Shown piece after piece: positions 1-64,000 of a stretch of 64,000 nt of DNA. The translations under genes were made by a program, and so were the position numbers. Location of the stretch: NCBI RefSeq assembly GCF_030409055.1, contig NZ_CP116619.1:2953628-3017627 (forward strand), in the 5' to 3' direction. Source of the DNA: Trichocoleus desertorum NBK24 (lineage in GTDB: Bacteria; Cyanobacteriota; Cyanobacteriia; FACHB-46). Positions within the stretch are counted from its first letter, which is position 1, and each line of letters starts with the position of its first letter. The notes beneath the pieces are model-generated. The model saw only the letters and a program-made list of their open reading frames with translations, was not told the DNA's origin and made no database searches.

Positions 1-1593
1 TGCCTAGAAGCCTTCAAAACGGGTGCGGTGGTTGCCGCTCAGGATATGGGTGCCGCTGGGATTACTTGCTCCACCTCCGAGATGGCGGCTAAAGGTGGCG
101 TAGGCATCGAGCTAGATTTGGATCTCATTCCGGTGCGCGAGACTGGCATGGTGCCCTACGAATATTTGCTCTCCGAGTCTCAAGAGCGGATGCTGTTCGT
201 AGCTCACAAAGGTCGCGAGCAAGAACTGATTGATATCTTTGAGCGTTGGGGTTTGCACGCGGTCGTCGCTGGCACCGTGATCCAAGAGCCGATCGTGCGG
301 ATTCTCTTCCAAGGACAAGTTGCGGCGGAGATTCCTGCCACGGCCTTGGCTGACAACACCCCAATCTATCACCGGGAACTAATGGCCGAGCCGCCAGAGT
401 ACGCCCGCAAAGCTTGGGAATGGACGAGCGATCGCCTACCGCCTTGCTCCGCTGCTGGCATTGAACTAGCAGGCAGCAGCAAAACCTGGAATGAAGTCTT
501 ATTCCAACTACTGGAAGCCCCCACGATCGCCTCAAAGCGCTGGGTGTATCGCCAATACGACCATCAGGTGCAAAACAACACCGTTCTCATGCCCGGTGGC
601 GCAGATGCAGCCGTAGTGCGCGTGCGTCCCATCAACAGTTCTCCTGCTCAAGCCAACACTGGAGTTGCGGCCACTGTAGACTGCAACCCCCGTTACGTCT
701 ATTTGCATCCCTACGAAGGAGCCAAAGCCGCTGTCGCTGAAGCCGCTCGCAACCTCAGTTGTGTGGGAGCCGAACCCTTAGCGGTTACTGACAATCTCAA
801 CTTTGGCAGTCCCGAAAAACCCATCGGCTACTGGCAACTTGCCGAAGCTTGCCGAGGTCTGTCTGAGGCTTGCACCGAGTTCAAAACCCCCGTCACAGGC
901 GGCAATGTCTCTCTCTATAACGAAACCCTAGACTCCGAAGGCAAACCCCAACCGATTTACCCCACCCCCGTTGTCGGCATGGTGGGTTTAGTCCCAGACC
1001 TAAACCGAATTTGCGGTCAAGGTTGGCAAGCCGTAGGCGATCGCATCTATTTATTAGGACTTCGCCTAGATAGCCCTGCTTCAGAAGCCATTACCCTCGG
1101 CGCATCAGAATATCTCGCCGCCGTTCACAACACTGTGGCAGGGAAACCCCCTGTAGTTGATTTCGATTTGGAGCGGCGAGTCCAAGCTGCTTGTCGGGAA
1201 GGCATTCGTCAGGGTTGGGTGCGCTCTGCCCATGACTGTGCTGAAGGGGGAGTCGCGATCGCCCTTGCCGAAGCTTGCATCAGTGGTCAAGCAGGAGCCG
1301 AGATTACCCTAGATACCTCCGATTCCCAACCTGACTCTTTGCGCTGGGATCAGCTCCTATTCGGCGAAGGTGGCGCTAGAATTCTCGTTTCTGTAGCTCC
1401 AGACCAAGCCGCAAATTGGGAAACCTATTTACAAGAACACTTGGGAGAATACTGGCAAAATCTCGGTCAGGTGGGTAATCCGAACGCTGGTTTACGGATT
1501 TCCACTAGACCCTCCGTTCCGGTTATCGACGCTAGCATTGCAGATATGAGCGATCGCTGGCTCAATGCCATTGAGCGTCGCTTATCAGTCTAA
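1..1593 (+). CDS. purL: Phosphoribosylformylglycinamidine synthase, large subunit (3' part)
   Basis: This is the C-terminal two thirds (530 residues) of PurL, which makes formylglycinamidine ribonucleotide from FGAR, ATP and glutamine-derived ammonia in purine synthesis. The gene enters from outside the window: the frame is open from base 1 and the first residues, [20 protein letters not shown], are the family's conserved core. Further family landmarks are [15 protein letters not shown], the [13 protein letters not shown]-type loop near residue 300, and the [16 protein letters not shown] motif near 410. The stop is at 1593. It stands in tandem with purF 184 bp downstream, the usual cyanobacterial purL-purF order. 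The start and N-terminal third are missing only because the window begins inside the gene. Confidence 0.96.
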
Positions 1594-1777
1594 ATAGTGG
1601 CGCGGCAACTGTAGTTGTAGCACAAGATACAAATTCCTTGGGTTAAGGCCAGGGAGTTGTTCCGTTTAAGGTTTTTGGTGGGATTATTAAAGAAACGTTA
1701 AGTCAACTGCTGGTTGTTTAAAGTTTCAATCTCAATCCCACCCCATCCGATTCAACCTACTAGGAGCTGACCGCAGC

Positions 1778-3313
1778 ATGATTCCCACCCATTCTGATCT
1801 TGCGTTTCCTGAAGATTCCTTGCCTCTGACTAGTGATAGCCAGGGAGAAGGGAGCGGCGACGCTCGACCCGACAAACCAGAGGAAGCCTGTGGTGTTTTT
1901 GGTGTCTATGCCCCCGAACAAGCTGTTGCGAAGCTAACCTACTTTGGTCTATATGCTCTACAGCATCGGGGCCAAGAATCGGCTGGGATTGCCACCTTCG
2001 AAGGTGATAAAGTCCATTTGCATAAAGACATGGGGCTGGTTTCCCAGGTGTTTAACGAGTCGATGCTGAGCACCATGCCTGGGCATTTAGCAGTCGGCCA
2101 CACCCGCTACTCCACCACAGGTTCTAGCCGCGTCGTCAATGCCCAACCTGCTGTAGTGGAAACCCGTTTGGGTTCCTTAGCCCTGACTCACAACGGCAAC
2201 TTAGTCAACACCGAAACCCTTCGCCAAGAGCTGTTGCAAAACAACTTCAACCTAGTCACTACTACCGATTCAGAATTAGCTGCTTTCGCGATCGCCGAAG
2301 CCATCAATAGCGGCAAAGATTGGTTAGAAGGCACCATTAGCGCCTTGCACCGCTGCCAAGGAGCCTTCAGCTTCGTCATCGGTACCCCCAGTGGCATCAT
2401 TGGTGTGCGTGACCCCAACGGCATCCGCCCCTTAGTCCTTGGAGTGATTCCCAGCCCTGACGAAACCACGCCAGAGCGCTACGTCCTCTCCTCCGAAACT
2501 TGCGGCCTCGACATAATCGGTGCTGAGTTCCTCCGAGACGTAGAACCCGGAGAACTGGTTTGGATTTCTGAAGAAGGTTTAGCTTCATTCCAGTGGGCAC
2601 AACAGCCTCAACGAAAGCTGTGCATCTTTGAAATGATCTACTTCGCCCGTCCCGATAGCGTCATGAGCCACGAAAGCTTATACAGCTATCGGATGCGGAT
2701 TGGTCGCCAACTCGCACAAGAATCCCCGATTGATGCGGATATTGTCATTGCCGTCCCCGACTCTGGAATTCCTGCCGCGATCGGATTCTCCCAAGCCTCT
2801 GGCATCCCCTATGCTGAAGGCTTAATTAAAAACCGCTACGTCGGTCGCACCTTCATTCAACCCACCCAGAGCATGCGAGAAGCTGGGATTCGCATGAAAC
2901 TCAATCCACTCAGAGACGTGCTAGAAGGCAAACGAGTGATCATTGTAGATGACTCCATTGTCCGTGGCACCACCAGTCGCAAAATTGTCAAGGCTTTGCG
3001 GGATGCTGGAGCGACCGAAGTGCACATGCGGATCTCCTCGCCACCTGTCACCCATCCTTGCTTCTACGGCATCGACACCGACAATCAAGACCAGTTGATT
3101 GCAGCGACCAAATCTGTCGCAGAAATTGCTGAACAGATTGAGGTAGATTCCCTGGCTTATCTCAGCTGGGAAGGTATGCTCACCGCCACCCGCGAAGACC
3201 CCAATAGTTTCTGCTCTGCTTGTTTCACAGGCGACTACCCCATCTCCATCCCCGAACCCATCAAGCGTTCCAAACTGCGCCTAGAAAAAGAAAAAGTCGG
3301 CACCGCTTCCTAA
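1778..3313 (+). CDS. purF: Amidophosphoribosyltransferase
   Basis: PurF performs the first committed step of purine synthesis, PRPP plus glutamine to phosphoribosylamine. The 511-residue protein starts with a 37-residue propeptide followed by Cys38 in EEACGVFGVY, the N-terminal nucleophile exposed by processing. The glutaminase domain carries GHTRYSTTG and LTHNGNL. The phosphoribosyltransferase domain carries the PRPP loop VIIVDDSIVRGTTS near residue 390. Cysteines at KLCIFEM, HPCFYG and FCSACFTGDYP fit the 4Fe-4S-containing Bacillus/plant-type enzyme. It lies downstream of purL; the 184-bp gap could hold its own promoter. ATG start. Confidence 0.97.
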   Translation: MIPTHSDLAFPEDSLPLTSDSQGEGSGDARPDKPEEACGVFGVYAPEQAVAKLTYFGLYALQHRGQESAGIATFEGDKVHLHKDMGLVSQVFNESMLSTMPGHLAVGHTRYSTTGSSRVVNAQPAVVETRLGSLALTHNGNLVNTETLRQELLQNNFNLVTTTDSELAAFAIAEAINSGKDWLEGTISALHRCQGAFSFVIGTPSGIIGVRDPNGIRPLVLGVIPSPDETTPERYVLSSETCGLDIIGAEFLRDVEPGELVWISEEGLASFQWAQQPQRKLCIFEMIYFARPDSVMSHESLYSYRMRIGRQLAQESPIDADIVIAVPDSGIPAAIGFSQASGIPYAEGLIKNRYVGRTFIQPTQSMREAGIRMKLNPLRDVLEGKRVIIVDDSIVRGTTSRKIVKALRDAGATEVHMRISSPPVTHPCFYGIDTDNQDQLIAATKSVAEIAEQIEVDSLAYLSWEGMLTATREDPNSFCSACFTGDYPISIPEPIKRSKLRLEKEKVGTAS

Positions 3314-3360
3314 ACCAACCCCTCCCCGTTTCAGAGAGGAGTTTTTGGCATACTTTTTGG

Positions 3361-3420
3361 AGGGGGTCTGGGGGACGCAACCGTCCCTCAGCGGGGGTTT
3401 GGGGGCAAGCGCCCCCAAGG
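3361..3420. terminator. GC-rich hairpins between convergent purF and chorismate lyase gene
   Basis: TTGGGGGC (3399-3406) pairs with GCCCCCAA (3411-3418) over an AAGC loop, and a second GGGGGACG...CGTCCC-type dyad lies just upstream. The gap separates two genes that point at each other, so a bidirectional terminator is likely. No clean U-run follows, and such hairpins are also common dispersed repeats in cyanobacteria. Confidence 0.45.
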
Positions 3421-3449
3421 GCTTGGTTTTCGCCAAATCCAAAACCCAA

Positions 3450-4061
3450 CTAATCCAACTTCATAGCACCTAAATACCGCTGCAAATAAGGCGAAAACAC
3501 CTCATAGATTAGCGTTAGCGGCTGCCCATGATGCCAGAACAAATAGTGCCGCCCCCAAAACGGCCCCGTTTGTTCAAATGCCGCTTCCAGTACCGCAGAA
3601 TGTCCGTAATAAACCCCCTGCACATCCCGATATAACTCAGTTCGCAAACGTGCAAGACTCGCCCAAATCGGCAGCGATTGGTTGTGTAAATACTCATCTA
3701 CATGACTCGCTTCCCACCAGGACGTGGCATAGGCAAGCCGTTGTCCCGAAGCAGTGCGTAACCACACCTGCCGCCTTAAACGAGGGCCTGGAATCAATTG
3801 GATTTGAGTGGGTGCCCCATCTCCGTCCAAGCCGATCGCAGACATATCAATTACGTCTACTTCAGTTGGTTCACCCGTGAGCAACTGTAGATGTCGCGTC
3901 GGAGAGCCATCTCCCAACAAAAGCATCTGCCAAGCAGGCGCTAACTGAGCGTGAGGCAGTCCTTGTTGAATACCAACCCCTTCATCTTGCCAAATTGGAG
4001 TCAGGGCATACCAGGGAGCTGGTACCGTAATGCTCTTATTAGGTTTAATAGTGGAAGTCAA
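3450..4061 (-). CDS. Chorismate lyase (DUF98/UbiC-like, plastoquinone pathway)
   Basis: A 203-residue protein of the cyanobacterial chorismate lyase family. It splits chorismate to 4-hydroxybenzoate and pyruvate, the ring precursor of plastoquinone. Recognisable segments are the RHLQLLTGEPTEVDVIDMS stretch near residues 56-74, the RRQVWLRTASGQRLAYATSWW core near 95-115, and GPFWGRHYLFWHHGQPLTLIYEVF near the C-terminus. It is close to the family's usual length. Its ATG at 4061 now lies only 85 bp from the left end of the Tn7-like transposon. Before the insertion it would have followed tRNA-Leu on the same strand, so its upstream regulatory region may have been altered. Confidence 0.85.
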   Translation of the reverse strand: MTSTIKPNKSITVPAPWYALTPIWQDEGVGIQQGLPHAQLAPAWQMLLLGDGSPTRHLQLLTGEPTEVDVIDMSAIGLDGDGAPTQIQLIPGPRLRRQVWLRTASGQRLAYATSWWEASHVDEYLHNQSLPIWASLARLRTELYRDVQGVYYGHSAVLEAAFEQTGPFWGRHYLFWHHGQPLTLIYEVFSPYLQRYLGAMKLD

Positions 4062-4141
4062 AGCTCTTTACAAATCTTTTCATTCTTCCTCCGATCATAA
4101 ACAGGAAGTGCTCAGGAGGCAAAGAATCTAAAGATCTAGAG

Positions 4142-4146
4142 CTTTA
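4142..4146. repeat. Left 5-bp target site duplication (CTTTA)
   Basis: CTTTA immediately precedes the TGTGAC end of the transposon and is repeated right after its other end at 26945-26949. A 5-bp duplication is the hallmark of Tn7-family insertion. Confidence 0.93.
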
Positions 4147-4300
4147 TGTGACTGAAGCCATAAGATGAGCTACTTTGCAACCATAAAATGAGCAATATAC
4201 AACCAGAAATATGGGCTGAAAGCCCATATTTTTTTAATGGCGATAAATATTTGAAATCATAATGTGGGCAATCATAGGAATTTGAAATCATAATATGAGC
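4147..4300 (+). repeat. Transposon left end with four TnsB-type sites
   Basis: Four direct, same-orientation copies of a 13-bp motif: CCATAAGATGAGC (4158-4170), CCATAAAATGAGC (4181-4193), TCATAATGTGGGC (4257-4269) and TCATAATATGAGC (4288-4300). The first is part of the terminal inverted repeat. The spacing (two close together, a gap, two close together) resembles Tn7-type left ends. Confidence 0.85.
4207..4236. terminator. Hairpin with T-run inside the left transposon end
   Basis: AAATATGGGCT (4207-4217) and AGCCCATATTT (4221-4231) form a perfect 11-bp stem over a GAA loop, followed on the plus strand by more T. It lies downstream of the minus-strand defence operon and could end it, though the T-run on that strand is shorter. 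On the plus strand it would block transcripts entering from outside. Confidence 0.65.
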
Positions 4301-4340
4301 AAATATAATCTTAGTACGTCCTGCCTAGTTTGTAAATTTT

Positions 4341-5087
4341 CTATACAGCTACTCGGCGGAAGCTGACTATGTCTTCGTCTAAACCATGCCGAAAAAGTTC
4401 TAGTCGGGAATTTTTCTCTAGCTCAATAGTGTTTAGGGTACCGACTACAAAAGGAAAAAGGACTGGAGTATCTGCGATCGCCTTTAACGCTTTCGAGTTA
4501 GATCCAGTAGCAATCAAAGCTGCTTCAATCAGCCATGTTGCAAGCTTAGTATCTGCTAGAGCAAGAGTAGAAGCCGCTCGGCAAATTCCCGATTTCTCTG
4601 TGTCTTCAAGAACACCCCAGTCCACGAAACACCGGAGCACTCTTCTTGTCGCCCGTGCTACAGTCTCACGTTCTCCCATTAATTCACGGGTTCGTCTAAG
4701 AACCTGAGTTGTAGATACGTAGCCTTGAAGCCTCAGAAGTCTGCCTGTTATCTCAGCAACCGTCCCAAAGAATGGGTATGCTGCAATTGTCATACCCCAA
4801 TGAAGAACTAAGTGTTCGTTTGAGGGTGAATTTTTCATCAGCTCTAAACCTTCATTCCTGAGAGGCTTGAGTTCTTTGGGAACGGCAACCCATGTTTTTA
4901 GAAGAATTGTAATTGCTTTCTGGCGGCTACCACGGTTTGCTTTTCCAGTGCCTGCAAGCTTATCTGCAAGGCTTTCCTCTAAAACAAGTTTGATTTCATC
5001 TCGCGTTTTACCCGCTAAGTAGAGCATGGCTGTCTGCTCCAGCCATTCTACTCTGACCCGAATGCTAAACCCAACTTGCTTTGTCAT
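4341..5087 (-). CDS. BrxA-like protein (DUF1819 type), last gene of the defence operon
   Basis: A 248-residue basic protein with no enzyme motif that I can recognise. Its place directly after pglZ, its size and its helical composition fit BrxA, the small nucleic-acid-binding-like protein that ends type 3 BREX operons. Supporting stretches are LYLAGKTRDEIK near residue 25 and ARATRRVLRCFVDWGVL near 150-166, which looks like a winged-helix segment. I chose ATG at 5087; an in-frame TTG at 5114 would overlap pglZ by 20 bp. The family assignment rests more on position than on clear sequence identity, so it is moderate. Confidence 0.6.
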   Translation of the reverse strand: MTKQVGFSIRVRVEWLEQTAMLYLAGKTRDEIKLVLEESLADKLAGTGKANRGSRQKAITILLKTWVAVPKELKPLRNEGLELMKNSPSNEHLVLHWGMTIAAYPFFGTVAEITGRLLRLQGYVSTTQVLRRTRELMGERETVARATRRVLRCFVDWGVLEDTEKSGICRAASTLALADTKLATWLIEAALIATGSNSKALKAIADTPVLFPFVVGTLNTIELEKNSRLELFRHGLDEDIVSFRRVAV

Positions 5088-5094
5088 CCCAAAA

Positions 5095-7113
5095 TTATTG
5101 CCTAATTTGGACAAAAGGGACTATCAATTCTTCTATAGAAATGCCCCCATGCGCTACTATTTTTTCTTCTTCTGTAATAAAAGCTGAGCGACTGGACGCC
5201 AATAAAGGCAGGTAGTTATGTGGGAGCGTGGGTGAGTTCCATTCAATGGCAGTTGGAAATTTTTCTTTCACCTTGGCTCTAAGTGCTGGCTCAGGGTAGA
5301 TTCTGACTCGTTCTCCCCGATACTCTGCTGTGGCTCCTTCGGATGGTCGTCCAATACCTGTTGCTTCAATATTGCCGTGATCGGCAGTTAGGAACACCTG
5401 GAAGTTATTTTCAAGCAGGCTGTTCAATAGTTTCGTCAGGAAACCTTGTTGAACCCAAGGACGGATTTGTTCATGCATACTAGGGGTGGCTGATTCCTTG
5501 CCATGACTAATGCGATCGACCTTATGAACTATCAAACCTAGGATACGTATAGCAGAGTGAGATATTAGTTCTTCAGCTTTTTCTAGGTGTTGCTCATCTC
5601 TTAAGCCAGCCTTATAGCCAATTTGCTGAGCTTTAAAGCCCTGGTCTATCCAGAACTGCTGCCACAAGGAAGACTCTTTACTGTTGGATTGAATACTGCT
5701 AGCAAAACCGATTGGAGTCTTTCCTGCAAAAACAGCTTGCCGTGAAACTGAAGTGATGGTGGGAATCAAGGCAAAGACCGCTTCTTCCTGAAATCGCCAT
5801 TGTGGTTTTTGCTCGGCTAATGCTTTACGAATGATCAGCCATTGGTCTAAAGCCAACCCATCCATCAAAACCAAAGCAACTTTTTGTTTGTTTTGTGGGT
5901 AAATCTGCCTTGCTAGGAACAGAGGCAGGTGGTGAAGCATTGCAGGATTGGTGGGTGATTGGTAGTGGAGTGTGTTGTACCGCTCTTGAACCCAATTCAG
6001 AAATGCGATGTCTAGCTTTCTCTGGATGTCATAGAATTTGGACATTAATTCTGGCTCCTCATTCATATTGATTTGGTGCCAGAAGACTAGTAACTCAGCC
6101 CAACGATAAGCAACAGGAAACCATTCTCGGTAGTGGGCATTGTTGTTAGGAAATGATTCGTTGATCAGTTGGAGAAGTTTGCTGAAGCGATATTTCTGAT
6201 TAGCAAGAGAATCGATATGCAAGCCAATTTTGAACCAATCGTTCGATTTAGGCTCAAAGTCAGGAAACCCTAAAGATTGAGGGTTGGCAGGTTTCAAATA
6301 ACCCTCACGGAACAGATTGTCCATGTAAACCCAAACATCCTTATGGTCAAAAGGTAAGGATGTTTCGGCAACCTCACCATAGGATGTACTCAATTCCGAA
6401 GCTAAATTTCTTGGCAATGATTTGAGAATTTGCTGTTGGGCAAAACTATTCCAATTTCCCTGAAGAAATTGTAAAAAAACTAAACGATCTGGCACAAGCG
6501 CCTTCAATGAAAATCTCTGAAATTGTGGTTTCTGGCACAGGATCGTGATTAATCGAGCGCTCAAGAGATCAGGTAGACGCTGCTCTTTGTAATGTAATCG
6601 AAGCAAGCAATGGAGTAGGTCTGAATCTTCTCTAATCGATTCGGAAGCGATGCGGAAAACGTGGCAAAGGATGAAATCTTGAGTTTCAACGTCACTCAAA
6701 CGATCGGGTTGGTGCTCTATGATTGCTTCATATAGTGGATCAAGCAGGTTTCGATCAAGCGTACTGAGAACTGGATAGCTGAGATTTGGGAAGAGTTCGG
6801 CAAGGCTGAAGCTAAGCCTGCGATCGCTTTCCTTCAGTAGATCAAATGCTAAGGATTCAAGTTCACTGGGTTGGGCTGGCACAATCACAATCAGGTCATT
6901 GAGGCTGCCGCTTTGCCACTGGGATCGGTATCTGGACTCATAGATAAACCGGAAAGAGATAGAGTCCTCGTAGAGCAGCGTTTCAAAGCCCCTAGTTTGG
7001 ATTTCTTGCGCGATGTCTTCTTCGGTAAGTAAATTATCTGGGTCAGCAACCAGAGTGAGACGGGCAGCGTGGGGGGTAAACTTTTCAAGAATGCGATCGC
7101 GCCAGTTGATCAT
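5095..7113 (-). CDS. pglZ: BREX type 3 PglZ (alkaline-phosphatase-fold protein)
   Basis: PglZ is the marker protein of BREX/Pgl phage-exclusion systems. It has an alkaline phosphatase superfamily fold and is required for defence; its reaction is not settled across types. This 672-residue protein has the N-terminal signature of the type 3 form: INWRDRILEKFTPHAARLTL followed by VADPDNLL, and RRLSFSLAELFPNLSYPVL near residue 125. The PglZ core follows with ALVLMDGLALDQW near 410 (metal-binding Asp) and VFLTADHGNIEATG near 577 (Asp-His metal ligands). ATG at 7113 gives the start seen in homologues; a GTG at 7140 would add nine residues. It abuts the 362-residue gene upstream and the brxA-like gene downstream. 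Confidence 0.92.
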   Translation of the reverse strand: MINWRDRILEKFTPHAARLTLVADPDNLLTEEDIAQEIQTRGFETLLYEDSISFRFIYESRYRSQWQSGSLNDLIVIVPAQPSELESLAFDLLKESDRRLSFSLAELFPNLSYPVLSTLDRNLLDPLYEAIIEHQPDRLSDVETQDFILCHVFRIASESIREDSDLLHCLLRLHYKEQRLPDLLSARLITILCQKPQFQRFSLKALVPDRLVFLQFLQGNWNSFAQQQILKSLPRNLASELSTSYGEVAETSLPFDHKDVWVYMDNLFREGYLKPANPQSLGFPDFEPKSNDWFKIGLHIDSLANQKYRFSKLLQLINESFPNNNAHYREWFPVAYRWAELLVFWHQINMNEEPELMSKFYDIQRKLDIAFLNWVQERYNTLHYQSPTNPAMLHHLPLFLARQIYPQNKQKVALVLMDGLALDQWLIIRKALAEQKPQWRFQEEAVFALIPTITSVSRQAVFAGKTPIGFASSIQSNSKESSLWQQFWIDQGFKAQQIGYKAGLRDEQHLEKAEELISHSAIRILGLIVHKVDRISHGKESATPSMHEQIRPWVQQGFLTKLLNSLLENNFQVFLTADHGNIEATGIGRPSEGATAEYRGERVRIYPEPALRAKVKEKFPTAIEWNSPTLPHNYLPLLASSRSAFITEEEKIVAHGGISIEELIVPFVQIRQ

Positions 7114-7141
7114 AGTTGCCGAGGGATGTCCGAAAAACACT

Positions 7142-8230
7142 CTACTCGTAAATTATTAGCTCATCCTTATCGCCAACATTAGCAAATTCGATTTCTCCTC
7201 CTGATGTTTCCCAGTACATCAATCGAAATCCTGGTCCACCTTTTGTTAAATGATTTCGCCATGCCAAGGCTTGGTCAGATGATCTCACTCGCTGCTCTGT
7301 AGAATTTTTGCTGATACGGAAGGGCTTTAGATTTTTCTTAGGCATTCCTATTACAATTCGGGCACAGCTATCAATTAGAATCATGGCTGACCCAGAAGAT
7401 GTAAAACCCCAGTGACGAGCAGACTCTAAAAATTTAGAACCCAGTCTGAAGGTACGAACTGCTCTAGCATCGGTGGTTCCTTCCTGAATTAATTCCTCAA
7501 CTCTAAGTTGAATTGCATCCATGGCCGATTGCTCGGAATTTGCATTACCCCACAAGGAAGAACAGCCAACCTGTTGTAAAACATCTACGTGCCCAAAACA
7601 GATATGAAAGCTCTCATCTACTAAACTGGGGAACTGATAGGAAGGCAAGCAATTGCAATCATACGGCTCGACAAATGTGACTTCTGTCGTAACAGTTATT
7701 TCAAGATGGTGCTTAACATTAGTGTCTGATCCAGCAGCAAAAACACATCCACCGAATTCTGCCAAGGTACGAGAATGCTGATGCCACAGTCCTAGCATAA
7801 TCAGGCTTCTTTGTAATGCCTGAGAAGTTTTGAAGCCTAATCGATTAAGAAAATCATCGGGCTCAATTGATGTTTTGCTCTCTTCATGCAAAACGTCAGA
7901 TATATTAATAAATTCTTCTAGATAGGGAGTTTGATTCAATAGGCGTGTTACAACCTGAGAAACTGTATCTTCGTCTGCAATCGGCTCTCCATCAACTGTA
8001 TAGGAGTTCAGAAGACTTCTCAGTTTGTAGTCATATGGGTAGAAATCATCTTCATATAACGCATCTACGCAGCCTTGATCAATTAAAACTTTGATATCTT
8101 CCCGTTCTAGGGCTTCAGCCCATGCCAAAATGCTTTCAACAAACTGCTCTAAATCGTTCACTGAATTGCATGGAGCTGGCAGAGCTATGAGATGAGGGTC
8201 AATCGCAACATTAAGCGCTTCAGCCACCAC
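7142..8230 (-). CDS. Unknown protein in the BREX-like operon, partner of the ATPase
   Basis: A 362-residue protein that I do not recognise. It is acidic in its first half and has no signal peptide or membrane segment. Its C-terminus ends with WRNHLTKGGPGFRLMYWE, then FANVGDKDELIIYE, a compact tail that looks like a conserved domain. Cysteines are scattered (YDCNC near 183) without a clear zinc finger. The GTG start at 8230 follows a strong AGGAG ribosome site and overlaps the end of the ATPase gene by 11 bp; the stop lies against pglZ. This coupling suggests that it acts with the ATPase, perhaps as its effector or substrate adaptor. The pair fills the position where type 3 BREX has its helicase. 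Confidence 0.8.
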   Translation of the reverse strand: MVAEALNVAIDPHLIALPAPCNSVNDLEQFVESILAWAEALEREDIKVLIDQGCVDALYEDDFYPYDYKLRSLLNSYTVDGEPIADEDTVSQVVTRLLNQTPYLEEFINISDVLHEESKTSIEPDDFLNRLGFKTSQALQRSLIMLGLWHQHSRTLAEFGGCVFAAGSDTNVKHHLEITVTTEVTFVEPYDCNCLPSYQFPSLVDESFHICFGHVDVLQQVGCSSLWGNANSEQSAMDAIQLRVEELIQEGTTDARAVRTFRLGSKFLESARHWGFTSSGSAMILIDSCARIVIGMPKKNLKPFRISKNSTEQRVRSSDQALAWRNHLTKGGPGFRLMYWETSGGEIEFANVGDKDELIIYE

Positions 8231-10196
8231 TCTTTTCTCCTCGTTGCTCCTGATTCTTCTGGCGCTCTTGTTTACGCTTAGCCATCGAAGCCCTCAAAAT
8301 TTCTTCTGCTTCACGCTGAGACTGATCAAAGAAACCTTGGGGCCAGTCAACAATCGCCCCATACTTATTAACTGTTACTTCACTATATTGGGATGCACCA
8401 TCGACTTTTTCAGCAAAATAAATTTTTATTTGCTCGGCTAAAGTTTCTCTAGGTTCTGGACCAATATCAGAGGCAACTCTAAACCTTAGGCGATTGATTA
8501 AGTATTCACTGTGAGTCTCAATGATGCATTGCTTACCTAGAAGTGCCATTGACAAGAAAAAATCTGCCAGACGAGTTTGGACAAGGGGGTGTAGGTGAAG
8601 CTCTGGTTGCTCGAAAATCAAGGTAGTATCTTCGTCAGCTAAAAGACACATTACTAAAATTGGTAAGACTTGACTGACACCGACACCGACATGCATTAAA
8701 TCTTGTTCTTTTCCTAAACCCGGTAGAGTAACTTTTAACTCATGACCAAGTTTACCCATGTCTTTTGTTTGCAGATCCTCAGCAACTTCTAAATACCTTA
8801 ACCAATCTAATACAGCAGTCCTCAACGTCCGAGTTTGATATTCTTCTTTTAGGGATTTCCCACCTTTTGGCTCTGGGAAGCAAGCAGTAGGGATATAAGT
8901 AATCCGTCGCTCCTTGTAACGGTCGAAGACTGCGGCTGTATATTCTCCGCGCAATCCAATATCAGAAGGATCAACAGTGGGAGCTAATGGATATAAAGGT
9001 TTTGGCTCGTCTCGCAATGGGCCTAGATATTGAACTGAACCAGAAAAAAAAGAATCTAGATAGTTGACTGCTGTACGAATTTTTCTCGGTAGCTGCTGTG
9101 ATTTAAGTGCATAAGGACTTTGCCTATTTTCTAAAAGTGATTCATATAATATTTGATTTAATTCGTCTAATTTCTCTGGCGAGAACTCTCTACGAACTCT
9201 TTGTCTAAATTCGCTTCGGCGAAAAGTAGGTAACTTTCTTAGTCCATCTATCCAGTCCTTTAGAGTAATAACTCTAGGTTCTAATTCTGGAAAAAGTAAA
9301 TCTAGTTGATTTGAAATTGGCAAAATATCACCGAACCAGCTTTTTAACAACGTAATTGCCCTGAGAGGAATAGTAGGATTATTCCGTTGCCTCACGATAT
9401 AAGACGGAGACACACGTATCCCGTCCTCTAGCAAAATTGCTGAAATACGGCGTGCCTCCTCTGTGACCTCGTCATAGCGTACAATTAGCTTACTCGGCAG
9501 AAAGTGATGGCTAAAGGCACAACCTACTGGCTCAACTTCTAAATCAAAAAAATCTCTTGATTCCCTCAAATCTTTTAGAGCATTTTCATCTAGTTTGATA
9601 TCACATTCAAGGGCACTTCGTGCTGCTTCGATATCTGCGGAGGAAACGTTCAAATCCCGAACTTTTTGAACTAATGGCTTTGATAGAAGACCTATAGAAA
9701 GAGTAGAGATTGAGTTGATATCATCTTCGTCTTTACTATTGCAGGACATCGTGCATTGAAATAAGCGAGGCTGAAGCTGTGTTAGATCTTTATCTGAATT
9801 AGATGAATCAGCATCAAAGTATATTTCCCCAAGAATCTTTTCTGGCATATCTCCTGAACTAACCGTTCTTACTAGACCAATTTCGGACTCTTCAGCAAGG
9901 CTTGAAAATTGCGGTTTACGTGGTTCACACTCCCAGCCAATTAGAATTTGGTTCGCCTCACTTCCGTATGACTTAAGATCATCAAATTGGCCTAGCTTTG
10001 TCAGATATCCATTTAGGACAACAGCAGCAGGAGACTGAACTTTACTGGCTATAGTTTGGCTAATAAGCAAAATAGATTGAATCCACGTACTTTTGCCGCT
10101 GCTGTTAGGTCCGGCGAAGATTGTGAGAGGAGCTAATGTGAGTTCAGTTTCTTTTTGAACTGATTTGAAATTAAAGAGCTTCCATTTGTTGAGCAT
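8220..10196 (-). CDS. SMC/ABC-type ATPase, DUF3696-like, in the BREX-like operon
   Basis: A 658-residue cytoplasmic ATPase. Walker A is GPNSSGKST at residues 29-37, directly after a short first strand, as in RecF/SMC-like and OLD-family ATPases. Near residues 490-570 follow an ABC-signature-like GVGVSQVLPIL, a Walker B TLIFEQPELHLHP and a switch IIETHSEYLINRLR. I see no TOPRIM nuclease domain after the ATPase core, so it is not a typical OLD nuclease. The C-terminal 40 residues are basic and glutamine-rich. ATG at 10196 overlaps the methylase stop as TGATG. It stands where brxHII (helicase) is expected in type 3 BREX. DUF3696 membership is judged by eye. Confidence 0.85.
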   Translation of the reverse strand: MLNKWKLFNFKSVQKETELTLAPLTIFAGPNSSGKSTWIQSILLISQTIASKVQSPAAVVLNGYLTKLGQFDDLKSYGSEANQILIGWECEPRKPQFSSLAEESEIGLVRTVSSGDMPEKILGEIYFDADSSNSDKDLTQLQPRLFQCTMSCNSKDEDDINSISTLSIGLLSKPLVQKVRDLNVSSADIEAARSALECDIKLDENALKDLRESRDFFDLEVEPVGCAFSHHFLPSKLIVRYDEVTEEARRISAILLEDGIRVSPSYIVRQRNNPTIPLRAITLLKSWFGDILPISNQLDLLFPELEPRVITLKDWIDGLRKLPTFRRSEFRQRVRREFSPEKLDELNQILYESLLENRQSPYALKSQQLPRKIRTAVNYLDSFFSGSVQYLGPLRDEPKPLYPLAPTVDPSDIGLRGEYTAAVFDRYKERRITYIPTACFPEPKGGKSLKEEYQTRTLRTAVLDWLRYLEVAEDLQTKDMGKLGHELKVTLPGLGKEQDLMHVGVGVSQVLPILVMCLLADEDTTLIFEQPELHLHPLVQTRLADFFLSMALLGKQCIIETHSEYLINRLRFRVASDIGPEPRETLAEQIKIYFAEKVDGASQYSEVTVNKYGAIVDWPQGFFDQSQREAEEILRASMAKRKQERQKNQEQRGEKSGG

Positions 10197-13033
10197 CAAA
10201 GTCCTCCCAGGCGCGTTACAGCTTGGTTATAAAAGCGAAAGAGTTTTGGGTCTTCCTGCAGGATGGTTTCTGGGATTTTGTGGGCGATGTCTAGAATGGT
10301 TCGATAGCCTTCTTCTGTCCGCTCCTGCCAGCACTGCTTGAAACCTGCGCGAATTGCTTCAGTGCGGAATGGCTTGAGTTTGCGCTGGTTTGATTGGCGG
10401 TATTGCTCAAATTCTCTTAGGAGTTTCTGATCGCGGATGAGTTCTAAGTCTCTAGCCCGAGCGGGGTTTGGCACATACCATCGCTCAAACGCTGCATTGA
10501 GTAAAACCGCATTTTGACTCTCTAGCCCAGTATTGGTGAGATGATCGGCTTCCATCCCATCAATAATTTGTCTGTAGATGGAGGATTCTTTGAGCCAGGA
10601 GACGATCTGGGGGGGAATTGGCTCATTACCCTTATAGCAGGGGAAATTGTCCTCCAGGAGTTCTCGAAGTTCAAACAAGCGTTCGTGCTTTGCCCAGGAA
10701 CGCTGCCCCTCTTTCATAAACTTGGGTGTGAGTTCTTGCAGGGTTTGCGGTTTGCGGGTCAGTTGTTGACGTACCCATTGAATGGCTGATTCTTCATCTG
10801 TGACAAGCAGTTCAAGCTGGAGGAATTCACGGACGGTGTGACGTTTGCGATCGTATTCCAATGCCTGTTCTGGCAAAAAATACATCCCATTTCGCGGCTC
10901 AAATCGCTGTTCCATGCCAGCATAGAACTCAGCGGCAGAGAGAGGAATCATGACCCCACGCTGAACGTGAAAAGCAACCATCTGGTCGTAGAGCATCTGA
11001 CTGGTACGCTCAGAAACGGGTTCTGCACAGTCATTGAGGATCGGCATTACAGGCAGTTGCCCTAAGTGAGTGCGAACAAAATCCCATACGCCTTCTTTGG
11101 TGCCTGCTTCCAGCTTGAAGCGAGACTCTAACCCACCATTGGGCTTGTAGGCAGACACCACCAGATCTTCTTTAGGGGCACTGCTGGTGACTTGCCGGTA
11201 AGAACCTTGCTGTTTATTTAACGTGCGAACCGTTGAAACTACGAACCCTGCGGATAACATCGCTTCTTGAATCACATTCCAAACCGCGTTTTTGGAATTG
11301 TGGAACACCATTGTCATCCAGCGACCAGGTTTTAACACTCGATAGTATTGCTCAAAGCAACGTTGCATTAACTGTTGATAATCTGATAAATCCTTTTGCT
11401 TTGCTTTATCAATAATTGCTTCTGTATCAGCATTAGTTCTAACTTTATGCCAAGACTCAATTAGAAAATTTAAGTCAGCATAATAAATATTTTCACCAAA
11501 GGGCGGATCAGTAAAAATGTAGTCAATTGAGTTATCAGGAATATCGAGATTGGCTGTTATGCTGGCATTAGCAGTAATATGAGATGTATTTGCATGAAAA
11601 CTCTTGAACGCTTGAACAAGCCTTGTTAACTTACCGTCTAGTATGTACCAAGGACTACATTCAGAGGTTTGAGAGCCGACATAGTACACTCCATTGAGAT
11701 AACGGTTAACTTGTGAAAAATGCAATGGGCTATATCGATTTAATAAAGACATTCCCCAGATAGCTTGCTCTGCAAAGAATAGCAACATATTTCTGGTGCG
11801 AAGGTTCTCTACAGAAGAGACTTTCTGCCACAAAATACTCAATGATTTAGCTGCACGACTAAGGAAGAAATGATGAATATGGGTGATTCCAAAGGCCTCC
11901 ATTCTTGCTCGTTGATGAGTCATGTGCATGAATGGAATTTCTACTGTTGGAACACTTATAGGAAGAGTTTGATTTTCAATTCTTTGAAAGATTTCTAAAT
12001 CTTTTTCATCAGGCTGTTTTTCAAGTTTTCTCTTACCCAAAACATAGTTAATCAAGACTGGCTTTCGCTTTATCCGTCTAACATTTCTACCTAACGCCGA
12101 ATCGAAGTAAGTTTCATATAACCTATCCATACGTTTCTTCGTGAGTTCGGCACCACAGTTTGAACAAGGAAATGCATTTTTAACACGCTTTGTCTCTAGG
12201 TCGAGGGCTTCAGTCAAGAACGTAACATCCCTGGTACATTCCGGACACGAAAAAACATCGCTCCAAACTGTGTAATTAATTCGGCATTTGGTTTTTCCAT
12301 CCGTATGAAGCGTCTCGTACATCCAACCAATTTCGTCTTTCAGTTCCTTCAGAATGCGCTTGGCTTCGTGTTCAAATGCCTCCACATCAAACGGTAAATT
12401 ATAATTTGCGCCCATAAAGGTGGCAGCAATGCTGATATCATTTAGCACCGCCCGACGCAAGCCCCACTGCACAGGTGGAAGATTTGCGACTTCACGTTCT
12501 GTCTCAATCTCTGTCTTAAATCCTGGATCTGGACTTCCACACATTTGAGCCGCTACACCTGTTAAGCCAGAACCAGAGAATCCATCCAAAACAATATCTC
12601 CTGGCTCTGTATAGTGCAGGATGTAGCGCATGATGGCTTTATGGGGCACTTTAGTGTGATAGCCATGAGCAGTGTATAGGCTGTCCGTTTTGCCTTCACT
12701 GATATCAGCTGCCAAAGGTTCCCGGTGGTAATTGCTAGTTTCAGGATCGTAAGGTTTTCCGTAGTAGCGAATGAAGCCTTCAAGAAAAGGATTAGGGCAA
12801 GCGGTATAGTAGGGCGGGTCCGATAGCGCCAAGATATCTTCGTCTTCGCCAATGGGGAATCCTTCGATCGCTCGAAACTCAGGGTCTTTTAGCTTCTCCC
12901 GCAGTTTTTCCAAAAAATAAGCCCGCCGTGCCTCATCGTTCTTAAAGGTCATGCCTAAGCACTCTACGGGTCCCTGAATTTTGGCTAACTCATCTGGCTC
13001 AGAAATTGACAACTGCTTGGCTGACTCCGCCAT
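10196..13033 (-). CDS. pglX1: BREX type 3 adenine-specific DNA methyltransferase
   Basis: A 945-residue DNA methylase expected to mark host DNA as self. DPPYYTACPNPF near residue 72 and TDPPFGENIYYADLNF near residue 507 are (D/N)PP(Y/F) catalytic-type motifs of N6-adenine enzymes. GDIVLDGFSGSGLTGVAA near residue 150 is the SAM-binding loop. Two Cys-x2-Cys pairs (SCPEC, PCSNC) around residues 255-290 suggest a zinc ribbon between them. The real start is taken as ATG at 13033, preceded by GGGGAA; a TTG at 13057 would add eight residues. It follows brxC by 10 bp and overlaps the ATPase gene by one base. The order brxF-brxC-pglX1 matches type 3 BREX. Confidence 0.9.
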   Translation of the reverse strand: MAESAKQLSISEPDELAKIQGPVECLGMTFKNDEARRAYFLEKLREKLKDPEFRAIEGFPIGEDEDILALSDPPYYTACPNPFLEGFIRYYGKPYDPETSNYHREPLAADISEGKTDSLYTAHGYHTKVPHKAIMRYILHYTEPGDIVLDGFSGSGLTGVAAQMCGSPDPGFKTEIETEREVANLPPVQWGLRRAVLNDISIAATFMGANYNLPFDVEAFEHEAKRILKELKDEIGWMYETLHTDGKTKCRINYTVWSDVFSCPECTRDVTFLTEALDLETKRVKNAFPCSNCGAELTKKRMDRLYETYFDSALGRNVRRIKRKPVLINYVLGKRKLEKQPDEKDLEIFQRIENQTLPISVPTVEIPFMHMTHQRARMEAFGITHIHHFFLSRAAKSLSILWQKVSSVENLRTRNMLLFFAEQAIWGMSLLNRYSPLHFSQVNRYLNGVYYVGSQTSECSPWYILDGKLTRLVQAFKSFHANTSHITANASITANLDIPDNSIDYIFTDPPFGENIYYADLNFLIESWHKVRTNADTEAIIDKAKQKDLSDYQQLMQRCFEQYYRVLKPGRWMTMVFHNSKNAVWNVIQEAMLSAGFVVSTVRTLNKQQGSYRQVTSSAPKEDLVVSAYKPNGGLESRFKLEAGTKEGVWDFVRTHLGQLPVMPILNDCAEPVSERTSQMLYDQMVAFHVQRGVMIPLSAAEFYAGMEQRFEPRNGMYFLPEQALEYDRKRHTVREFLQLELLVTDEESAIQWVRQQLTRKPQTLQELTPKFMKEGQRSWAKHERLFELRELLEDNFPCYKGNEPIPPQIVSWLKESSIYRQIIDGMEADHLTNTGLESQNAVLLNAAFERWYVPNPARARDLELIRDQKLLREFEQYRQSNQRKLKPFRTEAIRAGFKQCWQERTEEGYRTILDIAHKIPETILQEDPKLFRFYNQAVTRLGGL

Positions 13034-13043
13034 CCGTTCCCCT

Positions 13044-16000
13044 TCATTCCAAAACAATCCTGACCTTGGTAGAGTCTAACCCACGAATCTTGCCATTGAG
13101 ATAGTCTCTGAAACGATTCTTGAACTCCTCAGGAGAGATTGGAGAGCCACCCTTCAGCAACGCCGATCGTATCTCTTCCAGTTGAATAACTACCTTCTCC
13201 AGCCCAGAGAGAGAGTCTTGCAGTGTATGGATAAAATCTGGGGTGAGATCGGGCAATTCGCCCGACTCTATAAATGCTGTAACAGCTTGCTGCTGGTCCT
13301 CTGACAGAAGGCGAATACTCTCTTGAGCTACGGTTGAGTTGAGGTTATCGAGCAAGGATTTTGTCCAGCTAGCAACCAATTGATCCAATTCCGCATCCAT
13401 CTGTTCCAGCCGTAACCCAACAGGTGACTGAACGTCTTCACTGACTGGACGAAACTGGCAATGAGGGCAGGTGGGTGTGCTTTGCAAGTCCTGTTCAGTC
13501 AGTTGCGAACATTCCTGGAGCCGATTCAACCGCTGTTGATAATCATGCAATTGCTGAACAGGCATGACATCAATCTCTTTCAATCGGTACAGCATTTTCC
13601 ACCGCTCGTCCTGCACTAAACGATTACGCTGACGGACTTCTGCCACACCCAACCGTCCACGACTGTGTAAAGTGGCATAAGTCCGAATATACTCCCGCTT
13701 TAGTTCAGTAATCTTTTGCCGAGTACTTTGTTGAAAAGCTGAAGCTTCTCGCTGCTCCGGGTCTTGCAATTCCATCACCAGTTGATTGCGAAACTGACGC
13801 ACGTCAATGACCCAAGGATGGCTTTCAGGCAATGCCATGCTTGCCTGAGACAGGTAATTCGTCGGCTCCCTCAGATTGGTCAGCATTTCCAGTAGATACT
13901 CAACCTGTCGCAGAGTATCTACCCCCCTTTGTTGACGACCTAACTCTGATGGATCAAGCCTCAGATTCTTTAATTTTGCAGGTGTATTAAATGCCTGAAG
14001 CGATTCGAGAAAAACCTTTGTGTCGTTAAGTGTTGTCTGATATACCGTTCCTAAACGTCCGTCTGGTATCAGTGCCTGTCCCCAAACTGCTAATTTAGGC
14101 AGGTGCTGTCTGGCATTCAAAATCCGAGCTACTAGCTCAGAGAGCCGAGGTTGAAACTGCTGAGCAACGATTGCTTCCGCTTCTGTCCCCGTTTGAGTCA
14201 CCAAAACAGCTTTCCCTGGCTCTAGCCCGACCAATTCAAACACTGCTTTTAGAACAGGTACGTTCCAATCCTTAGGCTGCTCAATGTGCTTAAAATTGAC
14301 TAGCTCACTAATAGGAGCCGTAATCAAACTATCCAGATCACCCGCATCATATTTTTTACCTCGTACCGACAGAACCACGTCTCCGTTGTAAACCAACCCT
14401 GCCAGTAGTACAACGATCCATTCAGGTTCCAAACGATACCGGACCATGAACTCAATGCCAAATTCATCCTGAATCAGCTCCGATCGATTTAGAATCTGTC
14501 CTTGTCCTTTGCTTCGTAACAGTTCCAAGGTGTAATTGGCATATTTTGATTCAGAAGGAACCAGGCGATCGCCGTCTAAAAGCTCTAGGGCATCCAGTAC
14601 AGCAGTTGCTTGCTTAGTTTGGGTTGTCCCACGCATCCACCGGAGAGCATCTTGAGCAGCTTGAGGTCTATTCTCATTCGTAATCAACACAGAGAAGCCA
14701 GGATAATCCGGAGCTAGCTGCCGAAAATGATCTTCAAGACACACCGAAGCGGCTGTATTGAAGATATCTCTTACGCCTGCGCGTGCTCCCCCAGTCGTTA
14801 GCTTGCCCTTAATCCATTCCGGTAGTGGCTTTGTCTGCCCTCGATAAGTAACCTTAAAAGCAGTTGTAATGTTAGTTTCCAGCCACCTCACCAGATTTCT
14901 CAAATAACCAGCAGCTTTAGAGGCATAGGTCTCCTTTGCCTTACCAGAACTGGTGGCTTCCAGATCCAATGCGGCTGCATACCAGTTCAATGCTGTATCA
15001 AACGTTTCATCTCGACGACCTAACTCAAAGAAAACATCACTCGCCTCAGACTTTGATAACTTAGGCAGTTCACCAAAAGGCTGAAGAAAAAAGATATAAA
15101 AATCTCTGGGAGGTTGAGCAGTGGAACGCTGATTTGGGGTTCCGAAGAACATGTAGCCAATTCGAGATGCATGATGGCTGCGCCACTCTAGCTCGTATTC
15201 CCAAGCTAAGTGAGTCCCAGCATAGTATCGATCAGAGAGGTAAAGAATTTGGGCTAATGCTCTGAAGTAGGCTTGGTCAAGTTTACTTCCATCTAAGCTT
15301 TCAGCCCGTTTGTTAATTTGAGCATCATAATCAGTCGTTTTCTTGATGTCTAGATAGAATTGCCCGCTAGGAACACCTTTGCTGTCTCGATCTGTTGCCG
15401 AGATAAACTGCCCATTGACGGTATTACTGATCAAACGCAGAGCCGTTTCAACTTCACCTCGCAAATCATCCGCAGGCTCGTCGCTCATATCCTCCACACC
15501 AGGCTCGTAGAGGCAAAGCCCATCTCTCAGCGCCTCTGCCGTTAACCCTACAGGGGCTTCAATGTCTCCCACTGCTAGACGATACAGGCTCAACCCGTGA
15601 ATTATCTTCTTGGCAAACTCTTTTGATGCTCTAGGAGGATAGCTGCTTTCAACCAACCCTTCTAATTTGGCACTGCACTCAACAACCTCTCGGATTTCTG
15701 GAATCGTTTTGAAGGCAGCATTTTCCTTGATGACGGTCCAGTATTGGTCATAGCTGATCAACCCTGGCTCGCTTTCATGAACAACATCGTCCAACTTACG
15801 CCGCATCGCTAGAGACAGGGTTCTTAAGACTTCCCGCTTTTCAATGAAGGCAATCCGGTTGAAGACGTTGATATATTCTGGATGAATTGGGAAGAGATCA
15901 ACATACTCCTCTATTTGCTCGTTCATATTTCCATAAAACTTGGCAAAACGAGCTAAATGTTCTCTTATCTTGACTTTCTGCTCGGCGTTCTTCTTCAAAA

Positions 16001-16778
16001 GCCGTTCAGCCACAACAAACTTGATGTCTCTAGTAGCAATCAGGACTTGATCAAATCGGTCTTTCACTCGCCGGATCGCTCCTGCTACATAGGAGAAGCG
16101 ATCGTTATCAAATAATTGTTCTTGAAGTCCAGCAATAAAGCGGAATGGAAGATATTTACAGACTTCTCCAATTTCTCTTAAAAAAGAAAGATCAAGGTTG
16201 AGTTCCTGGTCTGTTCGGCTACCCAGGTAATCTAGTAACTCATCCACCACGAGAAGCAGTCCCTTATCCTGGTACTCCGGATGACTGTTAAAGGTAGCCA
16301 TCATTTTCTCAAAGGCAGGCTTAGTATTAATAACCTCTTCAACTGAAGGAAAAGTATATTGAATGCCTAAGTTACCTAAGTATTCTTCCAAAACAGAAAC
16401 CAGGATGTTGCGGAGAGACATTTTAGTTGTGCCAATCTCAGCCCGGACAACCTTAAACTTGCCTGCGATAGTTGCCGCAGCATGTACAATGCTGGAGTTT
16501 GTTAGATCCTTCGTTAGGTTGCTATGCTCGGCAATCGCCGAAATTACTGACATCAGGTGAGATTTCCCTGTACCATAATTTCCAACGATTAAAACTCCTT
16601 TGCTATCGTGCCCGTCCAATCTAAGATTTGGAAATAAATTAAATGTAAGCTTTTCAGCCATCTCGTCTGAGATGGCGTAGGTAGAAACAAGGCGTTTTGC
16701 CTCTTGAATACGGTCAGCATCCCGCAGTTGAACAACGGTCTCAATTGGCTCAAATTGAATTAGGTCGCCATATCGCAT
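13044..16778 (-). CDS. brxC: BREX type 3 BrxC-like AAA+ ATPase (DUF6079)
   Basis: A 1244-residue P-loop ATPase. The start MRYGDLIQFEPIETVVQLRD and Walker A region VLIVGNYGTGKSHLMSV (residues about 61-77) are typical of the DUF6079/BrxC family, which is essential for BREX and distantly related to ORC/Cdc6-like ATPases. LLLVVDELLDYLG near residue 180 is the Walker B segment. A C-terminal CPHC near residue 1105 may bind zinc. Size fits the family (about 1200). It follows brxF by 37 bp and the methylase starts 10 bp after its stop, so all three are likely cotranscribed. Confidence 0.92.
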   Translation of the reverse strand: MRYGDLIQFEPIETVVQLRDADRIQEAKRLVSTYAISDEMAEKLTFNLFPNLRLDGHDSKGVLIVGNYGTGKSHLMSVISAIAEHSNLTKDLTNSSIVHAAATIAGKFKVVRAEIGTTKMSLRNILVSVLEEYLGNLGIQYTFPSVEEVINTKPAFEKMMATFNSHPEYQDKGLLLVVDELLDYLGSRTDQELNLDLSFLREIGEVCKYLPFRFIAGLQEQLFDNDRFSYVAGAIRRVKDRFDQVLIATRDIKFVVAERLLKKNAEQKVKIREHLARFAKFYGNMNEQIEEYVDLFPIHPEYINVFNRIAFIEKREVLRTLSLAMRRKLDDVVHESEPGLISYDQYWTVIKENAAFKTIPEIREVVECSAKLEGLVESSYPPRASKEFAKKIIHGLSLYRLAVGDIEAPVGLTAEALRDGLCLYEPGVEDMSDEPADDLRGEVETALRLISNTVNGQFISATDRDSKGVPSGQFYLDIKKTTDYDAQINKRAESLDGSKLDQAYFRALAQILYLSDRYYAGTHLAWEYELEWRSHHASRIGYMFFGTPNQRSTAQPPRDFYIFFLQPFGELPKLSKSEASDVFFELGRRDETFDTALNWYAAALDLEATSSGKAKETYASKAAGYLRNLVRWLETNITTAFKVTYRGQTKPLPEWIKGKLTTGGARAGVRDIFNTAASVCLEDHFRQLAPDYPGFSVLITNENRPQAAQDALRWMRGTTQTKQATAVLDALELLDGDRLVPSESKYANYTLELLRSKGQGQILNRSELIQDEFGIEFMVRYRLEPEWIVVLLAGLVYNGDVVLSVRGKKYDAGDLDSLITAPISELVNFKHIEQPKDWNVPVLKAVFELVGLEPGKAVLVTQTGTEAEAIVAQQFQPRLSELVARILNARQHLPKLAVWGQALIPDGRLGTVYQTTLNDTKVFLESLQAFNTPAKLKNLRLDPSELGRQQRGVDTLRQVEYLLEMLTNLREPTNYLSQASMALPESHPWVIDVRQFRNQLVMELQDPEQREASAFQQSTRQKITELKREYIRTYATLHSRGRLGVAEVRQRNRLVQDERWKMLYRLKEIDVMPVQQLHDYQQRLNRLQECSQLTEQDLQSTPTCPHCQFRPVSEDVQSPVGLRLEQMDAELDQLVASWTKSLLDNLNSTVAQESIRLLSEDQQQAVTAFIESGELPDLTPDFIHTLQDSLSGLEKVVIQLEEIRSALLKGGSPISPEEFKNRFRDYLNGKIRGLDSTKVRIVLE

Positions 16779-16815
16779 CGCTGTATCCTCTTGCTTCTGC
16801 CTCTTCTAGTTAATT

Positions 16816-17304
16816 TCAGGGATTTGATTCAACACTTATAATCACTGCGTCTTGCGTCTGATATTGGACATATTCAGGGTGCCCAGGTTCCGCCTGAACC
16901 AAGTATCCCCTTTCGTATGAACCAGTCCATCTCGCTACCACCATATAGCGACGAGCTATATCAAGCAGACATCGCATTGGATCTAGCCTTAAACCTACGT
17001 CAAAAAGAATCTCAAGGTGATCTAAGACTAATCCCTGCTGGGCAGATTGCCCGATAATTTCATCATTAAGTAACTTGAATGCTTTAACAGGCTGCTGTTG
17101 CTTAGAGATTTCTAATAAAAGTCGACTTAGTTCAAGATTAACGTTTACATACTGAAACCCTAGCTGAGCAGCTACTTCCCTAAATGACAATGTCTGCCTT
17201 GAGCCAATTGTCACCACAACTACAATCAGCCGATGGCGGTGTAGCTCGGGAGCTTGATTAATATGGCGAACAGACTGGTTAATCCTTTCTATGTATTCAT
17301 TCAT
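16816..17304 (-). CDS. brxF: BrxF-like protein, P-loop degenerate
   Basis: A 162-residue protein opening the operon. YVNVNLELSRLLLEI near residue 51, LDHLEILFDVGLRLDPMRCL near 90-110 and YLVQAEPGHPEYVQY near 135-150 match what I know of BrxF, the small P-loop protein specific to type 3 BREX. The first strand is followed by VVTIGSRQTLSF where a GxxxxGK(S/T) loop is expected, so the Walker A motif appears lost, while the Walker-B-like LVLDHLEILFD is kept. ATG at 17304 follows the stop of a 42-residue reading frame by a single base. Confidence 0.8.
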   Translation of the reverse strand: MNEYIERINQSVRHINQAPELHRHRLIVVVVTIGSRQTLSFREVAAQLGFQYVNVNLELSRLLLEISKQQQPVKAFKLLNDEIIGQSAQQGLVLDHLEILFDVGLRLDPMRCLLDIARRYMVVARWTGSYERGYLVQAEPGHPEYVQYQTQDAVIISVESNP

Positions 17305-17305
17305 T

Positions 17306-17434
17306 TCAATTAATTAAACTCAGCATGAGACTGTCAAGAGTCATCCTTAGATTCAGAAAATATCTTTTCCAGTCAAACTTCCATAGCAGCAAGCGAAATA
17401 GAACTTCCTCATAGAGAGTGTCAAAATCTGCCAT
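17306..17434 (-). CDS. Possible 42-residue leader ORF of the BREX-like operon
   Basis: A short reading frame, MADFDTLYEEVLFRLLLW at its start, ending TGA one base before the brxF ATG. Such spacing would couple its translation to brxF. The ATG has no strong ribosome site; the frame stays open upstream to about 17490, so the start is uncertain. It could be a true small protein or the tail of a decayed gene. Confidence 0.35.
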   Translation of the reverse strand: MADFDTLYEEVLFRLLLWKFDWKRYFLNLRMTLDSLMLSLIN

Positions 17435-17645
17435 GAGAGTTTGGGTCTTCTTGGTTGTATTGATCAATTCATCAGGGCTACTTGTCTATTGACATGCTGC
17501 GAGTCGCTGGATAATGTCAATTAGTTTACTTGTACTAATTGCTCAAGATCAAGGATATAAGCAAAGCTGCTGAGGTAGGCTACTTATTGAGTCGGTACGA
17601 ACTTTTAAGCCTCCAAGAGCACAAGCTATTGACGAGTGGTTCAGA

Positions 17646-17855
17646 TTATGACTTTTTGTACTGCAAGTTGATTATCCTAGCGAACTCAACACTACGGTTA
17701 ATATCACTGCCTTCTGCGATCGCTGAGAGTTGAGTATTGATGGCTTCTATAAGGCTTTGGAAAAACTGAAGAATAAAGGGTAGTAGTGGCGCTCGGCGAT
17801 CGATTAGACCTGCAAATGCAGCAAGAGTAGCTTGATGAAAGATCCTTGCTATAAG
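17646..17855 (-). pseudogene. Open fragment without a start codon, probable gene remnant
   Basis: Sixty-nine open codons on the minus strand, protein-like (FAGLIDRRAPLLPFILQFF, then QSLIEAINTQLSAIAEG), bounded by stops and lacking a usable start. It begins inside the 3' end of the merR gene in another frame. I recognise no family. The rest of the 414-bp stretch to brxF's short leader ORF shows no other feature except the presumed operon promoter, which I cannot place. Confidence 0.3.
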
Positions 17856-18526
17856 TCAAGGTCCTTATTTTGGGAAACAGGATGCTTCTTTTTCGCTTTC
17901 CCCGTTGCTCCTAGCCATTCCTTCAGTTTTTTCACTAAGCTAGCTTGAACTACGTCTAGCCAAATAGGAATAGCAGGCTGACCATTACACAAAGCCGTAA
18001 TTGCCTGCTCCAAATTGAACTCTAACAACTCAAGCTGTTGATCCCCGGAGCTTCGACATAACATAAATCGCTTAAATTGACCAAATTTAAGCAATGCTGC
18101 ATCTTGTTTTCTTATTTCCTCTAATACTTTGCTCGAAAGTTGAAAATCAAGACCAACTGAAAGCATGTAGTCCATAAGTACAAGCACGACTAAGTCATCG
18201 ACAGAATAGTAGACGTTCCGGCCTGTTCCCCTATTGTTGAAATGGGGAACAAGGACATCTTTCTCACGCCAATACTGTAACTGACGACGAGTACAGCCTG
18301 TGATTTCAGACGCTTGAGTACTGGTATAAAAAGTTTCGCCCGTAGACAAACTAACAATTGATACTTGTCCTACTGCTTGCGATGAGTACTCCCCGAGCGC
18401 TTGTAAAAGCCTCGCTTTTCCTGCTCCTGCCATACCGTGAATCGTGAGAGCTGATTGCTGATTGTCTAAGGTCTCCTTTAGTTTCTCGAGGAAAGCTTGC
18501 CTTTCATCAGCTTCTTGCCTCGCCAT
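17849..18526 (-). CDS. MerR-family regulator with N-terminal P-loop-like segment
   Basis: A protein of 225 residues from ATG at 18526 (a GTG two codons earlier is possible). Residues about 60-130 hold a MerR-type winged helix: YTSTQASEITGCTRRQLQYW, then a wing with FNNRGTGRNVYYS and DDLVVLVLMDYML. The C-terminal half is helical and could dimerise. The N-terminus carries ALTIHGMAGAGKARLLQAL, shaped like a Walker A loop but with Ala instead of Ser/Thr after Lys, so nucleotide binding is doubtful. MerR-type repressors are known in some CRISPR-associated transposons of cyanobacteria. Divergent from tnsAB and adjacent to a large palindrome, it probably regulates transposition genes, the defence operon or itself. 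Confidence 0.8.
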   Translation of the reverse strand: MARQEADERQAFLEKLKETLDNQQSALTIHGMAGAGKARLLQALGEYSSQAVGQVSIVSLSTGETFYTSTQASEITGCTRRQLQYWREKDVLVPHFNNRGTGRNVYYSVDDLVVLVLMDYMLSVGLDFQLSSKVLEEIRKQDAALLKFGQFKRFMLCRSSGDQQLELLEFNLEQAITALCNGQPAIPIWLDVVQASLVKKLKEWLGATGKAKKKHPVSQNKDLDL

Positions 18527-18536
18527 AAGCACTTAT
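18525..18536. promoter_or_regulatory. Short dyad over the merR start
   Basis: ATAAGCACTTAT is a dyad with 5-bp arms (ATAAG/CTTAT) and spans the merR start codon region. GTGCTTAT/ATAAGCAC also occurs in both arms of the large palindrome at 18602-18658. A shared half-site suggests binding by the same regulator; this is inference. Confidence 0.4.
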
Positions 18537-18601
18537 ATTGAATCCGTTAAAAATCTTGCTTTTCACCACCATCTTACAAAAATAAACTTTTGTTAATCAT
18601 A

Positions 18602-18658
18602 AAACTATAAGCACATAATGTTACTCAACTTTAGAGTAACATTATGTGCTTATAGTTT
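18602..18658. promoter_or_regulatory. Perfect palindrome with 25-bp arms between merR and tnsAB
   Basis: AAACTATAAGCACATAATG plus TTACTC (18602-18626) is exactly inverted at 18634-18658 around a 7-base spacer AACTTTA. It lies 76 bp upstream of merR and, before the IS630 insertion, would have been about 80 bp upstream of tnsAB. It could be a divergent operator or a small structured RNA. It is much longer than usual MerR operators. Confidence 0.7.
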
Positions 18659-18725
18659 GAATCTGTTTAATCTTCGAGATGTACAAACAACGCTTGTCAT
18701 CCAAAACTAATGTACTAATACCAAT

Positions 18726-19280
18726 TCAATTTAAGGCTGCATAGAATAGGGCTTCTAAAATGAAATCATAACTGGTCAATGAAGCGACTTGTTCGGGAAG
18801 GAGTTCGCCTAAAATCTGGCTCAATCGCTTCTGCATCTGTGCGATCGTTGTGAAGTGCTCGCCCTCTAGCTGAGATTTGAGATACTGCCACAATCGTTCT
18901 GCTGGATTCAACTCTGGTGAGTGAGCAGGTTGCAGTACCGGAATCAGATTCTCTGCCCAACGCAAACTCTGAGCTTGATGCGCTTGCGCTCGGTCTAATT
19001 GAATCAGTGCCCGATCCTCGCCAAGTTCCGTTGAAAGTGCATCTAGGAAGGATTGAAACTGCTCAGAGTTGAGCTGAGTATACTCCTGCTCAAAGTGCCA
19101 TCCACTCAGCGGTTCAACGACTCCATAGACCCAGAAGTTATCTCGCTTCCACGCTACTTTCGCCATCGGCTTCACTCCACAAGCAGTGATGACTCGCCCT
19201 GTCTCCGTTTTCAGTCCCAAGCGCATCTCATCTTGGCACAAATACCGCAACCGTTTGCCTTGACCAAACAGGTTCTGCAA
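18726..19280 (-). CDS. IS630 transposase, catalytic part (OrfB)
   Basis: 184 residues with the DDE catalytic core: CQDEMRLGL (first Asp), ALIQLDRAQAHQ (second Asp) and SPELNPAERLWQYLK (Glu). The listed start is formal; the natural product is probably a fusion with the upstream part by -1 ribosomal frameshifting. The stop TGA lies inside the element's terminal repeat. It looks intact, so the element could be active. Confidence 0.9.
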   Translation of the reverse strand: MQNLFGQGKRLRYLCQDEMRLGLKTETGRVITACGVKPMAKVAWKRDNFWVYGVVEPLSGWHFEQEYTQLNSEQFQSFLDALSTELGEDRALIQLDRAQAHQAQSLRWAENLIPVLQPAHSPELNPAERLWQYLKSQLEGEHFTTIAQMQKRLSQILGELLPEQVASLTSYDFILEALFYAALN

Positions 19281-19282
19281 AG

Positions 19283-19786
19283 TTAGAAGGGCAAGGGGGA
19301 TGTTTTTTTAAACAAGGTGACTGCTTGCGGATCTTGCTGAATGCTTTGAGGACGAGGCACCTTCAATTTTGCTTTCAGCCGATAACGCACGGTTTTATGC
19401 ACCGTTTTGTATTTCACGGCTTTGCCCAATTCGCTTCGCACCCACTGTTCGACCTCCCCATAACTTTTGAATCCCTCCGGTTGTGCCAAACGCTCTTGCA
19501 GTTGCCGCAGCATCTCATCATCCATTTCTGGTGGACGACCCGGTGACTTCTTGAGGCGCAGCAACTCACTGATACCTCCTTGGCGATACTGTTGCAGCCA
19601 GCGAGTAATGGTTGAAGGATTGCGGCCCAAGCGTTGAGCAAGTTCTTGATGTTGCTGCACTTGAGCACTCTTGAGCCACCACAGCATTTGTAGTTTCTCT
19701 TTTTGGCTCACTCTTCGGGCTTGGTGCAAGCTCTTTTCGAGATACTCCACACTCTCTTGAATTTCAACGTGAAAGGGGCGTGCCAT
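19283..19786 (-). CDS. IS630 transposase, DNA-binding part (OrfA)
   Basis: 167 residues with helix-turn-helix regions: LAQRLGRNPSTITRWLQQYR near residue 52, then KKSPGRPPEMDDEML as the linker. Near its end the sequence TTTAAAAAAAC provides a slippery A-run. Slipping back one base there leads into the catalytic frame, which runs on through NIPLALLTLQNLFGQG. This arrangement is common in cyanobacterial IS630 elements. Confidence 0.88.
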   Translation of the reverse strand: MARPFHVEIQESVEYLEKSLHQARRVSQKEKLQMLWWLKSAQVQQHQELAQRLGRNPSTITRWLQQYRQGGISELLRLKKSPGRPPEMDDEMLRQLQERLAQPEGFKSYGEVEQWVRSELGKAVKYKTVHKTVRYRLKAKLKVPRPQSIQQDPQAVTLFKKTSPLPF

Positions 19787-19866
19787 GATTGCTCAGAGTC
19801 AGTTAATTCTTCTTCTTAATTCTATGCACCTTTAAATTGAATTGGTATAAGTCAAGAGCAATTTAG

Positions 19867-22683
19867 ATGTTGAGCGAAGAAGAATTTAGACAGTGGTGCG
19901 ATCGCCTCAATTTACCAGAGTCAACGCGAAAGGTCGTTCAGGACGTTCGTTCTTCCAATCCCTCGCGTCGAGTTTTAGGTAGCAGAGTAAGCGTTACAGG
20001 ATTTTACTCCAGCCGAAAAATGGGGCTAACAATTCAGTTTGAGTCCCATCGGAACGAGTTAGCACGTATATATGAACTAGAGCATGATCCAGATGTGTTG
20101 GAGTATTATGATCAACCCCCACCCATTGAACTGATTTATCAAGCGAAAAGTGGGCGGGAGAATCGACATCTGTATACGCCTGATTTTTTTATCATTCGGG
20201 TTAACTCAGCAGGATGGGAAGAGTGCAAAACCGAGCAGGAACTAACAAAGCTTAGTCAAGACAGCCCAAATCGGTATTCCAAGCAAGAGGATGAACGATG
20301 GCATTGCCCACCAGGTGAAGAATTTGCAGCGAGGATTGAGCTTAGCTTCAACGTTTGGTCAGATGCAGAGATTAGTTGGATCTCTCAACGAAATTTTGTT
20401 TGGCTAGAAGACTATATTGGGCTAGAGCCATCCAGTGTGTTTGATGAAGCTAGCCAAGCAGTCGTTGCGCTCATCAAAGCCAAGCTAGGAATTACGCTAG
20501 CAGAGTTGCTTCAGCAAGCTGATGGCTTCAATGCAGATGACGTCTATACCTTAATTGTCACTGACCAGCTATATGTGGATTTGGCTAGATTTAGCCTAGC
20601 TGAACCGGAAACAGTTCGTATCTTCCTGAACAAAGAATTAGCTTTAGCATTTGAGCGCACTACCGAAATTCATCCCTCCACTATTCCAATCAGCCTTCAA
20701 AACGTTCAGATCTCAGTAGGATCTTCTTTACTCTGGGACAGCGAGCTTTGGGAAGTAATTAATACAGGTATTACATCAACTGCATTACTGCGATCGGATG
20801 GAAAGTTAATTGAATTACCAAATTCTGCAATCGACAAACTGATTTCGGAAGGGAAAATATCATCCCCCATTATTGAGGAGATTATTGGAACAAAGGCAGA
20901 AATCGAAGAAATTCTACGACGTGCTCGTCCTGAAGATACTAGAGAAGCAAATCGTCGGTATGAAATAATTCAGCCCTATTTAGGTAAAAATCCTCCTCCT
21001 AGACCCTCCAGTACAATTCGTCGCTGGCGAGATTCCTTTCGTAAAGCTGAAGGACTATATGGAAACGGATATATCGGGCTTTTTCCTAGGAATCAGGAAA
21101 AAGGAAACTATTCACCAAAAGTTGATGATAAGTCTCATCAGTTCATGCTCAACTTTATAGAAAGAAACTATGAAAATTCTAAAAACCGGAGAATTCTTCG
21201 GGTTTATGAAAGTTACGTTGAAGCATGTTCAGTTAATGAACCACCTTTTTTCCCCTTAAGCCGTACTACCTTTTCTCAAGCGATTAATAAACGAGATGTA
21301 GTTAATAAAACACTTAAACGTGAAGGTCGTCGAGCTGCTATTCAGAAAGAAGAGTTTTACTGGGAATTAGAAATAACTACACCTCGACATGGCAGTCGCC
21401 CTTTCGAAATTGTTCATGTTGATCATACAGAACTAGACGTTGAACTAGTCAGCTCTATTCAATCACTTGCTACCTGTAGCTCAATCTCTATTAGTGATGT
21501 AGTTAAACACAATCTTGGTCGTCCCTGGGCCACTTTCATGACTGATGCTTTTGACAGAAGGCTACTAGCAGTTTACCTGACCTATGAGGAACCAAGCTAC
21601 CGATCTTGCATGATGGTGTTACGCATTTGTGTACAGCGATTTAGACGGTTTCCTCAAATTATTGTAGTAGACAATGGAGCAGAGTTTCACAGCCATTATT
21701 TTGAGCAGCTAATAGCCTATCACTACTCCACCAAAAAACACCGTCCTGTAGCTAAAGCGCGGTATGGCTCTGTTCTTGAAAGGCTCTTCGGTGTTGCAAA
21801 TACCCAATTTGTTCATGAACTAACGGGTAACACTCAAATCATGAAAAAACATCGCCAAGTGACTAAATCAGTCAATCCTAAAAATTTAGCAATCTGGACA
21901 TTAGATGAACTTTACGAATCACTTTGTGAGTGGGCTTATAAGATATACGATAAACGAGAACATCCAGCATTAGGTAAAAGTCCTCGTGACGCTTTTAAGG
22001 AGGGAATTGCATTAGGGGGCAGCCGTTCACATCGTAGGGTCGAATATGATGAAGCATTTCGTATGTTGACTTTGCCTGCTCCTGATGGCGGCAAACGGAA
22101 AGTACAACCTGGTTATGGGATAAAAATCCACAATATCTACTATTGGTCTAATGCCTTTCGTGATCCACAGATTGAGAAATCCTCAGTAGAGGTAAGATAC
22201 GATCCATTCGATGCTGGGACTGCCTATGCTCTTGTTCAAGGGCAGTGGGTGCAATGTATATCTAATTACTATCAATATCTTCAGGGTCGCTCTGAAAAAG
22301 AAATCCGCCTTGCTAGTGCAGATCTGCGTAAGCGGAAACTTAGTCAAGGGCAAAAAACTATTGAAACTGACAAAGAATTAATCCAATTTCTTAATTCAGT
22401 AGAAGCAAAAGAAGGGCGATTGCTGCAAGAACACTTAAAAGCTGCTGAAAATCGTCATGTTTTGCAAATACTTGAGACTGGATTTAATGAGAATGGAGAC
22501 CCTATAGATTCAGAAGCATCCTTTTGTCAGAGCATTGAGATTGCTTCTCAAAGTAACTTAATCCTAAGTTCTGAAACTGACATTTCAAGCCATGAAACCG
22601 ACATCTCAAATAATGTTGTCGAAGGTGAATTGGAGAGCGATGGAGACGACGTAGACGGTTTTGTATTTTATGGAGAGTTTTAA
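19867..22683 (+). CDS. tnsAB: TnsA-TnsB fusion transposase
   Basis: A 938-residue fusion of the two strand-processing subunits of Tn7-like transposition. The N-terminal TnsA part (about 1-200) is a restriction-endonuclease-like domain cutting the 5' strand, with Glu64, Asp106 in YTPDFFII and Lys121 in EECKTEQEL as the expected triad. The C-terminal TnsB part has an rve integrase core with Asp519 (VHVDHTELD), Asp602 (IIVVDNGAEF) and Glu638 (GSVLERLFG), a DD(35)E pattern that joins the 3' ends to target DNA. All catalytic residues are present, so cut-and-paste transposition is expected. Such fusions occur in several cyanobacterial Tn7-like and type I-B CRISPR-associated transposons. The stop overlaps the tnsC start as TAATG. 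Confidence 0.95.
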   Translation: MLSEEEFRQWCDRLNLPESTRKVVQDVRSSNPSRRVLGSRVSVTGFYSSRKMGLTIQFESHRNELARIYELEHDPDVLEYYDQPPPIELIYQAKSGRENRHLYTPDFFIIRVNSAGWEECKTEQELTKLSQDSPNRYSKQEDERWHCPPGEEFAARIELSFNVWSDAEISWISQRNFVWLEDYIGLEPSSVFDEASQAVVALIKAKLGITLAELLQQADGFNADDVYTLIVTDQLYVDLARFSLAEPETVRIFLNKELALAFERTTEIHPSTIPISLQNVQISVGSSLLWDSELWEVINTGITSTALLRSDGKLIELPNSAIDKLISEGKISSPIIEEIIGTKAEIEEILRRARPEDTREANRRYEIIQPYLGKNPPPRPSSTIRRWRDSFRKAEGLYGNGYIGLFPRNQEKGNYSPKVDDKSHQFMLNFIERNYENSKNRRILRVYESYVEACSVNEPPFFPLSRTTFSQAINKRDVVNKTLKREGRRAAIQKEEFYWELEITTPRHGSRPFEIVHVDHTELDVELVSSIQSLATCSSISISDVVKHNLGRPWATFMTDAFDRRLLAVYLTYEEPSYRSCMMVLRICVQRFRRFPQIIVVDNGAEFHSHYFEQLIAYHYSTKKHRPVAKARYGSVLERLFGVANTQFVHELTGNTQIMKKHRQVTKSVNPKNLAIWTLDELYESLCEWAYKIYDKREHPALGKSPRDAFKEGIALGGSRSHRRVEYDEAFRMLTLPAPDGGKRKVQPGYGIKIHNIYYWSNAFRDPQIEKSSVEVRYDPFDAGTAYALVQGQWVQCISNYYQYLQGRSEKEIRLASADLRKRKLSQGQKTIETDKELIQFLNSVEAKEGRLLQEHLKAAENRHVLQILETGFNENGDPIDSEASFCQSIEIASQSNLILSSETDISSHETDISNNVVEGELESDGDDVDGFVFYGEF

Positions 22684-23831
22684 TGCAACTAACAGGTGGG
22701 TTTCCTCGCGAATTACTAGACTCTTCTGTCACAGAAAGAGTTGCCTTTTTTGATAGTTATACAATGCCCCATCCAAGGTTATTTGAGGCAGTTCAACAAT
22801 TAACAAATTCTATATACGAATCAGCTAAACCACCACTTGTCTTTGTATTTGGACCTACTGGAGTTGGCAAATCAACCTTAATACGCAAGGTTAGTAAAAC
22901 ACTCATAGAGACAGCTTTACCCGACTTGTTTGAGAATAAAGGTCGGATTCCGTGTGCAGGCATTGAAGCTGCAACTCCAGAATTCAGTAACTTTGACTGG
23001 AAGGATCTTTATGTTCGGGGTTTGATTGCTTTACAAGAACCACTAATTGATAATAAGGTTGCTCCTAATTCTGTCACAAAAAAAACTAATTCTGACAAGA
23101 ACAAATTAAAACTACGTCTTTCTTTTGAAGAAGCATTACGTCAGCGTCATCCTGATGCATTCTTTATTGATGAAGCTCAAAATTTGGGGAAACTAAGCAG
23201 TGGACGCAAGTTAAAAGACCAGACGGATTGCATCAAATCCATTGCAAATATTTCTGGAGTTCAATTTATTTTAGTCGGAACCTATGAACTGATAGTTCTT
23301 CGAAATTTAAGCGCACAATTATGCCGCCGTAGCGTAGATATCCATTTTTCACGCTATCAGTCTAATCCTGAAGACCTAAAAGTCTTTGAAAATATTGTTA
23401 GAACCTTCCAATACTATTTGCCGTTACCAGAAATGCCTGATCTGGCTAGCCATTGGGATTTTTGCTATGAGCGGACAATCGGTTGTGTTGGGATTCTTAA
23501 AGATTGGTTGTCTCGTACACTCAGCGCAGTACTTAAAGCTGACCCATCAGCAAGAACAGTTACCTATAAAGACTTGAAGAAGCATGCTTGGTCTGTAGAA
23601 CAATGCAAAGTTATGTTAGCCGAAGCTATGGAGGCAGAGGGAAAATTTAGGGATAAGGATGCGGGAAAAAATGACTTAAGAATAGCCTTAGGGTTAGCCC
23701 CTAGCCAACCATCAACTAGGCAAATGCCTTCTCAATCCAATACAGCGACATCTCAAAGTAAACGAAAAACTCGTAGTGTGGGCAAGCCAAACCCAACCCG
23801 CCGTCCTACAGGAGAACAAAGTGATGGTTGA
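22683..23831 (+). CDS. tnsC: TnsC-type AAA+ transposition regulator
   Basis: 382 residues. Walker A FGPTGVGKST (residues about 56-65) and Walker B AFFIDEAQNLGKL (Asp163-Glu164) mark the AAA+ ATPase that forms filaments on target DNA and connects TniQ-bound target sites to TnsAB. SRYQSNPEDLKVFENIV near 225 and the DWLSRTLSAVL helix belong to the TnsC family. The C-terminal 45 residues are basic and low in complexity, probably a contact tail for TnsAB. It overlaps tnsAB by one base and the first tniQ gene by 8 bp, so the four genes form one operon. Confidence 0.94.
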   Translation: MQLTGGFPRELLDSSVTERVAFFDSYTMPHPRLFEAVQQLTNSIYESAKPPLVFVFGPTGVGKSTLIRKVSKTLIETALPDLFENKGRIPCAGIEAATPEFSNFDWKDLYVRGLIALQEPLIDNKVAPNSVTKKTNSDKNKLKLRLSFEEALRQRHPDAFFIDEAQNLGKLSSGRKLKDQTDCIKSIANISGVQFILVGTYELIVLRNLSAQLCRRSVDIHFSRYQSNPEDLKVFENIVRTFQYYLPLPEMPDLASHWDFCYERTIGCVGILKDWLSRTLSAVLKADPSARTVTYKDLKKHAWSVEQCKVMLAEAMEAEGKFRDKDAGKNDLRIALGLAPSQPSTRQMPSQSNTATSQSKRKTRSVGKPNPTRRPTGEQSDG

Positions 23832-25392
23832 TTTAATAACTGTCTACGATTCTTGGAACCTAGAGGAGCCAGCACTTCCACCACGCAGCCATCTATATTA
23901 TCTAGAACCAATCGGTCTAGGGACACCTTACGTAGAGAGTTTGACAGGGTACGTGGCGCGCCTATCTAAAACTCATTACGTTGAAACAGGGATGCTAATC
24001 CTAACCCAAATTGCACCATTTATGAAGGAGGGATATGTATTTAATGGACGTGCAGGCGGCATAGACAAGGTATATGGACGTTATACACGAGCCTTTAACG
24101 GGGCATCTAACTGGACTAATGCTCTAGTTACAGCACTTGAGTCCCTGACTTTGCGCCGTGATTTAAGGTTCCTATCAATGCTGCCTTGGGCTGAAGTGAT
24201 TCCTCTTAGGTACTTACTTCGCTCGAATCGAGCTTGGTGTCCAGTTTGTTATGAGGATTGGGCCAAGACAGAGCAAGAAATTTATGAGCCACTTTTATGG
24301 GTCTTCGACAGCATCAAAATCTGTTCTTACCACAGTCTTCCGCTCTGTACCAAATGTCCTCATTGCCATAAAGAGAATAGACAGCTTGATTGGTACTCCA
24401 GCCCTGGATACTGTTCTAAATGCAAAGAGTGGCTTGGGGTTAGCCAGAATTCCTATCAAACAAATATGGGGGAACTTGTAGAGAGCAACTTAAGTTGGCA
24501 ATTATGGGCTTTTGAGAATATAGGGAACTTGATTGCTACTGCCCCAAGCTTGGTCAACCCACCATCCAAAGAAACGATCTCAACAGCGATCGCTGCTTAT
24601 GTAAAGGCAACTTCTAAAGGGACAGTATCCCAATTTGCCAATCGAGTTGGTATAGGAGGACAACAAATTCACCGACATATTGAAGGAAAAACGCTTCCCT
24701 CCTTGAAAACCCTACTACAACTTTGTGGGCACCTTGGGGTTCCACTACTGAATTTTCTAACCAAGGAGCCTACCGTAGAAGATTTAACAAGAGCATCTGC
24801 ACACCTTCCTCGATTAGAAAATTCCGTTAGAAGAAAGCAATTTGAGATTCGGCATAATTCAGCTAGTGTACAGATTGCTCTGGAGAAGGCGTTACTTGAA
24901 AGCCCACCACCGTCGGTTAAAGAATTAGGCGAGCGGCTCGGCTATGCAAGTTCGGGGCCGCTATACTACCATGCCTCAAATTTAGCTCACGCTCTTGCAG
25001 AGAAGCACGCTGCTTATGAGAGCGCACAACGCCTAGAAAAAATGCAGAACATTTTGAAGAGGACTCTTCAAAATGATGAATACCCACCTCCTTCAATGCA
25101 AGATGTTGCCAAACGAGAAGGACTTGGTGTCCAACTTCTCACAAGCACCTTTCCAGAGCTATCTAAGGCTATTTCAGATCGTTATAAAACGTATCAGCAG
25201 ATGTGCAAGGCAACCCGCATAGAAAAACTTCGCCAAGAGGTTAGAGAAGCAGCTCTTCAGTTACATAAGCAAGGAACTAAGCCTACAGGAGCGAGAGTAT
25301 CAAAGTACTTGAGCAAACCAGGATCAATTTTGCAGCAGCCAGCCATTGAAGCTTTGCAAGAGATACAGCACGAATTGGGCTGGAAAAGTTGA
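23824..25392 (+). CDS. tniQ: TniQ/TnsD-family target-selection protein 1
   Basis: 522 residues from ATG at 23824, chosen because AGGAG lies about nine bases upstream and because the paralogue downstream starts at the same point; the frame is open upstream inside tnsC. The TniQ domain is at the N-terminus (YVESLTGYVARLSKTHYV near 30-50), then zinc-binding clusters CPVC, C-x2-H, CPHC and CSKC between about 140 and 205. A helix-turn-helix like VSQFANRVGIGGQQIHRHIEG follows near 265. The C-terminal 200 residues hold two more repeat-like helical DNA-binding segments (PPPSVKELGERLGYAS, PPPSMQDVAKREGLG). The longer C-terminus suits a TnsD-type protein reading a fixed site, most simply the tRNA-Leu locus. 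Confidence 0.92.
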   Translation: MVDLITVYDSWNLEEPALPPRSHLYYLEPIGLGTPYVESLTGYVARLSKTHYVETGMLILTQIAPFMKEGYVFNGRAGGIDKVYGRYTRAFNGASNWTNALVTALESLTLRRDLRFLSMLPWAEVIPLRYLLRSNRAWCPVCYEDWAKTEQEIYEPLLWVFDSIKICSYHSLPLCTKCPHCHKENRQLDWYSSPGYCSKCKEWLGVSQNSYQTNMGELVESNLSWQLWAFENIGNLIATAPSLVNPPSKETISTAIAAYVKATSKGTVSQFANRVGIGGQQIHRHIEGKTLPSLKTLLQLCGHLGVPLLNFLTKEPTVEDLTRASAHLPRLENSVRRKQFEIRHNSASVQIALEKALLESPPPSVKELGERLGYASSGPLYYHASNLAHALAEKHAAYESAQRLEKMQNILKRTLQNDEYPPPSMQDVAKREGLGVQLLTSTFPELSKAISDRYKTYQQMCKATRIEKLRQEVREAALQLHKQGTKPTGARVSKYLSKPGSILQQPAIEALQEIQHELGWKS

Positions 25393-25406
25393 TCTCAAAC
25401 TAGACT

Positions 25407-26765
25407 ATGAGAGAAAGCTTATCTCTTTACAATTCATTGGATCTCAGCCTGCCTGAGGTTCCATCACGCAGCCGTCTTTATAGCCTAATCCCCCTTGGGG
25501 TTAGTACACCCTACATCGAAAGCTTGACTGGATATGTTGCTCGCCTCGCCAGCCTTCACTATGTCAACGTAGGTACTTTACTAGCGAAAGAATTTGTAAC
25601 GCTTTTAAGACAGCCTAATAGCAAGAGCTATCTACATGGGATGAGCAGCCGTACAGAAGCCTTTAATGGAACGGGTGCTATGGCTTTTGATCTAGTCAAG
25701 GCATTGGAACAGCTTACTATGCAGAATAACCTGAGGTTGCTGACAATGCTAACTTGGGCTGGAGTCATTCCTGCTAAAGGCTTACGCCGTAATCGTGCTT
25801 GGTGCCCTATATGCTACGAAGATTGGTTAATAGGAGACCAACCAATATATGAGCCACTCCTATGGTCGATAGAAGTAGTTAAAATTTGTCCACACCACCA
25901 CCAACCTTTACATAATTATTGCCTTCACTGCGAACGTCAACTACCACTCTTGGGATGGCTTTCTCGTCCAGGTTATTGTTCCAAGTGTGGAGAGTGGCTT
26001 GGGCAACACCGTAGAGATAAAGAAGTGGAGCTAGGTAGATTGGAGTGGCAAATATGGGTCTCAAAAGCTGTCGGGAGCCTGGTTGCGAAAGCACCATTTC
26101 TATCTAGTTCATTAACCAGGGAGACAGTTGCAAGGACGTTAAGAGCTCATATTGATGAAGTGAGTCAAGGAAACGCTGCCGAGTTTGCTCGGCAGCTTGG
26201 AATGCCCAAAAATACAGTCTGGTTATGGGCTTCAGGCAGAGTGCTGCCACAGCTTGATACCCTCCTAAAGATCTGTTACTGTCTCGAACTATCTGTGGTC
26301 GATTTCCTGACAGGGACTGACATTAATCTAGAAAACAGCAGGGTGATTAGGATACCCAATATCTCAACTCACTCAAATTCGAGACGAGTAATTGGCAAGC
26401 CATTTGATGATTTCGCGATCCACTCTCTATTAAAAAAATTTCTTGATGACGATACATATGCATCATGGTCAATGCAACGCATTGCCAAACAGCTTAACTA
26501 TGATGCAAGCTTTCTCCGCAGACACTTTCCAGAACTTTGCCGTAATATCTCTGCACGCTATTTAGAATATTGCAAATCAGAACGCATTAAAAAAATTAAT
26601 CAAAAGTGCTTAGAAGTCCAAGAAATTGCAATAAAGCTTTATAAAGAAGGTGAAGAGCCGACGCGTAGTAGCATTTCTCAGTATCTAGGTAAGCCTGCCT
26701 ACTTTAGGGAGAATGAAGTTTGTGTGGCTCTGCATGATGTACGGCAGCACCTAGGACTTAATTAA
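25407..26765 (+). CDS. tniQ: TniQ/TnsD-family target-selection protein 2
   Basis: 452 residues, a clear paralogue of the preceding protein: YIESLTGYVARLASLHYV at the N-terminus, CPICYEDW, CPHHHQPLHNYCLHC and GYCSKCGEWLG zinc clusters, an HTH (AEFARQLGMPKNTVWLWASG) and one C-terminal helical segment (SWSMQRIAKQLNYDASFL), with about 70 fewer residues than its neighbour. It lies 14 bp after it. Elements with two TniQ proteins usually divide target choice between them; in type I-B CRISPR-associated transposons one serves the guide complex. No CRISPR parts are visible here, so its target is unknown. Confidence 0.92.
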   Translation: MRESLSLYNSLDLSLPEVPSRSRLYSLIPLGVSTPYIESLTGYVARLASLHYVNVGTLLAKEFVTLLRQPNSKSYLHGMSSRTEAFNGTGAMAFDLVKALEQLTMQNNLRLLTMLTWAGVIPAKGLRRNRAWCPICYEDWLIGDQPIYEPLLWSIEVVKICPHHHQPLHNYCLHCERQLPLLGWLSRPGYCSKCGEWLGQHRRDKEVELGRLEWQIWVSKAVGSLVAKAPFLSSSLTRETVARTLRAHIDEVSQGNAAEFARQLGMPKNTVWLWASGRVLPQLDTLLKICYCLELSVVDFLTGTDINLENSRVIRIPNISTHSNSRRVIGKPFDDFAIHSLLKKFLDDDTYASWSMQRIAKQLNYDASFLRRHFPELCRNISARYLEYCKSERIKKINQKCLEVQEIAIKLYKEGEEPTRSSISQYLGKPAYFRENEVCVALHDVRQHLGLN

Positions 26766-26795
26766 ATGTAAGAGCATTTTAAGAAGAATTTACTA

Positions 26796-26845
26796 ATTAT
26801 GCGTTTACCTACCAAGGTGATTACCAGGCTTAGTAAACGCATAAT
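26796..26845. terminator. Inverted repeat after the tns operon
   Basis: ATTATGCGTTTAC (26796-26808) is perfectly inverted as GTAAACGCATAAT (26833-26845), 31 bp downstream of the second tniQ gene. The 24-base loop and lack of a T-run make it a weak terminator candidate; it may instead be part of the transposon end. Confidence 0.45.
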
Positions 26846-26875
26846 CATGTCAGGCTTACTTCAAGGTTTTTGTAA

Positions 26876-26944
26876 GCATAAGATGAGCAACCAGCTTTGA
26901 AAGCATAAAGCGAGCAGTTTGCTCATCTTATGGTTTCAGTCACA
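26876..26944. repeat. Transposon right end with three TnsB-type sites
   Basis: GCATAAGATGAGC (26876-26888) and GCATAAAGCGAGC (26903-26915) face outward, and the terminal copy GCTCATCTTATGG (26921-26933) is inverted relative to them. The outermost bases TTTCAGTCACA mirror the left end. The mixed orientation differs from the left end, where all copies point the same way. Confidence 0.85.
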
Positions 26945-26949
26945 CTTTA
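26945..26949. repeat. Right 5-bp target site duplication (CTTTA)
   Basis: CTTTA directly follows the ...TCACA end and matches 4142-4146. It lies 25 bp from the 3' end of the tRNA-Leu gene. Confidence 0.93.
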
Positions 26950-26974
26950 AATCAAGCATCAGGATTATAAGTAA

Positions 26975-27056
26975 TGCGGATGGCGAGACTCGAACTCGCA
27001 AGGCGTGAGCCACACGCCCCTCAAGCGTGCGTGTCTACCAATTCCACCACATCCGC
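26975..27056 (-). tRNA. trnL-GAG: tRNA-Leu (GAG anticodon)
   Basis: Acceptor stem GCGGATG/CATCCGC with discriminator A; D-arm GTGGAATTGGTAGACAC; anticodon stem CACGC/GCGTG around loop TTGAGGG, giving anticodon GAG; a class II variable arm; T-arm GCGAG-TTCGAGT-CTCGC. CCA is not encoded. The gene is intact; the transposon inserted beyond its 3' end, not within it. The 329 bp from here to accC hold no gene that I can see, only the presumed accC and tRNA promoters. Confidence 0.96.
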
Positions 27057-27385
27057 GTGGTTTTAGAGGCTGTCAGGGGTTGAATGCCCGTGATTTCCTC
27101 CGGTTACCTAGAATAGCTTATAAACTTGTTTTTGGATCAGGATTTTTCGGAAATTCTTAAATATTTTCTGAAAAGGCGATCGCAACCCGTCACAACTCTA
27201 GAAAATGCCCGTTATCTTTAAGTTCTAGGCGCACTTTCCTCTAGGAAGCTACCTCAGCGTGATACGATCAGTTTCCGATCTGAGGTTTTCGTGTAAGTTC
27301 CTGGGTTTGGTTCCGCCGTCAAGGTGTCTTCCAGAGCACCTCAGAAAGCTTTATTTTACTCATTTATTGACCTTAAAGCTGGAAG

Positions 27386-28738
27386 ATGCTTTTTTCAAAA
27401 ATTCTGATTGCAAATCGAGGGGAAATCGCCCTCCGCATTCTCCGAACTTGTGAAGAAATGGGGATTGCGACAGTTGCGGTTCACTCCACGGTCGATCGTC
27501 ATGCGCTCCATGTGCAGTTGGCAGATGAAGCCGTTTGCATTGGCGAACCACCGAGCGGCAAAAGCTACCTTAACATTCCTAATATTATTGCGGCAGCTCT
27601 AACCCGTAATGCCACAGCGATTCACCCAGGCTACGGTTTTTTAGCAGAAAATGCCCGCTTTGCTGAGATCTGCGCCGATCACCAAATCTCCTTCATTGGC
27701 CCATCCCCGGAATCGATTCGTTTGATGGGGGACAAATCCACAGCCAAAGAGACCGCGCAACGAGCGGGTGTGCCGACCGTTCCAGGTAGCGATGGCTTGG
27801 TGACTGATGAGCAAGATGCCTTAGTGTTAGCCCGCAAAATAGGCTATCCCGTGATGATCAAAGCCACGGCGGGTGGTGGCGGTCGGGGAATGCGCTTAGT
27901 TCACGAAGAAGTTGATTTGATCAAGCTGTTTCTCGCTGCTCAGGGGGAAGCTGAAGCTGCCTTTGGCAATTCGGGAGTCTATCTAGAAAAGTTCATTGAG
28001 CGACCCCGCCACATTGAATTCCAAATTTTGGCTGACAGCTATGGCAATGTCGTTCATTTAGGGGAGCGAGACTGCTCCATCCAACGTCGGCACCAAAAGT
28101 TGTTGGAGGAAGCTCCCAGTCCTGCCCTGAGCCAGGAACTCCGCGAAAAGATGGGATCGTCAGCAGTGCGTGTGGCTCAATCGATCAACTATGTGGGCGC
28201 AGGAACGGTGGAGTTTCTGCTGGATCAGTCGGGCAATTTCTATTTTATGGAAATGAATACCCGGATTCAGGTCGAGCACCCAGTGACAGAAATGATTACG
28301 GGCCTAGACTTGATTGCAGAGCAAATTCGCATTGCTCAAGGTGAAAGGCTGCAATTTACTCAAGATCAAATTGTGCTTAAAGGCCACGCGATCGAGTGCC
28401 GAGTCAACGCCGAAGACCCAGACTATAACTTCCGTCCCAGCCCTGGTCGGATCAGTGGCTACTTGCCGCCAGGTGGGCCTGGGGTGCGGATGGATTCTCA
28501 CGTCTACACGGATTATGAGATTCCACCCTATTACGATTCCTTGATTGGCAAACTAATTGTTTGGGCTCCCGATCGCGCCTCTGCCATCCGGCGGATGAAG
28601 CGGGCTTTGCGAGAGTGTGCCGTTACAGGCCTACCCACGACTATTGGCTTTCATCAAAGAATTTTGGAAACGCCTGAGTTTAACCGGGGTGATGTCTACA
28701 CCAATTTTGTAATGGACGTGATGCAAAACCCGAAGTAA
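27386..28738 (+). CDS. accC: Acetyl-CoA carboxylase, biotin carboxylase subunit
   Basis: 450 residues, the usual length. AccC carboxylates biotin on the carrier protein using bicarbonate and ATP, the first step of fatty acid synthesis. The N-terminal fold starts [16 protein letters not shown]. The ATP-grasp domain has the glycine-rich loop [14 protein letters not shown] near residue 160. The active site stretch is [18 protein letters not shown] near 285-302. Its stop overlaps the start of the next gene as TAATG. Confidence 0.97.
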
Positions 28739-29505
28739 TGGACACACCACCGCTCCATACACTCAATCCCTTAAGCCGTTTCTCGGACAGGGCGGTTGAC
28801 TATGCCAAGTATCGACCGAGCTATCCCGAAGCAACAATTGCCCTACTTTTACAAGGGCTGGGAGAGCCTTCCCAACTACTAGCAGCCGATATGGGAGCAG
28901 GCACAGGGATTTCTTCCCGCCTGTTAGCAGAGCAAGGGGTGCATGTATTTGCCATTGAACCCAATGTTGACATGCAAAAGGCTGCGATTCCGCATGTTCT
29001 AGTTGAGTTTCGGACGGCTACGGCTGAACAAAACAAATTGCCTAGCGCTACGGTGGATCTCGTCACCTGCTTCCAGTCCTTCCATTGGTTGCAACCGGAG
29101 CACAGCTTGGCGGAGTTCCACCGGATTCTCAAACCTTCTGGGCACCTGGCTTTGGTGTGGAATGAGCGCGATCGCTCAGATGAATTTACGGCAGCATACA
29201 GCCGTTTGATGCGGGAAGCCTCCAAGCACCATCCAGCAGAAGCCAAATTGGGAGCCGTTGAGCCGCTACTAACCAGTCCATACTTCACCCACATCCAGCA
29301 ACACACCTTGCCCTATCAACAAATTTTGGACTTAGCAGGGTTGCTGGGTCGAGCGCAAAGTGTATCCTACGCGCCTAGCTCCGGGGAGGCAAAAGAGCGA
29401 CTACTTGCTAACTTGCAACAGCTACATGAACACTGGGCTGATGCTCGTGGGCTGGTCGAGCTGACGTACCAAACCAACGTTTATCTGGCGAAACCAAAGC
29501 TCTAG
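28738..29505 (+). CDS. SAM-dependent methyltransferase (class I)
   Basis: 255 residues. LLAADMGAGTGISSRLLAEQG near residue 49 is the SAM-binding motif I, VDLVTCFQSFHWLQPEHSLAEFHRILKPSGHLALVW near 105-140 covers motifs II and III of the UbiE/COQ5-like Methyltransf_11 group. The opening RFSDRAVDYAKYRPSYPEA is typical of small cytosolic methylases whose substrate is unknown. Overlapping the accC stop by one base, it is probably cotranscribed with it. Confidence 0.88.
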   Translation: MDTPPLHTLNPLSRFSDRAVDYAKYRPSYPEATIALLLQGLGEPSQLLAADMGAGTGISSRLLAEQGVHVFAIEPNVDMQKAAIPHVLVEFRTATAEQNKLPSATVDLVTCFQSFHWLQPEHSLAEFHRILKPSGHLALVWNERDRSDEFTAAYSRLMREASKHHPAEAKLGAVEPLLTSPYFTHIQQHTLPYQQILDLAGLLGRAQSVSYAPSSGEAKERLLANLQQLHEHWADARGLVELTYQTNVYLAKPKL

Positions 29506-29513
29506 AAACCTAC

Positions 29514-29801
29514 TTAGTGCAGCATCATGGTGACGAGTCCTTGCTGGCCTAGGAAAATTTCGCGCAGCAAGCTGAAGATGCCCACCCAAATAATGGGAGT
29601 AATGTCTACGCCGCCAATTGGTGGCACAATCTTTCGCAATGGCACTAGGAAAGGTTCAGTGGGCCAAGCCACGACATTGAAGGGAAATTGATTCAGATTC
29701 ACTTGAGGGTACCAAGTGAGCACAATCCGAAAGATAAACAGAAAAATCATTAACCCCAGCAGAGGGCCAAGCGTCCAGGTGACAATTGCAGCAGAAGTCA
29801 T
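29514..29801 (-). CDS. YggT/Ycf19 family membrane protein
   Basis: 95 residues with two membrane helices: one near 8-28 (WTLGPLLGLMIFLFIFRIVL), one near 68-88, separated by the conserved PTEPFLVPLRKIVPPIGGVDITPI segment. The family is found in cyanobacteria and chloroplasts (Ycf19/CCB3) and is linked to cytochrome b6f assembly and thylakoid or nucleoid organisation. It is convergent with the methyltransferase gene, 8 bp away. Confidence 0.88.
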   Translation of the reverse strand: MTSAAIVTWTLGPLLGLMIFLFIFRIVLTWYPQVNLNQFPFNVVAWPTEPFLVPLRKIVPPIGGVDITPIIWVGIFSLLREIFLGQQGLVTMMLH

Positions 29802-30058
29802 AAATGTAGGGTTACGTGAGCGGGTGGCGAGTAAGCGCCTTGGCAGACTTTTAAGCTTTGTAACTAAATTCGCTCTTTAATTTTAACTTGAGGATAGGCA
29901 CTGTTTGAGGAACTAACCGAGGAACAAGCTGAGGCGCGATCGCCTCTATCTGCTAGCCTTGGGCCACGAACCTAGAATCCCCTGTGCTTTATGCCGTGGG
30001 AGTATGTCAAAATTATGAGAACTAACTCATGGTTGTAATTTAAGGACGAGGACTCTCT

Positions 30059-30178
30059 ATGACTCCTTCACTCGCTAATTTCTTGTGGAGCCTATTTTGG
30101 GGCGGTTTGATTGTGGTGGTTCCCGCTACTGTAGGACTGATCTTCATCAGCCAGAAAGATAAAATTCAGCGCTCTTAG
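30059..30178 (+). CDS. psbX: Photosystem II protein PsbX
   Basis: 39 residues, [20 protein letters not shown], then [19 protein letters not shown]: the size and sequence of PsbX, a single-helix subunit near cytochrome b559 that affects quinone exchange in photosystem II. One membrane helix spans about residues 10-31. An AAGGACGAGG ribosome site stands upstream of the ATG. Single-gene unit followed by a strong terminator. Confidence 0.95.
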
Positions 30179-30267
30179 TCGCTCTCTTAAGTTTGTAAAG
30201 CTAGGGTTTTCAAGCATTTTTTGAAATTTTTCATCACGCTGCGTCAGCAGTTCAAGCTAGCCTACCC

Positions 30268-30330
30268 CAACCTCAGTTTAGTCAGAGGCAACTTCAAGTT
30301 GTCTGATGCTGACAGACTGAGGTTTTTTTA
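30268..30330 (+). terminator. Rho-independent terminator after psbX
   Basis: CAACCTCAGT (30268-30277) pairs with ACTGAGGTT (30316-30324), with an inner CAACTTCAAGTTG hairpin, followed by a run of seven T. The rest of the 306-bp gap to ycf66 shows no gene. Confidence 0.8.
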
Positions 30331-30484
30331 TGCTCAGGTATAGATTACCTTAGAGATACAAGTTCGCTACCCTACGAGTGTTAGCCCGCAGCGATCGCTG
30401 GCAAGCTAAAATCAGCTTACCTAGCATAGGGTAAAGGTTCTTAGCAAGACTCGCTAACATAGGACTGACTTAGGAGTAAAGGCA

Positions 30485-31282
30485 ATGGTAAACGTCGGAC
30501 TTAGCTGGAGCAGTATGGTGGGCATTGCTCTTGCTATCGCTGGAGCAGCGCTTTATTTTCTGCGCTCAGTGCGTCCAGGTCTAGCCCGCGATCACGATCT
30601 TTTCTTTGCAGCAGTGGGCCTCCTCTGCGGCGGTATTCTCTTTTTCCAGGGCTGGCGACAAGACCCAATCTTACAATTTGGTCAGTTTCTCTTAGCTGGA
30701 ACCACAATTTTCTTTGCAGTCGAAAGCATTCGATTACGGGGTGTTGCTACCGAGCAAGCAAAGCGCAGTACTCCGATTGTGGATGATGAGCGGCCTGTGA
30801 GTCGGGTATATCAGGCTGAGTTGGATGACGTGACTCAATTTGATGAAGAGTGGGCCAGTCGGCGTCGCATTCGCGGTTCTAGGGACAACTATGCCACTCG
30901 CGATGATGAATACGAAGATGATGTGCCTCGGCGTCAACCGATTCGCCCTAGCCGCGATGAGAGACTGGGGCCTGGAGAGCGCTCTCGTAGACCTCGTCCT
31001 CGCTCTGAGGGGCGACCCGTTGAGGACAGCGACGTTGCAGATGTATCAGCAGACTTTGACGATCGCCCCGCTAGAAGGCCAGCACGGCCCAGTAGCAATG
31101 GCTCCTCCCGTCCCGCAAATCGCGATTCCAGTTCGGGGCCTAAAACTCGTAGACCTCGTCCTCCTCAAAGTCCTGCTTCCTCAAGACGCTCGAATGTAGA
31201 TGCAGAACCGAGCGATTATGTGGATTATCAGCCGATTAACTTCCCAGAGGATGAGGGGGATAATTCCTCTAACTTTGATTAG
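30485..31282 (+). CDS. Ycf66 family protein
   Basis: 265 residues. The first 90 match Ycf66: MVNVGLSWSSMVGIALAIAG, then ALYFLRSVRPGLARDHDLFFAAVGLLCGGILFFQGWRQDP with three hydrophobic segments. The rest is a long hydrophilic tail rich in Arg, Pro, Ser and Asp, poorly conserved and probably disordered. The family is conserved in cyanobacteria and some plastids, with no known function. AGGAG lies upstream of the ATG and a terminator follows the stop. Confidence 0.9.
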   Translation: MVNVGLSWSSMVGIALAIAGAALYFLRSVRPGLARDHDLFFAAVGLLCGGILFFQGWRQDPILQFGQFLLAGTTIFFAVESIRLRGVATEQAKRSTPIVDDERPVSRVYQAELDDVTQFDEEWASRRRIRGSRDNYATRDDEYEDDVPRRQPIRPSRDERLGPGERSRRPRPRSEGRPVEDSDVADVSADFDDRPARRPARPSSNGSSRPANRDSSSGPKTRRPRPPQSPASSRRSNVDAEPSDYVDYQPINFPEDEGDNSSNFD

Positions 31283-31322
31283 GCTGCACCTTCTGGTCTG
31301 AGGCTAAATTCAAACTAATTCT

Positions 31323-31357
31323 AAAGCGGGAGCCGTTGTTATACTGCTCCCGCTTTT
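31323..31357 (+). terminator. Rho-independent terminator after ycf66
   Basis: AAAGCGGGAGC (31323-31333) and GCTCCCGCTTT (31346-31356) form a perfect 11-bp stem over a 12-base loop, followed by T. Located 41 bp past the ycf66 stop. Confidence 0.85.
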
Positions 31358-31515
31358 CGTTGTGTGGGTTGCTCTAGTTCGATTCGCCCATCTAATCGGT
31401 TTGTCTTAGGTGCCGCAGTGTCCGTAGATGCTTCACAGCTCCAACCAATTGCTAGGGCTAGCTAGCTCATCTGGGTACTGGGGTTAAGTGGAGATCGGAA
31501 CCAACCAATCGGCTA

Positions 31516-31719
31516 TCACCGCAGGCCTAGCCAGGTCCAGAAATCTTGATGAGTAAAGAATTCTAATATCAGCAGAGCCACAAAGCCGAGCATGGCAAAT
31601 CGTCCGTTGATTTGTTCCGCATAGAACGTCCAGCCAAAGGCAGGCTCAAAGCGGTTATCAGCCTCTGAAGCGGGCTGGGGGGAGTTTGCCTGGGGGGGAG
31701 TAGAAGTCGTGTCGTTCAT
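31516..31719 (-). CDS. High-light-inducible protein (chlorophyll a/b-binding-like)
   Basis: 67 residues. A hydrophilic Ser/Pro-rich N-terminus leads to FGWTFYAEQINGRFAMLGFVALLILEFFTHQDF, with the ExxNxRxAM chlorophyll-binding signature (AEQINGRFAMLGF) in its single membrane helix. Such HliP/SCP proteins bind chlorophyll and carotenoid and protect photosystem assembly under strong light. The longer N-terminus resembles HliC/Ycf17-type variants. It stands 25 bp downstream of sdhB on the same strand. Confidence 0.93.
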   Translation of the reverse strand: MNDTTSTPPQANSPQPASEADNRFEPAFGWTFYAEQINGRFAMLGFVALLILEFFTHQDFWTWLGLR

Positions 31720-31744
31720 AGCAAGAATGTGATGGATCAGCAGA

Positions 31745-32782
31745 TTAGGGCTGAGAATTAGCCTGCTTTGACTCTACCGCTAAATTTTGTACTGACTCAA
31801 TCAGCGATCGCACTTGGGTAGCCCCATTAGAAGCATGGAACGTAAAGGGAAATTTGCCTCGTTGCACCATTCGTAAACCCAGTTTCCCCATTGTGACTAA
31901 GCCTTGGAGATCCCGGAAGGAGTTTGTCACCACCCGCAGACCAAACTGGCGCTCATCCACCCAACCGCCTTGTTTTACGAGATCTACCAAGGTGCGACGG
32001 TGCCGAATGGGGCGACTATCCTCAACAGAGGGATTTGCTAAAATTTCTCGCTTGATATTGCCAATCTGATCCATAGGAGCCACGTCCATCGGGCAGACCG
32101 AGTTGCAGAAAAAGCAGCGAGTACAGCCCCATACCCCTTGCGTGCCTTGATTGTACTGGTCAAGGCGCTCGGCGGTCTGGTCGTCGCGAGAGTCTGCCAG
32201 GGTGCGGTAAGCTTTGGCTAAGGCGTGGGGGCCGACAAAATCGGGATTGACGGTGCGGGCATTGCATTCGGAATAACAAGCGCCACAGAGAATGCAGTTT
32301 CCCGTTTGGTCAAGGCGCGATCGCTCGGCGGGTGTCTGCAAAAATTCCCGCTCTGGAACCTGCCGTGCTGCGGTGCTGACGTAGGGATCAACGGCTTTTA
32401 GATTGCTCCAAAAGCTTTGCATATCGACTACTAAATCTTTCACCACAGGCATATTGCCCATCGGCGCGATCGTAATTTCTGGCAAGGTTTCAGCAGGCTT
32501 TGGAGTGAGTTCTGCGGTTCCTGCAATTTGTTGGAGACGTGCTAATTCGTGACCCACATTTTCTTTGCAAGCCAGTGCCGAACGACCATTAATTCGCATT
32601 GAGCAACTGCCACAAATTGTATTGCGACAGTTTTTTCGGAAAGCTAAACTACCGTCTTGCTCCCATTTGATGCGATTTAAGCAATCAAGAATGGTCATGC
32701 CAGGATCAACATCAAGGGTGTAGGTCTGTACCCAAGCAGGAGCATTTTGGCTCTGTCGGGCTACTTTAAAAAGAACTTGCAT
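31745..32782 (-). CDS. sdhB: Succinate dehydrogenase/fumarate reductase iron-sulfur subunit
   Basis: 345 residues from ATG at 32782, where homologues begin (MQVLFKVARQSQ); the frame is open 31 codons further up. The 2Fe-2S cluster motif is CRNTICGSCSMRINGRSALAC near residues 58-78. The 4Fe-4S and 3Fe-4S motifs are CILCGACYSEC near 195 and CTRCFFCNSVCPMD near 245. The protein passes electrons from succinate oxidation to plastoquinone in the thylakoid membrane. It is longer than the proteobacterial SdhB, as usual in cyanobacteria. No sdhA is next to it. Confidence 0.94.
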   Translation of the reverse strand: MQVLFKVARQSQNAPAWVQTYTLDVDPGMTILDCLNRIKWEQDGSLAFRKNCRNTICGSCSMRINGRSALACKENVGHELARLQQIAGTAELTPKPAETLPEITIAPMGNMPVVKDLVVDMQSFWSNLKAVDPYVSTAARQVPEREFLQTPAERSRLDQTGNCILCGACYSECNARTVNPDFVGPHALAKAYRTLADSRDDQTAERLDQYNQGTQGVWGCTRCFFCNSVCPMDVAPMDQIGNIKREILANPSVEDSRPIRHRRTLVDLVKQGGWVDERQFGLRVVTNSFRDLQGLVTMGKLGLRMVQRGKFPFTFHASNGATQVRSLIESVQNLAVESKQANSQP

Positions 32783-33445
32783 GCTTAAAACCGATGCCTC
32801 GAAATTTGCAGGGTAAAGTGAAGAATTACTGAAATTTAGAGTCTGAGCAAGAAGATTTCCCAACTGCTTTGTCACTCGCAGTTCACCACTTTCTTGCAGT
32901 TCACTACTTTGTTGACGGGTCGCTTTCCTGCCCCTGTCTCTAGTTTAATCCTGAACTTCTCTAACCTAGGCGACCCCAACAGTGCTTTGCCAGCCTAACA
33001 ATCCGTAGAGTACCCTCGTCTTTGCAATTTTCGCTCTAGGCGATGTACATCCGACATTGCAAAGATGAAATTTTTCTGAGCAAAATAGTTTAAAAGTTGG
33101 CGACGAACTGTCCTTTACTGCTAATTAGAGCTATCAGTGAGCACTAATCAGGAGATGCAGGAGTCGGGATCATAACTTGCATAAACACTCGTCAGGTTGA
33201 CAGCCCATTGAAATCGTGCATCCACTTATGAGATCTTCTAAAATACTCGCCATCAGAAATTTTGGCTGAGCAAAGGTTAAGCATTGACACAAAAATCCGT
33301 AAAGTGAACCTACAAATATTAGTGATAAAACTAATTAGTAAAAGTCTTGTCAAAACATATAGATTAGAGGATATATTTTTTATAAAGCCACACACTGGCA
33401 TTTCTTATTTACCCTCCTAGAGAGCAAAGGATATTTTGCAAAGTG
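32783..33445. other. Intergenic region between divergent sdhB and cyabrB2
   Basis: A 663-bp AT-rich gap with no convincing gene; a 69-codon minus-strand frame inside it does not look coding. It presumably holds the promoters of both genes. I cannot place boxes with confidence. Confidence 0.5.
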
Positions 33446-33868
33446 ATGACTGAAACTGAAACGCCAACAGCCCCATTGACGGGCAAAGCGCTACTGCAAA
33501 AAGTAAAAGAACTTTCTCACTTACCTCGGCGAGAAACTGCGAAGCGCTGCGGTTACTACACGGTCACAAAGAATGACCAAACCCGTGTCAATTTAACTGA
33601 TTTTTATGATGCACTTCTTGCGGCTAGAGGCATTCCTTTAAGCCCTGAGGGTTCTAAGGATGGACGTGGTAGAGAGCCGACCTACCGCGTTAGTGTTCAT
33701 AAAAATGGTCAAATTGTCATTGGTGCAACCTACACTCAGGCAATGGGATTAAAGCCCGGTGATGAGTTTGAAATCAAACTTGGTTACAAGCATATTCATC
33801 TGATTCAGGTAGATGCTGACCGGAATGGTGCTAGGGCAACCGATGATGATGACTTGGATGAGGAATAG
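33446..33868 (+). CDS. cyAbrB2-type transcriptional regulator
   Basis: 140 residues. The cyanobacterial AbrB family carries its AbrB-like DNA-binding strand region at the C-terminus (YRVSVHKNGQIVIGATYTQ, then GLKPGDEFEIKLGYKHIHL, about 72-110) after a conserved N-terminal block (TGKALLQKVKELSHLPRRETAKRCGYYT). cyAbrB2 represses and tunes carbon and nitrogen genes and hydrogenase genes in Synechocystis. The acidic tail DDDDLDEE is distinctive. A paralogue of cyAbrB1 type lies at 58157. ATG at 33446 preferred over the GTG one codon earlier. Confidence 0.9.
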   Translation: MTETETPTAPLTGKALLQKVKELSHLPRRETAKRCGYYTVTKNDQTRVNLTDFYDALLAARGIPLSPEGSKDGRGREPTYRVSVHKNGQIVIGATYTQAMGLKPGDEFEIKLGYKHIHLIQVDADRNGARATDDDDLDEE

Positions 33869-34196
33869 TTACTTCTTCTAACTTGCTTCATTTACGCAGA
33901 GAATCAATAGAGCGATCGCGGGAGTTGACAGGTAAATTTCTGCTTAACCCTGTCTGAGGTGTCAATCAATCGATGACATGAAGCCACTCAGACTTAGGGT
34001 TGCGGATAAAGGAAAGATGAAGATTGGTAGTAAATAAGCAATTAAATTCGGAATTGCTGCCAATCTGTATAGCTTCATGCACTTAAGAAATGCATCTTTT
34101 TGATGATGGATTGAAACATTTACCTGTTACAGCCTTGCTCCTCACTGACGCTGAACTCCCCAGTTCTATTGTTTCTCTTCGTTATGCCCCCTGAGT
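33869..34196. other. Intergenic region without visible gene
   Basis: 328 bp between cyabrB2 and the CPBP protease gene. It contains an HIP1-like GAGCGATCGCGGG near 33910 and no reading frame or hairpin that I would call. Confidence 0.5.
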
Positions 34197-35093
34197 ATGT
34201 TTGATAAAGCAACTCACCTGATGATTTCGTCTTTTACAGAAGCATCAGCAATCGTTAAGGTAGTTGCTTTTTTGGGCATTTGGGTTTTTGTTTGGTTGCC
34301 CTTGGGAATCCCACTGGCGATCGCGCTCAAGTGGCAACCGACTCAACCCATTACACCCTCACAGAAATTACCTTTAGTGGCCTCGCTTTACTTGCTTGCC
34401 CCCCTCATTCTTTGGGGGTTTGCGCGTATTCAGGAGGTGCCTTTTTCAGCGTATGGTTTAGCTGTGACGATGCCCTTTTTCAGCACTTTAGCATTGGGGC
34501 TGATTTTGGGCGTTTTGGGCTTGGCTGTGTTGTTTGGGCTGCAAATGTCCCTGGGCTGGATTCAGTGGCCTCCTGGGCCTCAGATTTTGCTTCAAAACCC
34601 TGCTTCCGCTACTCAGGAAACTAGTTGGTTCAGTTGGCGCATCTTGCTGCCCACCCTACTATTAGGGCTTTGGGTCAGTGTGACTGAAGAGCTAATTTTT
34701 CGGGGATTTCTACTAAATCAATTGCAACAGGAGTGCTCGCTTTGGCTAGCAGGGGCGATCGCGAGCGTCATCTTTGCAGTGCTGCACTTGGTCTGGGAAG
34801 GGCGGCAGAATCTGCCTCAACTACCCGGACTTTGGCTGATGGGGATGGTGCTCGTGCTAGCGCGTCAAGTAGATGGCGGTAGTTTGGGGTTGGCTTGTGG
34901 GTTGCATGCAGGCTGGATTTGGGGCATTGCCAGCTTAGATACGGCTCAGGCGATCGCCTATACGGGCAAAGGGCCATCTTGGATGACGGGGTTAGGTGAG
35001 CAACCTCTAGCTGGCGGGATGGGTTTATTATTCCTGCTGGGCACTGGGGCAGGGCTTTGGTGGCTCGGTTCTGGAGAACTACTGCTTCCTTAA
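34197..35093 (+). CDS. CPBP-family intramembrane metalloprotease
   Basis: 298 residues with about eight hydrophobic segments. The CPBP (Abi) motifs are present: TEELIFRGFLLNQL near residue 164 (glutamate pair and Arg), FAVLHLVWEG near 198 (first His) and GLACGLHAGWIW near 232 (second His). Members cleave prenylated or membrane-bound substrates or act as membrane protein regulators; the substrate here is unknown. Stands alone between cyabrB2 and the convergent tldE gene. Confidence 0.88.
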   Translation: MFDKATHLMISSFTEASAIVKVVAFLGIWVFVWLPLGIPLAIALKWQPTQPITPSQKLPLVASLYLLAPLILWGFARIQEVPFSAYGLAVTMPFFSTLALGLILGVLGLAVLFGLQMSLGWIQWPPGPQILLQNPASATQETSWFSWRILLPTLLLGLWVSVTEELIFRGFLLNQLQQECSLWLAGAIASVIFAVLHLVWEGRQNLPQLPGLWLMGMVLVLARQVDGGSLGLACGLHAGWIWGIASLDTAQAIAYTGKGPSWMTGLGEQPLAGGMGLLFLLGTGAGLWWLGSGELLLP

Positions 35094-35124
35094 ACCTCGG
35101 CCACCCTTGCCCCGCAAAGCGTGT

Positions 35125-36540
35125 CTAAAGCGTATAAGTAAAGCCTTCCGTCAACATTCCTGGTACCCAGCAACCTCCTAGCTGGCGACCTCCATAGGTG
35201 CCAACCTCAGGAATAAACTCCTGAAAAGTAGTGAAGTCAATCAGACTCTTGCCCCAAAAGCGATACAAACTCTCGTCAAAGCGCAAATTCTCGATGGGAG
35301 CGACTATTTTGCCATCTTCTACCCAGAAACAGGCGTAGCGGGTCATTCCCGTAATTCGTCCTGTTGGGCGATCGCTCCAATTTAGATAATGTAGATTCGA
35401 GACATACAAGCCTGTGTCCAGCTCTGACAAAATTTGTTCGCGAGTGAGAGTGCCAGGACTAATCTCTGGCGATCGCAATCCCTCTGAACCATTGGCTCCA
35501 TTGGCGACCACACCATACTCTTTGGCGGTGCGATCGCTGACTAGCGCATTGACCAATTGGCCTGCCACAATCAGCGGCAAGTCTAGCGGAGCGGTTTCAC
35601 CCCACTCATTAAAACGGGGCACTAAACCATGTTGAAAATTCTCCTTCAGGGTGAAGCGGGGAGACAAGCGCTTCTGACCCCGGCGCAGCTCATTTAAGGC
35701 GCTATTTCCTTGCTGCAAGGCGGCTTCACTAATGCCACCCCAGGACAGCATCCCTAGCAATTCCGCCACTGCTGCGGGCGCTAAATAGGTGCGGTATTGC
35801 CCCCGCGAGAGTTGCTTTGGGGGAGTGGAGAGCAGTTGCAGTTGCGTTTTAGATTCCTGAATTTGGGTTTTGTAAGCCTCTGTATCCCAGGTGCTACCTG
35901 CCAGTGTACCTTTGACTGCTTCACCGTTGGTGCCAAACAAAGAATAGTCTAGGGCAAAAGAATCTGTGGCAAACCAATGCTTCTGACCGCTGGAGTCCGC
36001 ATAGCCTCGCACCAGCAAACCTGCTGCATAAATACCTGTAAAATCCAACTCGGCTACGACGGGTAGCACGGTGGAGGTAACTGATTCTGGCGCTAGAAGT
36101 TGCCCTGAGTTAACGTCTCGGCTGGTGCGGGTGCCCACTGGAATGACTATATAGGGGTCAATCGGTAGCTGGGGAACGGCTTGCCGCAGATCTGCCAAGG
36201 CAATTTTGGCTTGTTCCAAGTCAATTTCTAGATCGCCTGTAAAAGGAAAGGTGCGGTAACTGGTGCGCTGGTCGCGAATCAAGGTGAGCTTGATGCAGCC
36301 ATCGACCACATTCCCGATTTGCCGTACTTTCGCATGATTGAAGCGAATAAATTGACTGCGCTCACTGCTGAGTTTCAGCGTTAAATGCTCACCTGGTTCG
36401 ACTTGGTGCAACAGGGCTTCAACCACCTGAGCAAAGCTGGTTTCCAATGCGGTTAATGCCTGGGCACTAGCTGGGGAGCTAGTCGGGGAGCCAGATGGGG
36501 AGCTAGTTAGGGAACTCATAGGACTGATGGATGAACTCAC
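35125..36540 (-). CDS. tldE: TldE/PmbA-like subunit of the TldD/E protease
   Basis: 471 residues of the TldD/PmbA fold without the zinc-binding HExxxH of its partner. It has a Ser/Pro-rich N-terminus of about 25 residues, then the family's fold with LSRGQYRTYLAPAAVAELLGML near 248 and the C-terminal LHYLNWSDRPTGRITGMTRYACFWVEDG stretch. TldD/TldE form a heterodimeric metalloprotease that trims peptides such as modified RiPP precursors or CcdA. Its start overlaps the tldD stop by 4 bp. Confidence 0.9.
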   Translation of the reverse strand: MSSSISPMSSLTSSPSGSPTSSPASAQALTALETSFAQVVEALLHQVEPGEHLTLKLSSERSQFIRFNHAKVRQIGNVVDGCIKLTLIRDQRTSYRTFPFTGDLEIDLEQAKIALADLRQAVPQLPIDPYIVIPVGTRTSRDVNSGQLLAPESVTSTVLPVVAELDFTGIYAAGLLVRGYADSSGQKHWFATDSFALDYSLFGTNGEAVKGTLAGSTWDTEAYKTQIQESKTQLQLLSTPPKQLSRGQYRTYLAPAAVAELLGMLSWGGISEAALQQGNSALNELRRGQKRLSPRFTLKENFQHGLVPRFNEWGETAPLDLPLIVAGQLVNALVSDRTAKEYGVVANGANGSEGLRSPEISPGTLTREQILSELDTGLYVSNLHYLNWSDRPTGRITGMTRYACFWVEDGKIVAPIENLRFDESLYRFWGKSLIDFTTFQEFIPEVGTYGGRQLGGCWVPGMLTEGFTYTL

Positions 36541-37976
36541 GCCCCACCTCCAAACACTTCAATATTGGCAAAGGCACAAATTGGGGCTGCATGCCCAACC
36601 CAAATAGTCTGATTTGGCTCACCCTTACCGCAGACTGGAGAGCCATACAGCTTCCAGGTTGAGCGATCGCCCACTTGAGACAAGCTCCGCCAGAATTCGG
36701 GTGTCGTTCCCCGGTAGTTGGGATTGCGTAGAGTCTTGGTCAGTTGACCGTTTTCAATCAACTTGGCGTATTCGCACCCAAATTGGAATTTGTGCCGCTG
36801 GTCATCAATCGACCAAGAACGGTTAGATTGCATGTAAATGCCATGCTCAATATTGCCGATGAGATCGTCAAAGCTGGTATTTCCCGGTTCTAAATTTAGG
36901 TTCGCCATGCGATCGATCGCGGGACGATTCCAAGAAGTAGCTCTGGCACAAGCCACTCCTGGCAACCCCAGCCGAGCCTGACTTTCTAGACTTCCTAGAC
37001 CGCGCTCTAACACGCCCTCACGGATCACATATTCACGCGTCGCAGGCACCCCAGTATCGTCAAAGCTGTAGCTAGAAAACTCACCCGGAACCGTGGGGTC
37101 AAAGGTGATATTCATCAGCGGTGAACCGTAAACCAAATGTCCAAAATCCTTTGGTTTGACGAAACTGCCCCCGGCATAATTCCGCTCATCTCCTAAGATG
37201 CGATCGAGTTCTAGCGGATGCCCTACGCTTTCATGAATTTGTAACAGCATTTGGTCTGGATCGAGAACCAGCGTCGTAGCCGTGGTCGGGCATTCCTCCG
37301 CGCTCAGCAACTCCACCGCTTGCTCCCCCACCTGCTTGACTTCATCCCATAGTTCGGGCGTCAAAAACAGTTCCATCCCGCCCTGAGAACAGTGGGCTAA
37401 CCAGCCATTATGACTGCGCCGTTGCACGATCGCGCCTGCTTGAGCGGTGGCAGCGTAGTCAGTCGCCAAAGTTAGGAATTTTTGATAAACCTCAGAGCCA
37501 TTGCTGCTGACAAACCAGGTTTCGATTTCTCTGGTATGGGCGGCGGCACTGGTCTGCACAATCTGATCAGATATTTTCAGGGTCTGACAGAGCTTGACCA
37601 GCACCTCGTTAATTTCCCCAGCCGTTAGAGATTGAAAGGGTTTGAGAAACGGTGACGTATATTGCCCAACTACTTTAGGCCGTTCTGCCACTGTGGTAGG
37701 GTAAATCGACCATTCGCTAGCCGTAAAAGCTTGCTGATAAGCAGTTTTGGCTGCCGCTTGCAAACTTTCTAGCTTGAGGGAATTGGTGGCTCCGTAGCCC
37801 AGTTGACCATTGACTAACACTTCCATCATGACGCCTTGGGTCAGCGATTTGCCATTGGCTTCAGGTTTGCCATCCCGGACGGCATAAGTTGAGGAAGTGT
37901 CTTTAACGGCTCGCAGACCTATCCAATCAGCGGGAATATCTAGAGCCGCGATCGCCCTGGAAAGTTCAGATATCAT
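36537..37976 (-). CDS. tldD: TldD-like metalloprotease subunit
   Basis: 479 residues. QIHESVGHPLELDRILGDERNYAG near residue 240 contains the HExxxH zinc motif of TldD, the catalytic subunit of the TldD/E complex. NRPAIDRMANLNLEPG near 350 and GIYMQSNRSWSIDDQRHKFQFGCEYA near 380 are also typical. It is the first gene of a two-gene unit with tldE. Cytoplasmic. Confidence 0.93.
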   Translation of the reverse strand: MISELSRAIAALDIPADWIGLRAVKDTSSTYAVRDGKPEANGKSLTQGVMMEVLVNGQLGYGATNSLKLESLQAAAKTAYQQAFTASEWSIYPTTVAERPKVVGQYTSPFLKPFQSLTAGEINEVLVKLCQTLKISDQIVQTSAAAHTREIETWFVSSNGSEVYQKFLTLATDYAATAQAGAIVQRRSHNGWLAHCSQGGMELFLTPELWDEVKQVGEQAVELLSAEECPTTATTLVLDPDQMLLQIHESVGHPLELDRILGDERNYAGGSFVKPKDFGHLVYGSPLMNITFDPTVPGEFSSYSFDDTGVPATREYVIREGVLERGLGSLESQARLGLPGVACARATSWNRPAIDRMANLNLEPGNTSFDDLIGNIEHGIYMQSNRSWSIDDQRHKFQFGCEYAKLIENGQLTKTLRNPNYRGTTPEFWRSLSQVGDRSTWKLYGSPVCGKGEPNQTIWVGHAAPICAFANIEVFGGGA

Positions 37977-38178
37977 CGTTTGTTGTCAAATAGCACTTAA
38001 CTTTGAGCAAAATCAAAAAAGCAATGGGTGAGGAGAGGAAACCTCATGGTTGCCCCTCCCGGCTCGGCTTTAGCACTGGTTGCTAGTGTTTCTCTATTGG
38101 ATTTGTGAGAATTGGATTTGTGAGGCTGGCTTCGCCTGACCCCGCCGCCCTAACTAGCAAAATCAACGTAGTGAAATA

Positions 38179-39699
38179 CTAGCTGTGGTGCCAGGTTGTG
38201 ACGCCACCCGGTTGATCCACTAAAGTGATTCCTTTAGCTTTTAACTCATCCCGAATGCGATCGCTCTCCCCAAAGTTTTTGGCCTTGCGAGCCTCCTGCC
38301 TTTGTTGGATTAGTTGCTCGATTTCTTCATTCGTTGGGCTAGAGGGACTTAAATCAGTGCCAGAATCTGGTTTTTGACCTGAACTGGATTTAGTCGGCAT
38401 GGCTTGTGGACGGATCTCTAAACCCAAAACCTGAGCTAGTACCACTAAAGTCTGCCACTTTTGTCTCAATGTTTGAGAGTCAAGCTTGGTTTCACCTTGA
38501 TGAACTAGGAGGTTGCCTTCGCGGCGAAGATCTTTGGCAAGCTCAAACAAAACGGCGACGCCTCCAGGGGTGTTAAAGTCGTCATCCATTGCTGTCTGAA
38601 AGCGTTGCACAGGATCACTCTCAATATCAATCCGCATGTTGGCGGAATTCCCAAAGTCAGAATCTTGGCGATCGGGCCAGTTCAGTTGCTCCCCGTATTG
38701 ATAGCCGAATAACAATCCTTCTTTCAGCGTGTCCCAACTGTTGTTAGCGGAGGCGATCGCTTCATCGGTAAAGTCAACGGGTTTGCGGTAGTGCGCTTGT
38801 AAAACAAACAGCCGCAACACCATAGCGTTTAGACCGTGATCTAACATTTGCCGAATGGTGGTGAAGTTGCCCAAGGATTTGGACATTTTCTCGCCGCCCA
38901 CATTTACCATGCCGTTGTGCAGCCAGTAATGCGCTAGGGGGTGGCTTGTCGCTGCTTCCGACTGGGCAATCTCATTTTCGTGGTGGGGGAATACCAGATC
39001 AGCCCCACCCACATGGATGTCAATTGTGTCGCCCAAGTGCTCCCGAACCATCGCCGAGCACTCGATATGCCAACCCGGACGACCCTGACCCCAAGGAGAC
39101 TCCCAAAATTCTTCACCTGGTTTCGCTGCCTTCCACAGGGCAAAATCAAAGGGGTCTTGTTTTTTCTGCTCCTCTACGGACGCTTCGACACGGCCACTGG
39201 CCCCAGCTTGCATGTCGTCTAGCTTGCGCCCGGAGAGTTTGCCGTACTCCGAAAACTGCCGCACCTTATAGTAGACATCGCCATCAGCCGCATAAGCATA
39301 GCCCTCTTGCTCCAATTCATGAATGAGCCGTTTGATGCCATCAAGGGTATGGGTGGCACGCGGATACTCATTAGCTTCCAGAATGTTTAGCCGCGCCATG
39401 TCCTCAAAATAAGCTTGGGTGTAGCGATCGGCAATTTCTCGCGGAGAAACACCCTGCTCCCGTGCCCGGTTGAGAATCTTGTCATCAATGTCGGTGAAGT
39501 TTTGCACGTAGCGCACGTCAAAGCCACGCCACTGCAAATAACGCCGCACCGTATCCCAAACAATGTAAGAGCGAGCATGACCCAAGTGGCAGTAGTCGTA
39601 CACCGTTACGCCACAGCAATACATCCGCACCTTGCCAGGTTCAATCGGCTCAAAAGGTTCTTTGCGACGGGTGAGGCTGTTGTATAGCGTTAGGGTCAT
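38179..39699 (-). CDS. cysS: Cysteinyl-tRNA synthetase
   Basis: 506 residues of class I synthetase. The HIGH motif appears as [10 protein letters not shown] near residue 35, the KMSKS loop as [11 protein letters not shown] near 275, and zinc ligands as CCGVTVYD near 28 with HIECSAM near 215. It is slightly longer than the Escherichia coli enzyme, with a Ser/Pro-rich insertion near 430-450 before the C-terminal anticodon-binding part. Monocistronic by appearance. Confidence 0.97.
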
Positions 39700-39783
39700 T
39701 GTGAATTAGGAATCTTGAGGAAGGTAGAGCTAAACACTTCGATTCTACTAGGGGATTAGGCACAGCCTGTCTTTTCTTTCCAG

Positions 39784-39857
39784 GTAGGGTGTGTTAGCGC
39801 AGCGTAACGTGCCATTGCTTTGTATGTTCGGTGCGTGATGTGAATATCACACCCTAC
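39784..39857. repeat. Intergenic palindromic repeat (GTAGGGTGTG...CACACCCTAC)
   Basis: GTAGGGTGTG (39784-39793) is inverted at 39848-39857, with TTAGCGCAGCGTAACGTGCC inside. Units of the GGTGTGTTAxCGCAGCGTAACGCACC kind are widely scattered between genes in cyanobacteria. The surrounding 319-bp gap (cysS to the GTPase gene) also has two GCGATCGC sites and no gene. Confidence 0.75.
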
Positions 39858-40018
39858 TTTGAGAAAGGCGATCGCTTAATCAGTCATTCGCCAGAGCGAT
39901 CGCCTACTATAGGAGATGGCCCAACATCGGCTTGAGACTTCGTTACACTCACGCTAAATGTTGAGGTTGCTTCGACTTCAAAAAACTCTTGTTCTAGCAA
40001 TTACTGACTAGTCACGCT

Positions 40019-41188
40019 ATGCAATCAGCCACTGATCCCGCTCAAATTCAGGCAATGGATGCCCCCAAGCATGGTCTGCCAGTCACGATCATTACTGGCT
40101 TTCTCGGTAGTGGTAAGACGACGCTGCTAAACCATATCCTGACCAATCAGCAGGGAGTGAAAACTGCGGTTCTGGTGAATGAGTTTGGTGAAATCGGCAT
40201 CGACAACGAGCTGATTGTGAAAACAGGCGATGACATGGTGGAACTCAGCAACGGTTGTATTTGCTGCACCATCAATAACGACTTACTAGAAGCGGTTTAC
40301 AAAATTCTAGAACGGCAAGAGCGGGTAGATTATCTGGTGGTGGAAACCACTGGGTTAGCTGACCCTCTGCCTGTAGCGCTAACTTTCTTGGGCACAGAAC
40401 TGCGCGACTTGACCCGCCTCGATTCGATTGTGACGGTGGTGGACGCAGAAAACTACAGCCTGGACTTGTTCAATAGCGAAGCGGCTTACAACCAAATCGC
40501 TTACGGCGACATCATTCTGCTGAATAAAGTGGACTTGGTAGATGAAGCCGATGCAGATGCTCTAGAGCTGAAGATTCGCGATGTGAAGCAAGACGCCCGG
40601 ATTCTGCGAACCACTAAGGGAAATGTGGCTTTGCCGCTGATTCTAAGTGTGGGTTTGTTTGAATCGGACAAATATTTCAACCCCACCGAGTCCGAACCGA
40701 ACCCAGATCATCACCACGACCACCATCATGACCATGATCACCATCATGACCATGATGAGCACGATCATCACAATCATCAGGCTCATGACGATCACTCAGC
40801 TTGCGATCATGATCACGGTCAATGCACTCACGATCACCATGATCACGATCATCACTCGCATCACTTAGAGAATGATGGCTTTACCTCTCTGTCTTTCCAG
40901 AGCGACAAACCCTTTGCAATTAAGAAGTTCCAACACTTTCTAGATAGCCAATTACCGGCTGGTATCTTCCGGGCTAAAGGCATCCTCTGGTTTGACGAAA
41001 GCCCTAAACGTCATGTGTTTCACCTCAGTGGCAAGCGCTTCTCGCTCGAAGATGACACCTGGAACGGCCAGCCCAAAAATCAGTTGGTGCTGATCGGCCA
41101 AGACTTAGATCACGATGCTCTGCGATCGCAACTAGAAAAGTGCCTCTGCATGCCTTCTACTAACCGGGGTCGCGGGTTTGGTAAGTAA
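40019..41188 (+). CDS. COG0523/CobW-type GTPase, His-rich metal chaperone
   Basis: 389 residues of the G3E GTPase family. Walker A is TGFLGSGKTTLLNH near residue 27, the family's CxCC metal site is NGCICCTINNDL near 77, ETTGLADP is the switch region and LLNKVDLVD the NKxD motif. Between the GTPase and C-terminal domains sits a roughly 65-residue stretch (about 225-285) made almost only of His and Asp with a few Cys, expected to bind zinc, nickel or cobalt. Zinc insertion is likeliest for such His-rich members. No clear Zur box was found upstream. Confidence 0.93.
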   Translation: MQSATDPAQIQAMDAPKHGLPVTIITGFLGSGKTTLLNHILTNQQGVKTAVLVNEFGEIGIDNELIVKTGDDMVELSNGCICCTINNDLLEAVYKILERQERVDYLVVETTGLADPLPVALTFLGTELRDLTRLDSIVTVVDAENYSLDLFNSEAAYNQIAYGDIILLNKVDLVDEADADALELKIRDVKQDARILRTTKGNVALPLILSVGLFESDKYFNPTESEPNPDHHHDHHHDHDHHHDHDEHDHHNHQAHDDHSACDHDHGQCTHDHHDHDHHSHHLENDGFTSLSFQSDKPFAIKKFQHFLDSQLPAGIFRAKGILWFDESPKRHVFHLSGKRFSLEDDTWNGQPKNQLVLIGQDLDHDALRSQLEKCLCMPSTNRGRGFGK

Positions 41189-41304
41189 TTAACACCAGTT
41201 AGCAACGTTGAGCGATCGCTGACTTTTGAAATCCTCGTGCTTTTCCCTAGACTAGAGAACTTGTAGCTTTTCTAGAATGGGGAAACAGTACGGGGATTTT
41301 TTAG

Positions 41305-41604
41305 TTGGAAGATGCGGCAGGTCAGCGTCAAGTTCTAGTTTGTCAATATCAGAACTGTCTAGCCAGAGGCTCAGCCCAAGTTTTGGCAGCATTTCAAGCC
41401 CATCTTGTTCCTGAGGCCGATATTCAAGCGACTGGTTGCTTAGGTCAGTGCAATATGGGGCCGAATGTGCGCGTGGTACCCGATGAAGTGTGGTATTGCC
41501 GTGTGCAACCTAGCGATGTCCCAACTGTTGTGAAGGAGCACTTGCAGTCAGGACATGCAGTGGAGCCACTATTACATCCTCGCTTTCACCCTAAAAGAGT
41601 GTGA
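41305..41604 (+). CDS. Thioredoxin-like [2Fe-2S] ferredoxin
   Basis: 99 residues. VLVCQYQNCLARGSAQVL gives Cys-x4-Cys and ATGCLGQCNMGPNVRV gives Cys-x3-Cys, the four cluster ligands of thioredoxin-fold ferredoxins (also seen in NuoE and HoxE). The last 15 residues are basic. It likely carries electrons for an unidentified partner. The frame begins with TTG at 41305 after ACGGGGA; no ATG is available in frame. Same strand as the GTPase, 116 bp apart. Confidence 0.85.
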   Translation: MEDAAGQRQVLVCQYQNCLARGSAQVLAAFQAHLVPEADIQATGCLGQCNMGPNVRVVPDEVWYCRVQPSDVPTVVKEHLQSGHAVEPLLHPRFHPKRV

Positions 41605-41747
41605 TTGCCTAGAGCCGTTACCCGCCTCTTAATTGCCATCTGTTGTGAAATCTATATTTTTCTCAGCAGCATGCTAAAAAACTGCGAGAATTGGCCCACA
41701 ATAGCTGAGGCCATCTTCAGCGATCGCATGGGCATCCTGAAGGTGAT

Positions 41748-42404
41748 GTGAGTTTGTCACTGCTAGCCAATTTTTCCTTTGGAGTGCCAGGAGTTCCGGT
41801 GATCTACCCCCGCTTGCGTCGCGACTGCTTAGCCGCCTCTGTTGCTTTATCCGTGGCTTTAGTGATTGGTGGCAGTTCCCCTAAAGCTGCTGCTGTTCCT
41901 GCTGATATTTTCAGGCCCCATTTAGATCAGATCAGCCAGACTTTGCCACCGAACTTGGTCATGCGTCTGCCATCGCGAATTAGTTTGAGCGGCCCAGGCG
42001 ATCAAGACTTTATTGATGAACTCATTGTTAAAGTGTTTCCGTCCCAGTCGCCTCCCGGTATGACTGTGGGGCTGTTCACTTGCGATATTAGCCCTCAGCC
42101 TTGCTTGATCGGCAGCTTCTCGGTAGAGAGTAAAAACTCAGAAAGTGCTCAGATCGAACTAAAAAAACATCAAGCTGCGGCGGCTCCCATTAACTTGGCA
42201 GAAGGGGTACGCGGTCATTTCTTACCAGGCTCTAGCCTTAAACCCGCCTCTCGATTTTCTTCTGTGATTTGGGAACAAAACGGCTTAGTCTACACCGTGA
42301 GTTTCTTTTCAGGAGAGCGGCAAAATATTCTGGATATGGCTTACTCTATGGCCAACAATCCACCGATTAACCGCGTTGTTACCCGTCAAATGTTGATTCG
42401 TTAG
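41748..42404 (+). CDS. Conserved cyanobacterial secreted or anchored protein, unknown
   Basis: 218 residues. A basic stretch (YPRLRRD) and hydrophobic helix (CLAASVALSVALVIGG, residues about 27-42) ending in SSPKAAAVPA look like a signal peptide with a late start, so the mature domain begins near residue 52. PPNLVMRLPSRISLSG and GLFTCDISPQPCLIGSF are the most conserved-looking pieces; the two Cys could form a disulfide outside the cytoplasm. GTG start after AAGGTGAT. Its end overlaps the pseudokinase gene on the other strand by 26 bp. No function known to me. Confidence 0.75.
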   Translation: MSLSLLANFSFGVPGVPVIYPRLRRDCLAASVALSVALVIGGSSPKAAAVPADIFRPHLDQISQTLPPNLVMRLPSRISLSGPGDQDFIDELIVKVFPSQSPPGMTVGLFTCDISPQPCLIGSFSVESKNSESAQIELKKHQAAAAPINLAEGVRGHFLPGSSLKPASRFSSVIWEQNGLVYTVSFFSGERQNILDMAYSMANNPPINRVVTRQMLIR

Positions 42405-44481
42405 CAGGCGTAGAGGTTTGAGATTGTAGGGTGAGATTGAGTTGATAACGAATAATTTCGGGTGAATTAGAAAGAATCACAATTTCGTAGTAGCCAGGGC
42501 GGGGTAGCGTGCCCGACCAACTCGTTTTGGGTGTGTCGTTAATCAGCGCTTGAGCCCCAGCGGAACGGCGATCGGGAGAATAAATAGACAACCGGGTGCC
42601 TTTACTCGGAGCTTGCAAGGCGACTTGGATCGTCTGCCCTTGGCTTAAATTGGCTACATAGACTTTGCCTTCCCCAGGCTTGAGAGTCGCTGTCAAGGTT
42701 TGGCTAGGGTTTTTAGGGCCAAGCTGAAGCATAGAAAAGGCAGAGCCTGCTTGGATCGCTTTGAAGGTTTCCTCGGCGATCGCATACCAGACCTGACCAA
42801 ATCGGTTAGGGTCTAGATAGCGCTCTTGTTGCTCTGGAAACAGATGATAGAACTTGGCATCTACCAATTGAGCAAAGGTCGGACGGCTGAGACGTTGGCG
42901 CTCTAGGCCCATTACCCACTGGTCATAGTCTTGCTGGCTGTAGCGTCCTAAGCGATTGCGGGACTCTTCGCTGAGGGTTTCTAGCTTATTGAGCAGTTTT
43001 TCTGCCGTGGCATTCCACTCGCGGCGCAATGCTCGATCAGATGGATCGAAGCTGAGACGACGATCATCGAGTTCCGAGTGTTCTGTGTAAAAAACCGTAT
43101 CGACTAAATGCACAAAGAGGTCATAGTTCACCCCCAAACGCCGACGGCGATCGCGCAAAGCTGCATGAGTGTCATTCTCGGACTTAGGTGTTGGGCTAGG
43201 AGTGGCTGAAGATTGGGTAGCAGTGCGGGACTGAGCCGCTGCTTGTACCACCGTAGGAGCAGAAGAACCTGATCGAGCTTGTTGCATTTGTCGTAGCGAT
43301 CGCCAAGCCGTCCCAGCGAGTATCCCCATCACTAGTAAAGTGAGTAACAGTGCGGCCACTGCTAGAGCTGAACCCATCCAAGTAATCTCACTTTCCTCTT
43401 CTGGTGGGTCTGATAGGGGAGCAAAAGATTGCGCCTCTGGTGCTAATTCGGGTGCTAGTTCGGATGCTAATTCGGGTGTTAATTCTGCCGCTAACTCTGG
43501 TGCTGAGCTTGGCACTAGCTCCGAATTTAATTTTGGCTCAGGAGCTAGCTCTGGCTCTAAGGCTGTCAACTCTGGTTTTGGTGCTACTACAGGTGGCGGG
43601 TTGTTGTGTTGGGGAGCTAGCGCCAGGGTAGAAGGTGAGGGGATGTAAACGGGTTGGGCAAGCAGAGCTTGCAAGGCACGAATCACTTTGCCTGCTGAAG
43701 CATAGCGAGTTTGTGGTTTGGCACTCAGCATGCGACTGAGAATCTGAGCGAACCCTGGTGAAACCATCGCCCAAGGCTCCCAAGACCACAGTTGCCGCCG
43801 GGAATTGTAGAGTATGCGAGGTTCCTGGCCTGTGAGTAAGACAACCGCCGTCGCAGCTAAGGCATAGAGATCGCTGTTGCGATAAACGGTGCCAGATTGC
43901 AGTTGTTCTTTAGGAAGGTAGCCAGATGGGCTGAGATGCTTCCTCGGCCCAGGATAATAAAGTTCTAAGTCGGTAGCAATTTCCCGAATTAAGCCGAAAT
44001 TGGTCAGTATCGGTGCGCCATCCCGCTGCCGAATCAGAATGCTGGCTGGTGAAAGATTGCCGTGAATAATGCCCCGACTGTGAACATGCAGCAACACGGG
44101 CAGCACATGCCAAAGCAACTGCATCACTTCTGTTTCTGAGAAAGCCTGGTTCTGGGTTAACCGCTCCTCCAACCATGCTTGGCAAGTGGCCCCCTCGACA
44201 TACTCTTGCACCACAAAGAAGGAATCGGCATACGTGATGATGCCGCGAAACCGAGGAATCTGAGGATGCTGCAACTCGTAAAGCACTGCTGCTTCTTGTT
44301 GAAAGACTCCCCGAATGACTTCGAGTGAGTAAGTGCCAGGATGACGCTGCCTGAACTCTTGCAACAGATACAGCTCATTAAACCGAGTCTGATCTTCGGC
44401 CAGATAGATACCTTGCTCCAGCAGGTCGATCAAGTGATATCGCCCTGGCAAAATGGTGCCTAGAGAAAGGGATGGCTGCAT
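42379..44481 (-). CDS. Ser/Thr pseudokinase with membrane anchor and PPC-like domain
   Basis: 700 residues. A protein-kinase fold (1-280) is followed by a repetitive ELAPEL-type linker (310-350), a membrane helix (near 370-392) and an extracytoplasmic part with a helical region (435-570) and a beta-rich PPC-like end. The active-site residues are missing: no glycine-rich loop at LLEQGIYLAE, Gln in place of the ATP-binding Lys (YLLQEFR), HGNLSPASI instead of HRDxxxxN, and TNFG instead of DFG. It is a paralogue of the kinase just upstream, which keeps all of these. It therefore probably serves as a regulator or scaffold. Confidence 0.88.
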   Translation of the reverse strand: MQPSLSLGTILPGRYHLIDLLEQGIYLAEDQTRFNELYLLQEFRQRHPGTYSLEVIRGVFQQEAAVLYELQHPQIPRFRGIITYADSFFVVQEYVEGATCQAWLEERLTQNQAFSETEVMQLLWHVLPVLLHVHSRGIIHGNLSPASILIRQRDGAPILTNFGLIREIATDLELYYPGPRKHLSPSGYLPKEQLQSGTVYRNSDLYALAATAVVLLTGQEPRILYNSRRQLWSWEPWAMVSPGFAQILSRMLSAKPQTRYASAGKVIRALQALLAQPVYIPSPSTLALAPQHNNPPPVVAPKPELTALEPELAPEPKLNSELVPSSAPELAAELTPELASELAPELAPEAQSFAPLSDPPEEESEITWMGSALAVAALLLTLLVMGILAGTAWRSLRQMQQARSGSSAPTVVQAAAQSRTATQSSATPSPTPKSENDTHAALRDRRRRLGVNYDLFVHLVDTVFYTEHSELDDRRLSFDPSDRALRREWNATAEKLLNKLETLSEESRNRLGRYSQQDYDQWVMGLERQRLSRPTFAQLVDAKFYHLFPEQQERYLDPNRFGQVWYAIAEETFKAIQAGSAFSMLQLGPKNPSQTLTATLKPGEGKVYVANLSQGQTIQVALQAPSKGTRLSIYSPDRRSAGAQALINDTPKTSWSGTLPRPGYYEIVILSNSPEIIRYQLNLTLQSQTSTPANESTFDG

Positions 44482-44603
44482 AGATCACGGGTAAACCTAA
44501 CTCAAATCATAGTGAGTCTCTTGTCTCTACCCAACTAACTGTTGGGAGGATCTTAAGCTTGTGGTGACTTTATTTCTGCTTTTGGAGAATTTTTAGCAAA
44601 AAC

Positions 44604-46733
44604 TTAAGGGGCTGGTGGGGTTGGTTCTGAGTCAGGAGAGGGGGAAGGCGACGGTGAAACAGGGCTCGGAGGTGTAGAGATGACGTTATCTGCTGCCAAA
44701 TTTAGTTGAAAGGTCACAGGCGAGGAGGCGGCTGAGACTACCACAAATTCGTAATAGCCATCTTGGGCTAACTTACCCGACCAAGTAGTTTCAGCAGAGT
44801 TTTCCAGCAATGGGGGCTGAGAGCTGGTAGGGGGGTAAATAGAGAGTAGGGTGTTTTGATCAGCTTGCAGGCTCAACCGAATGAGTTGATTTTGAGAAAG
44901 TCGGGCGATATAAGCTTTGCCTTCACCGGGAGCCAGAGTTCCAGTAACTTGCTGACTAAATGAGCCTTCAGCAAACTGGATTTTTTCTAAACTGGTTCCT
45001 GCTAGCACTGCTTTTAGCTCGTCCGCCGCGATCGCGTGCCACACCTGACCAATCGGCTGATTAACAAAATCTTGCCCCTGTTGATCAGGAAACAACTGGA
45101 AGAACTTGGCATCCGCGAGCGTATAGAGGGCACGGCTACTGAGGTTGAGTCCGCCGAGAATGCCCCGCCAGCGATCGCGATCGCCTCGGTCATATTTACC
45201 CATCTGGCTGCGTGTCTCTGGGCCAACGAGTTCCAGTTTGTCGAGCAGTTGATTGGCGGTTTGATCCCATTGGGCGCGTAGGTCAGCATCTTCTGTGCCT
45301 GCGCTGAGTTGTCGGCCTTGTAGCTCTGGATGTTCGGCATAAAACACTTGGTTCACCAACCGCACAAAGAACTGATAGTCCACGCTTAAGTTGCGGCGGC
45401 GATCGCCTAAGGCTTGCTTGCGGTTTTGTTCCTCCTGAGATAAGTCTGAAGCTGGTGGGGTTTCGTTGTTAGGAGTAACAATGGGTTGTTCGTTGTGGTT
45501 TCCAGGTGAGGTGGGATCGGCCAAATCGCCTAGCCAACGGTTACTCAACCACCAACCTCCAGCGGCGGCTCCAGCGATCACCAACAACAGCAAGAGCACT
45601 TTACCGAAGCCAAACGAGTTGCTACGGCTAGGGGGATTGTAGGCAGGGGGTGGCGCAGCCGTGTAGTTGCTGACAGCTTCTGGCTGAGCAGGGGGGCGAG
45701 CGACTGCAACAGTAGCAGCAGTAGTTTGGACTGGTGGGTGGTAAACCGGAGCAGGGGCGGGTGGATCGTAAACCGGAACGTTATAGCTATTGAGGTCGTG
45801 TAGTATCTCTCGCACAGATTGGTAGCGATCGCTGGGGCGCTGAGCCAACATGCGGTCTAGAATGGCGCTGAGCTTAGTACTGAGGCTGACTTCTTGCCGC
45901 CAAACCCAACTCATGGTGTAGCTATCTAACAGATCGGGTGGTTCTTTGCCTGTCAATAACACTAGAACTGTGACGCCTAAGGCATAAAGGTCGCTATGGG
46001 GAGAGGCGATGCCCATCTGCAACTGTTCATCGGGGGCGTAACCGATTTTGCCTAAGCGAGTGGGAGAACTAGCGCTACTGCCTACAGACTGCGCCAGAAA
46101 TTGCGAGGCTACGGTAGCCGCAACTTGTTTCACGCCGCCAAAGTCGATTAAAACTGGAAGCCAATCAGTGCTCCGCAAAATCAAGTTGTCTGGAGAAATA
46201 TCCCGGTGAATGACTCCTAAAGAATGGATGTAGTCCAGAATCGGTAAGATTTGCAGCAAGAGCTGAGTCGCTTCTGCTTCATTGAACCGCTGCCCTTGAA
46301 GTTTGCGGGTATCCAGTAAGGCTCGATAGGTTTGTCCCTCCACATAGTCTTGCACCAAGAATAAGCGGCTGCGATCGGGCAGGGTGGCGCGAAAGAGTTC
46401 ACGAAACCGAGGAATTTGTGGGTGTTGCAGCTTGTAGAGAATGCCTGCTTCTCGCTCAAACAATTCTTCAGCTTTTTGCAGCGCGTAGGTGCCTTGAACT
46501 TGGGGTGCAAATTCTTTGAGAACACAAGGTTCGTTAAAGCGGTTTCGGTCTTCTGCTAAGTAAGTTCGACCAAAGCCTCCATGCCCCAATTCCCGCACCA
46601 CTCGGTAGCGATCGCCAAGCAGCAGCCCAGCATAAACTCCAACGCTGACAGGCGCTTCCAGCTTTTCACCGCAAAGATGGCAAAATCGGCTGGCATCCGG
46701 GTTTTCGTGTCTTTGACTGCAATAAAGGGGCAT
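44604..46733 (-). CDS. Ser/Thr protein kinase with zinc-ribbon, membrane helix and PPC-like domain
   Basis: 709 residues. The N-terminus has a zinc-ribbon (Cys5, Cys18, Cys21, then the kinase). Kinase motifs are complete: ELGHGGFGRTYLA, CVLKEFA, VIHRDISPDNL and LIDFGGVK. A Pro-rich linker, a membrane helix (LLLLLVIAGAAAGGWWL, near 380-397), then a helical region and a C-terminal beta domain like bacterial PPC (FQLNLAADN) and a Pro/Ser tail. The layout suggests sensing outside the cytoplasm or in the lumen. It lies 122 bp upstream of its pseudokinase paralogue on the same strand. Confidence 0.92.
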   Translation of the reverse strand: MPLYCSQRHENPDASRFCHLCGEKLEAPVSVGVYAGLLLGDRYRVVRELGHGGFGRTYLAEDRNRFNEPCVLKEFAPQVQGTYALQKAEELFEREAGILYKLQHPQIPRFRELFRATLPDRSRLFLVQDYVEGQTYRALLDTRKLQGQRFNEAEATQLLLQILPILDYIHSLGVIHRDISPDNLILRSTDWLPVLIDFGGVKQVAATVASQFLAQSVGSSASSPTRLGKIGYAPDEQLQMGIASPHSDLYALGVTVLVLLTGKEPPDLLDSYTMSWVWRQEVSLSTKLSAILDRMLAQRPSDRYQSVREILHDLNSYNVPVYDPPAPAPVYHPPVQTTAATVAVARPPAQPEAVSNYTAAPPPAYNPPSRSNSFGFGKVLLLLLVIAGAAAGGWWLSNRWLGDLADPTSPGNHNEQPIVTPNNETPPASDLSQEEQNRKQALGDRRRNLSVDYQFFVRLVNQVFYAEHPELQGRQLSAGTEDADLRAQWDQTANQLLDKLELVGPETRSQMGKYDRGDRDRWRGILGGLNLSSRALYTLADAKFFQLFPDQQGQDFVNQPIGQVWHAIAADELKAVLAGTSLEKIQFAEGSFSQQVTGTLAPGEGKAYIARLSQNQLIRLSLQADQNTLLSIYPPTSSQPPLLENSAETTWSGKLAQDGYYEFVVVSAASSPVTFQLNLAADNVISTPPSPVSPSPSPSPDSEPTPPAP

Positions 46734-47040
46734 GGTAAATCTACAGCACTCCCATTAAATTTCGCGATCGCTCATCGATTTACTAACTACGCGCTGAGCC
46801 GAGCTTGATCCAGATTACCCTTTCAAAGCTAAAAAGTTTGGTTGCTGAGTTGCGGGGCCTAGACTGGGAGCGATCGTTAGCAAGCTTGATAAAAAAGTAG
46901 ACGAGCGAACTTGGCTTGAGTATCCTAAGTCATGGTTTTTCGTTGCAAAGGGGCAAGGTAAATGGAGCGATCCTTGCTGACGAGCTAAGAGAGATAATGA
47001 AAGCGATCGCCCCAATTTTCTCTACATTGTCAAACTAGCT

Positions 47041-47403
47041 ATGCAGATCACCAAATGCCTCCACACCGCTTTGCTAGTTGCTGATTTGGCACGAGCGGAA
47101 CATTTCTATGGCACCGTCTTAGGCTTGCCGAACGCCGAGCGACCTCTGAATTTTCCTGGAGCTTGGTATCAGGTAGCTGATTATCAAATTCACTTGATCG
47201 TGGCGGACAGCGTTCCTATGGATTTGGTGAACTCAGAGAAGTTGGGGCGCAATCGCCATCTGGCTTTTTCAGTCGCAGATTTAACCGCAGCCAAAGACCA
47301 ACTTTTGGCTCACGGTTGCTCCATTCAAATGAGTGCTTCCGGTCGGCCCGCTCTCTTCACCCAAGACCCAGACGGCAACGTGATTGAACTAGGCGAGGTA
47401 TGA
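47041..47403 (+). CDS. VOC-family (glyoxalase/dioxygenase fold) protein
   Basis: 120 residues, two beta-alpha-beta-beta-beta modules: HTALLVADLARAEHFYGTVLGL at residues 8-29 with the metal-ligand His8, and RHLAFSVADLTAAKDQLLAHG near 77-97 with His78; FTQDPDGNVIELGEV at the end supplies the last Glu. Residues fit a metal-binding VOC enzyme, but the substrate cannot be told. It ends 24 bp before the recombinase-like gene on the same strand. Confidence 0.88.
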   Translation: MQITKCLHTALLVADLARAEHFYGTVLGLPNAERPLNFPGAWYQVADYQIHLIVADSVPMDLVNSEKLGRNRHLAFSVADLTAAKDQLLAHGCSIQMSASGRPALFTQDPDGNVIELGEV

Positions 47404-47427
47404 ACTGCTAACCGCTATTCCAACTCC

Positions 47428-48786
47428 ATGAAAATCATTGCCTATGTCTATAGCGATCCGCTGCTAGAACCCATACCCGATCCGGAGATTTGGGGTTGGG
47501 AAGTCGATCGCATCTATCAAGACTTAGGAATGCGCGATGCCACCCTTAAGGAAATTGCTTTTCCCAGAGGTAAAGCGGCTCAGCAACAAAAGCGGCCCCA
47601 ATTGCAGCAGTTACTCAGCGATTGCCAACAAGACCCTGTTGACTATGTACTAGTCCGCCGTCTAGAAGAATTGGGAGATTCAGTTCAGGAAGTCAGCGAT
47701 CGCCTCGCCCAGTTAGAAGACTTAAGCGTGCAATTGGTAGTTCTAGAAACCGCAGTGGGAACTGGCAACCAAACCCCACTGAAGCGCTCTGATCTGCTCA
47801 AAGTATTGGAGGAAGTACAGCAAAGTCAGCGCAGCCGTTTAATTCGGCAAGGTCATGCTCGCAATCGCATCAAAGCCTTGCCCCCACCGGGAAAAGCGCC
47901 CTTTGGTTATCGCCGAGGCAAAGATCGTTATGCCCTCGATCGCAGCCAAGCCCCCATTGTGAAGGATTTCTTTGAGCGCTTCTTGCTCTACGGTTCCTTG
48001 CATGGGGCAGTACGCTACCTAGAGAAGAAACATGGGAAGAAAATCTCGGTTTCCACTGGGCAGCGCTGGCTGAATAATCCGGTGTATCGGGGAGATTTGG
48101 CCTACAAAAACGGCGAAGTCATCTCAAATACCCATGTACCGATCATGTCGCGAGAAGAAGCGGCCCAAGTCGATCGCTTGCTGCGGCGTAATCGTCGTCT
48201 GCCACCTCGTACCGCGAGCGCTCCTCGTTCTCTGGCAGGTTTGGTAGTTTGTGCTGAGTGTCAATCTGGCATGACCGTTACGCGAGTGACGGCTCGTCGT
48301 AGTGACCAAGAATATCTCTACCTCCGCCCAATCGCTTGTCCCCAGAAACCTAAATGCCGAGCGATTCCTTATGAGCAGATTTTGGAGCGCACCATCCAAA
48401 CTATTTGCCAGGAGTTGCCGCGAGCGGTGGCTGAGGTGAATATGCCTAATATGGGCGGGATTCAAGGCTCAATTGAGCAGGCGATCGCTAGTAAGCAAAC
48501 AGTACTTGATCAACTGCCTGAGCTGATTGAACAAGACATTCTTGATGATGAAACGGCTGAGCTACGCGCCTACAAACTCCGCACCGAAATGTCGCAGTTA
48601 CAAAACCAACTGGCTCAGCTCCCTCCATCCAATTTGCCTGCGATCGCCCAAGCTGTTTCTATTCCCGAATTCTGGCTGGATCTTTCTGAGTCAGAGCGCC
48701 GCTTCTATTTCCGTGAATTCATTCGCCAAGTTCAACTGATCCGTCAAGACCAAACCTGGCAACTCCGGTTAGTGTTTATTTTTTAA
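47428..48786 (+). CDS. Serine-recombinase-family protein with atypical active site
   Basis: 452 residues laid out like large serine recombinases: an N-terminal resolvase-like domain (about 1-135), a recombinase domain (PPPGKAPFGYRRGKDRYALD near 150-170, then LLYGSLHGAVRYLEKKHG and WLNNPVYRGDLAYKN), a zinc-ribbon (LVVCAECQSGMTVTR, IACPQKPKCRA) and a coiled coil near 345-395. The usual start YxRVS reads YVYSD, with Ser9 possibly in place of the nucleophile but no Arg, and the LDRLGR motif reads LEELGD. It may be inactive as a recombinase or do another job. Similar proteins appear common in cyanobacterial chromosomes. No att sites or cargo are visible around it. Confidence 0.8.
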   Translation: MKIIAYVYSDPLLEPIPDPEIWGWEVDRIYQDLGMRDATLKEIAFPRGKAAQQQKRPQLQQLLSDCQQDPVDYVLVRRLEELGDSVQEVSDRLAQLEDLSVQLVVLETAVGTGNQTPLKRSDLLKVLEEVQQSQRSRLIRQGHARNRIKALPPPGKAPFGYRRGKDRYALDRSQAPIVKDFFERFLLYGSLHGAVRYLEKKHGKKISVSTGQRWLNNPVYRGDLAYKNGEVISNTHVPIMSREEAAQVDRLLRRNRRLPPRTASAPRSLAGLVVCAECQSGMTVTRVTARRSDQEYLYLRPIACPQKPKCRAIPYEQILERTIQTICQELPRAVAEVNMPNMGGIQGSIEQAIASKQTVLDQLPELIEQDILDDETAELRAYKLRTEMSQLQNQLAQLPPSNLPAIAQAVSIPEFWLDLSESERRFYFREFIRQVQLIRQDQTWQLRLVFIF

Positions 48787-48852
48787 GTTTGGGTCGCTAG
48801 CAGGATTTCCTTAAGTCAAGATATGAAGAACTAGAGCCAAGAGGTATCAAAA

Positions 48853-50316
48853 TTGCCCAGTACGATCGATCGAGTTCAACCACCTTTGGAATTTATTCCC
48901 CCTGCTTTCAATCCCTGGGTGCTGCGGCTGACTCAGGGGGTGTTGCCGCTATGGTTGCGATCGCGGACGGCGATCACCCAAATTCAGGCCAGCAATGTTG
49001 AGGAGTTGGTAGATTGCTATCGCCAATTTCAAGCGGGCAAAATTCGCTTTCTCATGGCGTTTCGGCACCCTAGCACTGAAGATCCATTCTGTATGGCGCA
49101 TCTACATTCCTCGATTTTGCCGCGTGTGGCAAAACAACAAGGAGTGGCGTTGCAACACCCGATCCATGCTCACTTTATTTACGATCGCGGCATTCCACTG
49201 TGGGCGGGATCAAAAATTGGTTGGCTGTATTCCCGCCTAGGTGGCACCCCGATTCATCGCGGCAAGGTCGATCGGATGGGTTTGCGATCGGCCCGCAACT
49301 TGTTTGTGGATGGCAAATTGCCGATGGCAGCAGCCCCAGAAGGAGCGACCAACGGCCACAACGAAGTGATCAGCCCTTTGGAACCCGGTGTGGCTCAGCT
49401 TGGCTTTTGGTGCGTGGAAGATTTACTCAAGGCCAACCGCTTGGAACAGGTGCTGATTGTGCCCATTGGGATTCAATATCGCTATGTAGAAGCGCCTTGG
49501 CAGCAGATCGAGCAGTTGATGAGCCAACTGGAAGCAGATAGCGGTTTGTCAGGAGCCGACAGTTCTCAGAGCGCAAACACCGCCAATATTAAAGGTTTGC
49601 AAGGTCGAGAAGCGGCCCTCTACCACAGGCTGTATCGCTTGGGTGAGCATGTTTTAACTTTGATGGAAGAGTTTTACACCCGCTTCTATCACCGAACACC
49701 GCCTGCGCAGGCTATGCCTGATCCTGAAACGAAATCACCTGAGCAGGGCATTTTTCAATCGGATCAAGCCCCTATTTCTCAAGCCGATCAAGCTTTTACC
49801 CGTCGCTTAAGAGCCTTGCTAGATACCGCTTTGCAAGTGGCAGAACAGTATTTTGATTTACACCCTAAAGGTAGCTTAATCGATCGCTGTCGGCGTCTAG
49901 AGCAAGCGGGCTGGGATCGAATTTATCGAGAAGACTTCAAAAACCCCGAAAGTGTCTCTCTTTTAGAACGGGGTTTAGCCGATCGCGTGGCTGAGGAAGC
50001 GAACCTGCGGATGTGGCACATGCGACTGGTGGAGAGTTTTGTGGCGGTGACAGGGCGCTACGTCCTAGAAAAACCAACAGCAGAGCGCTTTGCTGAGACG
50101 ACGTTGTTGATGTGGGATATGATTTCGCGAATCAAAGGCAATAGCCCGTTTCAGCGGCCTCAATTAGGGAAGCAGACGGTGCAGATGACGATAGGGCAAC
50201 CGATTTCAGTGACAGAGCGTTGGGGTGCCTATAGTGCCGATCGCCGAGGTGCAAAACAAGCGATCGCAGACCTGACTCAAGATCTGCAAATCGCTCTGGA
50301 GAACATGATTCAATAA
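48853..50316 (+). CDS. PlsC-type glycerolipid acyltransferase domain protein
   Basis: 487 residues. The acyltransferase motifs are MAFRHPSTEDPF (HxxxxD near residues 75-80), GGTPIHRGK near 135 and AAPEGATNGHN near 160 (the PEG motif), so it likely transfers acyl chains to a glycerolipid. The C-terminal 200 residues are helical and unlike standard PlsC, which is about 240 residues. Start is TTG at 48853 after AGAGG. It is convergent with the next gene, four bases apart. Confidence 0.82.
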   Translation: MPSTIDRVQPPLEFIPPAFNPWVLRLTQGVLPLWLRSRTAITQIQASNVEELVDCYRQFQAGKIRFLMAFRHPSTEDPFCMAHLHSSILPRVAKQQGVALQHPIHAHFIYDRGIPLWAGSKIGWLYSRLGGTPIHRGKVDRMGLRSARNLFVDGKLPMAAAPEGATNGHNEVISPLEPGVAQLGFWCVEDLLKANRLEQVLIVPIGIQYRYVEAPWQQIEQLMSQLEADSGLSGADSSQSANTANIKGLQGREAALYHRLYRLGEHVLTLMEEFYTRFYHRTPPAQAMPDPETKSPEQGIFQSDQAPISQADQAFTRRLRALLDTALQVAEQYFDLHPKGSLIDRCRRLEQAGWDRIYREDFKNPESVSLLERGLADRVAEEANLRMWHMRLVESFVAVTGRYVLEKPTAERFAETTLLMWDMISRIKGNSPFQRPQLGKQTVQMTIGQPISVTERWGAYSADRRGAKQAIADLTQDLQIALENMIQ

Positions 50317-50320
50317 ATTG

Positions 50321-52705
50321 CTACTCTTTTTGCTCTTGAGTTTTTGCGGGGGGCTTGCCAGAATTCCGTACATTGACCACTTTGCTTAAGAGGTCAAACC
50401 AAAAGGATGCCCCCATTGAAATGGCAATGCCACTGACGAGCCAACCCAGAATCGTTTTGAGAAAAGGTAAAGGCCAGCCTCTGCTCTGAGCTGCTTGTGC
50501 CCTCAAGTTGATGCGATCCCACCCAATTGGTAAGGGTAAGTCTTGTATAGCCAGATTGACCTGGTTTTGCACTTCAGAAATATTGCTTTGTGGGCGATTT
50601 GCAACTTGGGTGGCGCTGGTGGCGATCGTGTTTCGTAATACTGTGTCTCTAGCCAAGCGATTCACGATATGGAAGGTATCCGCGTTGGCAGCAAATGCAA
50701 TTAAAGAGCCGAGTATAATGGCGACGCCTTTGGCATTGCGCTTATAAACCCCTGTAGCCCGTTCCATTGAACGATCGAACCAGGTTTCAATTTCAAACTG
50801 AAGCTGCTTTACTTCATTCTCTATAGTGGTTGATTTCTCCTGGGCGCGTCTTGCTAAGACCGAAAGACTATCTTTGATTGGCTTGGGTAAACGAGCGATC
50901 GCGGTGACTACGTCGGTGTAGGCAGTAATATGTTTGTCTTGGATGAGGCTGGAGATCTGTTGATAAATCTCGGTATTGTGCTTGATCTCCCAGTCAAGTT
51001 CCTCTGGCGTTGCACTGAACCAAGCGATCATCGCTACATGATTGTCAAAACTCCTGAAGATAATTCTTTGCTGCTCATCCACGCTCCGTAAGAAATCTTT
51101 TTTCTGCTTTGGTGTGTTAATTTGGCGCAAAAATTTATCTCGACGCTTCACAGGAATCTGAGCCTTCGCAATATAAAGACCAGCATTGTCAATATAGGCA
51201 TCGCGGGCTCCCAGCATCTGGTTAATTGCAGATAAGAGCTGAATTTCTCTCCGCTCAAAGCTGCTAATCACTTCATCTAAGACCTGACGCAAAGTATCTA
51301 GCCGGATGTGGAGTTGAGTCCCCCGTGTGATATCTCGAAAGCTGTCTAAGACTGCATCTAACTCGCTGATGAGTTTGTGCTTAAACGTAGTTAAAGAAAT
51401 ATTTTTTAAGGCATTCAGTTCGGTCAGAAAATCAACATCTGTTAAGTAGCTCTCAGCGTTGTTAATATAGCCATCCCGTACTGCCAGCATTTGATGAATT
51501 AAATCAATGCGGTTCTCAGTGGTGCTTTTGTCCTGAATGGCGATCGCACTTAAGCTTTGTTGAACCGTCTCCAAATCTGTGTAGAGTGCAGTGCCTTGGG
51601 TAATGACATTAAACTTTTCCAAGACAGTTCTAATTTCTTGCACCAACTCAGAGGCTAACTTTTCGGGGAGTAGGCCATTAATTTTTTGTCCAATCAGACT
51701 GGAGAGCCTGCGATAAGTCCGGCTGTCTTGGTCAGTGACCGCTTCGACAATTTCAACCAAGCTCGGTCGAATCAGGCTTTGCAGAACGGGCCTAACTGCG
51801 ATCGCGCCGCTAACTGGATCATCCTGAAAAATCTCTTGCCTTAAGGCTTGTAGCCGACCAATAAAGGCTTGGGCTTTGGGGTCATTCGGTGAAGTGACTT
51901 GTCTACACCGCTCAAGGTAGCGATCGAGCCGATAAGCAATCCATTTGAGACTAGCTTCCAAAGTGAATTTGTTCGATCTAAAGTCTTCCAGAATCGTGCT
52001 GAACTGCTGCGTCAGACCATCAAACTCAATCTGTAGCTGCGCTTGTAGGGCTTCAGCGCTGGGGTCGATCGCAGTAGCTTGATTCGTTTCAGTTTCACCT
52101 AAGTCTTCGAAGGCGACAGGGGCAGCATCTTCTAAAGCGGTTGTGGTCGTGGTTTCGCGGGTGGCAGCAGGAGGCAGCAACGGTACATGAATAGAGGCTT
52201 GGGCTTCGGCGATCGCAGCTTGCAGGTTAGTTTGAATAAACTCTTCCAGTTTTAGTTCACTAAGTTTTTGCACTAAGACTGGAATCCCAGATGTTTCTAA
52301 AAGGGTCGTGGTGAAAGTCTCAGCATTGATGTAGGATGGGCCGCTGTGTTTGGAACCCCCGAAGGTACTTTTACCCCGCCCCGTAATCGAGCCTTTAACC
52401 TGGCGATAAACTGAGCCAATGCCCCAAGTAATACTCCGCAAAGAAGTCTCTATCCAGCCTTTCGCTTCTTGGTTGATATTTTTAATTAACGGATTGGAGT
52501 ATAAATTGTCGGCAAATTCTCTGACTTGGTTTTCTGCTTCTCCTTCTCCTCCAGTTAGCAAAACTTCAATTGATTTCTTCAGGTGAACCGCCCGCCACTG
52601 CAAAAGCGTCGCTAGTAATTCTTGAATTTCAGAAGCAAGCAAGCTCAAAATTAAATAAATAAAAATTAATCCAATGGCTATATCTAAAACTAAGGGTAGA
52701 CTCAT
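50321..52705 (-). CDS. Large membrane-anchored protein, unknown
   Basis: 794 residues. An N-terminal membrane helix (VLDIAIGLIFIYLILSLLAS, about 6-25) is followed by IQELLATLLQWRAVHLKKSIE. Then comes a long, mainly helical cytoplasmic stretch (100-640), rich in charged residues and Gln, and two or three hydrophobic helices near the C-terminus (GVAIILGSLIAFAANADTF, ILGWLVSGIAISMGASFWF). The pattern suggests a membrane-linked structural protein. I know of no function. It ends beside the convergent acyltransferase gene. Confidence 0.75.
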   Translation of the reverse strand: MSLPLVLDIAIGLIFIYLILSLLASEIQELLATLLQWRAVHLKKSIEVLLTGGEGEAENQVREFADNLYSNPLIKNINQEAKGWIETSLRSITWGIGSVYRQVKGSITGRGKSTFGGSKHSGPSYINAETFTTTLLETSGIPVLVQKLSELKLEEFIQTNLQAAIAEAQASIHVPLLPPAATRETTTTTALEDAAPVAFEDLGETETNQATAIDPSAEALQAQLQIEFDGLTQQFSTILEDFRSNKFTLEASLKWIAYRLDRYLERCRQVTSPNDPKAQAFIGRLQALRQEIFQDDPVSGAIAVRPVLQSLIRPSLVEIVEAVTDQDSRTYRRLSSLIGQKINGLLPEKLASELVQEIRTVLEKFNVITQGTALYTDLETVQQSLSAIAIQDKSTTENRIDLIHQMLAVRDGYINNAESYLTDVDFLTELNALKNISLTTFKHKLISELDAVLDSFRDITRGTQLHIRLDTLRQVLDEVISSFERREIQLLSAINQMLGARDAYIDNAGLYIAKAQIPVKRRDKFLRQINTPKQKKDFLRSVDEQQRIIFRSFDNHVAMIAWFSATPEELDWEIKHNTEIYQQISSLIQDKHITAYTDVVTAIARLPKPIKDSLSVLARRAQEKSTTIENEVKQLQFEIETWFDRSMERATGVYKRNAKGVAIILGSLIAFAANADTFHIVNRLARDTVLRNTIATSATQVANRPQSNISEVQNQVNLAIQDLPLPIGWDRINLRAQAAQSRGWPLPFLKTILGWLVSGIAISMGASFWFDLLSKVVNVRNSGKPPAKTQEQKE

Positions 52706-52826
52706 GTGCTGCTTCGCTCCAATTCGAGATGCCTGATTCGAGATGCCTGATGATGCCGTGGTTGGCGCATACCACTATACGACGCCCTTCTTTTAACACC
52801 TAAATGCCTTAAAGATATTTAAAGCA

Positions 52827-52876
52827 AAAAAACAGCGATCGCCCTTCCTAAGTTCAGAGTCAGATCGCTGTTTTTT
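52827..52876 (-). terminator. Rho-independent terminator of the small zinc-protein gene
   Basis: AAAAAACAGCGATC (52827-52840) and GATCGCTGTTTTTT (52863-52876) are exact inverted arms. On the minus strand the stem is followed by a T-run, 82 bp past the stop of the gene at 52958. On the plus strand it would also work. Confidence 0.8.
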
Positions 52877-52957
52877 GAATTTTATGGCTTTTAGCTAACG
52901 AAAAAAAAGAATTAAATTGGAGTACTTAAACAGTGATTTCTGTTCGATCGATAAATC

Positions 52958-53146
52958 TTAAACCCTTGCTAGAGTGGGGCTATGGCCTCCTATTAGACGC
53001 TCAAGCTTCTGACGACTCTGCTGTTTTGCCACCATAATAGAAGCGAGGTCTGGCATTTCTTGCCAACAATGAGTGCAGAACCAATAAACTTCATTGTGAC
53101 GAGCATGGCGCAGGAGTTGATCAGAGCAGCAAGGGCACTTATTCAT
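52958..53146 (-). CDS. Small zinc-finger-like protein, conserved in cyanobacteria
   Basis: 62 residues from ATG at 53146: MNKCPCCSDQLLRHARH, then VYWFCTHCWQEMP. The pairs CPCC and CTHC make a compact treble-clef or zinc-ribbon site; the tail is basic. Proteins with this CPCCSDQLLRH pattern are frequent in cyanobacteria and their function is not known to me. The 446 bp between this gene and the IS66 element show nothing I can name. Confidence 0.75.
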   Translation of the reverse strand: MNKCPCCSDQLLRHARHNEVYWFCTHCWQEMPDLASIMVAKQQSRQKLERLIGGHSPTLARV

Positions 53147-53600
53147 ATATTTTTTAACCAATTTGAAATTGTTAATTCCGCAAAGAAATTCTTAGTAGGC
53201 TTTGCAGCTCTCTTATTAAACTTAAGTTAGGTCTAGGGGGAAAACAATGGGTTAGTTACCCAATGACTAGGGGGATCTCCCCGTAAAGGTTGTTAAGTTT
53301 ATATAAAAAAATGGATGGCCTAGACATTAAATTTCCATGACTGAATGTTGCAAGACATCCGTCTCTAGGGGGAGTTGTAGCTAGTCTCCCAACCTCCGAA
53401 AGTGCTCCAAAAATAGACATAAAACTTCAACCCCACCTACGCAATACGCACAGGTCACCAGATAAGTTTTCAGGAGTTTAGCAAGTTTTGACTAAGTACA
53501 AATAGCTAATGCGATGTTTAACTCTGTCTGGGTACTTACAGATTAAGAAATAATAGGGTAGCCAACCAAACTGCATCGGTTTTTGGTTGAAGCTAGTCAC

Positions 53601-55036
53601 GTAATTGCTCAACCCAGTAGCCAATCTGTCTGCTGTGAGGTAAGGGCACGGGAAATGGCATCAAAGGCAGCAATGCCCTGACGCTTCGCAGTGTTGACAA
53701 GCGATCGCACCTGAGCGAATAGCTCCGCTCCCCAGTCCGAGCGGAATCCGTTCGTCACCTTGCGAAAGACGACGCTCCAGCGCAACGCCTGCTCACTGGC
53801 ATTATTGGTTGACGGAATTGTCTCATCCGTCAAAAACAGCAACAGATGAGCCCGAATCTTCTGATAGCGTTTGAGCAACCGCTGTCCCTCGAGCGATTTG
53901 GGTTGCAGATTCAAGATCTCCCGCAGTAAGCCGCGAAATCGAGAGCAATACTGCTGAACGGTTGAGGCAGCCAGGGTGTGTCGTCGCCGTTGCAGGGCAA
54001 TGGCTTTGAGGAGCAGCCATTTCATCCGGGGCGCAAACAACTCATCACCCGCATCCATGGCATACTGACAATCGCGCAGTTGATGGGCTAGACACACTTG
54101 CCAGTCGTGCGCCGGATGGGCGGCCTGGGCACTGAATAAATCAGACACCCAAACCTGTGGTTGATGCCCCGCCATCACGGTATCAATGACCGTTTTGCCA
54201 CGACTGGGACGAATCACGTGCAAACACACCTGGTCGTTCTGAAACACCCATTCCCACTGGTTGGTCCCCTTCACTCGTGCCCCCGTCTCATCACTGCCGA
54301 CGAGACGAGCACTGCGTAAACGTTCGACAATCTTGGCCACCGGGTTTTCTAGCTGAGAGCGCACCCGTTGCAGGAGATTGGCAATCGCTCCTTCGGACAG
54401 GCTGAGACCGTAAAGCTCACTCATCAGCTGGCTCAGCCGTTGATAGCTGATGGCATGGCTGTAACGGAGATAGGTCACTAAACTCACGACACTGGTGCCA
54501 AAGGGAGACCCTGGCTCCAAACCGACTGGAACAGGCGCTTCATACGCCTGCTGACAACACTGGCAAGTCCCACCGTAACGTTCAACCCGGGTGATGTGAG
54601 GAGTCATCGGCGGCAATTCAATGCGTTCGTAAGTCCCGCTCAAGCGTTGTGTTGATAGCTCCACTTCGACCCCACAGTGGGGACAACTCTTGGCTTGGGC
54701 AACGACGACTTGATCCGGTTGTTGGCTCAATTCTCGCCCACCGTTACGGTGACTTCCCGTTTCCTCACCATTGAGGGCAGGGGACTGAGCCCTCCTCTGA
54801 TTTGGCTTGAAGCCCTGAGAAGGAGGCAAACTTGAATTACGGGAGGTTTTCTTGACCCGTTTTTGCTTCAGCTTTTCGACCTCTGAGCGCAACGTTTGCA
54901 ACTCCTGCCACAGCCCTTGAATCAGGGCATCCTTTTCTGCGTGACTCAGTCCAGCGAGAGGGGGCAGTTCCTTCATGGCAAAAGTTTATCATCTTCTACC
55001 AAAGGCGTGCTTAGGTCAACCTAGTTGAGCAATTAC
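53601..55036 (-). mobile_element. IS66-family insertion sequence
   Basis: A 1,436-bp element whose 13-bp ends GTAATTGCTCAAC (53601-53613) and GTTGAGCAATTAC (55024-55036) are exact inverts, starting with the GTAA typical of IS66. The flanks are identical 8-bp duplications, CTAGTCAC (53593-53600 and 55037-55044), the family's length. It carries a single transposase gene and no tnpA/tnpB partners, like other single-gene IS66 relatives. Sharp ends and duplication suggest a recent insertion into an intergenic site. Confidence 0.95.
53609..54976 (-). CDS. IS66-family transposase
   Basis: 455 residues. An N-terminal leucine-zipper-like coiled coil (LWQELQTLRSEVEKLKQKRVK), SSLPPSQGFKPNQRR, a zinc-binding segment (CPHCGVEVEL, then GGTCQCCQQAYEAPVPVGLEPG) and the IS66 catalytic domain with ARLVGSDETGARVKG (first Asp), VWVSDLFSAQ (second Asp) and TNNASEQALRWSVVFRKVTNGFRSDWG (Glu). 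The stop codon lies inside the terminal repeat. It appears intact. Confidence 0.95.
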   Translation of the reverse strand: MKELPPLAGLSHAEKDALIQGLWQELQTLRSEVEKLKQKRVKKTSRNSSLPPSQGFKPNQRRAQSPALNGEETGSHRNGGRELSQQPDQVVVAQAKSCPHCGVEVELSTQRLSGTYERIELPPMTPHITRVERYGGTCQCCQQAYEAPVPVGLEPGSPFGTSVVSLVTYLRYSHAISYQRLSQLMSELYGLSLSEGAIANLLQRVRSQLENPVAKIVERLRSARLVGSDETGARVKGTNQWEWVFQNDQVCLHVIRPSRGKTVIDTVMAGHQPQVWVSDLFSAQAAHPAHDWQVCLAHQLRDCQYAMDAGDELFAPRMKWLLLKAIALQRRRHTLAASTVQQYCSRFRGLLREILNLQPKSLEGQRLLKRYQKIRAHLLLFLTDETIPSTNNASEQALRWSVVFRKVTNGFRSDWGAELFAQVRSLVNTAKRQGIAAFDAISRALTSQQTDWLLG

Positions 55037-55126
55037 CTAGTCACTTATCATAACTTTTATAAAATTTCAGTTAAATCTGTAGTTGGGTCGATAAAGCTAT
55101 CACTGCGGCAGCAACTCACTGGTTAC

Positions 55127-55525
55127 TTACTGATCTGTGTCGTCCAGGTTTACCTTATCGATGAGTTCGTTGACGGTGCCCTGGAAAGCATTTTGAGGCA
55201 CCGTCCACTCTGTAACCGCTGCTAAGGTCAGACTTAAAAGCACTACGCTACTAGCGATCGCCAATAGAGATGGGTTCCTAGCCAAGCCAAAATCTCGTAA
55301 AATCCTCGCGAACGGATGACTCTGTCGGCGTAAGGTGCGGCTATCCGCCAGCCGCTTCAATGTAAATGGGTCACGCACAAAATGACCGCTTCGGCTGACC
55401 ACAAAACGCTCTCGGCATTGCGGACAAGTTAACAGCCCATTCAGCAACCGATGGGGCCTAATTCTGCCTTCACGATGGCAAAGGGGACAGATGACAGCGT
55501 CATGATCAAAAGTGTGAGCATTCAT
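55127..55525 (-). CDS. Zinc-ribbon protein with one membrane helix
   Basis: 132 residues from ATG at 55525, with GGAAAG just upstream. ICPLCHREGRIRPHR and LTCPQCRERFVVSR near residues 12-45 form a four-Cys zinc ribbon; a hydrophobic helix (SLLAIASSVVLLSLTLAAV) spans about 87-105, followed by a short outside tail. Possibly a membrane-bound adaptor. No function recognised. The 326 bp to the ClC gene hold no gene. Confidence 0.7.
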   Translation of the reverse strand: MNAHTFDHDAVICPLCHREGRIRPHRLLNGLLTCPQCRERFVVSRSGHFVRDPFTLKRLADSRTLRRQSHPFARILRDFGLARNPSLLAIASSVVLLSLTLAAVTEWTVPQNAFQGTVNELIDKVNLDDTDQ

Positions 55526-55851
55526 TAGAACTTTCCACTGGCCCAAGAACTACTCAGTACGCTTGCCTGCTAAGGCAGAGAACCTTTCTATCAATCAATA
55601 GTCTTGCTTAGAATTTAGCTGACCGAATCACCCAGCTTACTGAATTCTAAGGAACCTGATTGCAATGCGATATCACTGTAACTTAATCAAGCTGTAACAG
55701 CCTATATGATCTAGACCCCCACCCCTAGGACTGAATACTTCTTGTCTCAGGAACGAGTTTAGTGCTTGTCGTCTACCTGGGAGATCAATCAAAATAAGGA
55801 ATTAGAAGTACATAAAAGTTAAGCTTTATCTAATTTTTCTATTTACTTTCA

Positions 55852-57777
55852 ATGCCTCCGACGCCCGAACCGGATGAGTTGGCTGAGCAATCTACGCCAG
55901 CCCCCTCTGCCTCTCATTTTGCCCATATTTTTAATCGCTTACAACCTGCGCCAGAAACGGTTGTGCTAATTCTGGCTATTCTGATTGGCGGCGGCACCGG
56001 AATGGGAGTCGTCACCTTTCACTATTTGATTGAGCTAATTCATAGCTTAATGCTAGAGGATTTGATGGGGGCGATCGCGCCTTGGGGAGCTTGGACGCTG
56101 GCTTGTGTCCCTATGCTAGGGGGTGTGATCGTGGGCTTTATGCGATGGCGCTGGCGGGACTTTGGCCCAGGGATTTCCTCTCTCATCGCCGCTACCCAAG
56201 GGAAACGAGAGCTATCTCCCATTAGACCCGTAACCAAGATGGTGGCTGCATCAGTGTCTTTGGGCACCGGAGCTTCCTTAGGCCCAGAAGGCCCAAGTGT
56301 AGAGATTGGTGCTAACTTTGGCATTTTGCTCGGTCAAATCTTGCAAGTCTCTCAAGAGCGACAGCGGCTTTTGCTCGGAGCAGGGGCAGCGGCAGGACTG
56401 GCCGCAGGATTCAATGCGCCGATCGCAGGTGTATTCTTTGCCCTCGAAGTTGTCTTAGGCACTACCTTTGCCACTTCAGCCGTGAGTGTCGTGCTCTTAG
56501 CGGCGGTGGTCTCAGCTTTAATCGCGCAAATTGGCTTGGGGGCGCAACCTGCCTTTGCCTTGCCCGCCTATGACGTGCGTAGCCCTCTAGAGTTGCCGCT
56601 TTATCTCGGTTTAGGGCTATGCGCCAGTTTGGTCTCGGTGACTTATACCCAAACCATCAAGCTTGCTCAAGCCTTCTTTCGGGGTCAAATTCCAGGGTCA
56701 GTTTGGATGAACCGTATTCCCAATCCAGTTCATCCCGTCATCGGTGGAGCCTGTGTCGGGTTAGTCGCGCTTGCCTTGCCCCAAACCTTGGGCATCGGTT
56801 ATGAAACCATTGAGGCTTTGCTCCGAGATGTAGAATTCTCGCTGCCTCTATTGCTGTTACTGCTGGGTTTCAAACTCGCTCTGACGGCTCTCAGTTTGGG
56901 CAGTGGTTTAGTGGGGGGTATATTCGCCCCGGCGATGTTTTTAGGGGCGGTGTTGGGCGCAAGTTATGGCAAAATTCTGGCTTTGATCCTGCCCACAGCC
57001 GCGATTAATATTGCTGCTCCGCCTGCTTATGCAATGGTCGGGATGGCCGCTGTTTTAGCAGGTAGCGTCCGAGCCCCACTCACAGCGATTTTGCTGCTGT
57101 TTGAACTGACGCGAGACTACCGAATTGTCTTGCCGTTGATGGCTGCTGTTGGCTTGAGTGTCTGGGTCATTGAGTCGCTCAAACCGATTTCGACTCAGGG
57201 CTTGGACTTGAAGCAAATGGGTGTCAACGTAGAACCCGATCAAAGTCAGGAAGCGCTAAAGCACTTAACCGTGGAAGATGCAATGCAACCCTCCCCGTTA
57301 ATTTTGCCTGACTCTCTATCGGTTCTAGAAGCTAGTCACATCTTGCTGAACCAACATCTACATAGTGCTTTGCTAGTAGATACGGCAGGAGAACTGATGG
57401 GGATTGTGACGCTGCAAGACATCAATCGAGCACTAGCCGCTTTACGAGTGCCTGAAAACCTGCCGCCAAGCGCTTTACCAGTTCAATCGCTAGAAACTCA
57501 GCCCGTCAGTGAAATTTGTACGAGTGAGCTGTTATATGCCTACAAAGATGAATTAGTCACAGAAGCGATCGATCGCATGGCCGCGAGAGGTTTACGTCAA
57601 TTGCCAGTGGTCGATCGAGAGCAACCTCATCAAATTCTAGGGCTGTTAGAACAGGAGAAAATTGCCCTCGCTTGCAGCTTAGCTACGACTCGCAAAGCTC
57701 TGCATCAACATCTAAAGACTGCTTTAGATCAAGACACTGAAAAGCTGGCTCTACCCACAGTAAAGCAGCCCGCTTAA
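55852..57777 (+). CDS. ClC-family chloride channel/antiporter with CBS domains
   Basis: 641 residues. The ClC core (about 30-450) has GTGASLGPEGPSVEIGANFG (selectivity filter, near 138-158), GFNAPIAGVFFALEV and LGSGLVGGIFAPAMFLGAVLG. Two CBS domains follow (DAMQPSPLILPDS near 478 and EICTSELLYAYKDELVTEA near 560), which usually bind nucleotides and gate transport. The conserved gating Glu in GPEGP is present, as in antiporters and channels alike; the proton-glutamate was not checked. Acts in the cell or thylakoid membrane. Confidence 0.93.
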   Translation: MPPTPEPDELAEQSTPAPSASHFAHIFNRLQPAPETVVLILAILIGGGTGMGVVTFHYLIELIHSLMLEDLMGAIAPWGAWTLACVPMLGGVIVGFMRWRWRDFGPGISSLIAATQGKRELSPIRPVTKMVAASVSLGTGASLGPEGPSVEIGANFGILLGQILQVSQERQRLLLGAGAAAGLAAGFNAPIAGVFFALEVVLGTTFATSAVSVVLLAAVVSALIAQIGLGAQPAFALPAYDVRSPLELPLYLGLGLCASLVSVTYTQTIKLAQAFFRGQIPGSVWMNRIPNPVHPVIGGACVGLVALALPQTLGIGYETIEALLRDVEFSLPLLLLLLGFKLALTALSLGSGLVGGIFAPAMFLGAVLGASYGKILALILPTAAINIAAPPAYAMVGMAAVLAGSVRAPLTAILLLFELTRDYRIVLPLMAAVGLSVWVIESLKPISTQGLDLKQMGVNVEPDQSQEALKHLTVEDAMQPSPLILPDSLSVLEASHILLNQHLHSALLVDTAGELMGIVTLQDINRALAALRVPENLPPSALPVQSLETQPVSEICTSELLYAYKDELVTEAIDRMAARGLRQLPVVDREQPHQILGLLEQEKIALACSLATTRKALHQHLKTALDQDTEKLALPTVKQPA

Positions 57778-57867
57778 ATGGCAAAGCGAGCTGCTCAAAA
57801 ATTAATTTCATCTCAGATTGATGGCTTAACTTGATGAATTGCCCTGGAGGTAATTCATTTGCTCCTG

Positions 57868-57981
57868 CTACTTTTTGCTTTTGGTCGTCCAAACACTAGT
57901 AAACATCATCAACATGCCCCCCACGAGGATAGCGATCGCTAGTGTGGCGGCAGATAAATTCATCCAATCAATATTTTCCAT
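57868..57981 (-). CDS. 37-residue single-helix membrane protein, unassigned
   Basis: MENIDWMNLSAATLAIAILV, then GGMLMMFTSVWTTKSKK: one membrane helix (about 9-28) with a charged basic end, the shape of a small photosynthetic or NDH-1 subunit. It does not match the PsbM, PsbN, PsbY, PetG, PetL, PetM, PetN or PsaM sequences I remember. An NDH-1 small subunit (NdhP or NdhQ type) is possible. No clear ribosome site before the ATG, which lowers certainty. Confidence 0.65.
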   Translation of the reverse strand: MENIDWMNLSAATLAIAILVGGMLMMFTSVWTTKSKK

Positions 57982-58156
57982 GGGAGGAATTTACACAGGA
58001 ATTACTACTAGAAGCTTAATGTAAAAGTCAAGCAAGAGTGCCTTGATTAATTACTCTTGCGGGAACTCTAATCAGAGATTCTATCGACTCCAGCGATCCT
58101 AACCTCATTAGCAACAGAATTGCTTCTCAAGCTTCAGAATTGAGGAATCAAGAAAC

Positions 58157-58552
58157 TTAAGAGGCCGCTTCTTGCTCTTGGATGTCAAGCTGACGCAGAT
58201 GAATGTGTTTGCGGCCCAGAGAAATTTCAAATTCATCCCCTGGGTGGAGATCCATTTGCTTAGTGTAAGCAGAGCCAATCAGTAAATTTCCATTAGACTG
58301 AACGCTGATGCGGTAGCTAGCGCTGCGTCCACCCCGACCGTTCCCATTTTGCTTGCCGTCTAACTCAATTCCCTCTGCATCAATGAGGGCATTCAGAAAT
58401 TTCATCATGTTGACACGCTCTACACCACTTTTTGTTTGGGTGTAGTAGCCACATGCTTTCGCTTTATCTTCTTTGCTAAGAGTCTCTAGCTCTTTTACTT
58501 TTTTGAGTAGAGCTTCACCTGTCAGAGGTTCAATTTTTTTCTTTTTAGTCAT
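58157..58552 (-). CDS. cyAbrB1-type transcriptional regulator (CalA-like)
   Basis: 131 residues from ATG at 58552: TKKKKIEPLTGEALLKKVKE, then KDKAKACGYYTQTKSGVERVNMMKFLNALIDAEGIELDG, and the C-terminal AbrB-like strand region YRISVQSNGNLLIGSAYTKQ, then LHPGDEFEISLGRKHIHLRQL. Proteins this close to the pattern are the essential cyAbrB1 regulators, called CalA in Anabaena. It is paralogous to the gene at 33446. It lies divergent from an Rrf2 gene across a 502-bp gap. Confidence 0.92.
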   Translation of the reverse strand: MTKKKKIEPLTGEALLKKVKELETLSKEDKAKACGYYTQTKSGVERVNMMKFLNALIDAEGIELDGKQNGNGRGGRSASYRISVQSNGNLLIGSAYTKQMDLHPGDEFEISLGRKHIHLRQLDIQEQEAAS

Positions 58553-59054
58553 CAACTTGAATCTAAAAGAATTACCAAGAGGAGCAGATTACTTCTTGCT
58601 GCTGATGCCAAGACATAAAAATCTAAGCTGCGTATCAGCATGTAAAACTATACTACACTGCTAGAGCGAGGTTGTTTACACTATCTATTGATTTTAAGAA
58701 GTAATTTTTTTGATTGAGTACTTGTATTTCATATTTACGAAGTAAGGCTGATGTCTAAATTTAGTAGATAAGTCTTACAAGTGCAGATTAGATTGGTAAA
58801 AGGTACCATTTTACAGTTGATTCGGTCGGTCGTAACTGCAACTATTTAATACCTGCAATCAGATTGGTATACGAATTGATAATGCAGTGCCTAGTGAATA
58901 ATTTAGGAATAGTCTAGGCTACCTCAGCCAAAAACTTAAAATTATTAAAGCAGAGCTTGCTTCGGTAGAGTTAACGTAAATTACTGCATCTTACTATTAA
59001 GAGTGACCTTTGAATTGAAGACCCGTTATCTCTTTTGATCAGGTTTTTGGAACC
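58553..59054. other. Long AT-rich intergenic region between divergent cyabrB1 and Rrf2 genes
   Basis: 502 bp with no reading frame that I trust. Presumably contains both promoters and long 5' leaders; I could not define boxes or hairpins. Confidence 0.5.
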
Positions 59055-59498
59055 ATGAAGCTAACAACCCGTGGTCATTACAGCGTCAAAGCTCTGTTAG
59101 ATTTAAGCTTGCAACCGGGTTACGGTCCTACCTCCGTCAATGCGATCGCCCGTCGCCAAGATTTGCCTGCCCCTTATCTAGAAAAGCTATTGATTGAGAT
59201 GCGTCGAGCGGGGTTGGTGAACTCACTCCGGGGGGCTCAAGGAGGCTACCAGCTAGCGCGATCGCCTGCCCAAATCTCTCTAGGGCAAATCTTGGAAGCG
59301 GTCGGTGAAACGGTTGAACCCTTGCCACGCTACGCCCCAGATGCAGAGCAAGCCGAAGATTGGGTGACATTTACCCTCTGGAATCGCTTACATCAAAAGT
59401 TGAGAGAGGCGCTATACAGTATTTCCTTAGAAGACCTTTACTATGATGCCCGAAGCTGGCAAGCATCTCAAGGAGAATCGACAAGTTTTGTCGTTTAG
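59055..59498 (+). CDS. Rrf2-family transcriptional regulator
   Basis: 147 residues. MKLTTRGHYSVKALLDLSLQ, VNAIARRQDLPAPYLEKLLIEMRRAGLVNSLRGAQGGYQLARSP is the Rrf2 winged helix with its recognition helix near 32-48 and wing with RGAQGGY. The cluster-binding Cys triad of IscR/NsrR (near 92-106) is absent: the region reads GETVEPLPRYAPDAEQ with no Cys. So it senses something else, or nothing by iron-sulfur. Close to the cyanobacterial Slr0846-type regulators. Confidence 0.9.
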   Translation: MKLTTRGHYSVKALLDLSLQPGYGPTSVNAIARRQDLPAPYLEKLLIEMRRAGLVNSLRGAQGGYQLARSPAQISLGQILEAVGETVEPLPRYAPDAEQAEDWVTFTLWNRLHQKLREALYSISLEDLYYDARSWQASQGESTSFVV

Positions 59499-59507
59499 CT
59501 TGGTTTG

Positions 59508-59551
59508 AAAAAAAGAAGGAGCCAACCACTTTTCAGTTAGGTGTTGACTCC
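59508..59551 (-). terminator. Terminator after the Trypco1-like gene
   Basis: On the minus strand GGAGTCAACAC (59551-59541) pairs with GTGGTTGGCTCC (59529-59518) with slight bulges, followed by a TTCTTTTTTT run. It lies between the convergent Rrf2 and Trypco1-like genes. Confidence 0.55.
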
Positions 59552-59655
59552 CATATCAGCTCTGTCAGCAAGCTAGGTAAAATTTAATACTAGCTACGCT
59601 TAGAAGCTGCACAAGTTTGATAGGGCTGCATCAGCAAGGTCTTTACTAAACTGGA

Positions 59656-60207
59656 CTAAACTGGCTGCCTAAACTGGTTGTGATGGTTGTGAATTTGGCG
59701 GCTAACTTCTTCATAAGCTGCTCCGTTTACTGGCTCATTCACCTGCCTCTTGGCTGCACCGTTGATCTGCCTATTCACAGATTCATCGATTGGGTTTTCC
59801 TCTGACTCTTCCCCTGGATTGTTGTAAGAGCACTTAACTGTAATTTTCATGCTGCTTTGGGCTTTGCCATTGGCGATGTAGGGCACGCCTGCGTCTGCAC
59901 TAAAATTAATGCCAAATTCTAGGGTGACTTCGTCAATGTTGCCAGCCCCAAAGTTTTTGAAGGCGTTTAGCGTATAAGCGGTGTAGCTGCGGAGGGTATT
60001 CTGCACCATCTGCATTGAGCTATGGGAACTCATAGATTTAGCGGCAGCACCAGGCCATCCCTTTTGTACCCTCTTCTGTTCACCTTCTTCGCTGTTTTCG
60101 GTGTATGAAGTGTCAGAAATCGGAGAATTCTCAACGTTTTCCTGAGCTTCGATGTAGATGATTGTGCCGTCGTCAGACTGAATAGGAACGAGTTGATGGG
60201 AGGACAT
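59656..60207 (-). CDS. Trypco1-like (CU044_2847 family) protein
   Basis: 183 residues. IQSDDGTIIYIEAQE at the N-terminus and YTLNAFKNFGAGNIDEVTLEFGI, then NFSADAGVPYIANGKAQSSMKITVKCSY near 78-128, resemble the Trypsin-co-occurring domain 1, a small beta-rich domain often encoded with trypsin-like proteases in bacterial conflict or signalling systems. The tail (130-183) is polar with repeated NxxVN and QxN patterns. No protease gene is next to it. The family call is from pattern memory, so moderate. Confidence 0.6.
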   Translation of the reverse strand: MSSHQLVPIQSDDGTIIYIEAQENVENSPISDTSYTENSEEGEQKRVQKGWPGAAAKSMSSHSSMQMVQNTLRSYTAYTLNAFKNFGAGNIDEVTLEFGINFSADAGVPYIANGKAQSSMKITVKCSYNNPGEESEENPIDESVNRQINGAAKRQVNEPVNGAAYEEVSRQIHNHHNQFRQPV

Positions 60208-60306
60208 AGTAATTAAACTTCCTGCGAGAGTAGATGCATCTGTTGATTGTGCCTAAAAAAGCCAGGTACACTCCGATGGGCTACACCCCTTCTCGACCTT
60301 ATTGGC

Positions 60307-61365
60307 ATGACTTCAGGAGTATCTTTTTTTAGCTCTTTCTTCGCAGCTTTAGAATCATTCACCGCACCATCTACGATCGCCCTTTTAGTGTTAGCGATCG
60401 CGGCTTTGATTGATTACATCATCGGAGATCCTTGGGGCTGGCCTCATCCAGTGCGAGTCATGGGCTGGGCGATCGCTTGTTACCAAAAAATAGTATTTCG
60501 TTACCTCAAGTCACCCCTGGGGGAGCGAGTAGCAGGAGTGATTTTGGGGCTTGGTCTAGTTGCTGGTAGCGGCTGGGTTGGTTGGGCGATCGCGGCAGGT
60601 ACCACTTGGATTCATGCAGGGCTAGGAGTCGCCGTTCAAAGCATTCTGTTGGCCTCTTGTTTTGCGGGGCGGAGTTTGAGATCTGCGGCTGAAGATGTGA
60701 TGCAGCCTTTATCCAACGGAGATTTGGTTCAGGCACGCACTCAACTGAGCTTTTATGTAGGACGAGACACGGAAAATTTATCAGAACTGGAAGTGTTACG
60801 AGCTGTACTAGAAACCGTCACAGAGAATGCCACAGATGGGGTGATGGCTCCCCTGTTTTACGCCTTACTGGGTGCCGCTTTACCTGGAGTCGGAGTAGTG
60901 CCCTTAGCGATCGCCTATAAAGCTGCCAGCACCTTAGACTCAATGGTGGGCTACAGAGAAGCACCCTACACTCACTTGGGTTGGTTTAGTGCCCAGATGG
61001 AAGATCGCTTGACTTGGCTCCCCTGCCGCCTAGTCGTGCTGACTCTGGCCTTGCTCTCCAGAAAACCAGGATATGTGTGGCGGATCTGCCGAAGAGACGC
61101 GATCGCCGATGCTAGCCCTAATTCTGGCTGGAGTGAGTGTGCCTATGCGGCAGTTTTGGGTGTGCAAGTGGGAGGCATCAATTGGTATCGCGGGGTTGCC
61201 AAACCCAAACCCTTGCTAGGAGAGCCAATCCACGCCACTACACCCGAACGAATTTACCAAGCCTTGCAACTGACCCGCATCAGCTTTTTGCTTTGGTTAG
61301 GATTGGGAATTTTTAGTTTAAGTCTGTGGTCTGGAATAGTTTTCTCTAGAGGCCAGTTGCCCTAA
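60307..61365 (+). CDS. cbiB: Adenosylcobinamide-phosphate synthase
   Basis: 352 residues from ATG at 60307; the frame is open 20 codons earlier, but homologues begin near here. A multi-pass membrane enzyme of cobalamin synthesis that attaches the aminopropanol linker to adenosylcobyric acid. DYIIGDPWGWPHPVRVMGWAI near 37-58, LSFYVGRDTENLSELEVLRAVLETVTENATDGVMAPLFY near 150-188 and YKAASTLDSMVGYR near 208 are the classical CbiB/CobD motifs. Followed by pyrR 57 bp later. Confidence 0.94.
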   Translation: MTSGVSFFSSFFAALESFTAPSTIALLVLAIAALIDYIIGDPWGWPHPVRVMGWAIACYQKIVFRYLKSPLGERVAGVILGLGLVAGSGWVGWAIAAGTTWIHAGLGVAVQSILLASCFAGRSLRSAAEDVMQPLSNGDLVQARTQLSFYVGRDTENLSELEVLRAVLETVTENATDGVMAPLFYALLGAALPGVGVVPLAIAYKAASTLDSMVGYREAPYTHLGWFSAQMEDRLTWLPCRLVVLTLALLSRKPGYVWRICRRDAIADASPNSGWSECAYAAVLGVQVGGINWYRGVAKPKPLLGEPIHATTPERIYQALQLTRISFLLWLGLGIFSLSLWSGIVFSRGQLP

Positions 61366-61422
61366 ACTTTGCCTAAGCCGCTTAGCGTGTTTCTGGCGAA
61401 TACAGCTCCTAGTAGAAACTTT

Positions 61423-61980
61423 ATGGCCTCTGAAATCATAGAAATTCTCTCAGCCGAGGAATTGCGTCGGACTTTGACCCGACTGGCCTCTCAAATTGTC
61501 GAAAAAGCGAGTGATTTGCCTCAGCTGGTTTTACTAGGGATTCGCACCAGAGGTGTGCCCTTGGCTCACGCCTTAGCGCGACAAATCGAGGTTCTAGAGC
61601 AGGTAAAAGTGCCAGTAGGAGCTTTGGATATCACGTTTTATCGAGATGATTTAGATGAAATTGGGGTGCGTACCCCCGATAAAACTGATATTCCCTTTGA
61701 TCTAGCTGGGAAAACAGTGGTTTTAGTAGATGACGTGATCTATAAGGGGCGCACGATTCGAGCGGCTCTGAATGCAGTGAATGATTATGGTAGACCTCCA
61801 GAAATTTGGCTAGCCGTTTTAGTCGATCGCGGCCATCGAGAGTTGCCGATTCACCCAGATTTCACTGGGAAAAAACTACCCACCGCGAAAGAAGAGAAAG
61901 TGAAAGTCTACCTGCAAGACTTGGATGGTCGAGATGGGGTAGAGCTGGTTCCTCGCAAGCCTGATAGTTGGGGTGGCTAA
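61423..61980 (+). CDS. pyrR: PyrR (pyr attenuation protein / uracil phosphoribosyltransferase)
   Basis: 185 residues from ATG at 61423; the frame extends 18 codons up. [22 protein letters not shown] opens the fold. [20 protein letters not shown] and the PRPP loop [19 protein letters not shown] (near 100-118) are diagnostic; [20 protein letters not shown] near 142 is the RNA/UMP-contact stretch of PyrR. It can regulate pyrimidine genes through mRNA binding and makes UMP from uracil. I see no pyr attenuator leader in the window. Confidence 0.93.
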
Positions 61981-62118
61981 TTCCCTGGATGGCTTGATTG
62001 CTGAACTCAATTGCTGAATAGCGGGATGTTGAATAGAGGGAAGTGTCTGGAGTGCTGCCATCCACGGTATTCTGATCAAGACTTCCCTTTTGCTTGCCCC
62101 ATTGGTCCCTTGTGAACT

Positions 62119-63168
62119 GTGAACGCGCCCCTCACGTCCCCCACCGAAACCCAATCCCGCAAAGCAGATCACATCCGTATCTGTTTGGATGAAAATGTGC
62201 AATGCCATCAGGCAACAAATGGACTAGAGCGCTATCGCTTTACCCATTGCTGTTTGCCAGAGATTGACCGCAGCGAGATTAACCTCACGACTCAATTTCT
62301 GGGTAAACCACTGGCGGCTCCCTTGCTGATTTCCTCCATGACAGGCGGCACAGAGCTAGCCAAAACGATTAATTATCGCTTAGCCACCGTCGCGCAGCAC
62401 TACAAAATCGCGATGGGGGTTGGTTCCCAGCGGGTTGCGGTGGAGAACCCAGAAGTTGCGCCGACTTTTAATGTGCGATCGCTCGCCCCCGATATTTTGC
62501 TATTCGCGAACCTGGGCGCGGTGCAACTGAACTACAGCTACGGTCTCGACCAATGTTTGCGGGTGATTGATTGGCTAGAAGCCGATGCTCTGATTCTGCA
62601 CCTGAATCCGCTGCAAGAGTGTGTGCAGACCAAAGGCGACACTAACTTCCGAGGCTTACTTGCTAAAATTGCCACGCTTTGCCAGAAATTGCCCGTCCCC
62701 GTGATCGCCAAAGAAGTGGGCAATGGCATCTCGGCCACAATGGCGCAAAAGCTGATTGAGGCTGGAGTGCAAGCCATCGATGTGGCAGGTGCAGGCGGGA
62801 CTTCCTGGGCCAAAGTGGAGAGTGAACGGGCTACAGATGCCAAACAACGACGTTTAGGGGCGACTTTTGCCGAGTGGGGTTTGCCCACCGCAGAATGCAT
62901 CACCACCATCCGGGCGATCGCCCCTACCATTCCTCTGATCGCTTCCGGTGGTTTGCGCGATGGCTTAGAAGTGGCTAAAGCGATCGCCTTAGGTGCAGAT
63001 TTGGCAGGTTTGGCCCAACCTTTTTTGCAGGCGGCTTGTGAGTCAGAAACAGCTTTGGCGGAACTGGCCGAGGTGCTGATTGCCGAGATCGAAACGGTGC
63101 TTTTCTGTACAGGCAACCCCACTATCGAAGCGCTCAGGCGATCGCAAGCTTTGGAATTAAAGGCGTAA
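62119..63168 (+). CDS. fni: Type 2 isopentenyl-diphosphate delta-isomerase
   Basis: 349 residues. This FMN- and NADPH-dependent enzyme interconverts IPP and DMAPP, the isoprenoid building blocks. [18 protein letters not shown] at the N-terminus, [13 protein letters not shown] near 75, [11 protein letters not shown] near 103, [17 protein letters not shown] near 162, [13 protein letters not shown] near 226 and [21 protein letters not shown] near 277 follow the family's TIM barrel order. GTG start at 62119. Type 2 isomerase is the usual form in cyanobacteria. Confidence 0.96.
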
Positions 63169-63337
63169 CTCACCTTTCAACCTGAGTTTGGGCATGCTGA
63201 AAGAGCGGCGGCTTCCTGAGAGAGCAATTAGCATAGAGGAATGTTTTAGGCACCTAGCTAAAGCTTGACTGAGTTGATTTCTTCTTAAAGAATGATGCTT
63301 GCCGAGGCGCTATTCACTTTTGCCAGGAATTCTCTCA

Positions 63338-64000
63338 ATGCGTGACTTTCTCAAATACACCTTCGCTAGTTTGGCAGGACTCATCCTCTTTTGCAGCTTG
63401 GGAGTAGGGGGACTCATTTTTCTGTTCATTGCTGCTGCGTCGGTTGACTCTGGCCCTCAGGTGAGAAACAAGTCCGTTCTGACATTTGATTTATCTCTTA
63501 ACATTACAGATTCCAAGCCCGCCACGAGTACCAGTCAGGCGATTAGTGAAGCGCTCTCGAATGACAGTACTGAGTCCATTTCCTTACAGACCGTCCTGCA
63601 AACGATTGATCGAGCCGCTAAAGATGATCGCGTCATCGCGCTTTATTTGTATAGCAATGGCAATTCCAGCAGTAGTTCCGGTTTAGCGACTTTAAAAGAA
63701 GTACGGGAAGCACTAGAGCGGTTTCGGGCTAAGGGCAAAAAGATCATTGCCTATGACACAGAGTGGAGTGAGCGAGAGTACTATCTAAGCTCGATCGCGA
63801 ATACCATAGCGCTCAACCCGTTCGGCTCGATGGAACTAAATGGTTTTAGTTCTCAGCCCACTTTTTACACCGGAGCCTTGCAAAAATATGGCATTGGTGT
63901 TCAGGTCACGAGAGTTGGCAAATACAAGTCGGCGGTAGAACCCTTTCTCCTCACTAAACAAAGCCCTGCTAGCCGTGAACAAACAGCCAAACTACTAGGA
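63338..64000 (+). CDS. sppA: Signal peptide peptidase SppA (5' part)
   Basis: 221 residues are visible; the gene runs off the window. MRDFLKYTFASLAGLILFCS and GVGGLIFLFIAAASV give an N-terminal membrane anchor (about 8-38). VLTFDLSLNI near 49 starts the ClpP-like fold, and GVQVTRVGKYKSAVEPFLLT near 188 includes the Lys of the SppA Ser-Lys dyad (GKYKSAVEPF). The nucleophile Ser lies further downstream, outside the window. Cyanobacterial SppA is membrane-bound and tied to thylakoid antenna turnover. Confidence 0.93.
   Translation, partial: MRDFLKYTFASLAGLILFCSLGVGGLIFLFIAAASVDSGPQVRNKSVLTFDLSLNITDSKPATSTSQAISEALSNDSTESISLQTVLQTIDRAAKDDRVIALYLYSNGNSSSSSGLATLKEVREALERFRAKGKKIIAYDTEWSEREYYLSSIANTIALNPFGSMELNGFSSQPTFYTGALQKYGIGVQVTRVGKYKSAVEPFLLTKQSPASREQTAKLLG

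Follow-up and report, generated by a model that had tools for sequence, protein, structure and literature searches.

The locus considered here raises the question of what a long perfect palindrome is doing between a merR regulator gene and the transposase genes of a Tn7-like element. It lies in a 64-kb stretch of DNA, referred to below as the window, and an earlier note on this DNA had described it as a perfect palindrome with 25-bp arms. The features needed to follow this description are:

18602-18658, no strand: perfect palindrome, arms 18602-18626 and 18634-18658 (25 bp each), loop 18627-18633; longest perfect hairpin of the window, single copy in the genome
17849-18532, minus strand: merR, encoding a CvkR-like MerR regulator, 227 aa if read from a GTG and 225 aa if read from the ATG at position 18526; matches Alr3614 and Pfam MerR_1
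18525-18537, minus strand: merR start region, with a -10-like TATAAG close upstream of the GTG/ATG start

The palindrome reads AAACTATAAGCACATAATGTTACTC-AACTTTA-GAGTAACATTATGTGCTTATAGTTT, and the description proved accurate: the arms are complementary at 25 of 25 positions (100%) and enclose a 7-nt loop, AACTTTA. No longer perfect hairpin occurs anywhere in the 64-kb window, in which the chance expectation of such a hairpin is about 1e-9 at the GC content of the window and 2e-8 at 33% GC; the intergenic region that holds it has a GC content of 28%. Perfect hairpins with arms of at least 20 bp numbered only four, this one among them, across 1.21 Mb of fetched sequence that was mostly cyanobacterial. 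The earlier note had itself named scattered genomic copies as the observation that would speak against its reading. This objection fails because the 5.46-Mb genome, in which a second copy was looked for, contains none.

The regulator belongs to a known family. MerR matches the solved CvkR structure Alr3614 (7xn2) with E=1.9e-37 over residues 67-205, a likeness that extends across the winged-helix and C-terminal domains. It groups with the Alr3614 clade (support 99/91), and its segments CTRRQLQYWRE and GRNVYYS closely resemble those of Alr3614. The name CvkR was coined for the repressor described in type V-K CASTs, in which the regulators are 139-185 aa long (PMC9938897); at 225-227 aa, with its N-terminal extension, the protein studied here falls outside this range. 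V-K CvkR genes are located upstream of cas12k, in reverse orientation and within a V-K CAST. Since the neighbour here is tnsAB and no Cas12k is found among the genes of the element, we refer to the protein as CvkR-like rather than as a V-K CvkR. A V-K CvkR represses transcription in vivo and in vitro, and its mRNA is leaderless; at merR, a TATAAG is close upstream of the start. Residues 1-65 form a P-loop-like N-terminal extension with a weak nSTAND6 match, which was found in none of the other CvkR homologues examined. A single-sequence AlphaFold model of MerR was uninformative (pLDDT 41), and a search of plasmids for merR returned none.

Both arms of the palindrome contain a sequence of the type recognised by this family:

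18610-18624, no strand: predicted CvkR-type operator 1 in the left arm, AGCACATAATGTTAC, core 18613-18621; core 8/8 to AnnACATnATGTnnT; 21.2 bits, rank 2 in the window
18636-18650, no strand: predicted CvkR-type operator 2 in the right arm, GTAACATTATGTGCT, core 18639-18647; 23.2 bits, rank 1; aligns with V-K cvkR/cas12k intergenic regions

The published CvkR operator motif, AnnACATnATGTnnT, was established by footprint and EMSA (PMC9938897). Each arm carries one ACATnATGT core that agrees with the core of this motif at 8 of 8 positions, and the centres of the two cores are 26 bp apart. Of the two outer bases of the motif, each arm matches one and differs at the other. The core occurs 31 times in the genome (about once per 176 kb), and within the window it is confined to the two arms. 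A matrix was built from five sites located beside cvkR in other genomes (L119, L131, L137, L154 and L155), with the window excluded from training. When the 127,948 window positions were scanned, the right arm ranked first (23.2 bits), the left arm second (21.2) and the third hit reached 9.3, leaving both arms about 12 bits above all other positions. In 1.25 Mb, the best match outside the training loci is at a further cvkR locus, a short way upstream of a tnsB-tnsC-tniQ operon. The merR start region (18525-18537) was not among the matrix hits. The 8-mer GTGCTTAT that it shares with the palindrome, pointed out in the earlier note, is weak evidence (90 genomic copies versus 78 for the reversed control), and the dyad described at 18525-18536 (ATAAGCACTTAT) is imperfect and better read as the -10-like TATAAG beside the merR start codon.

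The operators recur beside other members of the family. In 390 cyanobacterial genomes, the 15-mer TAACATTATGTGNTT was matched six times: four matches stand beside cvkR homologues (both arms, L119 and L137), one is inside a gene and one is in a CRISPR array. In 386 genomes, a double-core pattern matched in 11, and the other seven inspected were all without an adjoining merR and transposase. Homologues of cvkR and their surroundings were gathered from cyanobacterial genomes; many diverge from a gene of about 640 aa, which was cas12k wherever tested (L090, L091 and L154-L156). The palindrome region aligns with the cvkR/cas12k intergenic regions of L119, L137, L154 and L155, and inverted site pairs with arms of 11-12 bp, or near it, are present at the cvkR regions L090, L091, L107 and L119. 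Against the assignment counts that some cvkR homologues are accompanied by other operator-like sequences. The idea that an RR recognition helix alone dictates ACATnATGT was rejected, the core being also present at the LR-type locus L128 and at a relative of L133.

The transposon to which merR and the palindrome belong comprises:

4147-26951, no strand: whole Tn7-like element, termini TGTGACTGAARCCATAAGATGAGC, 5-bp duplication CTTTA, beside tRNA-Leu(GAG)
19867-22683, plus strand: tnsAB fusion, presumed repression target; Pfam Tn7_TnsA-like_N, rve and Mu-transpos_C; 34 related loci
22683-26765, plus strand: tnsC, a tnsD-like TniQ protein (538 aa) and a TniQ protein (452 aa); Pfam TniB/AAA and TniQ
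26975-27056: tRNA-Leu(GAG), adjoining the element

With TnsAB, TnsC, TniQ proteins, terminal repeats, a 5-bp duplication and a fixed att site, this 22.8-kb unit is a Tn7-like TnsAB element. Its ends are set by the terminal repeats, the CTTTA duplication and the empty site of a congener (G398, L144) beside the same tRNA-Leu(GAG). Among the element genes (4341-26765), which comprise BREX, merR, an IS, tns and one unassigned 362-aa protein, none was recognised as a Cas gene, and no CRISPR-like direct repeats were found in 4147-19866. Identity as a CAST (I-B2, I-D or V-K) was ruled out, as neither Cas effector genes nor a CRISPR array were found in the element. The cargo (4341-17304) is a BREX-type defence operon with matches to BrxF, BrxC, PglX, PglZ and BrxA; it also holds an AAA_15 ATPase and, between PglX and PglZ, the unassigned 362-aa protein.

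Taken as a whole, the evidence indicates that the palindrome is most probably a mirrored pair of CvkR-type operators, located between the CvkR-like merR and the tnsAB genes of a Tn7-like transposon that lacks CRISPR, and that the pair would serve to repress tnsAB and possibly merR. MerR dimers would bind each arm over ACATnATGT, and the bound protein would keep down the expression of the tnsAB operon and probably of merR at the level of transcription, with low transposition as the outcome. This mode of action would be that of the known regulator family; what would be unusual is its occurrence in a TnsAB transposon free of CRISPR and the doubling into a perfect mirror. The system resembles CvkR (Alr3614) acting at Pcas12k and PtnsB of the type V-K CAST (PMC9938897) in its homologous MerR protein, in the core ACATnATGT, in a regulator gene that diverges from the regulated operon and in operators placed at transposase genes. 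It differs from it in that the element lacks Cas12k and CRISPR, the target is a fused TnsAB from another Tn7-like branch, two full mirrored operators form a perfect 25-bp palindrome, and the protein has an N-terminal extension.

The arrangement of the two genes fits such a control region. The merR gene (minus strand) diverges from tnsAB (plus strand) and, with an inserted IS left out, the palindrome lies mid-way, with 75 bp separating it from the ATG of merR and 81 bp from that of tnsAB. The earlier note was right to place it between merR and the original tnsAB upstream region: an IS630 copy now separates it from tnsAB:

18721-19845, minus strand: IS630-family insertion between palindrome and tnsAB; TA duplications 18719-18720 and 19846-19847; DDE_3
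18651-18656, plus strand: putative -10-like TATAGT, outward of operator 2, with a mirror copy on the minus strand (18609-18604); weak -35

The genome holds seven near-identical copies of this IS630, this one included. It interrupts the ~20 bp directly ahead of the tnsAB start codon, where it splits the best consensus promoter of the region, and this later insertion probably cut tnsAB off from operator control. The insertion probably alters tnsAB expression.

Promoters of the MerR family carry a dyad operator within a -35/-10 spacer of 19-21 nt. The palindrome is similar in that the operator is beside a -10-like element and a reading with a 20-nt spacer that encloses the operator is possible in both directions; it is dissimilar in its weak -35 matches and in having two mirrored operators versus one. 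The 20-nt spacer recalls the 21-nt spacer reported for Pcas12k, and the outward -10-like element occupies the same position at L154 (TATAGT) and L155 (TATGGT). The best consensus promoter, TTGTCA-19-TATAAG, sits between palindrome and tnsAB, so that the operator is upstream of it, a position that counts against the operator reading. Given the weak -35 matches and the location of this best promoter, consensus scans yield no more than putative promoters at the palindrome.

With regard to the symmetry, in the V-K regions of the Alr3614 clade a half site, CACAT, precedes a full site, AACATnATGTGyTT, by about 15 nt. Aligned to this layout, the window has about 8 extra bases mid-way; a left arm copied in mirror form from the right would explain them. 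The simplest history would be the correction of an imperfect dyad: an operator of the V-K type (half site CACAT plus full site) may have been made perfect by template switching, the right arm serving as donor and being copied onto the left. Alternatively, the right arm alone could be the working operator and the left arm a recent, functionless by-product of template switching. The single full site plus half site of the V-K relatives is in keeping with this, as are the higher score of the right arm and its inner flank TTAGAG, which resembles TTAGAA of L119. Nevertheless, the left arm has kept a perfect core and inverted pairs are present at further cvkR loci, the V-K locus of the host itself (L090) among them, which makes a single working operator rather unlikely, although it is the strongest of the competing explanations.

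The palindrome could instead act mainly as an RNA hairpin, as a 5'-leader stabiliser, attenuator, small RNA or terminator, with incidental operator-like cores. Its fold is very stable (-36.3 kcal/mol, z -11) and there is one terminator-like site on the minus strand; however, the arms are rich in A+T, the tail AGTTTTATGA makes a poor U-run, a terminator is unneeded between divergent genes, an Rfam search at the palindrome gave no match, and the operator match is far beyond chance. We consider this role improbable. An intrinsic terminator was ruled out, given the lack of a G+C-rich stem, the weak T tail on one strand and the divergent intergenic region. Long perfect palindromes inside transposons are a usual sign of mobile repeats, transposon ends or replication signals, yet this interpretation is largely refuted and has only the slightest probability. 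A dispersed MITE or REP would have several copies and this sequence has one; TnsB-type sites occur at both element ends (4159-4302 and 26877-26945) and none, with up to 2 mismatches allowed, in the palindrome, which is 8-14 kb away from those ends; and the sole match of an arm to a viral contig falls within a coding frame and lacks the mirror. Of the operator array, RNA hairpin and replication or transposition signal suggested previously, it is the operator that has found good support, in the form of two CvkR-type MerR operators, one per arm; the transposition signal is not supported, and for the hairpin, physically possible as it is, nothing indicating a role was found.

We found 34 TnsAB loci and checked 30 of them; a merR of this kind was present in 0 of these 30, several of which are truncated upstream, and the 600 bp upstream of tnsAB contained no perfect hairpin of at least 12 bp at 24 loci. 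Counting against the assignment, the merR-palindrome pair was found in none of the related TnsAB elements and so cannot be called conserved in elements of this type. The conservation check proposed in the earlier note has an unexpected outcome: the palindrome is absent from TnsAB relatives, which lack this merR, but both the sequence of its operators and their pairing are met again next to cvkR in type V-K CASTs. In the closest TnsAB relative, that of Phormidium tenue FACHB-886 (79% identity), the gene at this divergent position encodes a ribbon-helix-helix protein; an XRE regulator takes its place in a Nostocales group, and others have no regulator there. Since relatives hold ribbon-helix-helix, XRE or no regulators at this position, the comparison points to an exchange of regulators at one slot divergent from tnsAB. 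The regulator genes divergent from tnsAB (ribbon-helix-helix or XRE) lie at 9032-9646 in L047, 9564-9824 in L062 and 8935-9702 in L067.

The element is similar to the TnsAB-fusion, tRNA-targeting Tn7-like elements of the CAST I-B2/I-D branch (PMC11406308, PMC10293859) in having TnsAB, TnsC, two TniQ-family proteins and a tRNA-Leu insertion. In contrast to them, it has no Cascade genes and carries a CvkR-like regulator where relatives have XRE, ribbon-helix-helix or none. Eighteen regulators without CAST components nearby were reported in the CvkR study (PMC9938897). In the literature covered, which mostly excluded subscription journals, no description of CvkR control of a CRISPR-free TnsAB element was found. 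A second cvkR is present in the same genome, beside cas12k at 0.97 Mb, and its inverted repeat, ACATTTGTGTTTAATAGAAACACAAATGT, differs from the palindrome. This host V-K CAST, with Cas12k and its own cvkR (L090; G000 contig C1, 963000-979000), has 12-bp arms in its inverted repeat.

It is conceivable, and we propose it tentatively, that CvkR and its operators form a portable control cassette common to separate Tn7-like branches. The CRISPR-free TnsAB element would hold this cassette where its relatives use XRE or ribbon-helix-helix regulators, with the operator doubled to a perfect mirror for both divergent promoters, beside a V-K CAST regulator with a different operator in the same cell. That a CvkR-type regulator and its operator precede the TnsAB transposase of an element free of CRISPR suggests modular, exchangeable control of Tn7-like elements, for the testing of which the palindrome offers a defined operator. 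The host, whose V-K CAST cvkR region has a different inverted repeat, provides a natural case in which to study insulation between two paralogous transposon repressors.

Two minor observations concern the flanks of this region. Window positions 17488-17834 are 79% identical to 8618-8965 of the Phormidium tenue locus L047, where they overlie a 91-aa ORF, and have been kept beside the exchanged regulator. Right after tniQ, a second perfect hairpin at 26796-26845, with 13-bp arms ATTATGCGTTTAC / GTAAACGCATAAT and a 24-nt loop, perhaps marks the end of the tns transcript.
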